Assembly: GCA_027293165.1 (NCBI GenBank)
Contig: JAPUGB010000057.1
Location: forward strand, 1-38,828
Reading direction: 5' to 3'
Origin: Gammaproteobacteria bacterium
Lineage (GTDB): Bacteria > Pseudomonadota > Gammaproteobacteria > Steroidobacterales > GCA-2729495
Length of the DNA stretch: 38,828 nt
Below the pieces are notes generated by a model. It made no database searches, was not told the DNA's origin, and was given only the letters and a program-made list of their open reading frames with translations. Below are positions 1-38,828 of this stretch, in pieces. The position numbers and the translations under genes were made by a program. Within the stretch, counting starts at the first letter, position 1, and each line of letters begins with the position of its first letter.

Positions 1-1330
1 GCTCGTAGAAGCGATCTACCATCGCCTGACGGAGCGCAATCTGATCGAACGTCGCGTGATCGAGCAGGCCTACGACGAAGAAGCCGGGATGTTCCTGCCG
101 GATCGGTTTATTCGCGGCACCTGTCCCGCCTGTGGTGCCGAGGACCAGTACGGGGACAGCTGCGAGGTATGTGGTGCCACCTACTCATCCGGCGAAATCC
201 GCAATCCAAAGTCAATACTGAGTGGTGCACCGCCGGTATTAAAGGAATCCGAGCACCTGTTCTTCCGCCTCGGAGAGTTCGAAACAATGCTCAGGGACTG
301 GGTCGCCAGCGGCGCGGTCGACACCAGCGTCGCGCGGAAACTCCAAGAGTGGTTTGACGTCGGGCTCAGGGATTGGGATATATCCCGCGACGCACCCTAC
401 TTCGGCTTTCGGATTCCGGATACTGAAGACAAGTATTTTTACGTCTGGCTGGATGCCCCGATCGGTTACCTGGCCAGCTTCAAAAACCTTTGCGACAGTC
501 GCACTGACTTGCGGTTTGATGAGTATTTCGCGGCCGACAGTCAAACCGAGCTGTACCACTTTATCGGCAAGGACATTATCTATTTCCATACTTTGTTCTG
601 GCCCGCCGTTCTCGAAGCTGCGAATTATCGGAAACCCACCGGTGTATTTGTGCACGGGTTCCTGACCGTGAATGGACAGAAGATGTCCAAGTCTCGCGGA
701 ACTTTTATATCGGCGGGTACCTATCTGGAGCAGCTCGATCCGGAATACCTGCGTTACTACTACGCAGTCAAACTCAGTTCGGGCATCGAAGATATTGATC
801 TGAACCTGGACGATTTTGTCGCACGCACGAACTCCGACCTGGTGGGCAAGCTGGTCAATATCGCCAGCCGCTGCGCGGGCTTCATCTCAAAAAACTTCGA
901 TGGCCGGCTCTCGGATCAGGTGGAAAATCCTGCGCTGATGGAAGAATTCACTAACGCCGCGGTATCCATCGAGGCTTCCTATGAGCATCGGCTGTATTCC
1001 AAGGCAGTCCGGGAAATTATGAAACTCGCCGACCGCGCCAATCAATACATTGACGAACGCAAGCCCTGGATACTTGCACGAAACGAGGCAACGGCTGCCG
1101 AGGTGCAGAACGTCTGCACCCAGGGGCTCAACCTGTTTCGCGTGCTGATGATCTATTTAAAACCGATACTGCCGGAAATGGCGAAGAAGACCGAGAAATT
1201 CCTGGGCATCGATGCGCTGAGCTGGACCGATATCGCGGAGCCGGTGCTGAGTCGTTCTATTCAACCATACCAGCCAATGATGCTCCGGGTGGACCGCGAG
1301 GCCGTCAAGCGCATGGTCGAAACCTTATAG
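1..1330 (+). CDS. metG: Methionyl-tRNA synthetase, catalytic and anticodon-binding part (5' end outside window)
   Basis: Charges tRNA-Met with methionine in the cytoplasm. The frame is open from base 2, so the gene enters from the left and an estimated 100-110 N-terminal residues, including the HIGH motif, are missing. Visible class I MetRS features are the zinc-knuckle cysteines (CPAC, CEVCG near 124-175), the [12 protein letters not shown] and [10 protein letters not shown] blocks, GKDIIYFH, and the KMSKS loop ([10 protein letters not shown] near 676-705). The helical anticodon-binding domain follows. The ORF stops at TAG 1328-1330, before the C-terminal tRNA-binding domain that is fused in the Escherichia coli enzyme. 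That domain is the next ORF, in the same reading frame. Similarity to E. coli MetG is strong throughout. Confidence 0.97.
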
Positions 1331-1339
1331 GAACCAGCC

Positions 1340-1705
1340 ATGAACAGTTCAGAAGCTGCCGACGCTGGGAAAGCGGAAGCAATGATAAGCATCGATGATT
1401 TTCAAAAAATCGACATGCGAATTGCCACCATCGCACGGGCAGAAATCGTGGATGGTGCGGACAGGCTGATTCGACTGATATTAGACCTGGGTAACGAGCA
1501 GCGTTCGGTCCTGGCCGGGATTCGCACGGCTTACGAACCCGGTGCGCTGGTTGGCCGGCAGGTCATTGTTGTGGTCAATCTCCAGCCCAAAAAGATGCGT
1601 TTTGGCGTATCGGAGGGCATGGTGCTGGCCGCGGGATCCGGGGATGACGGGATTTATCTGATCAGCCCGGATTTCGGCGCCAAGGCCGGTATGCGCGTGC
1701 GCTGA
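1340..1705 (+). CDS. MetRS C-terminal tRNA-binding domain as a separate protein
   Basis: About 121 residues of OB-fold tRNA-binding domain (EMAP-II/Trbp111/CsaA type). It matches the C-terminal dimerisation domain of E. coli MetG: a [13 protein letters not shown] entry, [29 protein letters not shown] and a closing [13 protein letters not shown]. It is in the same frame as metG, separated only by the TAG at 1328-1330 and three sense codons. A purine-rich AGGA at 1329-1332, overlapping that stop, lies 7 nt before the ATG and can act as its ribosome-binding site. The domain itself starts near the internal ATG at 1382. Likely role: a trans-acting tRNA-binding or dimerisation subunit of the synthetase. 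Alternative: the product of a nonsense mutation or occasional readthrough. Confidence 0.9.
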
Positions 1706-1739
1706 GCAGGATGGCAATGTCAATAGATCGCTATTTACC

Positions 1740-2321
1740 ATGACCGACCTGGTCCTGATCATCATTGCCACGGTGCTGGTCAATAACCTCGTGCTGACGA
1801 AATTTCTGGGGCTGTGCCCATTGCTGGGGGCCAGCACGAAATTCGAGACCGCGGTGGGAATGTCGCTGGCCACGACCTTTGTACTGACCCTGGCGGCGGC
1901 CGGTAGCTACCTCGTTGACCGGTACGTGCTGGTACCGTTAGATATCGAATACCTGCGCCTGATTTCATTCATTGTCATCATCGCGGCAGCCGTACAGTTC
2001 ACAGATACCGTGATGCGCCGCTCCAGCCCAATGCTGCACCAGGTCCTGGGACTGTTTGTGCCGTTGATTACGACCAACTGTGCAGTGCTCGGCATTGCCC
2101 TGCTCAATGTCCAGCGTAGCGTGAGCTTTCTGCAGGCCGTCGCATACGGCATCGGCGGGGGCCTGGGTTTCAGCCTGGTCATGGTGCTGTTTTCAGGTGT
2201 GCGGGAGCGGCTCGATTTCGCCGATGTCCCAACGCCGTTCCGCGGCACTGCAATTGCCTTGGTGACGGCGGGCATGATGGCGCTGGGGTTTATCGGTTTT
2301 ACCGGACTGGTGCAGGAGTAA
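1740..2321 (+). CDS. rnfA: Rnf/Rsx electron transport complex subunit A
   Basis: Integral membrane subunit of the Rnf (Rsx) complex, which couples ferredoxin:NAD+ redox to ion transport or, in enterics, keeps SoxR reduced. At 193 residues it has the normal family length, with about six membrane segments. The conserved [18 protein letters not shown] near the N-terminus and [11 protein letters not shown] in the middle are the two half-repeats whose cysteines are reported to hold a membrane-embedded Fe-S cluster. Homologous to RnfE (22913). First of the rnfABCDG run; starts 34 nt after the tRNA-binding ORF and is followed after one base by rnfB. Confidence 0.97.
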
Positions 2322-2322
2322 C

Positions 2323-2844
2323 ATGGTCGCCGGCTTGCTGCTGCTGGCGTTACTGACGGGCTTGCTCGGTCTGGTCCTGGTTGTCAGCGCCAGACGCATA
2401 CCGGCTGACGCCATAACCGTGGTGGATCGGCTGGATAGCGTGCTGCCACATACTCAGTGCGGACGCTGCGGATACTCCGGGTGCCGGCCGTATGCCGCCG
2501 CAATTGCCGCCGGCGAAGCGGATATTAACCAATGCCCGCCGGGTGGTGACGAGGTGATTGTTGCACTCAGCCAATTGCTTGGCCGTCCCGCCAAAGCCCT
2601 GGATGAGAGTTTTGGGCTGGCCGGCCCCCCGATCGTGGCCGTGGTGGACGAGGATATTTGTATTGGCTGTGCTCGTTGCCTTGATGCCTGTCCCGTCGAT
2701 GCTATTCTCGGCGCAGCAAAGTTTAGCCATACAGTCATCGAGAACGAGTGTACCGGCTGCGAGTTGTGCATCCCCGCCTGCCCGGTCGATTGCATAACAG
2801 TTACGGAAAACACGAGCCAGCTCGATGCCCGTGCTGCACACTAA
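2323..2844 (+). CDS. rnfB: Rnf/Rsx complex subunit B, multi-cluster ferredoxin-like protein
   Basis: Entry-point iron-sulfur subunit of Rnf, 173 residues. It has one N-terminal membrane anchor (residues 3-23). A C-x2-C-x4-C-x16-C site at C46/C49/C54/C71 is the Rnf-type 4Fe-4S motif. Two classical ferredoxin CxxCxxCxxxCP motifs follow at C113-C123 and C143-C153. Length agrees with short gammaproteobacterial RnfB. It begins one base after the rnfA stop, so the two are almost certainly co-translated from one mRNA. Confidence 0.97.
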   Translation: MVAGLLLLALLTGLLGLVLVVSARRIPADAITVVDRLDSVLPHTQCGRCGYSGCRPYAAAIAAGEADINQCPPGGDEVIVALSQLLGRPAKALDESFGLAGPPIVAVVDEDICIGCARCLDACPVDAILGAAKFSHTVIENECTGCELCIPACPVDCITVTENTSQLDARAAH

Positions 2845-2865
2845 AGCGCGATCGATAAACCGACC

Positions 2866-4410
2866 ATGAGCAACGGCCGGACGTCCAATCAGGCACTCCC
2901 GCTGCCCGCATGGGGCGTCCGCCTGGAGTCCCGGAAAATCGCCGCGGAGACCGGGCCGATCAATAAGATGCCGCCGCCCGGCGAGTTGATTGTTGCGCTG
3001 AAACAGAATGTTGGAGTGCCCGCGGAACCCATTGTCCAGCCAGGCGACCGGGTTCTGAAAGGTCAACCCATTGCAACTGCCCCACGCTGGGGACTCGGTG
3101 TAGCGGTTCACGCACCCACCTCGGGGACGGTTACCGCGCTCGAAGAACGCCCGATTCCGGGCGCCGGAGGTGGTACCGGGGAAAGTGTAGTTATTGAACC
3201 GGACAGCAAGGAAGAACGATACGCCGGTTATGTCGCGCAGCCGAACCCGCTGGGACTGTCGCCTCCTCAAATTCGCAACGACATCACGGAGGCCGGTATC
3301 GTTGGTCTGGGCGGTGCACTGTTCCCCACAGCGACGAAGCTCAATCCGGGATCCGGTATTCAGGCACTGATACTGAACGGTGTGGAATGCGAGCCATATA
3401 TCAGCGCCGACAATGCGCTGCTGATCGAGCGTTCGGATCAGGTGTTGCTGGGCGCAGCCGTCATGCTGCGCGCCTTGGATTGCGACGAGTGTTTAGTGGC
3501 GGTCAAAGCCGACATGGCCGAGGCCCGGGCCGCAGTGCAGGAAGCGATCGATGCCCTGGGCGACGATCGCATAAGCATGGTAGTAGTGCCGGCGTTCTAC
3601 CCGGCCGGGGGTGAACGACAGCTGATCGAACTGATCACGGGCAAGGAGGTACAAGCTGGCGGGCTGCCATGGGATGTTGGTGTGGTATGCCAGAACGTCG
3701 GCACCGTCGCCGCGGTGGCAAAATTTTTTGGCGCGGGCGAGCCCCTGATTTCACGCATCGTCACGGTGACCGGCAACGGTGTCGGCGCACCTGCTAACGT
3801 CGAGGTCATGATCGGAACACCGATCGGCGATCTGGTCGAATTTGCTGGCGGATACACCGACGCTGCCGCGGGGCTGGTGATGGGAGGGCCGATGATGGGA
3901 TTTTCCCTGCCGCACGACCAACTCCCCGTGACCAAAGCGACAAACTGCATTCTCGTCGCAGACCAAGCGGAGCTTGATCCTTCGGTGCGCGAAATGCCCT
4001 GCATTCGCTGCGGAGAATGCGCGCGAGCCTGCCCGGCGACCCTGATGCCGCAGCAGTTACTCGCATTGGCGCGCGGGCCCGATTACGCAGCACTGGAGTC
4101 GCAGGGGCTACAGGATTGCATCGAATGCGGCTGCTGTGATTACGTGTGCCCGAGCTATATCCCGCTGACCAGCCGGTTCATAGAGGCCAAACAGGGCTTG
4201 TGGGAGAATCACCTTGTTGCGCAACGGTCCGAGCGAGCTCTGCACCGCTACGAAGCCCGCGGTAAACGGCTGGAACGGCGCGAACGGGATCGAAGCAACG
4301 AACTGCAAAGACAGGTGGATGAAATCGGGGCGGCGGGCGAGATTGACGCGGAAGCGCTGCGCCAGCTCAAGCAGCGCGTGAAAAGCAAGAAACCCGGGGA
4401 CAACACCTGA
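2866..4410 (+). CDS. rnfC: Rnf/Rsx complex subunit C, NADH/FMN and Fe-S subunit
   Basis: Peripheral cytoplasmic subunit, 514 residues, related to NuoF. An N-terminal barrel-sandwich region (about 40-110, PGDRVLKGQPIA) is followed by a nucleotide/FMN-binding region with GLGGALFPTATKL (148-159) and NGVECEPYI (171-179). Two 4Fe-4S motifs follow: CIRCGECARACP at 379-390 and CIECGCCDYVCP at 418-429. The tail after 430 is short, without the long Ala/Lys-rich repeat of E. coli RsxC. Located 21 nt after rnfB within the operon. It likely exchanges electrons with NADH. Confidence 0.96.
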   Translation: MSNGRTSNQALPLPAWGVRLESRKIAAETGPINKMPPPGELIVALKQNVGVPAEPIVQPGDRVLKGQPIATAPRWGLGVAVHAPTSGTVTALEERPIPGAGGGTGESVVIEPDSKEERYAGYVAQPNPLGLSPPQIRNDITEAGIVGLGGALFPTATKLNPGSGIQALILNGVECEPYISADNALLIERSDQVLLGAAVMLRALDCDECLVAVKADMAEARAAVQEAIDALGDDRISMVVVPAFYPAGGERQLIELITGKEVQAGGLPWDVGVVCQNVGTVAAVAKFFGAGEPLISRIVTVTGNGVGAPANVEVMIGTPIGDLVEFAGGYTDAAAGLVMGGPMMGFSLPHDQLPVTKATNCILVADQAELDPSVREMPCIRCGECARACPATLMPQQLLALARGPDYAALESQGLQDCIECGCCDYVCPSYIPLTSRFIEAKQGLWENHLVAQRSERALHRYEARGKRLERRERDRSNELQRQVDEIGAAGEIDAEALRQLKQRVKSKKPGDNT

Positions 4411-4436
4411 TGGCCCGTCTGAAGTAGGGCGCACGC

Positions 4437-5474
4437 ATGAAATTTGCAAACAACGCGGCCCCACACTGGCGCGGCGCAGAAAGTGTGCCCGTGCTGATGC
4501 GCCAGGTGCTGTATGCGCTGGTGCCAGCCCTGATCGGTTTGGTCTGGTTTTTCGGTTCCGGAATCATTCTGAACATCCTGGTCGCGGCTGTCGTGGCGCT
4601 GGGCTGCGAAGCGCTGGTTCTGCGGATCAGAAAACGCCCGGTCGGGTTGTTCATTAGCGACTATAGCGCGCTCGTCACCGCGGTCCTGCTGGCCATGTCG
4701 CTGCCGCCGCTGACACCATGGTGGGTAACGGCAACCGGAACGGTTTTCGCCATCGTGTTCGCCAAACACCTTTACGGCGGCCTTGGCCATAACGTGTTCA
4801 ATCCAGCGATGGCAGGCTATGCCGTTTTACTGGTCTCTTTCCCGGAAGACATGGCTGCTTGGCCGTTGCCACGCGGCGTCGCTCCCGATCAGCAGGCGCT
4901 GAGTTTGCTCACCGTGCTGCAGTACTGGGCAACGGGTGCGATGCCAATCGATGTCTCTGTCGATGCGTTTACCGCAGCGACCCCGCTGAATTCCGTCAAG
5001 GGACAACTGGGCATGATGAGAACGATGCAAGAAATCGTTGGCGGCCCGCTGTTCGGGAATATCGCGGGACGCGGCTGGGAATGGATCAATACGGCCACAG
5101 CGCTTGGCGGCGGATGGCTGCTGTACCGGCGAATAATTCGATGGCAAATACCGACTGCAATGCTGATTGGCCTGCTGGTGCCGGCATTGGTCTTATATAT
5201 AGTTGATCCGGCCACGCACCCGTCGCCGGCTTTTCACTTGCTCAGCGGTGGAACAATGCTTGGCGTATTCTTTATCGCGACCGACCCCGTGTCAGCGGCT
5301 GCAAGCAATCGGGGTCGATTAATCTACGGCCTCGGAATCGGCATCATTACCTACGTGGTCCGCAACTGGGGTGCATACCCCGACGGAATCGCATTTGCCG
5401 TGCTGTTGATGAACCTGGCGGTCCCGTTAATCGATCGGTACACGCGTCCCAGGATCTACGGGCACGGGACCTGA
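4437..5474 (+). CDS. rnfD: Rnf/Rsx complex subunit D, flavinylated membrane protein
   Basis: Integral membrane subunit, 345 residues, of the NqrB/RnfD family with about nine to ten hydrophobic segments. The motif DAFTAATPLNS puts Thr182 where RnfD carries covalently bound FMN. Conserved GLGHNVFNPAMAGYA (116-130) and GGTMLGVFFIATDPVSAA near the C-terminus support the assignment. It starts 26 nt after rnfC and ends 2 nt before rnfG. Flavinylation would need an ApbE-type transferase, which is not in this window. Confidence 0.96.
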   Translation: MKFANNAAPHWRGAESVPVLMRQVLYALVPALIGLVWFFGSGIILNILVAAVVALGCEALVLRIRKRPVGLFISDYSALVTAVLLAMSLPPLTPWWVTATGTVFAIVFAKHLYGGLGHNVFNPAMAGYAVLLVSFPEDMAAWPLPRGVAPDQQALSLLTVLQYWATGAMPIDVSVDAFTAATPLNSVKGQLGMMRTMQEIVGGPLFGNIAGRGWEWINTATALGGGWLLYRRIIRWQIPTAMLIGLLVPALVLYIVDPATHPSPAFHLLSGGTMLGVFFIATDPVSAAASNRGRLIYGLGIGIITYVVRNWGAYPDGIAFAVLLMNLAVPLIDRYTRPRIYGHGT

Positions 5475-5476
5475 AT

Positions 5477-6136
5477 ATGGACACTGAGCCTTCAAAGGGG
5501 TTCCCAAGCATGCGATTGCTAGTCCCGGTGGTGTCGCTGGTACTGCTTGCCGCGTTGGGCGCTGCATTGATTGCCGCCACCGACCAACTGACTCGCAAGC
5601 GGGTCGCCGAAAATGAAGCGGCGCAGATCATGAAGGTTCTCGACGCATTGCTGCCCGAGGGTGGCTACGACAATTCGCCACATCTCGACGTCATCCGCTT
5701 GACTGGCGCCGAACTGCCCGCGAGCAACGCGGCCGTGCCGGTGTACCGGGCGCGCCGCGCGGGCGCGCCGGTGACCGCGATACTGACAGTGATTGCGCCC
5801 GACGGATACGTCGGTTCCATCCGGCTTCTGGTCGGTATCCGGGTAGACGGAACAATCAGTGGGGTCCGGGCGCTGGAACACCGGGAAACCCCCGGATTGG
5901 GCGACAATATCGAGCTTGGGCGCTCGGACTGGATTCGATTGTTCGACGGCCGATCGATCGAGGACCCGGCCCCGGCAGCATGGCTGACGCGGCGCGACGG
6001 TGGCGACTTCGATCAGATCAGCGGGGCAACAGTGACTAGTCGTGCGGTTATCGCGGCGGTTCGCGACTCGTTGATTTATTTTGCCGAGAATCGGGACTTG
6101 CTTTTTAGCGAGCCCGTTGACCTGGAAGTTCGCTAA
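5477..6136 (+). CDS. rnfG: Rnf/Rsx complex subunit G, periplasmic FMN protein
   Basis: 219 residues with one N-terminal membrane segment (about 13-34) and a periplasmic FMN-binding domain. The flavinylation motif is QISGATVTS at 181-188, with Thr185 as the expected FMN-linked residue. GETPGLG-like HRETPGLGDNI (135-145) is typical of RnfG/NqrC. In most gammaproteobacteria rnfE and nth follow directly. Here the next gene is convergent and unrelated, and rnfE is 16.8 kb away at 22913. The stop lies 13 bp from the stop of the convergent DUF4426 gene. Confidence 0.96.
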   Translation: MDTEPSKGFPSMRLLVPVVSLVLLAALGAALIAATDQLTRKRVAENEAAQIMKVLDALLPEGGYDNSPHLDVIRLTGAELPASNAAVPVYRARRAGAPVTAILTVIAPDGYVGSIRLLVGIRVDGTISGVRALEHRETPGLGDNIELGRSDWIRLFDGRSIEDPAPAAWLTRRDGGDFDQISGATVTSRAVIAAVRDSLIYFAENRDLLFSEPVDLEVR

Positions 6137-6149
6137 CGATGCCAGCCGC

Positions 6150-6659
6150 CTATCTGGTATAGAACTGTTTGGTGAACCGGACTGCCAAACGGCGGGTTTC
6201 GTTCTCCGGAACCACATCTATATCGAATACCAGAGTTTCCTGGTTGCTGACCGCGAATTCGCCAATGTAGTAAATGGCATCCTGCTCGGTCACCTTGCGC
6301 ATGTCGATCGATCGAAACTGGCCGGCCAGGTTTGCCGCAGCAACCTTGACCGCGCCCGCCCAGGGCTGGTCCTCACTGGCTTCGAGTTTTTTCAATATCA
6401 CGACATTCAACATGCCGCGATTGTCGCTGCGCACGATACCGGCTGACTGGGCAACCTCGGGCGGCAGTTGATTCGTTCCAAGGGCATTAACGTGCAAAAG
6501 GTAGCCGCCGAAATCCTTGTAGTTCTCGTATTCCGCCAGGCTGATGCGCTCTTCCGAAATAAAACCAACGCCTTCATCGACGCCTTCGCATGAAGACAAC
6601 CCCATCGCTGCAATTAAAACCGCGAGTAAAAAATGCGTGGAACCTATCTTCATCGACAC
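6150..6659 (-). CDS. DUF4426-family lipoprotein
   Basis: About 169 residues with an N-terminal hydrophobic segment and a lipobox-like LSSC around residues 21-24, so probably an exported lipoprotein. The FGGYLLHVNALGTNQLPPEV stretch and following GIVRSDNRGMLNVVILKK match what I recall of the DUF4426 family, whose function is unknown. It starts at GTG 6659 or ATG 6653; AAGGGAG upstream fits either. It is the last minus-strand gene after actF, 138 bp downstream, so it could be read through from the act operon or use its own promoter (-10-like TATAGT at 697-702 of the 6 kb region). A link to ACIII is not established. Confidence 0.75.
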   Translation of the reverse strand: MSMKIGSTHFLLAVLIAAMGLSSCEGVDEGVGFISEERISLAEYENYKDFGGYLLHVNALGTNQLPPEVAQSAGIVRSDNRGMLNVVILKKLEASEDQPWAGAVKVAAANLAGQFRSIDMRKVTEQDAIYYIGEFAVSNQETLVFDIDVVPENETRRLAVRFTKQFYTR

Positions 6660-6696
6660 CGGTCTCCCTTACAGTCCCGGACGTTGGGCACCGGCT

Positions 6697-6702
6697 ACTA
6701 TA
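6697..6702 (-). promoter_or_regulatory. Possible -10 element upstream of the DUF4426 gene
   Basis: On the minus strand this reads TATAGT, five of six matches to the sigma-70 -10 box, about 38 nt upstream of the gene start. The best -35 at 17 nt spacing (CAGTCA) is poor. It could give the DUF4426 gene transcription independent of the act operon. Weak call. Confidence 0.25.
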
Positions 6703-6797
6703 AACGATTCGGTTGCCAGTGACTGCCTCCCGCAGTTCGATGGTCTCGCCGGACCACTTGGTCGTCAATGTTGAATCGGTCGGCTGCAGCGACCAGG

Positions 6798-8060
6798 TCA
6801 GTAAACGGGATTTGAATCCTCGGCGTCCCTCATTTCCCAACTGGATATCATCGGGAAGATGTTCATCAACCATAGCAGTACCAGCATGAAGCCGGAAATC
6901 AACCCGAGAAAGAGAATGAGTTCAAACAACGAGGAGAACGGCACCGCATTCTCCTCCAGGGCCGGCACGACAATGAGGTAACGGTTTATCCAGACACCGA
7001 CGTTGATAACCGCTCCGATCAGCACCATCGCCCACCAGGTCCGCTTGACCGGTGCAAATATCATCGTTCCGATAGGAATGGCAATGATGCAGATCATCTG
7101 CGTCCAGAAAAGCGGCGCGTAGTGCCCATACATCTGGACCCACAACGGTCCGAATTCGTTGGGAAGATTACCGAACCAGCTAACAAAGAACTGCGCCCAG
7201 AACAAATACACCCAAAACAGCACCAGGCTGGTAAGCAGGATGCCAAGACTTTTGGCCTGGACCGTGCCGAAGTACGCGCCAAGGTCAAGAATACGCGACA
7301 TCAACGCGCCCATGACCAACATTGCCGCACTGCCGGCCACCATGCTTCCCATGGCGAAATACATCGGGAATACGCTGCTGTGGTAATGCGGCACCAGCAT
7401 CATGCCGAAATCCCAGGATATGAAGGTGTTGGAAATCACCGCGGTAATAATGATCAGCGGTGCCATCAGATACATGCAGGACTGCAGGCGCCGCGGGTCC
7501 CGGCCCTGTCCGAGCTTGGACAGAAATCGATACATCGACCTGCGCCAGGCTGGCCCCGTCGCAGCACTGTCTGCGGTGATGTCGGGTAGGAGCCCGATGA
7601 TGAAATAGGCCGCGGCGAGCAGATAAAACACGAGTTGCGCAATGAGATTGCGTACCAGCAGAAAATCCGCGTTCAGCCACGGACTCAGATGCTCGCCGGG
7701 CTCCGCCGAGAGCCAATAGAATATTTCAGTGCGCCCGTAGCAAAAAATCAGCAGAAAAACGCCAATGGCGAACGGGAAATAGGCCAGGGTCATCAGTTCC
7801 CCTAATCGATAAAAGGGCCGCGCCCATTTGGTCCGGCAAATACGCAGGATTGCAGCAAACGCCACACCGAACTGGGTGATGCCGAGCAGGTAGATATAGC
7901 TCGCAACGAAAGAGCCCCAGGGAACGGAATCGGGCGCCGTGGACAGCGTCACGCCAAGCCAGATGGCCGCGATCAGCAGCAACCCGGCGAACACTCCGAG
8001 CATCAGCCCGTAATGCCGACCGCCGGGCACGCCGGTCGATATTGCAACACTGCTATTCAT
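6798..8060 (-). CDS. actF: Alternative complex III subunit ActF, NrfD-like quinol-binding membrane protein
   Basis: 420-residue polytopic membrane protein with about ten hydrophobic segments. It is the second NrfD/PsrC-type subunit of alternative complex III, which oxidises quinol and reduces cytochrome c or the oxidase. Assignment rests on its hydrophobic pattern and its position as last gene of an actA-B-C-D-E-F order. It overlaps the actE stop by 8 bp, so translation is coupled. The small ActG subunit was not recognised downstream. Confidence 0.88.
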   Translation of the reverse strand: MNSSVAISTGVPGGRHYGLMLGVFAGLLLIAAIWLGVTLSTAPDSVPWGSFVASYIYLLGITQFGVAFAAILRICRTKWARPFYRLGELMTLAYFPFAIGVFLLIFCYGRTEIFYWLSAEPGEHLSPWLNADFLLVRNLIAQLVFYLLAAAYFIIGLLPDITADSAATGPAWRRSMYRFLSKLGQGRDPRRLQSCMYLMAPLIIITAVISNTFISWDFGMMLVPHYHSSVFPMYFAMGSMVAGSAAMLVMGALMSRILDLGAYFGTVQAKSLGILLTSLVLFWVYLFWAQFFVSWFGNLPNEFGPLWVQMYGHYAPLFWTQMICIIAIPIGTMIFAPVKRTWWAMVLIGAVINVGVWINRYLIVVPALEENAVPFSSLFELILFLGLISGFMLVLLWLMNIFPMISSWEMRDAEDSNPVY

Positions 8061-8586
8061 CGGGGCCCAGGGCTTCCTTAATGTAATTGATCAGGTTCCA
8101 ACGATCCTCGGCGACAATCGCCTGCCGGTAATAAGGCATCGCGATGCTGCCGTGGCTGATCGTGTAATAGAGCTGCCCGTCGGGTTGTAACTGGACGTAG
8201 TCCAGTGTCAGGTCCATTGGCTGTGGCACGAACTTTTGACCGACCGTTCCGTCGCCCTGCCCCTGCGCGCCATGGCATACGAGGCAATGCACCTCGTAGA
8301 GTTGACGTCCGCGATCCAGGGATTCCGGTGATTGCGCAATCGGGTTGACCAGGGTCTGGCCTGCCACCAAGCGCGCTCTGACGAGCTCAATCAGTCCGTC
8401 GGGGGCCGCAAACAACTCCCGATCGCTGACCGGAACCGATTCACTGCTGGTCACGACCACCGACTCCTGTGCCTTGACCGAGGGCTGATTCTGCATGTCC
8501 TCGTCCCAGGGCAAGCTCCAGGCCACCGCCGGAATCGCCAGCATGACGAGGCATCGCACGCGGAATCGGCCACGCTGGGGACTCAT
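8053..8586 (-). CDS. actE: Alternative complex III subunit ActE, monohaem cytochrome c
   Basis: 177 residues starting at ATG 8586, which overlaps the actD stop as ATGA; longer upstream ORFs in this frame would run into actD. A hydrophobic N-terminus (about 11-24) can serve as signal or anchor. One haem site, CLVCH at 101-105, is followed by a Met ligand candidate M150 in HGSIAMPYY, a typical class I cytochrome c fold. In ACIII this periplasmic subunit passes electrons to the soluble cytochrome or oxidase. Confidence 0.92.
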   Translation of the reverse strand: MSPQRGRFRVRCLVMLAIPAVAWSLPWDEDMQNQPSVKAQESVVVTSSESVPVSDRELFAAPDGLIELVRARLVAGQTLVNPIAQSPESLDRGRQLYEVHCLVCHGAQGQGDGTVGQKFVPQPMDLTLDYVQLQPDGQLYYTISHGSIAMPYYRQAIVAEDRWNLINYIKEALGPDE

Positions 8587-9089
8587 TGACCGTCCTCCAC
8601 CCGCCGGGTTTCTTCGGCCCCGGCTTCGCGGAGAATGGTTTCCGCGCGCAAGGCATCCGTTTCTGCAGCGCCCTCGACGACGACGACGAAGCGATCGATG
8701 TTCGATTCCGGCGCATACGGTCTGTCCCGCCATGCCGGCAGCCCCGACACGATATGAAATCCGACTAGCGTGAACAGGACGCCGAGCAAAATCGTCATCT
8801 CGTAGGCGATCACCAAGTAAGGTGGCACCGAAATAATTGCCCGCCCGCCGGTGGGCAGGATAAATACGAGCGCCGTAGCGACCGCCATCGCAAAACCGGC
8901 AACCGCGCCAATGATGGCGCCGGCCAGCGAAAAGCGCCGCACCGGGGACTTTTCCAGTCCGAGCACTTCCTGCGCTGCCTCGAGCGGCACCGGCGACATC
9001 AACGATATTCGGCCGATGCCGGCAGTCTTGACGCGCTCAGCCCCGGCGAGAAAATCTTCCTCGTACCTGAAGGTTGCCAAGACCGCCAT
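8583..9089 (-). CDS. actD: Alternative complex III subunit ActD (DUF3341)
   Basis: 168 residues. A soluble N-terminal part (1-45) is followed by two membrane helices, about 51-77 and 90-113, and then a cytoplasmic tail. This is the architecture of ActD/DUF3341, a structural subunit of ACIII without a cofactor. The start ATG shares one base with the actC stop (TGATG) and its own stop overlaps actE, so actC-D-E-F are tightly coupled translationally. Confidence 0.9.
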   Translation of the reverse strand: MAVLATFRYEEDFLAGAERVKTAGIGRISLMSPVPLEAAQEVLGLEKSPVRRFSLAGAIIGAVAGFAMAVATALVFILPTGGRAIISVPPYLVIAYEMTILLGVLFTLVGFHIVSGLPAWRDRPYAPESNIDRFVVVVEGAAETDALRAETILREAGAEETRRVEDGQ

Positions 9090-10420
9090 CAGGCGTCCCT
9101 CCTCAACGGTTTGAGGGTTTCCTTGACTTCATAAATCGAAACCGCCGGCACCCACTTGATGAAAATCAGGAACAGTGTCGTAAAGATTGCAAACGAACCG
9201 AAGGTGATCGAAAACTCGATCCAGCTCGGAAAATAGAAACCGAACGCATCGGGCAGGAATTTTCGCGGTTGCGACGTGGCCACAATAATGAATCTCTCAG
9301 TCAGCATACCGATGTTGATCAGAATGGAAACCACCAGCATCTTGTTCCACGACAAACGAATCTTCCTGAACAGCATCAATAGCGGCACAAATGCGCAGAA
9401 CAGGATCATCTCCCAATACAGTGGCGCGTAGAAACCGAACATCCGGAAATCAAGCGCCTCCATCTCGAACGAAGTGCCGCTGTACCAGGTCGTAAAGAGC
9501 TCGAGAATATTGATATAGGTCCAAAGCATCGACAACACGAGCAATAGCTTGCCAAGATAATCGAGATGTTTCTCCCCGATGTACCGCTCGAAATTCATAA
9601 ACTTCCGCAGCATATACATCACGGTCACGATGCCGGCGGTGCCCGAATAAATCGCGCCGCAGACGAAGTACGGCGCAAAAATCGTGTGGTGCAGCCCCGG
9701 CACAATGGACAGTGCGAAATCCCAGGACACGATGCTGTGTACAGAGACCGCCAGTGGAATGACGAATACGGCAAAAAACATGTAGGCCGCCCCCAGCGTG
9801 TGCCACTCCCTGGCAGTACCGCGCCAGCCAAAGGAAAAGACCGTATACAGTCGGCGGCGTATGCCGGTGCTGACGTCGCGGACCGCGGCGAAATCAGGAA
9901 CCGAGCCCATGTAGATGAATATCGAGCTGGCCGTCAGATAGGTCGTAATCGCCATGACGTCAAACATCAGGGGCGAGCGGAAATTCGGCCACAGTCCCAT
10001 CGGGTTCGGGATCGGAAAACTCCAGTGCACGAACCACAACCGCCCCACATGGACCATGACGAACAGCGCGGCCGTCATCAGCGAGAACAGAGTCATCGCC
10101 TCCGCGCTGCGGTAGATCGATTTGCGCCACTGGCTGTTGGTAATGTGCAGCACTGCCGACAGCAGAGTCCCGGAGTGACTGAGGCCGATCCAGAAAATGA
10201 AGTTCGACAGGTAGGTGCCCCAAAGCGCATTTCGATTCATCCCGGCCGCGCCCACGCCGACAATTAACTGATAGATCCACGGCATGAAAAAGCAGACACC
10301 GGCGATCGTCATCGTGGTACCGAGCAGCATCCAGTAACGCGGGCCCGTCTCCAACATGGAGCTGAGGACATCACGGTTAACTTCTGCGTAGGTGGGTTGC
10401 CCGTGATCAAACATCGTCAT
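9089..10420 (-). CDS. actC: Alternative complex III subunit ActC, NrfD-like quinol-binding membrane protein
   Basis: 443 residues, about ten transmembrane segments, NrfD/PsrC family. Conserved features include HSGTLLSAVLHI, WDFALSIVPGLHHTIFAPYF and MEALDFRMFGFYAPLYWEM, seen in ActC/HybB-like proteins. In ACIII it binds menaquinol or ubiquinol near the periplasmic side and hands electrons to the Fe-S subunit. The first ATG (10420) overlaps the actB2 3' end by 14 bp; an alternative ATG lies 6 bases further in. Confidence 0.93.
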   Translation of the reverse strand: MTMFDHGQPTYAEVNRDVLSSMLETGPRYWMLLGTTMTIAGVCFFMPWIYQLIVGVGAAGMNRNALWGTYLSNFIFWIGLSHSGTLLSAVLHITNSQWRKSIYRSAEAMTLFSLMTAALFVMVHVGRLWFVHWSFPIPNPMGLWPNFRSPLMFDVMAITTYLTASSIFIYMGSVPDFAAVRDVSTGIRRRLYTVFSFGWRGTAREWHTLGAAYMFFAVFVIPLAVSVHSIVSWDFALSIVPGLHHTIFAPYFVCGAIYSGTAGIVTVMYMLRKFMNFERYIGEKHLDYLGKLLLVLSMLWTYINILELFTTWYSGTSFEMEALDFRMFGFYAPLYWEMILFCAFVPLLMLFRKIRLSWNKMLVVSILINIGMLTERFIIVATSQPRKFLPDAFGFYFPSWIEFSITFGSFAIFTTLFLIFIKWVPAVSIYEVKETLKPLRRDA

Positions 10421-11162
10421 GAACTTTTTTCAGGTAGATGACCGACGGGACCGTATTCAACTCCTCCAGCACCTTGTAGCCTCGCGGACTGTTCATGACC
10501 TGGGAGACCTTGCTGTCGGGGTCGTTGCTGTCGCCAAAGCTCATAGCCTCTGTCGGGCAGCTCTGAACGCAGGCCGGTACGACCTCGCCGTCCCGCACGC
10601 GCCTTCTGCCGTCGTCCTTGGCATTGTCTTTGGCCATCCGGATGCGTTGAATGCAGAAGGTGCATTTTTCCATGACGCCTTTTTCACGAACGCTGACGTC
10701 CGGATTCAACTGCTGCTCGAGCGGCTCGTCCCAGGTATAGGTAAACCAGTTGAAATAGCGGACCTCGTAAGGACAGTAAACGGCGCAGGTCCGCGTACCG
10801 ATGCAGCGATTATAGATTTGCGTATTCAATCCGTCCTGATTGTGGTAAGTCGCAAATACCGGGCACGCCGTTTCGCAGGGAGCCTCGTCACAATGCTGGC
10901 ACAGCATCGGAATGAAATTCAGCTTGACGTCCGGAAACTCTCCCTCCCAATATCGTTCGATCCGAATCCATTTGATCTCCCGGGCTTCCGCATACCGCTC
11001 CTCACCGACGATGGGTAGATTGTTCTCCGCCTGACAGGCAACGACACATGCTTCGCAACCGGTGCACCGATCAAGGTCGATTGTCATCGTCCAGTGATAA
11101 TCGAACTCGTCGTAATAACCGGGCTTACTGTATTCCCTGAGTTTGTCGAGCACGTTACTCAT
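10407..11162 (-). CDS. actB2: Alternative complex III Fe-S subunit (ActB C-terminal half, separate gene)
   Basis: Periplasm-facing Fe-S protein of about 251 residues with four cluster sites: CTGCEACVVAC, CQHCDEAPCETACP, CIGTRTCAVYCP and CTFCIQR...CVQSCP. The third site has Thr where a Cys is expected (CIGTRTC), the hallmark of the ActB/NrfC group and consistent with one 3Fe-4S plus three 4Fe-4S clusters. In many ACIII operons this is the C-terminal half of one large ActB; here it is a separate gene. ATG 11162 is preferred, with GGAAG 5 nt upstream and a 14-nt gap to the actB1 stop. A GTG at 11180, overlapping the actB1 stop, is possible. Confidence 0.93.
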   Translation of the reverse strand: MSNVLDKLREYSKPGYYDEFDYHWTMTIDLDRCTGCEACVVACQAENNLPIVGEERYAEAREIKWIRIERYWEGEFPDVKLNFIPMLCQHCDEAPCETACPVFATYHNQDGLNTQIYNRCIGTRTCAVYCPYEVRYFNWFTYTWDEPLEQQLNPDVSVREKGVMEKCTFCIQRIRMAKDNAKDDGRRRVRDGEVVPACVQSCPTEAMSFGDSNDPDSKVSQVMNSPRGYKVLEELNTVPSVIYLKKVHDDV

Positions 11163-11176
11163 ATCAACTTCCGATC

Positions 11177-13414
11177 TCACGCATGGTTTTCCTCCGGGTG
11201 CAGAATCTGCCTGCCGAGCGTTCGGGAAATGCCGTCGTTTCGGACCACTCGCGCCCGTTCGCCGGTATTGCGCAGCTTCACGCGGGTCCCGGCCCAGGCC
11301 AGTTCGCCCGACTGCTGGTCAGACTGCAGCGCAACCAGCTGAACCGGGTTGACGCCACGATTTTGCGCGTAGCGTCCATAGGCCGTGTGTCCCTGACCAA
11401 AAGGCATTGCCACGACTCCAGGCTCAATCGCCGGGAACAAATACGCCGGTGCGCGAATACTGCCCGCCGGCGATTCGACCTCGATCAGGTCCCCATCACG
11501 AATGCCGAGCTCGCCAGCGGTGGCTGGATTCAGTTCGATCCAGGATCCGTAAACAACGCTGGTCATCTGGTCGGGTAATTCCTGCAGCCACGGCAAATTT
11601 GCTCCCCGGCCGTCGAACAGCGTCGCGCTCAGATAGGGGTGCAGAATGAACGGAAACTCTGCCGTGTCGCCGGCAAAGGTCGCGGCCGCAGCGTCTATAT
11701 CGGGAATCGTCGATGGCGCCGGGGCATCGCCGGGTCCGCCGGTCGCCTCGACTCGGCCCCACACGCCGGCTTGCAGGGCTGCCAGCCAGAACTCTTCAAA
11801 ATCCGCAGCGTCGGCCTGCGGGTCAAGCTCTGTGTAGAGCTTCTTCCACGCGTCCTTGATGAATTCTTTTGTGTTGGCCCACGGCAGCGCGACCGGCAAT
11901 TCGAAACCAATCCGGCGCGCCAGCGACAACACGATGTCGCCAACCGAGCGGGTGTCATAGACGCGCGCCACGACCGGTTGCGAAATCGACGCCACCGGCA
12001 GGCCGACTCCGGGCTCCGGCGCGTCGTCACCCCAGGCCTCAAGATAAGTGTCGGTGGGCAAAATCAGATCAGCCATCGCCGTCGTCTCATCCATGAAACT
12101 CGACATAGCCACAATGGTCGGGACCGCTGCCATTGCATCAGCAAAACCGGCGGCGTCCGGCATCGCGTAGATCGGGTTCGTGTCATGCAGCAACAGCACT
12201 TCGATCGCCCCGTCCTGCATCGAAGCAGCAAGTTCGGTCATTTGCGTCAATCCGGCGTGCCGTGTTGCGGAACCAAATACCGGTGCGGAGTTAAAAATGA
12301 TGCCGCCGGGTTGACCGAGATTGCCTGCAAGGTGATTCAAAGCATTCACCGCAACGAGACTGGCGACGGCGTTGGTACCTGCCGCCGCCGCGCCGCCGCC
12401 AATCGCAAGGCTTGCCTTACTGCTGCCAAATTCAGCGGCGAGTTGTTGCACGCGCTCCAACGCCACCCCGGTGGCCGCGGCAACGCGGTCCCCGCTGTAC
12501 GGCTCTAAGGCACGCTGCCACGCGTCGCGATCCGACCCGGTGTACGTCCCGTCCGCAACCAGGATCCTGGCGATTCCCAGCGCGAGTACGCCCTCGCTGC
12601 CGGGAACAGCAGCAATCCACTCATCGGCATTCGCCCCGCTCAGTGACATGCGCGGCTCGATCTGGATGCACCTGCCGCGCTGCTCACGTCCCTGGCGCAG
12701 CTGTCCGTAGCCGAGGCTGAAATGCACCGGCGACAGCCAGGTCCCCAGGTAATCGGCTCCAAACGACAGCAGAAAATCGCAATTCGCTATGTCGTAGTAG
12801 GGCAGGTGCTCGATGCCAAATGACAGCCGGTTAGCCAGCCTGAGGTTGGCCGGATAGGTAAAATCGTACTGGGCATATCGATCAGAGCCCAGCAACGTGA
12901 TGAACTGCTCAAACAGCTCACCCAGGTGACCGCGTATGCCGCCCGTTAGCAGTTGGACCCGGTCCGCTCGATCTTCAATCTTCAGGCGCCCGAGGCGCCC
13001 GGCAACCTGGGTCAGCGCCTCATCCCAGCTGATTGTTTCGAAAGCTCCATCACCGCGTTCGCCGACCCGCTTCAACGGGGCCCTGATCCGATCCGGGTTG
13101 TACAAGGCATTCAGCCCCGCCTGACCGCGCGCGCACAAGCGCCCCTGGTTGACCGGATGCGCCGGGTTGCCCTCGATTTTCTTCGCCCGCCCCTCTCGGG
13201 TACGCACCGAGATACCGCAACCCGCGGAACACTGGTTGCAAACCGTGTTGTACCAGGTCGCAACACCGGGAGAATAATCTTCGGGAGGAACAACCGGTGG
13301 AATCAGGAACTCGACCGGGCGCTTAATCGCTTCCGCAAACAAATATCCGGCCCCGGTTCCGACTCCGCCGGCCCCGATATATTGCAACAAATCTCTGCGG
13401 CTAATTTTCGACAT
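11177..13414 (-). CDS. actB1: Alternative complex III molybdopterin-oxidoreductase-like subunit (ActB N-terminal half, separate gene)
   Basis: 745 residues. The N-terminus carries a twin-arginine motif (SRRDLLQ, 5-11) and a hydrophobic stretch, so export by Tat is expected. The MopB fold follows, with NPDRIRAPLKRVG, WDEALTQVA and a C-terminal molybdopterin-dinucleotide-type domain (WIELNPATAGELGIRDGD). A full CxxCxxxC...C site is present at C59/C62/C66/C94, as in true molybdoenzymes. No Cys or Sec is seen at the usual Mo-ligand region, so a catalytic Mo centre is doubtful. GAGGGG 4 nt before the ATG is a good ribosome-binding site. The gene is 114 bp after actA. Confidence 0.92.
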   Translation of the reverse strand: MSKISRRDLLQYIGAGGVGTGAGYLFAEAIKRPVEFLIPPVVPPEDYSPGVATWYNTVCNQCSAGCGISVRTREGRAKKIEGNPAHPVNQGRLCARGQAGLNALYNPDRIRAPLKRVGERGDGAFETISWDEALTQVAGRLGRLKIEDRADRVQLLTGGIRGHLGELFEQFITLLGSDRYAQYDFTYPANLRLANRLSFGIEHLPYYDIANCDFLLSFGADYLGTWLSPVHFSLGYGQLRQGREQRGRCIQIEPRMSLSGANADEWIAAVPGSEGVLALGIARILVADGTYTGSDRDAWQRALEPYSGDRVAAATGVALERVQQLAAEFGSSKASLAIGGGAAAAGTNAVASLVAVNALNHLAGNLGQPGGIIFNSAPVFGSATRHAGLTQMTELAASMQDGAIEVLLLHDTNPIYAMPDAAGFADAMAAVPTIVAMSSFMDETTAMADLILPTDTYLEAWGDDAPEPGVGLPVASISQPVVARVYDTRSVGDIVLSLARRIGFELPVALPWANTKEFIKDAWKKLYTELDPQADAADFEEFWLAALQAGVWGRVEATGGPGDAPAPSTIPDIDAAAATFAGDTAEFPFILHPYLSATLFDGRGANLPWLQELPDQMTSVVYGSWIELNPATAGELGIRDGDLIEVESPAGSIRAPAYLFPAIEPGVVAMPFGQGHTAYGRYAQNRGVNPVQLVALQSDQQSGELAWAGTRVKLRNTGERARVVRNDGISRTLGRQILHPEENHA

Positions 13415-13528
13415 GATCCCCTCGGTCGCGAACGCCGTTCGGCGCTCGGTCAGCCTACAAGCTACGCGCGTCCCCCGGTTGCTCAGGCGATTTTCCGCCG
13501 GCGATCGCTGTCATCCCGACAGTTTCAG

Positions 13529-14074
13529 TTACTTGTGGCATGTCCAACAGTCCCGGCCATTCTCAACCTCGCGCTCGGTATGGCAATCCACACACCAGGG
13601 CATCGTCATCGGCGCGATGCGCGTAATGCGATCCATGTCCTGAACCGGGCCATGACATTCCTGGCACTGCACGCCGGCCAGAACGTGTCTTTTGTGCGTG
13701 AAATGAACGAAGTCCGGCACGTCGTGCACCTTGACCCACGGTATCGGCTCCTGCCGGTCCCAGTATCCGGCGAGTTTCAACACCTCCGGCCGTTCCCGTG
13801 CGTCGGCGACGGCCGTATGGCAACCCATACACTTGGCCACGCTTGGCACGCCGGCTGAGGGAGACCTCGACGCATATATGTGGCAATACTGGCACGGAAT
13901 TTCATTGTCACTGGCATGAACGCGGTGACTGAATTCGATCGGCTGGACCGGCGTGCGGTCCGAAAAGTAGGTGTCGTTGATCCAAACCCCCACAAAAATA
14001 CCGACCACTGCGACAACCCCGATCAGGGCTGGCTTTCTAGCAGGCCTCAGCGCTTCGGATACAGAGATCGACAA
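13529..14074 (-). CDS. actA: Alternative complex III subunit ActA, pentahaem cytochrome c
   Basis: 181 residues with one N-terminal membrane anchor (about 14-32) and five CXXCH haem sites at 61-65, 82-86, 137-141, 161-165 and 176-180. FSHRVHA and FTHKRHV supply likely distal histidines. This matches the membrane-anchored pentahaem ActA/cytochrome c7-like subunit that begins ACIII operons. The start is TTG, chosen because GGGGAGGG lies 6 nt upstream and no ATG or GTG fits. First gene of a minus-strand operon running to actF. Confidence 0.93.
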   Translation of the reverse strand: MSISVSEALRPARKPALIGVVAVVGIFVGVWINDTYFSDRTPVQPIEFSHRVHASDNEIPCQYCHIYASRSPSAGVPSVAKCMGCHTAVADARERPEVLKLAGYWDRQEPIPWVKVHDVPDFVHFTHKRHVLAGVQCQECHGPVQDMDRITRIAPMTMPWCVDCHTEREVENGRDCWTCHK

Positions 14075-14352
14075 CTTGTCCCTCCCCCGTTTGGGGCATG
14101 ATTCTGCCCGTAACCCGGGAAAACTACAATGTTCCGCTGCAGAACTTTTCCGACGCTGCCGGGCCGCGGTCGATCGATGGATTTAAGGTGAACACAAACC
14201 ATATCTTTGCTTCGCGCGCTTGTTGGAGCCGCATACAGCGGCTGAGGGGCGGTTGTGTGCGCGCCCTGCGCGTGCTTGCACCCCGGCATAGAGTTCGGTA
14301 GCGTGTACGCCGAAATTCCGAGTCTAAAGGCCAACGTCTGCGGCAGGGGATG
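14075..14352. other. Divergent intergenic region between actA and the c4-type cytochrome
   Basis: 278 bp separating the minus-strand act operon from the plus-strand cytochrome/oxidase half, so promoters for both directions should be here. A perfect hairpin AGCCGC-ATACA-GCGGCT lies at 14227-14243 without a T-run. On the plus strand TTGCAC at 14276-14281 with a 17-nt spacer to TAGCGT is a weak sigma-70 candidate. No convincing -10 was found for the minus strand. No ORF here resembles a known protein. Confidence 0.5.
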
Positions 14353-15000
14353 ATGAACAACTTTTTCCGTGCGACAATATTCCTGATTTTCGTATTCGTC
14401 AGCAGCGCAGCGGCGCACGCCGCCGGCGACCCGATAAAAGGCAAAGAGCTTTTTATATTTTGCATGGCCTGTCACGGTCAAAGTGCTGAAGGCGTACCGG
14501 CGCTGAATGCTCCGGCGAATGCCGGCCAGGATCTCTGGTACATGCTCCGGCAGATGAAGAACTTCCGCGCCGGAATTCGTGGCGCTCACCCGGACGATAT
14601 ATTTGGTGCGCAAATGCGGCCAATGGCACTGACATTGCCTGACGAGCAAGCGGTGCAGGATGTCGTGACGTATATTGCGACCTTGGACCTGCCGGACCCA
14701 CCCGTGACAATAGAAGGTGATATCGAAGCCGGCAAAAAGGCGTACGAGACCTGCATTCCCTGCCACGGCGCGCAGGGTGAGGGCGCCAAGGCACTCGATG
14801 CACCGCGGTTGTCGAGACAGCACGACTGGTATCTCGTGTCCCAACTGAACAACTTCAAAGCCGGCATTCGCGGCACGCATCAAAACGACGTCTACGGTGC
14901 GCAGATGCGCATCATGGCGCAGATGCTGGAAACCGACGAACAGGTTCGGGATGTAGCCGCTTATATAGCCAGCATGGAGTATGTTCCCGGCGAGGAGTAA
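14353..15000 (+). CDS. Dihaem c4-type cytochrome c (first copy)
   Basis: About 215 residues with a signal peptide ending near AAAHA at 19-23 and two tandem class I cytochrome c domains. In numbering from ATG 14350 the haem sites are CMACH 38-42 and CIPCH 135-139, and Met ligands lie in the repeated AQMRPMA/AQMRIMA motifs. The ATG at 14353 leaves a little room after AGGGG; an ATG at 14350 abuts it. Likely a periplasmic electron carrier between ACIII (divergent, 276 bp away) and the oxidase. Domain order and motifs match the second copy (15664) and the CoxB tail (17865). Confidence 0.93.
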   Translation: MNNFFRATIFLIFVFVSSAAAHAAGDPIKGKELFIFCMACHGQSAEGVPALNAPANAGQDLWYMLRQMKNFRAGIRGAHPDDIFGAQMRPMALTLPDEQAVQDVVTYIATLDLPDPPVTIEGDIEAGKKAYETCIPCHGAQGEGAKALDAPRLSRQHDWYLVSQLNNFKAGIRGTHQNDVYGAQMRIMAQMLETDEQVRDVAAYIASMEYVPGEE

Positions 15001-15021
15001 TTGCCGCCAGCGCCAGAAATT

Positions 15022-15420
15022 TTACTCATCATCGGATCGCATCAGGTACATTGACGGTCCGAAGATCTCTTCACTGTTTACAGACAAACGAACGCGGTAC
15101 TGGCCCGCGACAGGGAACATGACTTTTTCCATCGGCAATACCAATTGAGTTTTAGCGGGGGCGCCGTTCGTTGGCCGGGACTCGACGTCGGTGTGTCCGT
15201 CAATAGAAAACACCGAGATACCGTCCGGATCAGTCAAGTCAATCTTGAACGGAATGCGGCCTTGAGTGTGCCGTTCCCATTCGATCACACCCGCCAGAAC
15301 CAGGCGATCCTGGCGGGCCGGAAAATCCGCAGCGTACAGTTCATTGAACACACCCTGAATATTGAGGCGCCCGTCGGGCCCCGTCGTAGCGCCCTTGCAG
15401 AATAACAATATGGATTCCAT
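15022..15420 (-). CDS. Small conserved protein, possibly DUF6941 family
   Basis: 132 residues, acidic C-terminus, no signal peptide or membrane segment. The pattern LNIQGVFNELYAADFPA, a central IDLTDPDG and a closing GQYRVRLSVNSEEIFG suggests an all-beta sandwich. I recall it as DUF6941-like, function unknown. It lies convergent with the first c4 cytochrome (stop codons 21 bp apart) and divergent from the second. No good ribosome-binding site precedes its ATG. Whether it has anything to do with respiration is unknown. Confidence 0.6.
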   Translation of the reverse strand: MESILLFCKGATTGPDGRLNIQGVFNELYAADFPARQDRLVLAGVIEWERHTQGRIPFKIDLTDPDGISVFSIDGHTDVESRPTNGAPAKTQLVLPMEKVMFPVAGQYRVRLSVNSEEIFGPSMYLMRSDDE

Positions 15421-15521
15421 GGATAGACAACCGTGGCTGGTTTACGACGTTCTGGGTGGGCCCTGGCGACCGCATCGCGACCGGCTTCCAACAAGCCGAC
15501 CGCAGTGTATCATTCGCATAT

Positions 15522-15550
15522 TGACCGATCATGCCGGGTGACCGATCATG
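15522..15550. repeat. Two direct copies of TGACCGATCATG, 17 bp apart
   Basis: TGACCGATCATG occurs at 15522-15533 and again at 15539-15550, exact over 12 bp with a 17-bp period. It lies in the divergent region between the DUF6941-like gene and the second c4 cytochrome, 114-142 bp upstream of the latter's start. Tandem spacing of roughly one and a half helical turns suggests a binding site for a dimeric or oligomeric regulator. No ORF is interrupted. Confidence 0.6.
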
Positions 15551-15663
15551 TGCCACAACGCAAAGGGACTGCCATCCGGGGATGATCAGCGCAAAACAGA
15601 CGGCAGTAGCCCGTGTGTATCACGGGTATAGGCACGCACAAACACGACAGCCGGAGGCACAAG

Positions 15664-16293
15664 ATGAATAGCCAAGTATTGAACGGGATGGTCGCTTTAC
15701 TCGCTTTTGGCGTTGCATTTTCCGCGTACGCGGCGGGCGACCCCGCCAAAGGGAAGGCAGCGTATGAAATCTGTGCGGTCTGTCACGGCGCCAGCGGCGA
15801 AGGGACCCCGGAACTGAATGTGCCGAAGATCGGCGGACAGGAAGAGTGGTACGTCGCGAGGCAATTGCAGAATTTCAAATCCGGTCTGCGCGCGCCTACA
15901 ACCAGTGATGTGTACGGAACCCAGATGCGGGCGCTCAGCATGACGCTGACAAACGACCAGGAGATTGCCGACGTATCTGCCTACGTGGCTTCAATGAGGC
16001 CGCCCGCGGTGGCAGACACGGTTAGCGGTGACGCGGCCCAGGGTAAAGCCGCTTATGCGACCTGCACCGCTTGTCACGGCGCCAACGGCGAAGGCAACAA
16101 GGCGCTGAATTCGCCGAAACTGGCCGGTCAGCACGACTGGTACATCGTTCGCCAGCTGCAGAATTACAAATCCGGCGTGCGCGGCGGTGACTCGAAAAAC
16201 GTGTTTGATACGCAGATGCGTCCGATGGCTATGATTCTGACCACCGACGAGGCGGTCAACAACATCGCCGCCTACATCAATTCGCTGGATTAG
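15664..16293 (+). CDS. Dihaem c4-type cytochrome c (second copy)
   Basis: 209 residues starting at ATG 15664, where GGAGG lies 6 nt upstream; the longer upstream reading has no such site. The signal peptide ends near FSAYA (19-23). Two haem domains carry CAVCH (37-41) and CTACH (134-138), with Met candidates in TQMRALSM and TQMRPMAM. The two halves and the first copy (14353) share GEG...LN.PK..GQ..WY..RQLQN and MR.M patterns, so they are paralogues. Probable periplasmic electron donor to the caa3 oxidase encoded downstream. Confidence 0.95.
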   Translation: MNSQVLNGMVALLAFGVAFSAYAAGDPAKGKAAYEICAVCHGASGEGTPELNVPKIGGQEEWYVARQLQNFKSGLRAPTTSDVYGTQMRALSMTLTNDQEIADVSAYVASMRPPAVADTVSGDAAQGKAAYATCTACHGANGEGNKALNSPKLAGQHDWYIVRQLQNYKSGVRGGDSKNVFDTQMRPMAMILTTDEAVNNIAAYINSLD

Positions 16294-16337
16294 CTTTCGA
16301 ATTCGATCATGAACTGCCTGAGTGGCGCCGTTGCCGC

Positions 16338-17294
16338 TCAGGAGGCGATCTCGTCTTTCATCGTGGCGTAGGCAGCCGGACCTATTTCCATGTAGAGTTC
16401 ACGCCAGCGGCGCGCGTCGATATATTCGCGGAACGTTTCCGATTCACCCTCGAGTTCCTCAATACGCGTCTTGACGACGTCGCCAATGCTGATGACCCCG
16501 ACCAGCTCATCGCCGTCCATGACCGGTAAATGGCGAATGCGCCGATCGCTCATGCAGGCCATGATGAGAACCATGTTGTCCTCCGGGTGCGCGACCACGA
16601 CTTTCCGTGTCATGATTTCGGCGACCGGCTGGTTAATGACACCGGGCCCAAAATCCGACAGGCCGCGCACGATGTCCCGTTCCGAGACGACCCCGGCGAT
16701 GCTGCCGTCGGGATGGATCACCAGCACACTGCCGATCCGGTTCTGGCGCAAAATGTTGGCGGTATCGATGACCCGGTCATCCGGCTTAACCGAAATGACA
16801 TTTCCGCCTTTCTTTTCAAGAATTGTCGCAACGGTGACGCGGTAGGCCCATTCGCGTTCATGAATCACGCGAATCCAGTTGTCCATCAACTGCGCACAGG
16901 TCTCCTCAAAGCGGGTCCGAAAGCGCACCCGGTCCAACAACCGACCGAAGGGTCCATACTTCGTTGCGTATTCATAACGCATTCGGATCAGTATGTTTTT
17001 AGGCCCTTCTTCGATGCTCCAGGTGAACTTCATCTTGGAGAACGAAAACGGGTAGCCGCTCGTATCCACCCGCATGCTGTAGCTTTTGCCCTCGTCCCAG
17101 GCAATGACCTCCTCTACCCAGGAGTTGCCGCGACGGTCGTACACGCGGCGGCGCAGGCCCATTTTCTCCCCGCTGAGAATTTCGACCCTGCTGACATGAG
17201 GGGCCACTTCGGCCAGACCCCGCACATCCGCGATCACCTGCCATACCATGTCGGCATGCGCCTTCACGCGTCTCCGCATATCAAGTACAGGCAT
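16338..17294 (-). CDS. SRPBCC (START-like) domain fused to a tandem CBS pair
   Basis: 318 residues. Residues 1-145 form a polyketide-cyclase/SRPBCC-like domain (VWQVIADVRGLAEVAPHV at the N-terminus, LMDNWIRVI at its end). CBS domains follow at about 153-212 (GVVSERDIVR) and 225-280 (GVISIGDVVK), then a charged tail. CBS pairs usually bind adenine nucleotides; SRPBCC domains bind hydrophobic ligands. The protein looks cytoplasmic, with no signal or TM. ATG 17294 is chosen because AAGGAG lies 5 nt upstream. Being between the cytochromes and the oxidase operon suggests, but does not prove, a regulatory role in respiration. Confidence 0.85.
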   Translation of the reverse strand: MPVLDMRRRVKAHADMVWQVIADVRGLAEVAPHVSRVEILSGEKMGLRRRVYDRRGNSWVEEVIAWDEGKSYSMRVDTSGYPFSFSKMKFTWSIEEGPKNILIRMRYEYATKYGPFGRLLDRVRFRTRFEETCAQLMDNWIRVIHEREWAYRVTVATILEKKGGNVISVKPDDRVIDTANILRQNRIGSVLVIHPDGSIAGVVSERDIVRGLSDFGPGVINQPVAEIMTRKVVVAHPEDNMVLIMACMSDRRIRHLPVMDGDELVGVISIGDVVKTRIEELEGESETFREYIDARRWRELYMEIGPAAYATMKDEIAS

Positions 17295-17751
17295 ATCGAC
17301 TCCTTGGGACGGCGCCAACGTTAACCGTAATTAACGCGTCTGCCATCCGCGATCATCCTACCGCTTCGCCGGACGCAACGAGAACCGCGTCGCAACAGCA
17401 TCGGGTGCGGAGCGATGAGCAGTGCGTCAAAACACCATAATCGATACGCCTAAGCATTTGTATGGGCAAGACAATTTCACCGCGCGGTTCGGCATGCCGG
17501 CCGGTTGCGAGGCCCCTGAGCTTCCAGTACCATTCGCCGCAACGTGGAAGGTTTCCGCAAACGGGAGCTAACGTGGGGTTATTGTCCGAGTGATGCCAAC
17601 ACGGTGAGGCATCGGTCCGAAGCTGCGCCCATCAGTTCTCTGTATTTGCACGGAGCATTTCTGGTCTTCTTCATCATTGCGATTACCTGCCGGCCCGGGA
17701 TGAATGACACGTCATCCGGGCGTCGGGTCCGTGTTGCCGTTGGGGGAAAAC
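17295..17751. other. Long intergenic leader before the cox operon, with hairpin
   Basis: 457 bp between the SRPBCC-CBS gene and the small ORF before coxB. It contains a near-palindrome with GTTAA...TTAAC arms at 17320-17335, and a hairpin at 17693-17721: arms GCCCGG and CCGGGC, continued by ATGA/TCAT with one bulged G and an 8-nt loop. A weak 72-codon GTG ORF (17544-17762) lacks a ribosome-binding site. No strong sigma-70 promoter was recognised. The unusual length for this compact region suggests regulatory content. Confidence 0.4.
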
Positions 17752-17865
17752 ATGCGCGATAAACGCACGCAAGCAATAGATGCGGCGGTCGATGGGCATT
17801 TCATTCAGCCGCTTCGGTTCCTGAAACGGCCTCAAACAACCTGGCACGCGAAAGGGATTAGCTGA
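17752..17865 (+). CDS. Candidate 37-residue ORF coupled to coxB
   Basis: An ATG at 17752, preceded by GGGGGA with 4 nt spacing, opens a 37-codon ORF. Its TGA (17863-17865) shares its last base with the coxB ATG (TGATG). The product would be basic and hydrophilic (starts MRDKRTQAIDAA), with no membrane segment or known domain. The overlap and ribosome-binding site are what coupled genes look like, but a protein this short could be chance. If real it is a leader peptide or small subunit that sets coxB translation. Confidence 0.35.
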   Translation: MRDKRTQAIDAAVDGHFIQPLRFLKRPQTTWHAKGIS

Positions 17866-19220
17866 TGGCGTTAGCAGTCGTATTGATTCTATTGGTCGTC
17901 GGCTCAGTCGTGTTTCACTTCTGGAGCCCCTGGTGGTTTCCGCCGATCGCATCCAACTGGGGCACGATCGACGACACGATCATTCTCACGTTCTGGGTCA
18001 CCGGCATCGTATTCATTGCCGTTAACCTGTTCATGGCGGTTGCCCTGATTCGCTACCGCGCCAGAGAGGGGCAGAAGGCGGCCTACGAACCCGAGAACAA
18101 GAAGCTCGAACTGTGGCTGACGATCGTCACCGGGGTCGGTGTCGTCGCGATGCTGGCTCCCGGCCTGTTCGTATGGGCCAACTTCGTCCAGGTGCCGGAG
18201 GGCGCCGCCGAGTTTGAGGCGCTGGGTCAGCAGTGGCATTGGAGCTTCCGCCTGCCCGGAAAGGACGGCGTCATGGGCACCAGCGAAATCGCGTTTGTCA
18301 GCCAGCAGAACCCGTTCGGCCTGACCCCCGACGATCCCGACGCCCAGGATGACCTGTTGATTGAAGGGGATCCATTGCATCTGCTGATCGATCAGCCGGT
18401 CAAGATGCTGCTTCGCTCCAAAGACGTCCTGCACGATTTCGCGGTGCCGCAATTCCGGGTCAAAATGGACCTCGTACCGGGCATGGTGACGTACGCGTGG
18501 CTTACACCCACTGCGATCGGTAGGTTCGAAATTCTCTGCGAAGAATTATGCGGCATCGCGCACCATGCGATGCGCAGCCTGGTCGTCGTGGACGACCAGG
18601 CCAGCTACGATGCCTGGGCCGAAACCCTGCCGACGTTCGCGGAAACGATGGCGGCAGTACCGGGTGATGCCGCGGCAGGCGAAGCTCTCTACCCAGTCTG
18701 TGGCGCCTGCCATGGCGCACAGGGCGAAGGCATTCAGTTGCTGAATTCGCCGAAATTGAGCGGCCAGGAGGACTGGTACCTGAAACGGCAAATCATCAAC
18801 TACAAGCAGGGTCGTCGGGGTACGCATCAGGACGATCTGTTTGGCCGGCAAATGGCGCCTATGGCTGCGACCCTGTTCGATGAGGGCGCGATCGATAACG
18901 TCATCGCCTATATCGGAACCTTGCCGGATACGCCGGCGGAGGCGACGGTGACCGGTGACGTGGAGCGCGGCGAGCGCCTGTATGAAATCTGCGGCATCTG
19001 TCACGGCGTTAACGGCCAAGGCAACTGGGGTGTCAGTGCTCCCCAGCAGGCCGGCATGAGTGACTGGTATATGGTCACTCAGTTGAAAAATTTTCAGCGA
19101 GACATTCGCGGTGGCCACCCCCACGATGCGTTTGGTCGCCAAATGGCTGCCATGGCAAAAATTCTGGGCGATGATGAGGCCATCAATGACGTCGTTGCCT
19201 ACATCAACACCCTGCAATGA
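17865..19220 (+). CDS. coxB: caa3-type cytochrome c oxidase subunit II with two fused haem c domains
   Basis: 451 residues. Three hydrophobic segments (about 2-25, 38-63, 84-107) precede the CuA cupredoxin domain, with ligands H190, C225, E227, C229, H233 and M236 (CEELCGIAHHAM). Two c4-like haem domains follow: CGACH 279-283 and CGICH 376-380, with RQMAPMA and RQMAAMA for the Met ligands. Most caa3 subunits II carry one haem c; this has two, closely similar to the free c4 cytochromes upstream. It receives electrons from ACIII or c4 and passes them to CuA. AAGGG lies about 8 nt upstream of the ATG. Confidence 0.95.
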   Translation: MALAVVLILLVVGSVVFHFWSPWWFPPIASNWGTIDDTIILTFWVTGIVFIAVNLFMAVALIRYRAREGQKAAYEPENKKLELWLTIVTGVGVVAMLAPGLFVWANFVQVPEGAAEFEALGQQWHWSFRLPGKDGVMGTSEIAFVSQQNPFGLTPDDPDAQDDLLIEGDPLHLLIDQPVKMLLRSKDVLHDFAVPQFRVKMDLVPGMVTYAWLTPTAIGRFEILCEELCGIAHHAMRSLVVVDDQASYDAWAETLPTFAETMAAVPGDAAAGEALYPVCGACHGAQGEGIQLLNSPKLSGQEDWYLKRQIINYKQGRRGTHQDDLFGRQMAPMAATLFDEGAIDNVIAYIGTLPDTPAEATVTGDVERGERLYEICGICHGVNGQGNWGVSAPQQAGMSDWYMVTQLKNFQRDIRGGHPHDAFGRQMAAMAKILGDDEAINDVVAYINTLQ

Positions 19221-19301
19221 TTGACGGCATCGATTGCAGGACTAACGAATGAGATTTGTGCCGACTGCTAGCACTGCACAAACGGCGAAGAGGAGCTTCT
19301 G

Positions 19302-21073
<1,772 letters not shown>

Positions 21074-21077
<4 letters not shown>

Positions 21078-21691
21078 ATATCATTAAAGAGCTGATGGAT
21101 CGATCCTGGGAGACCCCAGGTATTCCCGAAGACGTGCAGGCCGATGGCGCCATTCCGACGACGCCGTCGGCGAAAATCGGACTCGGTTTCTTTCTTGCCG
21201 TTGTCACGTCGATGTTCTCGTTGTTCACCGTCGCCTACATCATGCGCATGGAGTATGCGGACTGGCAGTCCCTGCCCGACCCCGGACTGCTGTGGCTAAA
21301 CACGATCATGCTGATTCTAAGCAGCGTCGCCATGCATCGTGCCAAGCGTGCCGCGCTGCGCGGCGAGGTCCGAGGAGTCCGCACCGGCCTGATCATCAGT
21401 GGCGTTCTCAGTTTTGCTTTTCTGGCCGGCCAGTTACTGGCCTGGCGGCATCTCAACGCCGCAGGGTATTTCATAGCCAACAATCCGGCCAACGCGTTCT
21501 TTTACGTGATCACCGGGCTGCACGGGTTGCACCTGTTGGGTGGTTTATGGGTCTGGGGCAAAACCATCACCAAGGTCGGGCGTGGCCTTGAGGTGCGGGA
21601 CCTGAGCTTGAGCGTGGAACTGTGCACAACTTACTGGCATTACCTGCTGCTGGTCTGGCTGGTCCTGTTCGGTCTGCTGTTGTCTACATAG
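21074..21691 (+). CDS. Haem-copper oxidase subunit III, first copy
   Basis: 205 residues, about five membrane helices after a hydrophilic N-terminus. CoxC-type motifs are GQLLAWRHL, GLHGLHLLGGLWVW and TTYWHYLLLVWLVLF. It starts with TTG overlapping the coxA stop (TTGA); ATG 21095 is an alternative. In the same operon a second subunit III gene follows 14 nt later, so the oxidase may hold two different subunits III, or one may serve as an assembly partner. Confidence 0.9.
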
Positions 21692-21705
21692 AAGGATCAA
21701 CCCGT

Positions 21706-22407
21706 ATGGCCTATGAGGCGGTGACGAATACAGGGGAAACCCTGGCTGTAGCTGAGACCCACGGATGGAACAGCGTTATCTCCGACTGGTCTGCCGACAA
21801 GCAAACCTTCGGGGTCCCCTGGGGCAAGGCGATGATGTGGATATTCCTGCTCAGCGATATCTTCATTTTCAGCTGTTTCCTGATCGGCTACATGAGCGTG
21901 CGCATCGCCACGACGGAACCGTGGCCAGATACCAGTGAGGTCTTTGCGATGACCATTGCCGGTCAGCATATTCCGTTGCTCCTGATCGCGATCATGACCT
22001 TCATCCTGATCAGCAGCAGCGGCACGATGGCCATGGCGGTGAATTTCGGCTACCGCCGCGACAAGAAAAAAACCGCGGCGTTGATGCTGGCTACCGCAGC
22101 ATTCGGTGCCGCGTTTGTCGGCATGCAGGCTTTTGAGTGGACCAAACTGATCGTCGAGGAAGGCGTGCGACCCTGGGGCAATCCGATGGGTGCACCGCAG
22201 TTCGGCTCGAGTTTTTTCATGATCACGGGTTTCCATGGCGCACACGTAACCGCCGGGGTGATCTACCTGCTCGTCGTAGCCAAAAGGGTCATCACCGGTT
22301 TTTATGACCGCAAGGGAAGCTACGAAACGGTAGAGATCACAGGCCTGTATTGGCATTTTGTGGATCTCGTCTGGGTATTCATCTTCGCGCTGTTCTATCT
22401 TTGGTAA
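21706..22407 (+). CDS. Haem-copper oxidase subunit III, second copy
   Basis: 233 residues starting at ATG 21706 with AAGGA 9 nt upstream. The upstream extension of this frame overlaps the first copy and is not needed. About six membrane segments. MQAFEWTKLI, GFHGAHVTAGVIYL and GLYWHFVDLVWVFIFALFYLW are the canonical subunit III motifs, closer to typical CoxC than the first copy. Part of the coxB-A-C-C-D run. Confidence 0.92.
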   Translation: MAYEAVTNTGETLAVAETHGWNSVISDWSADKQTFGVPWGKAMMWIFLLSDIFIFSCFLIGYMSVRIATTEPWPDTSEVFAMTIAGQHIPLLLIAIMTFILISSSGTMAMAVNFGYRRDKKKTAALMLATAAFGAAFVGMQAFEWTKLIVEEGVRPWGNPMGAPQFGSSFFMITGFHGAHVTAGVIYLLVVAKRVITGFYDRKGSYETVEITGLYWHFVDLVWVFIFALFYLW

Positions 22408-22466
22408 CGCGCAAAGAAATCCAGTTTTTAACCGCAATATTTAGAAACGGATAAGGAGTCCAGAGT

Positions 22467-22787
22467 ATGGCAACGGCAGAAGGCCAACAACATCCGATCA
22501 AGATTTACCTGTGGATCTGGTTTCTGCTGTTTCTATTCAGTGGGTTTTCGTATGGCACCGACTTTATGCCTGACGGACCCCTCAGAACTACCCTGATCTT
22601 AACGTTCATGCTTGTGAAAGCCGGCCTCATTATTGCAATCTTCATGCACATGGCCTGGGAGCGACTGGCGCTGATATACGCTATTTTCCTGCCGCCGGTG
22701 TTTATTTTGGTTTTTATAGTGCTGATGACCATTGAAGGCGACTACACGTTCCTGACGCGTGAGATCATGTTTATGTTCCCAGGCTGA
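22467..22787 (+). CDS. coxD: Cytochrome c oxidase subunit IV (prokaryotic type)
   Basis: 106 residues with three membrane helices (about 13-29, 39-61, 68-88). The AGLIIAIFMHMAWER stretch is the family signature of small bacterial subunit IV/CyoD-like proteins. It probably stabilises the oxidase. Last gene of the oxidase run, 59 bp after the second subunit III; AAGGAG occurs 9 nt before the ATG. 125 bp follow before rnfE. Confidence 0.88.
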   Translation: MATAEGQQHPIKIYLWIWFLLFLFSGFSYGTDFMPDGPLRTTLILTFMLVKAGLIIAIFMHMAWERLALIYAIFLPPVFILVFIVLMTIEGDYTFLTREIMFMFPG

Positions 22788-22912
22788 GCGCACCGCCCAC
22801 TCACAACTCATAGTATCCTTGACAACGCCAAGTGGCCGTCGGCAGGCCGCGATCAATTACTGTGCGGACCAGCTGACCCCGGCGGGTCGCAGTCTCCGAC
22901 CACGACGACAGC

Positions 22913-23599
22913 ATGAACGAATTCAGGCAAATATTTCTGGATGGGCTGTGGCGGAACAATCCGGGCCTGACGCAAATGCTCGGCATCTGCCCGTTGCTGG
23001 CCGTCAGTAATACACTGATCAACGGGCTGAGCCTCGGCATTGCGACAAGCCTGGTATTGATCGCGACCAGCGCACTGGTTTCCTTGACACGCCGCTGGCT
23101 TTTTTTCGAGCTGCGGTTGCCCATGTTCGTGCTGATCATCGCCTCACTGGTGACGGTGGTGGAGCTGCTGTTTCAGGCGTTTTTTTACGAGCTGTACCTT
23201 GGCCTTGGCATCTTCGTTCCGCTGATCGTCACCAATTGCCTGATTCTCGGGCGGGCTGAGGTGTTTGCATCGCACCGGGCCTGGCTGCCCTCTGCCGCCG
23301 ATGGCCTCGCCCAGGGCGCCGGCTTTACGCTGGTACTCGTCGTGCTCGGCGGTCTGCGCGAGATCATCGGGCGTGGGAGTCTGTTACACGGAGCAGACAT
23401 GCTGTTCGGCCGTGGGGCCGCAGCGCTGGAAATTACTATTCTGCCCGGCAACAACGGCTTGCTGATGGTGCTGCTGCCACCGGGCGCTTTTCTGAGCCTG
23501 GCATTGCTGGTTGCACTCAAGAATCACCTGACCGGTCTCCAAACGGCACGGCAAACGAGCAAGGCACTGCTGCACGCTGATGCCGAGGCCGCCGGTTGA
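22913..23599 (+). CDS. rnfE: Rnf/Rsx complex subunit E
   Basis: 228 residues, about six membrane segments, homologous to RnfA. It has NNPGLTQMLGICPLLAVSN at the N-terminus and IFVPLIVTNCLILGRAE in the middle, the two cysteine-bearing half-repeats. GGLREIIGRGSLL is also conserved. It is needed with RnfA to form the ion- and electron-conducting membrane core, but lies 16.8 kb away from rnfG. No obvious ribosome-binding site precedes its ATG. The stop overlaps the nth start (TTGA), keeping the classical rnfE-nth pairing. Confidence 0.96.
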   Translation: MNEFRQIFLDGLWRNNPGLTQMLGICPLLAVSNTLINGLSLGIATSLVLIATSALVSLTRRWLFFELRLPMFVLIIASLVTVVELLFQAFFYELYLGLGIFVPLIVTNCLILGRAEVFASHRAWLPSAADGLAQGAGFTLVLVVLGGLREIIGRGSLLHGADMLFGRGAAALEITILPGNNGLLMVLLPPGAFLSLALLVALKNHLTGLQTARQTSKALLHADAEAAG

Positions 23600-24237
23600 A
23601 CGCAGCGAAACGCGAAGCCATCTTCCGTACCCTGGCCGGCGTCAACCCGGACCCGCGCACAGAACTCAGGTACCAGAGCCCATTTGAGCTGCTCATCGCG
23701 GTAATCTTGTCTGCGCAGGCGACCGATGTCAGTGTCAACAAAGTCACAGTGGAACTTTTTGCAATCACCAATACACCGGCAAAAATGCTTGAGCTGGGCG
23801 AACGGGGCCTTAAGCACCGCATCAGAACAATAGGCCTGTTCAACACCAAGGCCAAAAATATTCTGAAAACCTGTCAGTTATTGATCGAACGGCACGGTGG
23901 CCAGGTACCCGACAACAGAAAGGATCTGGAGGCGCTGCCCGGTGTCGGCCGCAAAACCGCCAACGTGATACTGAACACTGCATTTGGTCAGCCGACCATC
24001 GCCGTGGATACGCATATTTTTCGCGTCAGCAACCGCACGGGACTGGCACCGGGTAAAACGCCTCTCGAGGTGGAGCAAAAACTGCTGCGTAACACTCCGG
24101 AGAAATACCGGCAAGGCGCGCACCACTGGCTGATTCTCCACGGCCGTTATATCTGCAAGGCGCGCAAGCCAGCATGCCCGGAATGCGTAATCGTCGATTA
24201 CTGCGAATACAAGGCGAAGCTTACCCTCGACGCATGA
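23596..24237 (+). CDS. nth: Endonuclease III
   Basis: 213 residues. Bifunctional DNA glycosylase/AP lyase for oxidised pyrimidines in base excision repair. The HhH motif is LPGVGRKTAN with catalytic K120. Asp138 lies in VDTH, and the 4Fe-4S loop is C187-x6-C194-x2-C197-x5-C203. Numbering coincides with E. coli Nth when translation starts at the TTG overlapping the rnfE stop, which supports that start. Convergent with lpd, 39 bp apart. Confidence 0.98.
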   Translation: MNAAKREAIFRTLAGVNPDPRTELRYQSPFELLIAVILSAQATDVSVNKVTVELFAITNTPAKMLELGERGLKHRIRTIGLFNTKAKNILKTCQLLIERHGGQVPDNRKDLEALPGVGRKTANVILNTAFGQPTIAVDTHIFRVSNRTGLAPGKTPLEVEQKLLRNTPEKYRQGAHHWLILHGRYICKARKPACPECVIVDYCEYKAKLTLDA

Positions 24238-24276
24238 TGTGCCCGGCCGGCTCGTGAAGACGGTGGGGCCGTGGTA

Positions 24277-26058
24277 TTAGCGTCGCTTCGGTTTATACAG
24301 ATCCGTCAGCGTACCGTCGAAAGCTTCGGCAGCCATCGCCACGGTTTCCGACAGCGTGGGATGCGGATGAATCGTCAGGCCGATGTCCTCGGCGTCTGCA
24401 CCCAATTCGATCGCCAAGGTCAACTCCGCGATCAAGTCGCCCGCGTGCGGCCCGACGACACCCGCACCGATCACCCGACCCGAGACGTTGTCAAACAGGA
24501 TTCGGGTCATGCCTTCATCACGATTCAAGGCCAAGGATCGACCGCTGGCTGCCCACGGAAACACGCCTTTACCATAGTCAATGCCGTCGGCTTTCGCTTC
24601 GAGCTCGGTAACCCCGACCCAGGCGACTTCGGGATCGGTATAGGCAACCGATGGGATCGCTCTGGCGTCAAAGGTCCGCTTGTGCCCGGCCGCAACCTCG
24701 GCAGCGACTTTGCCCTCGTGCGTTGCCTTGTGCGCCAGCATCGGCTCGCCGACGATGTCCCCGATCGCGAAGATATGCGGCACGTTCGTTCGCATCTGCC
24801 GATCAACCGGGATGATGCCTTGCTCGTTGACCGCAACACCGGCCTTGTCGGCATCGATACGCAAACCGTTGGCGCTCCGGCCCACCGCGACCAGGAGGCG
24901 GCCGAACAGCTGTGGCTGCGGGGCCTCGGGCCCGTCAAACGTCACGCGCAAGCCCGCGTTTTCGGCCGCGACCTCGGTCACCCGGGTGCCTTTGAGGATC
25001 TCGCTATAGCGCGCGGCTATGCGCTTTTCCAGCGGCCGAACCAGATCCGGATCGACCCCGGGCATCAGCGTATCGGTCAACTCCACGACGGATACCTTGA
25101 CGCCCAGCGCGTCGTAAACGCATGCCATCTCCAGGCCAATGATGCCGCCACCGATAACCAGCAGCGTGTCCGGCAATTCGGTCAGCTCCAGCGAATCGCT
25201 CGAGTCCATGATGCGCGGATCATCGGGCAGCCCCGGCAGAGTCGAGCACTCCGAACCCGCGGCAATAATGCATTGCTTGAACCCGATCACCTGCTCGCCT
25301 TCCTGACTTTCGACGCGCAGGTGGTGAGGCGACAGGAATTTGCCGGTGCCCCGGACGACGCGGACCTTGCGTTGCTTCGCCAGTCCATCCAAGCCGTCGG
25401 TCAAACGCCCGACGATCCGGTTCTTCCATTCGCGCAGTGCGCCCGGATCGATCTCCGGCGTGCCGAAGCGGATGCCAAACTCGTTCATCGATTCGGCTTC
25501 CTCGATAACCTTGGCGGCGTGCAACAGGGCCTTGGACGGGATGCAACCGACATTGAGACAGACGCCCCCCAGCGTCGGCCAACGTTCCACCAGCGTCACG
25601 TCCATACCCAGATCGGCAGCGCGAAAGGCCGCGGTATAGCCGCCCACTCCGGCCCCGAGTACCGTCAGTTCAGACTCGATATCGACCGGCCCGCTGAATT
25701 CGCCGGCAGGCTCAGCCGCTGTAACTATGCGTTCCGCCGGGGACGATAGTTCAGCAGCTGCTGGCGTATCTACCGCCGGCGCGGCATCCTCCGCTGCATC
25801 CTCCTCGGGCGTCATCGTCAGGATCAGGCTGCCTTCCGAGACCTTGTCACCGACTGCCACCGCTACCTTGCCGACCCGACCGGCTGCCGGGGCGGGCACC
25901 TCCATGGCCGCCTTTTCTGTTTCAATGGTAATCAGCGGGTCTTCGCTAACGATAGAATCGCCGGGCGACACGTGGACCTCTATGACATCCACGTCGGTGA
26001 AATCGCCGATGTCGGGAACCTTAATCTCTTTTGTCTCTGGCATGCCGGCGCCTGTCAT
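24277..26058 (-). CDS. lpd: Dihydrolipoyl dehydrogenase with N-terminal lipoyl domain (PDH E3)
   Basis: 593 residues. A lipoyl domain occupies about 8-85 (lipoyl Lys49 in IETEKAAM), then an Ala/Glu/Pro-rich linker to about 125. The flavoprotein disulfide reductase follows, with FAD motif [10 protein letters not shown], redox cysteines C167/C172 in [12 protein letters not shown] motif [10 protein letters not shown] and C-terminal H566-x4-E571 (HPHPTLSE). It reoxidises dihydrolipoamide with NAD+ in pyruvate dehydrogenase. Plain E. coli Lpd lacks the lipoyl domain. Start and the aceF stop overlap as ATGA. A 492-codon antisense ORF over this gene is a reading-frame shadow. Confidence 0.97.
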
Positions 26059-27353
26059 TCCTTAAGCAACGCGTCCACGTCACCAAGCATTTCCGCGAGG
26101 AAGGTCGTGAAACGGACCCCGGTAGCACCGTCGATGACCCGGTGGTCATAGGACAGCGACAGCGGCAATATCATGCGAGGCACGAGCTCGCCGTCTTTGT
26201 AAACCGGCGTTAGTTTCGCGCGCGCAACTCCGAGTATCGCAACCTCCGGAGCGTTGATAATCGGAGTAAAAAAGGTCCCGCCGATACCACCGAGACTGGA
26301 AATCGTAAAACTTCCACCCTGCATTTCTTCGGCTTTGATTTTGCCCTCCCGCGCTTTTTGACTGAGTTCTGACAGATCCCGGGCCACCGTGAAAAGGTCT
26401 TTTTTGTCCACGTCGCGTATGACCGGCACGAGCAGCCCCTGCGGGGTGTCGGCCGCGAAACCGATGTGGATGTATTGTTTGTAAACCAGGCTCTGCGCGT
26501 CCGGTGTCAACGAGGTATTGAACACCGGAAATTCCTGTAATGCCCGTACACATGCCTTGATGGTAAACGCCAGCGGCGTGAGCGGAATGCCGTCTTTGGC
26601 CGCATCCGCCTTCATCGCCTTCCGCCGCTCCTCGAGCTCGGTAATATCGGCCTCGTCGTTCTGGGTAACGTGCGGCAGGTTGACCCAGCTCGCATGCAGC
26701 CGTGGCCCGGAAATTTTCTTGATTCGGTCCAGCGGTTTGACTTCGACGGCACCAAATTTTGCAAAATCGACTGCGGGGACCGTCGGCAGTGCCGGCCCGG
26801 CCGGAACCGGCCCGCGTCCGGTTACGATTGCCTTAACAAACGCCTTGATGTCATCCTTCAGCACCCGTTGCTTGGCCCCGGTGCCGGTGATCTGCCCAAG
26901 ATCGACACCGAGCTCCCGCGCAAACTTGCGAACCGAGGGAGCTGCGTGGGCACGAGCGAAACTCGTCTCGTCGATCGGCGGAAGCGCCGGCTGTTTGGCC
27001 GCCGATTGCGCGGTGGTGGCGGCGGCGACCGGCGCCGGCGTAACGGGCTTGTCGGGCTCAGGTTCGACGCGCGCGGCCGGCTCGGCTTCGGTCGGTTCGT
27101 CGCTCACCGCCTCGGCCGTTTCCAGCACCACGATCGCACTACCCTCGGATACGCGGTCGCCGAGGCTGACCAACAGCTCCTTGACGGTGCCCGCATACGG
27201 TGCCGGCACGTCCATCGCGGCCTTGTCGGTCTCCAGCGTAATCAGTGAATCGTCGACTGCCACCGTATCGCCAGGAGCGACCATGACCTCGACAATTTCC
27301 ACGTCGGAGAACTCACCGATATCCGGAACCTGCACTTTGTGCTGTGCTGTCAT
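26055..27353 (-). CDS. aceF: Dihydrolipoyllysine acetyltransferase (PDH E2)
   Basis: 432 residues. One lipoyl domain (1-80, Lys44 in LETDKAAM), an Ala/Pro/Glu-rich swinging linker, a peripheral subunit-binding domain (about 137-172), a second linker and the catalytic domain with H404/D408 in SYDHRVIDG. It transfers acetyl groups to CoA and forms the PDH core. E. coli has three lipoyl domains; here one is on E2 and one on E3. Lies between aceE (40 bp upstream) and lpd (overlapping). Confidence 0.97.
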
Positions 27354-27393
27354 CGCGGCTTGTTGACCACATCCGACTCCAAATGGCCGTGCA

Positions 27394-30057
27394 TCATACG
27401 CTTACCGGGTTCGGTTTATCCGGGTCTATGTCCAGCGCGGCCACCGCCGTCTGCACCGTCTCGCGATCCAGTTTGCCGTCATCTGCGAGCGCGTTGAGTG
27501 CTGCCAGAACGATATTGCTGCTGTTCACTTCGAAAAACTCCCGCAACGCTGCTCTCGAATCGCTGCGTCCGAAACCGTCGGTGCCAAGCACGACGAAACG
27601 CCCGGGCACCCATTGACGAATCTGGTCGGGCACTATCCGCATATAGTCCGAAGCCGCGATGAACGGACCGTCGATACCCTCTAGGCAGGTGCCAACATAC
27701 GGGGTCCGGTCACTGGCCGTTGGATTACGCCGGTTCCAGCGATCGCAATCAATACCGTCACGACGCAACTCGCTGTAGCTGGTTACACTCCATACGTCTG
27801 CTGCCACGTTGAACTGCTGGTCCAGAACCTCCGCGGCGTCGAGCGCTTCACGCAAAATTGTGCCGGACCCGAATAACTGCACGCGCGGCCCGGCTTCGTC
27901 TGCCGACCTGATGCGGTACATGCCATTGACAATGCCCTCCTCCGTTCCCTCAGGCATCGCCGGATGAGCGTAATTTTCGTTCATGCAGGTGATGTAATAG
28001 AAAATGTTTTCCTGTTCACGATACATCCGATGCATCCCTGCGTGGATGATGACCGCGAGTTCGTAGGCATAGGCAGGATCATAGGCAACGCAGTTTGGAA
28101 CGTTGGGAGCAAGAATATGGCTGTGCCCGTCCTGGTGCTGCAGACCCTCACCGGCCAGCGTAGTCCGGCCTGCAGTGCCACCGATTAAAAAGCCCCGGGT
28201 CTGCATGTCCCCGGCTGCCCAGATGAAATCACCGATGCGTTGAAAGCCGAACATCGAATAAAAGATATAGAACGGGATCATCCGAACGCCGTGATTCGAA
28301 TACGATGTGCCGGCCGCAATCCATGAACAGAACGCACCGGCTTCGTTAATCCCTTCTTCCAGAATCTGACCCTTACGGTCTTCGCGGTAGTACATCAGGG
28401 TCTCGGCATCCTGCGGTGTATATAACTGACCCACCGACGAATAGATGCCGAATTGTCTGAACATCCCTTCCATGCCGAAAGTCCGGGCCTCGTCAGGAAT
28501 GATCGGGACGATGTTGTCGCCAATGTTTTCGTCGCGGGCCAGCTTGGTCAGAATCCTGACAAAGGCCATGGTTGTGGAAATCTCGCGATCTCCGCTGCCG
28601 TCCAGCTGCTGCTGGAACGCTTCCAGCCCCGGGATCTCGAGCGGCTCGGCGTCGCTGTTGCGTGCCGGTATAAAGCCCCCGAGTTGTTGCCGCCGCTCAT
28701 GCAGGTAGCGCAATTCATCGCTGCCTTCCGGCGGTTTTCGGTACGGGACCTCATCGACTTCGGAATCCGCAACGGGGATATTGAACCGGTCGCGAAACGC
28801 CTTTAAATCTTCAACACCCAGTTTTTTTGCCTGGTGTGCGGTCATCTTGCCCTCACCGGCCTCCCCCATGCCGAAGCCCTTAATCGTCTTGGCGAGGATA
28901 ACGGTCGGTCGGCCTTCGTGCCTGACGGCTGCGTCGTATGCCGCGAAGACCTTGACCGGGTCCAGGCCACCCCGGTTCAGGCGCCAGATTTCTTCGTCAG
29001 ACATGTTGGCAACCATGTCTTTTAATTCAGGATACCTGCCGAAGAAATGCTCGCGGACGTAGTCGCCATCCATGGCTTTGAAATTCTGATATTCGCCGTC
29101 GACACATTCTTCCATGACCCGGCGCAACAGCCCTTGATGGTCGCGTTCCAATAACGGATCCCACCTCGAGCCCCACACGACTTTGATTACGTTCCAGCCA
29201 GCGCCGCCAAATGCCGCTTCGAGCTCCTGGATGATCTTGCCGTTGCCTCGTACCGGCCCATCGAGCCGCTGTAGATTGCAGTTAATGACAAAAATCAGGT
29301 TATCAAGCTTTTCCAGGACCGGCATCGTGATGGCGCCCATGGCCTCGGGCTCATCCATCTCACCGTCGCCAAGAAAACACCACACCTTTCGTCCGTCGGT
29401 ATCGATGATTTCGCGATGCTTGAGGTAACGCATAAAGCGCGCCTGAAAGATCGCCATCATCGCACCGAGACCCATCGATACCGTGGGAAACTGCCAAAAG
29501 CCGGGCATCAACCACGGGTGTGGGTAGGATGCAAGGCCGAGGCCTCCGACCTCGCGCCGGAAATGGCTCAATTGCTGCTCGGACAGACGTCCCTCCAGGT
29601 ATGCGCGCGCGTAGATGCCGGGTGAGGAGTGTCCCTGGAAATAAATGAGGTCACCGCCATGATCAGCGTCCGCAGCGCGCCAAAAATGATTGAAACCGAC
29701 CTCGTAAAGCGTCGCCGATGACGCATAGCTGGCAATATGCCCACCGTATTCGGAGCTGCGTCGATTGGCCTGAACCACCATGGCCATCGCGTTCCAGCGA
29801 ATATAGGCTTCGATGCGCCGTTCGATGCCGCGATTACCGGGATATTCCGGCTGCTGTGCGACGCCGATGGTATTCAGATAGGCAGTGTTCGCGCTGTAGG
29901 GCAGATACGCACCGGAACGACGTGCGTGGTCGATCATGCGTGCCAACAGGAAATGCGCTCTGTCGGTTCCATGCAACTTGAGTACGGATTCAATCGACTC
30001 CAGCCACTCTTGTGTTTCCTGGGGGTCGATGTCGTCGTAGCGATTCAGGTCAGTCAC
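27394..30057 (-). CDS. aceE: Pyruvate dehydrogenase E1 component, homodimeric type
   Basis: 887 residues from GTG 30057, the same length as E. coli AceE. The alignable start is near [20 protein letters not shown]. ThDP and active-site blocks are present: [58 protein letters not shown] and [12 protein letters not shown]. It decarboxylates pyruvate and acetylates the lipoyl group of E2. The frame stays open 390 bp upstream of the GTG, but that part does not resemble AceE and crosses the intergenic hairpin. The ribosome-binding site is weak. First gene of aceE-aceF-lpd. Confidence 0.97.
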
Positions 30058-30106
30058 AGGTGCGCAGTTCGTGTTCTGATTAACATCCGGGCAGGCCGGT
30101 CCGCTG

Positions 30107-30124
30107 CGGCATATGCCGTATAAT
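30107..30124 (+). promoter_or_regulatory. TATAAT box adjoining a 12-bp palindrome
   Basis: A perfect sigma-70 -10 hexamer TATAAT lies at 30119-30124, immediately after the perfect palindrome CGGCATATGCCG (30107-30118). The region at -35 (CCGGTC) is poor, so an activator bound nearby may be needed, or the palindrome may be a repressor operator. Transcription would start near 30131, about 70 nt before the M17 peptidase ATG, and pass through the hairpin below. Confidence 0.4.
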
Positions 30125-30151
30125 CCCGGCGGAAACCACGGCGCATCGCAT

Positions 30152-30184
30152 GAAGCCCCGGTATCATCGGGGTTTCCTTTTTTT
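30152..30184 (+). terminator. Rho-independent terminator-like hairpin in the M17 peptidase leader
   Basis: A 9-bp stem (GAAGCCCCG / CGGGGTTTC, one G-T pair) with 7-nt loop at 30152-30176 is followed by a run of seven T at 30178-30184. It points along the plus strand into the M17 gene, so it is not the end of any plus-strand gene in view. GGAAACC at 30131-30137 can pair exactly with GGTTTCC at 30171-30177 and would break the terminator stem. This is an attenuator-like arrangement or a very short RNA. Confidence 0.65.
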
Positions 30185-30191
30185 AGGTCAA
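30163..30191 (-). promoter_or_regulatory. Candidate sigma-70 promoter for aceE
   Basis: On the minus strand TTGACC (30186-30191) and GATGAT (30163-30168) are separated by 17 nt. They match the consensus at five and four of six positions. Transcription would begin about 100 nt before the aceE GTG. It overlaps the plus-strand hairpin, so the two divergent units may influence each other. Moderate to weak. Confidence 0.3.
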
Positions 30192-30202
30192 GACAAACAG
30201 GT

Positions 30203-31753
30203 ATGCATGATCTTCTCCCTGCCGGCCTCGGGCTGCGGGTACAACAATCGCCGCGTCGGATCACCCGGGCGGCAGTGGATTCGCTGGAGCAGCTGATCAT
30301 AGTCACTCCGGCCAAGTGGCCTGATAAAGGCTGGAGCCAACTGCCCGATGGGAAACACCTCGAAGCGCTGGTGCGGCGGGCCGGCGTGGAACCGGAGCGA
30401 CGAATTTGGCAATCGCGGCTGTCGAATCGGCTGGCCACTGGGCTCACGCTCGGCAGGTTGCCGGAAGCGGCCGAGGGTATCGATATACCCGGCGCCTACC
30501 CACTGCTGCGGTTCGCCGGGGAACTGGCGGCTGCGGCGCTGCAGGACAAACCCCACAAGCTCGGGCTGACGGTGCTGGGCCTGTCGGCCGATGAGTCGGC
30601 AAGTCTGGTGCGCGCGATGGTTCTGGCTGTCGCTGCGCACCGGTTTCAATTGCCACGGTATCAAAGCGGCAAAACCACGCGTTCGCGGACTTTGACCCTG
30701 AAAGTTTTCGGGCTCGGCGAGCGCGTTGACGTCGGGCGAAGTCTTGCGGAAGCTGAGGCGACCAACCTGGCACGCTGGTTGACAGCCCAGCCGCCCAACA
30801 AGCTCGATGCCAGGACCTATCGGGACGCGCTCGAACAGCTGAGCGCCGATAACGGCTGGCGCATGCGCTTTCTGGATGAAAAGCAGCTGAAGCGGCTGGC
30901 GGCCGGCGCATTCCTGGCCGTCGCCCAGGGAAATGCCAGCGCGGACGCCGGAATCGCGCACATCCGCTACCGACCCGGCAAAACCACCGCAAGCCCCGCG
31001 CTGGCGCTGGTGGGCAAGGGCATCATTTTTGATACCGGCGGAACGAATCTGAAGCCCTTTAGAGCGATGCTGGACATGCACCACGACATGGCAGGCAGCG
31101 CGGTGGCGGTAGCGACCCTGCTCGCGCTGACCAGGCTTAAGGTGCCATTTGCAGTGGACTGCTGGCTCGCTATCACCGAAAACCGGCTAAGCGCCGATGC
31201 GTACAAGTCGCGCGACATCGTGACGGCCAGCAACGGCACCACGATCGAGGTCATACATACCGATGCCGAGGGACGCATGGCGCTGGCCGATACGCTGGCG
31301 CTCGCCGCGCGCGAACAGCCGGAACTGATACTCGACTACGCAACTTTGACAGGTTCATGCGTGCAGGCGCTGACCGAGCGATACAGCGGGGTGTTCAGCA
31401 ATCGCGACGCGCTGAATCAACTGTTAATCGACGTGGGCCGTGAGTCCGGCGAACGGGTGTGGCCATTTCCGATGGATAAGGACTTCGATGATGACCTGAA
31501 GTCATCGGTTGCGGACATTCTTCAGTGCGCGATGGACGGCACCGGTGACCACATTCACGCTGCGCGGTTTTTGCAGAGATTTGTACCAGACAACATTCCG
31601 TGGGTGCACATGGATCTGAGCTCCGGCAGCCGTAAAAGTGAACTTGCCCAGATCCCATCCGGCACGACCGGATTTGGCGTGCGCTTCAGTCTAAGCCTGG
31701 TTCTTGACCATGGCGAGACTGTCAAACAGACTGCTAATGCAATTAAAAACTGA
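30203..31753 (+). CDS. M17-family leucyl aminopeptidase
   Basis: 516 residues from ATG 30203. Cytoplasmic two-metal aminopeptidase releasing N-terminal residues from peptides. The C-terminal catalytic domain is complete: VGKGIIFDTGGTNLKP supplies Lys, Asp and the catalytic Lys, MHHDMAG a further Asp, and HTDAEGRMAL Asp, Glu and catalytic Arg; DYATLTGSC is also conserved. The N-terminal 170 residues are divergent from PepA, so it belongs to the less studied M17 branch. No strong ribosome-binding site was seen. An in-frame extension upstream crosses the hairpin and is unlikely to be translated. Confidence 0.92.
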   Translation: MHDLLPAGLGLRVQQSPRRITRAAVDSLEQLIIVTPAKWPDKGWSQLPDGKHLEALVRRAGVEPERRIWQSRLSNRLATGLTLGRLPEAAEGIDIPGAYPLLRFAGELAAAALQDKPHKLGLTVLGLSADESASLVRAMVLAVAAHRFQLPRYQSGKTTRSRTLTLKVFGLGERVDVGRSLAEAEATNLARWLTAQPPNKLDARTYRDALEQLSADNGWRMRFLDEKQLKRLAAGAFLAVAQGNASADAGIAHIRYRPGKTTASPALALVGKGIIFDTGGTNLKPFRAMLDMHHDMAGSAVAVATLLALTRLKVPFAVDCWLAITENRLSADAYKSRDIVTASNGTTIEVIHTDAEGRMALADTLALAAREQPELILDYATLTGSCVQALTERYSGVFSNRDALNQLLIDVGRESGERVWPFPMDKDFDDDLKSSVADILQCAMDGTGDHIHAARFLQRFVPDNIPWVHMDLSSGSRKSELAQIPSGTTGFGVRFSLSLVLDHGETVKQTANAIKN

Positions 31754-31766
31754 ACCGAACAGCACA

Positions 31767-32423
31767 ATGGATACAGAGCCGGCACATCCTATCAGTCAAC
31801 GCTTTCGGAGCTTTTTACCGGTGGTCATAGACGTCGAGACCGGCGGGTTCAATCCCAAAACGGACGCGCTCCTCGACATCGCATCGGTGCTGGTGAAATT
31901 CGATGATGACGGTTGGCTTCGCCGCGGCGAAACGCATCGGTTTCATGTGTTGCCATTCCCGAAAGCCAACATCGAAAAGGCCGCGCTGGAAGTGAACCGG
32001 ATTGACCCCCATCACCCATTGCGGCCCGCGATCCCCGAACGCGATGCCCTGCAACGCGTATTTCGCGAAGTGCGCCAGGAAATACGCGATACTGGATGCA
32101 CGCGCGCCATACTCGTCGGGCACAACGCGCATTTCGACCTGAGTTTTCTGAACGAGGCGGCTGCTCGTGCGGGCATTAAAAGAAACCCATTCCACCCGTT
32201 CAGCGTTTTTGACACGGCCACGCTGGGAGGCGTGGCTTTCGGTCAGACTGTGCTTGCTCGAGCCGCCGAGGCGGCCGGGCTCGGCTGGGACGCCGACGCC
32301 GCGCATTCAGCTGCTTACGATGCGGAACAAACCGCTGATCTGTTCTGTGAAATCGTGAACCGTTTCAGGCCAGCATTCGAAAGTACGCTGAGCGCACCCT
32401 CTGATGCCCGGGACGAAGGGTAA
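31767..32423 (+). CDS. rnt: Ribonuclease T
   Basis: 218 residues, DEDDh 3'-5' exonuclease that trims tRNA and other stable RNA ends. Catalytic residues: D22 and E24 (VVIDVETGGF), D124 (GHNAHFDLSFL), H180 and D185 (HSAAYDAEQTA). ATG 31767 follows the M17 stop by 13 bp; the frame is open further back into that gene. Length matches E. coli RNase T (215). Convergent with grxD. Confidence 0.97.
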   Translation: MDTEPAHPISQRFRSFLPVVIDVETGGFNPKTDALLDIASVLVKFDDDGWLRRGETHRFHVLPFPKANIEKAALEVNRIDPHHPLRPAIPERDALQRVFREVRQEIRDTGCTRAILVGHNAHFDLSFLNEAAARAGIKRNPFHPFSVFDTATLGGVAFGQTVLARAAEAAGLGWDADAAHSAAYDAEQTADLFCEIVNRFRPAFESTLSAPSDARDEG

Positions 32424-32453
32424 TACAGCGGCGTTACAGTATTTCGCGAATGG

Positions 32454-32765
32454 CTACTCGAGCTCGTCGAGCAATTTTTGCAGTTCGCCGGACTCGTACA
32501 TCTGTATGGCGATATCGGACCCCCCCAGTAAATCACCGTTGACGTACAGTTGCGGAAACGTCGGCCATTCGGAGTAATCCTTCAGCCCCTGGCGAAGCTC
32601 AGGGTCTTCCAGAATATTCACGTAGGCAAACCGCTTACTGCACGATTTTAGAGCGTTTACCACCTGTGCGGAGAATCCACACTGCGGGAATTCCGGCGTG
32701 CCCTTCATGTAAAGCAGAACCGGAAACTCGTTCAGTTGTTCCTTGATACGTTCGCTAATCGTCAC
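32454..32765 (-). CDS. grxD: Monothiol glutaredoxin (Grx4 type)
   Basis: 103 residues from GTG 32765. CGFS active site at 29-32 within GTPEFPQCGFSAQ, plus WPTFPQLYVNGDLLGGSDI, the glutathione-binding and dimer-cluster region. Such proteins hold and transfer 2Fe-2S clusters with BolA partners. The rnt-grxD neighbourhood is common in gammaproteobacteria. Lacks the short C-terminal tail of E. coli GrxD. GGA 5 nt upstream is a weak ribosome-binding site. Confidence 0.95.
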   Translation of the reverse strand: MTISERIKEQLNEFPVLLYMKGTPEFPQCGFSAQVVNALKSCSKRFAYVNILEDPELRQGLKDYSEWPTFPQLYVNGDLLGGSDIAIQMYESGELQKLLDELE

Positions 32766-32829
32766 TGTGTTCCGTCCGTCGTGGTCGATTAATCGGTCAG
32801 TATATCGCAACTGCTGCGGTGCCGTCGCT

Positions 32830-33021
32830 TCAGCCCACTAGGGGATGCTTCGGGAATCGGCGCTGCAGCTCATCGACCAGAGCCCATTGCTCCTCGCCGC
32901 TCATCGTGCCCCACGCGATGATCTCCTCCAACCGCCGCAGGCAGCCCATGCACACGTGCTCCTCATCCAGCGTACAGATGTTGACGCACGGGGACATGGG
33001 GCGGGATGCTCTGCTGTTCAC
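32830..33021 (-). CDS. DUF1289 protein
   Basis: 63 residues from GTG 33021, chosen because AGGAGAGG lies 5 nt upstream. The SPCVNICTLDEEHVCMGCLR stretch with four cysteines, then EEIIAW, is the DUF1289 signature. The cysteines may bind metal; function is unknown. Located 64 bp upstream of grxD on the same strand, so possibly co-transcribed with it. Confidence 0.9.
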   Translation of the reverse strand: MNSRASRPMSPCVNICTLDEEHVCMGCLRRLEEIIAWGTMSGEEQWALVDELQRRFPKHPLVG

Positions 33022-33074
33022 AAAAACCTCTCCTGAAGAATACCCTTCATCCACGTCCCGGGCCAACGTCCAGA

Positions 33075-33103
33075 TTGAAATATGTGGACTGCTCGCCTAT
33101 TCT
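33075..33103 (+). promoter_or_regulatory. Candidate sigma-70 promoter of the Urate_ox_N-like gene
   Basis: TTGAAA at 33075-33080 and TATTCT at 33098-33103 with a 17-nt spacer; five and four of six consensus matches. It lies 90 bp upstream of the ATG at 33194, in the only gap available, between divergent DUF1289 and this gene. Confidence 0.5.
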
Positions 33104-33193
33104 TCCGTGAGGATTATGTATACGAACCGCTGGGGCTACTAGACAGCATCCGACGAGTTAATCAGCAATATTCAACACGGGAGAACAAAAACC

Positions 33194-33802
33194 ATGAATC
33201 CACTCAAAACCGTTACCGGAACTCTTGTTTCCGGTCTGATTCTGGCAGCGATTATCGCGGGGGCAGCCACGAGCGTTGGCAGGGTAGACAGCGGCGCCGT
33301 GATAATTTTGATACACGTGGCCGCGGGCGTCACATGGATTGGCCTGCTCTACTATTTCAACTTCGTGCAGGTCCAGGCACTGGGCGAAGCCGTGGCAGAC
33401 GAAGGCGGTCCTGGAGGTGCGGGTATTACCAAGTATGTCGCGCCTCGGGCACTGCTCTGGTTCCGCTGGTCTGCCCTGGCGACGTGGCTGTCTGGCGCCC
33501 TTTACTTGCTTGAGCGAGGGGCGTTTATGGCAGCATTTACGCTCGGTGCAGTTCCAGGGGGAAGCACCCCTTATTACGGACTCGTTATCGGCGTAGGCGC
33601 GTGGCTAGGCACCATCATGTTATTTAATGTCTGGATCCTGATCTGGCCAAACCAGAAAAAGATCCTCGGCATCGTCGAAGCGAGCGCCGACCAGATCGGC
33701 ACAGCCAAAATGGTCGCACTGATGGCGTCGCGTACCAACACGGCATTGTCGATCCCCATGCTGATGAGCATGGTCGGCGCTCATCATGGGTTTTTCCTCT
33801 AA
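33194..33802 (+). CDS. Urate-oxidase-N (PuuD transmembrane domain)-like membrane protein
   Basis: 202 residues, about five to six membrane segments. It matches the Urate_ox_N family seen as the membrane part of PuuD: HVAAGVTWIGLLYYFNFVQ, NVWILIWPNQKKILG and the C-terminal SRTNTALSIPMLMSMVGAHH. Fused PuuD proteins carry a C-terminal cytochrome c; this one ends after the membrane part, with no CXXCH. Histidines in the helices could bind haem. No purine genes are nearby, so a urate role is uncertain. It is a single-gene unit with its own promoter candidate and terminator. Confidence 0.8.
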   Translation: MNPLKTVTGTLVSGLILAAIIAGAATSVGRVDSGAVIILIHVAAGVTWIGLLYYFNFVQVQALGEAVADEGGPGGAGITKYVAPRALLWFRWSALATWLSGALYLLERGAFMAAFTLGAVPGGSTPYYGLVIGVGAWLGTIMLFNVWILIWPNQKKILGIVEASADQIGTAKMVALMASRTNTALSIPMLMSMVGAHHGFFL

Positions 33803-33835
33803 ACCGCAACGAAATCCAAAAACATCGGTATGATT

Positions 33836-33866
33836 GAAAGACCCGGCCCAGCCGGGTCTTTCCTTT
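33836..33866 (+). terminator. Rho-independent terminator after the Urate_ox_N-like gene
   Basis: Perfect 12-bp stem GAAAGACCCGGC / GCCGGGTCTTTC at 33836-33862 with a 3-nt CCA loop, followed by CTTTC. It lies 34 bp after the stop at 33802 and 26 bp before nadC, so it isolates the two genes. Confidence 0.85.
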
Positions 33867-33887
33867 CAGGTGTATGAGGATCATTGA

Positions 33888-34751
33888 ATGGCCACGGCGA
33901 AACCGACCGGATTGTTTGCGCGACGTATTGCCGACGACACGCGCCGTGCGCTGGAGGAAGACGTGGGCAGGGGAGACCTGACCGCCGCACTGGTACCTGA
34001 GGATCGGCGAGCGGCTGCGACGGTAATCGCGCGAGAGCCGGCGTGCATTTGCGGCCGCCCCTGGTTCGATGAAGTGTTTCATCAAATGAGCCACTCGGTC
34101 GTTATTGACTGGCGCGTGGCCGAGGGCGGAGTCGTTGCAGCCGACGGAACGGTTTGCGAGCTACGCGGCCCGGCCAGGGTTCTGTTGACCGGTGAACGAA
34201 CGGCGCTCAATTTTCTTCAACTGCTTTCAGCCGTGGCCACCCAGGCGCGCGCCTACACCGACGCGGTGGCGGGCACGACCGTCCGCATACTCGACACGCG
34301 CAAGACCATTCCGGGCCTGCGCCTGGCCCAGAAATATGCGGTGACCACCGGCGGCGCCGAAAATCACCGCACCGGCTTGTTCGACGGCGTATTGATAAAA
34401 GAGAACCACATCGCCGCCGCCGCCGGCATCCAGGCCACCGTCGAGGCCGCACGAGCAACGGCTGCAGGCGCCATCATCGAGGTTGAAGTCGAGAACCTCG
34501 ATCAATGTCAGGAAGCCCTCGACGCAGAGCCGGACCGGCTCCTGCTGGACAACTTTTCCCTTGCTGATCTCAGCACGGCAGTAGAAACGCGCAATGCGCG
34601 CGCGCCGGGCATCGGCCTGGAGGCATCCGGCGGTGTCACCGTGGAGACCGTCCGGGACATTGCTGAGACCGGGGTCGAGTTTATTTCGGTGGGATCGCTA
34701 ACCAAGGATATACGCGCGATCGACCTGTCGATGCGATTCAGGCAGGGCTAA
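33888..34751 (+). CDS. nadC: Nicotinate-nucleotide pyrophosphorylase (carboxylating)
   Basis: 287 residues. Converts quinolinate and PRPP to nicotinate mononucleotide in NAD biosynthesis. Substrate motifs LDTRKTIPGLRLAQKYAV, GGAENHRTGLFDGVLIKENH and a C-terminal barrel with LLLDNF, LEASGGV and ISVGSLTK are complete. GAGGA lies 9 nt before the ATG. It ends 47 bp from the convergent c-di-GMP gene. Confidence 0.98.
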   Translation: MATAKPTGLFARRIADDTRRALEEDVGRGDLTAALVPEDRRAAATVIAREPACICGRPWFDEVFHQMSHSVVIDWRVAEGGVVAADGTVCELRGPARVLLTGERTALNFLQLLSAVATQARAYTDAVAGTTVRILDTRKTIPGLRLAQKYAVTTGGAENHRTGLFDGVLIKENHIAAAAGIQATVEAARATAAGAIIEVEVENLDQCQEALDAEPDRLLLDNFSLADLSTAVETRNARAPGIGLEASGGVTVETVRDIAETGVEFISVGSLTKDIRAIDLSMRFRQG

Positions 34752-34798
34752 CGATCACCGCTTCCAAGCCGGCCGCGCCTTGCCGACATCGGTCACGA

Positions 34799-37573
34799 TC
34801 AGGCGGTGGCAGCCTTGAGCACGCGCGTGGGCTCTGAGACGCCGTAGCCCTGTGCGTAGTCCACGCCCATGCCTTTCAGCATCGTGATGATCTCGCTGTT
34901 CTCGGCAAATTCGGCGATGGTCTTTTTGCCGGTCAGATGACCTATTTCGTTGATCGAGCGCACCATTTCCCGATCGATCGGGTCGTGCAGGATTTCCTTG
35001 ACGAAACTGCCGTCAATTTTCAGGAAATCGACGGGGAAGTGTTTCAAATAACCGAATGAAGACAGGCCGGTACCGAAGTCATCCAGCGCAAACAGACAAC
35101 CCAGCTCCTTTAGCGCATTGATAAACCGGCTAGCCTGCGCATAGCTTGCTATCGCCGCAGTTTCCGTGATCTCGAAGCAAATCTTGGATGCCTCCAGGCC
35201 ACTGTGTTGAAGCTGCTCGATCACGAATGGCAGGAATTTTTCGTCAGTGAACGTCTGACCCGACAGGTTAATTGAGCACATGGACAGACGCTCTCTCTCA
35301 TCAGCCTCTGAGACCAGCCAGCGGAATGCATTGGATACCACCCACCGATCGATATTCGGCATGATGCCGTAGCGCTCTGCTGCATTGATAATGAGTTCGG
35401 GCGATACCAGTGCGCCGTTTTCATCACGCATCCGCAGCAGAAGTTCGTAGTGCATCCCGCCATCATCTTCCTGCAGCGGCAGGATAGTTTGTCGGAACAG
35501 TTCGAAACGATCCTCATCGAGAGCGTTGTTGATTCGCGCTGCCCACTGGATCTCGCGGCGCCTGCGGATCAGGTCGATGTCGTTCTCATGGTAACTGTAG
35601 ATTCGGTTCCTGCCAGCTTCCTTGGCCGCCTGACAGGCGGCATCGGCAGTGGTCAATATCGACCCAACATCATCGCTGTCAGCAGTAATCGGTACGACCC
35701 CGATGCTGACGCTAAGCCGGAACGTACGATCTTCCCACTCGAACTTGAAGTCCTGAATCGTCTGCAGCAGGGCCTCCGCGCTGCGCACCGCCTCGTCCAT
35801 GCTGCAGCTTTCCAGCAACACACCGAACTCGTCCCCTCCGAGCCTCGCGAGACTGTCACGCCAGCGGATTTTTGATTTCAGCAAGGCTCCGAGCTGCCCC
35901 AGCATCGAATCACCGGCGCCGTGCCCGCAGGTATCATTGATGATCTTGAACCGGTCGAGGTCAAGGAAACACAGCGCGTAGGACGTTTCCCCGGCCTTGG
36001 CACTTTTGAGCGCCCGCTCGAGCCGGGTTTCGAACTCCCGGCGATTGACCAGGCCGGTCACGATGTCATGACTGGCCTGATAGCTGAGACGTCGATTCAA
36101 CTCTCTGCTTTCACTGACGTCATGAAAGACCAACACGCCGCCGGTTACCTCGCCTTTGTCGTTACGTATCGCCGATGCCGTGCTTTCGATATACAGCTCG
36201 TTACCGTCCCGCCGAATCAGCAAGCTGGGACGTACGGATTTGATGGAACGATTACGGCGGATTGCTGCGGATAGCGGATTCTCCAACGGCTCGCAGGTAT
36301 CCTCGTGAAAACCCCTGAAGATTTCGTCCAACGGCTGGCCAACGGCGTCATCGAGCTTCCAGCCGGTCAGTTCTTCGGCGACCGGGTTCAGGTATTCGAC
36401 CAAACCCTCGGAATTGGTCGTTACGACCCCGTCGCCGATGGATTGCAACGTAATCTGGGCGCTTTCCTTCTCATGAAATAGGGCTTCTTCGTAAATCTTT
36501 TGCTCGGTGATATCCGTCTCGACGCCTATCAGGCGGCGCAAGCGCCCATTTTCATCGAGTAAGCCCTTGGCCCGGCATTGCACCCAGCGCCATTCGCCAT
36601 CGTGCCGCTGCATCCGATGAACGCTTTCGAAAATATCGATATTACCGGCCAGATGTTCGCGCAGCCTTGCCTGTACGCGGGCCAGATCGTCCGGATGCAC
36701 CATCCTTCGCCAGTCCGGTGGGGTCTGCTCAATGGCCTCATCGCTGTACCCCATGATGGCCTTCCACTGGGGCGAGAAATCGATACGGTTATTTATTGCA
36801 TCGAAGTCCCACAACCCGTCGTTGGCGGTCCGGATAATCAGCGCCTTTCTTTCCGACTCCAACTCCAGTTCCTGCACCGTGAACAGCCGCTCCATGCCGG
36901 ACGCGAAACTTGATCCCAGCAGTTTCAACAGAAGCTTGTGATCGGCTTCCCAGATGTCCTGAGCTTGCCCGTGACACAGTGCCATGAAGCCGGCGCGCCG
37001 GCCCTTGACCGAGAATCCGATCAACAGGATCGATGCAATCTTCAGTTCCGCCAAGCGTCGGGCATCCTTGGAGCAGGCTTTCGGCGGTGAAGCCGTATCA
37101 CGAATCTCCTGCAAGCCGAGGTGGTTGAATCTCCCCGTTAGCCACGGCCAGTCTTCGATCCTGTCACCTTGCAACTGCTGTGGGTTACAGGTGGTAAAGC
37201 TCGCCCGAACCGTGTGGACGGTTTCAATGCGATCCCCGTCTTTGTCAAACAGCGCGACGCACGCAGCGTCACAACCCGAACTCTCCTGGATCACTTCCAG
37301 TCCAGTCGACAGGACATCGTTGGCTGTATCGCGCTCGAGATTCTGAAAGTCAACGGCAACTTTCGTGTAGATAACATCCACACCACCGGCGGTGCGGTTA
37401 CCGTGCAGGGCCCGATGCAGGCCTGTGAGTGTTGAGGAGTGATTAATGACTTGCCTTGCTCCTGCCACAGCACGACATGCGGCATGATGGCTGCCGCCAA
37501 TGTCGACACCGGATACGCATCGGAACAGGTCGTCGAAACCGATACCCGTACTGCGCACAACAACAGGCGCCAT
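34799..37573 (-). CDS. GAF-PAS-PAS-GGDEF-EAL c-di-GMP signalling protein
   Basis: Up to 924 residues, cytoplasmic, no TM. GAF-like domain about 70-230, PAS 245-360 (ends ETDITEQK), PAS 370-488, GGDEF 490-660, EAL 672-920. The cyclase motif GGDEF (579-583) is intact, with an RxxD inhibitory site at R570-D573. The phosphodiesterase has ELL at the EAL position (E710), SINLSGQ, FEITETA, DDFGTGLSS (831-839), LKID and E889-type AEFAEN, so it may still hydrolyse c-di-GMP. The start is uncertain: the first 60 residues look non-coding and no ribosome-binding site was seen; a GTG at codon 65 is an alternative. Confidence 0.88.
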   Translation of the reverse strand: MAPVVVRSTGIGFDDLFRCVSGVDIGGSHHAACRAVAGARQVINHSSTLTGLHRALHGNRTAGGVDVIYTKVAVDFQNLERDTANDVLSTGLEVIQESSGCDAACVALFDKDGDRIETVHTVRASFTTCNPQQLQGDRIEDWPWLTGRFNHLGLQEIRDTASPPKACSKDARRLAELKIASILLIGFSVKGRRAGFMALCHGQAQDIWEADHKLLLKLLGSSFASGMERLFTVQELELESERKALIIRTANDGLWDFDAINNRIDFSPQWKAIMGYSDEAIEQTPPDWRRMVHPDDLARVQARLREHLAGNIDIFESVHRMQRHDGEWRWVQCRAKGLLDENGRLRRLIGVETDITEQKIYEEALFHEKESAQITLQSIGDGVVTTNSEGLVEYLNPVAEELTGWKLDDAVGQPLDEIFRGFHEDTCEPLENPLSAAIRRNRSIKSVRPSLLIRRDGNELYIESTASAIRNDKGEVTGGVLVFHDVSESRELNRRLSYQASHDIVTGLVNRREFETRLERALKSAKAGETSYALCFLDLDRFKIINDTCGHGAGDSMLGQLGALLKSKIRWRDSLARLGGDEFGVLLESCSMDEAVRSAEALLQTIQDFKFEWEDRTFRLSVSIGVVPITADSDDVGSILTTADAACQAAKEAGRNRIYSYHENDIDLIRRRREIQWAARINNALDEDRFELFRQTILPLQEDDGGMHYELLLRMRDENGALVSPELIINAAERYGIMPNIDRWVVSNAFRWLVSEADERERLSMCSINLSGQTFTDEKFLPFVIEQLQHSGLEASKICFEITETAAIASYAQASRFINALKELGCLFALDDFGTGLSSFGYLKHFPVDFLKIDGSFVKEILHDPIDREMVRSINEIGHLTGKKTIAEFAENSEIITMLKGMGVDYAQGYGVSEPTRVLKAATA

Positions 37574-37781
37574 TCTGACATGGTTCTGGAGGAATACAAG
37601 CTAAGACAATGTAAACAGTAGCTTTGATGGAGCTCCACGGCGCCCGTATACCGGCCGAATAATCCACACCTCACTTGTCAATCGGTGGCCACTTCAGATA
37701 ACGTTCCACTTGTTGTTGTCGCGATCAGCCGGCGCCGCTTGCGCAAGCTGGTCACACCCCGGGGTCAGCACCGCCGCCGCC

Positions 37782-38057
37782 ATGTGGTATGTCTATATCG
37801 TTCAATGCGCCGACCGGACTCTGTATACCGGGATCGCCAAGGATCTTGACGCCCGCCTCGCCCAGCATAATGCGGGCGATGGTGCGAAATACACGCGCGC
37901 GAGGCGGCCAGTTCAGCTCGTCTATAGCGAGCGGGCCGAAGGGCGCGGACTCGCGCAACAACGGGAAATTGCAATCAAGCGCATGCAGACGGCAGCGAAA
38001 CATCGGCTGATTGCGAACGCTACCGGCGATCGATGCGCGAACGGGGACGGGCTATGA
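37782..38057 (+). CDS. GIY-YIG domain protein, UPF0213/YhbQ type
   Basis: 91 residues from ATG 37782. The WYVYIVQCADRTLYTGI start and LAQHNAG, KYTRARRP, EGRGLAQQREIAIKRM blocks are those of small stand-alone GIY-YIG nuclease-fold proteins. Probably acts on DNA or is a repair accessory. Upstream in-frame codons have no ribosome-binding site and low similarity. Its stop overlaps the next start as ATGA. Confidence 0.9.
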   Translation: MWYVYIVQCADRTLYTGIAKDLDARLAQHNAGDGAKYTRARRPVQLVYSERAEGRGLAQQREIAIKRMQTAAKHRLIANATGDRCANGDGL

Positions 38058-38431
38058 AGTTTTTGGTTGGACTGATCCTCGGCCTGATTGCCGGTATCGG
38101 GCTGTCACTGTACTGGAACGGTTTCTTTGGTGGGTGGAACGACCCGATTTACACGGTCGCCTCGATAATAAGCCATGAACCAAAAGCGGGCGACAATTCG
38201 GAAACCACGTTGATGATTTTCATCAACGGGCAATCGGGTCATGTCAAAGAACTGGTCTGCCTGTTACCCCCGGATGTGATCCTCGGTGGCGGGCCGAATC
38301 CGAGCATGGCGGAACGACTGTTGGGCGAACCCGAGCCGGCCTGGACCGGTGTACGCAGCGTGCGGGTACTCGACAAGGCCGACAGTTCGACTTTCGGCGC
38401 CGACCGCTTTTATTGCGATCGTATTTCCTGA
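38054..38431 (+). CDS. Small membrane-anchored protein of unknown function
   Basis: 125 residues from ATG 38054, coupled to the GIY-YIG gene by ATGA. One N-terminal hydrophobic segment (about 2-22) may be a signal anchor. The rest is soluble, with two cysteines (in LVCLLPP and FYCDRIS) that could form a disulfide outside the cytoplasm. I do not recognise the family. Confidence 0.65.
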   Translation: MKFLVGLILGLIAGIGLSLYWNGFFGGWNDPIYTVASIISHEPKAGDNSETTLMIFINGQSGHVKELVCLLPPDVILGGGPNPSMAERLLGEPEPAWTGVRSVRVLDKADSSTFGADRFYCDRIS

Positions 38432-38577
38432 TCCTGGCGCGGAAGGCCGGGAGCATGCGCGGGTCGCAGCACCACCAAACGATGGCACGGCGCCGTATTA
38501 AGCCAAGCTTAAACCGTTATACTGGCGCGGTCAGAATTGCCCAAACTAGAAAAATATCTGCGCGGGGGTCGCTGCGA

Positions 38578-38828
38578 ATGCCGAAATCATCGTGGCATTC
38601 AATTTCGTCGCTAGTGCTTACGGTTTGCATTGCAACGGCCGTCGCAAGCGGCTGCGCGACCTTTAAACCCACGCCTATCGATCAAATACCGTTCAAGGAA
38701 CGGGTCCATACCCAGGAACGTGACGGCATACGTGTCAGCGTTGCGGTATTGAGCCGGGACGAGGCCCGACAAGCGTTTGATGTCAAGCTGGAAAAACGCG
38801 GCATCCAGCCAGTCTGGATTAAAGTCGA
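38578..38828 (+). CDS. Lipoprotein, N-terminal part (runs off the window), LssY_C-like
   Basis: 83 codons visible from ATG 38578 to the window end. A hydrophobic signal sequence ends in VASGC (lipobox, Cys about residue 27), so it is a lipoprotein. CATFKPTPIDQIPFKERVHTQ and RGIQPVWIKV resemble the start of LssY_C-type proteins as I recall them; no annotation beyond that is safe. A TATACT -10-like box lies at 38518-38523 without a good -35. The gap 38432-38577 otherwise shows nothing. Confidence 0.6.
   Translation, partial: MPKSSWHSISSLVLTVCIATAVASGCATFKPTPIDQIPFKERVHTQERDGIRVSVAVLSRDEARQAFDVKLEKRGIQPVWIKV

Follow-up and report, generated by a model that had tools for sequence, protein, structure and literature searches.

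An SRPBCC-CBS fusion gene among respiratory genes and its possible role in nucleotide-linked control

A gene that joins an SRPBCC domain to two CBS domains lies between ACIII (act) genes and cox genes in the window, by which we mean the whole 38,828-nucleotide stretch of gammaproteobacterial DNA that was analysed. This placement raises the question of whether the encoded protein belongs to respiration and, if so, how it might act there. A sequence-only reading had called the architecture uncommon and proposed that it could sense a hydrophobic ligand (e.g., quinone, a haem precursor, or lipid) along with ATP/AMP or NAD(P)H and so tune the act/cox system. Both domains are of known kinds; what is new is their union within a respiratory context. 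Among the papers listed in searches of the open-licence PMC literature, there was no description of an SRPBCC-CBS protein in respiration, nor any report of ACIII and a CBS domain together.

The fusion gene and its domains

The gene and its parts are as follows.

16338-17294, minus strand: SRPBCC-CBS-CBS fusion gene, 318 aa (open reading frame, Pfam, homologues)
17300-17305, minus strand: Shine-Dalgarno sequence AAGGAG, 5 nt before the ATG
16878-17285, minus strand: SRPBCC / Polyketide_cyc2 (START-like) domain, residues 4-139 (PF10604, PF03364)
16413-16814, minus strand: CBS pair, about residues 161-294 (Pfam and nucleotide motifs)
16341-16412, minus strand: C-terminal extension past the CBS fold, residues 295-318 (the last 24)

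The reading frame runs from an ATG at 17294-17292 to a TGA at 16340-16338; an alternative in-frame start, a TTG at 17318, would lengthen the protein by 8 aa. The ribosome-binding site is strong, as had been claimed. Comparison of the window gene with its homologue in genome G001 (the L003 relative, 91% identical) gave a dN/dS of 0.14 overall, 0.23 for the SRPBCC half and 0.13 for the CBS half, and 13 further full-length homologues were found beyond G001. The frame is therefore beyond chance, and we conclude that the gene is real and that both of its halves are maintained.

The proposal that both domains share one frame was borne out, since each scored above its Pfam cut-off. PF10604 matched at 53.8 bits (cut-off 27.4) over profile positions 4-136 of 142, i.e., nearly the whole domain, PF03364 matched at 31.9 bits (cut-off 23.4), and PF00571 (CBS) at 73.4 bits in two stretches. 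Both CBS domains exceeded the cut-off, and each contained a predicted nucleotide motif. Six further fusions analysed with Pfam also had both domains above the cut-off, with PF10604 scores of 30.2-54.0 bits.

The CBS nucleotide motif is defined as G-x-x-S/T-x-x-D. Degenerate ligand sites in both domains had been named as evidence that would count against a sensor; the CBS motifs G201-x-x-SERD207 and G266-x-I-S-I-G-D272 are intact and invariant in 15/15 fusions, as is R254-H-L-P257. These motifs hardly vary among 54 stand-alone relatives, where the serine positions carry S or T, and are largely common to the best solved relatives of the CBS half, 3fhm, 4fry, and 2rc3, which we take to have been crystallised with AMP/NAD-type ligands. 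Residues 295-318 showed zero nonsynonymous changes between the window (G000) and G001. Three residues towards the C-terminus (L281, S285, and R295) do not vary among the fusions, and the stand-alone CBS proteins of this set mostly have other residues there or lack the positions; these residues do not prove a fusion-specific interface, because a partly similar tail is present in 3fhm.

The SRPBCC half has few invariant polar residues. M1, W18, P32, R49, G56, W59, E61, G114, G117, N139, and I144 are invariant in eight aligned fusions, and M1, W18, and G117 only across all 15. In the two members of family f5 (G040 and G054), this half is just 18-19% identical to that of the window, and PF10604 is still detected. 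An AlphaFold2 model built from two sequences had a mean pLDDT of 35, too low a quality for judging the SRPBCC pocket.

No DNA-binding domain was found on the fusion among Pfam or NCBIfam matches, so any control that it exerts would be post-translational; the term "regulator" used in the sequence-only reading survives in that sense alone. A transcriptional regulator was accordingly rejected as a candidate, the NCBIfam regulator matches (PrdR etc.) covering the CBS part only and lying far below the cut-off.

Distribution and origin of the fusion

With a search profile (A1) built from ten fusions, the full-length fusion was detected in 14 out of 396 genomes of the order (E <= 1e-35), in 3 out of 369 genomes of a class sample, one of them new (G513), and in 1 out of 398 genomes of a phylum sample, this being the window's own (E <= 1e-42). 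The distinct fusion genomes total 15, a figure drawn from overlapping samples at strict cut-offs that would miss weaker fusions. The remaining genomes listed matched the CBS half alone, and no match reached further than into the linker. The single relative returned by a scan of GTDB contigs, L003, appears to be contig G001:C47 itself. The architecture is indeed uncommon, as the sequence-only reading had it.

In a tree of the CBS part comprising the 15 fusions and 54 stand-alone relatives, a single branch (97/97; recovered in 98% of bootstrap trees) separated the fusions from the rest. This grouping favours a single origin of the fusion within the sampled set. A search of 40 genomes of the family with the SRPBCC half by itself recovered just the 7 fusions plus a weakly matching stand-alone protein (G024, 50.7 bits), and on this basis we rejected the idea that family members carry the fusion in split form.

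Gene neighbourhoods in the window and in relatives

The genes around the fusion in the window are the following; act names were assigned by resemblance and order, and ActD by Pfam (PF11821, 120 bits).

1740-6136, plus strand: rnfABCDG (Pfam/NCBIfam)
6150-6659, minus strand: DUF4426 gene, right after rnfG and 9.7 kb from the fusion
6798-14074, minus strand: ACIII genes, namely actF (6798), actE (8053), actD (8583), actC (NrfD; 9089), FeS subunit (10407), actB (11177), and actA (13529)
14350-15000 and 15613-16293, plus strand: diheme c4-like cytochromes
15022-15420, minus strand: DUF6941 gene
17865-22407, plus strand: oxidase genes coxB, coxA, and two COX3-like ORFs
22913-23599, plus strand: rnfE, apart from rnfABCDG

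The act genes are on the strand of the fusion, with the two plus-strand cytochromes and the minus-strand DUF6941 gene in between, and the cox genes, from 17865 onward, are on the opposite strand. Separately, the CoxB frame (17865-19220) ends in a diheme c4-like cytochrome with two Cytochrom_C stretches, in addition to the two free-standing c4-like cytochromes (14350 and 15613). The overlapping frames 21074-21691 and 21622-22407 both match COX3, and their homologues are adjacent in L138 (G016). A DUF6941 gene also lies beside act genes in G051, a genome of another family (L035:17701-18105).

Four arrangements of the fusion with respiratory genes were observed. In the first (G009, G031, G007, G020, and G014, of groups g7/g9), metG-rnfABCDG is followed by the DUF4426 gene and the fusion as a minus-strand pair spaced -1 to 21 bp apart. 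The pair is divergent from an aa3-type cox operon, beyond which a c4-like cytochrome, rnfE, and nth are found where contigs extend. The DUF4426 gene is the direct downstream neighbour of the fusion in all five of these genomes (identified by Pfam in 4/5). In the second arrangement (the window and G001, whose short contig shows the act and cytochrome side alone), the window keeps the gene order of the first, but the stretch 6798-16293, with the ACIII and DUF6941 genes and both c4-like cytochromes, separates DUF4426 from the fusion. The oxidase also differs from that of the first arrangement: coxA is about 40% identical, and CoxB is fused to a diheme c cytochrome. Over 6150-16293, then, ACIII, c4-like cytochromes, and DUF6941 separate two genes that are adjacent in five relatives, and this block looks like an insertion into an rnf-cox locus.

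In the third arrangement, that of family f16 (G051, G064, G085, G094, and G075), the fusion is the last gene of the act operon, lying 19-22 bp after actF in the same direction in 5/5 genomes. The sequence-only reading had pointed to the strand opposite to cox as something often seen in regulators. The opposite strand in the window is a fact; its orientation is uninformative, because the f16 gene is co-directional with act. A DUF4332 (helix-hairpin-helix) gene comes next after the fusion in four of the five f16 loci as read (L035:8959-9363, L097:10442-10846, L099, and L100). The fourth arrangement comes from the distant genome G513, where the fusion and a solitary rnfC are divergently oriented and DUF4426 lies beyond rnfC.

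Two observations break the pattern. Near the fusion of the f5 members, no act, cox, or rnf genes were found. Conversely, in the close relative G022 (L132) the order rnfABCDG-DUF4426-cox is kept and the fusion is absent, so the oxidase there does not require it. An f5 locus has ThsB-TIR-like and actin-like (ALP_N) genes near the fusion (L039:14260-14709 and L039:2842-3879, respectively); an actin-like gene is also near the fusion in f16 loci, which hints at an older neighbourhood common to both families.

An act, cox, rnf, or c4 match within 1.5 kb was found at 13/15 fusion loci versus 0/72 stand-alone CBS loci, a comparison biased towards the fusions, since the window and two fusion loci supplied the proteins used as neighbour references; the 13 loci are not independent and reduce to about four arrangements. 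Homologues are thus not scattered over unrelated neighbourhoods. The respiratory setting and the act/cox neighbours that the sequence-only reading had proposed hold for these loci and fail for f5, and the partners must be widened, since Rnf genes neighbour the fusion as frequently as act genes do.

An ActB-like protein was detected in 46/396 genomes of the order (E <= 1e-60), a set that includes 7 of the order's 14 fusion genomes (hypergeometric P 3e-4, relatedness not corrected for). The other 39 of the 46 have no fusion; a general ACIII subunit, which would be present wherever act genes are, was rejected on this count. A marker of bc1 replacement was ruled out as well: cytochrome b was found in 16/16 genomes (the 15 with the fusion plus G022; the match in G094 was weaker), so the fusion is not tied to bc1 loss. 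Given these counts and the G022 locus, we conclude that the fusion protein is an optional accessory and not a core subunit.

Possible roles and comparison with known systems

Our leading interpretation, to which we give a probability of about 35%, is that nucleotide sensing by the CBS pair gates a quinone- or lipid-binding SRPBCC domain docked on quinone-linked complexes. The fusion would be a cytosolic protein with two inputs. Its CBS pair, judging by the motifs, would bind adenine nucleotides (NAD(H) and/or AMP-type). Binding would alter the grip of the SRPBCC domain on a hydrophobic ligand, for which a quinone or a membrane lipid is the likeliest candidate, and also docking on the cytoplasmic face of ACIII, of Rnf, or of the oxidase chain that they feed. 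Quinone supply or complex activity would in this way be matched to the redox/energy state, transcription being left untouched.

In its favour are the respiratory neighbours at 13/15 fusion loci versus 0/72 stand-alone CBS loci, the position directly after actF in 5/5 f16 genomes, and the invariant CBS motifs. Published work is consistent with such a role. PMC2577659 places PF10604/PF03364 in the superfamily of Coq10. The START domain of Coq10 accommodates CoQ in a hydrophobic tunnel, and respiration depends on it (PMC11541779). PMC8552683 gives ActC and ActF as the predicted quinol-binding subunits of ACIII and describes ACIII isolated together with an aa3/caa3 oxidase. Against the interpretation stand the f5 loci outside any respiratory cluster, the G022 locus, and the 39 ActB genomes lacking the fusion. 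It is also weakened by the sequence matches of the SRPBCC half to solved proteins, the best of which are polyketide cyclases rather than Coq10, by a much better-scoring PF03364 protein elsewhere in the genome, and by the cytochrome b in all 16 genomes checked. The more specific version, in which the CBS pair reads cytosolic NADH/AMP and the SRPBCC domain delivers or withholds quinone for ACIII/Rnf-linked electron transport, we consider doubtful; if true, it would provide a post-translational link from the cytosolic energy state to the quinone pool.

Among the alternatives, first place goes to an equally doubtful one, a membrane-recruitment factor, in which a CoxG-like SRPBCC domain would tether another enzyme or a complex to the membrane at times set by the CBS pair, no quinone being bound. 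PMC11962113 describes CoxG-like proteins as the membrane anchors of glycerol-3-phosphate dehydrogenase in Sulfolobus, and the neighbours of the fusion do encode membrane complexes. However, ACIII, Rnf, and the oxidase are integral to the membrane and need no anchor, and the Pfam matches are to PF10604/PF03364, with no CoxG family among them at E 0.001.

Next, and unlikely in our estimate, Rnf (or the DUF4426 protein) would be the old partner, the closeness to cox and act being secondary. The tight fusion-DUF4426 pairs beside rnfABCDG in all five g7/g9 genomes, the G513 locus with its lone rnfC and adjacent DUF4426, and the window's DUF4426 gene directly after rnfG all fit this view. It is opposed by f16, where the fusion belongs to the act operon and the stretches read contain no rnf gene, and by G022, which retains rnf and DUF4426 without the fusion.

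Ranked after this, and likewise improbable, is a generic energy-sensing CBS protein whose location is inherited synteny without a functional message. The reduction of the 13 loci to about four independent arrangements speaks for it, as do f5 and G022, which break the link. Yet a single inherited block cannot explain all loci, given that the partners differ among arrangements (rnf with aa3 cox, act with another cox, act alone, rnfC), and none of the 72 stand-alone CBS loci has respiratory neighbours within 1.5 kb. Least probable of all is a CBS-regulated enzyme, aromatase/cyclase-like or acting on another small molecule, perhaps a quinone precursor or breakdown product, to which the polyketide cyclase relatives point but which the few invariant polar residues of the SRPBCC half disfavour.

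Under the leading interpretation of nucleotide-gated binding and docking, the fusion may adjust respiration to the energy state of the cell. Apparently, no such protein has been described in the open-licence PMC literature as controlling ACIII and Rnf post-translationally in response to cytosolic nucleotides. As a small soluble protein encoded by the last gene of act operons, it is easy to express or delete, which makes the idea directly testable.

Four known systems resemble the fusion in part. Polyketide cyclases of the TcmN kind are the closest solved sequences for its N-terminal half, but the match is weak (E about 1e-4 to 2e-3), and the fusion has no polyketide context. CoxG-like membrane anchors have the SRPBCC fold; the fusion differs in having no CoxG Pfam match, in carrying CBS domains, and in having integral membrane neighbours. 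Work with redox enzymes at the membrane, described for CoxG-like proteins in PMC11962113, would be common to both. The START-domain coenzyme Q chaperones Coq10/RatA (PF03364) share with the fusion a superfamily, a PF03364 score above the cut-off, and a respiratory theme, whereas the best model for the fusion is PF10604 and a CBS pair is attached. A Coq10/RatA orthologue was rejected, the fusion being neither a stand-alone START protein nor its genome's best PF03364 protein: a protein at another locus scores 113.9 bits, versus 33.3 bits for the fusion locus, and is presumably the real RatA/Coq10 homologue. Finally, the stand-alone CBS pairs (ATU1752 3fhm / 4fry / 2rc3) align with the CBS half of the fusion end to end, including SERD, RHLPV, and SIGD, and differ from it in having no SRPBCC domain and, at the 72 loci compared, no act, cox, or rnf gene within 1.5 kb.
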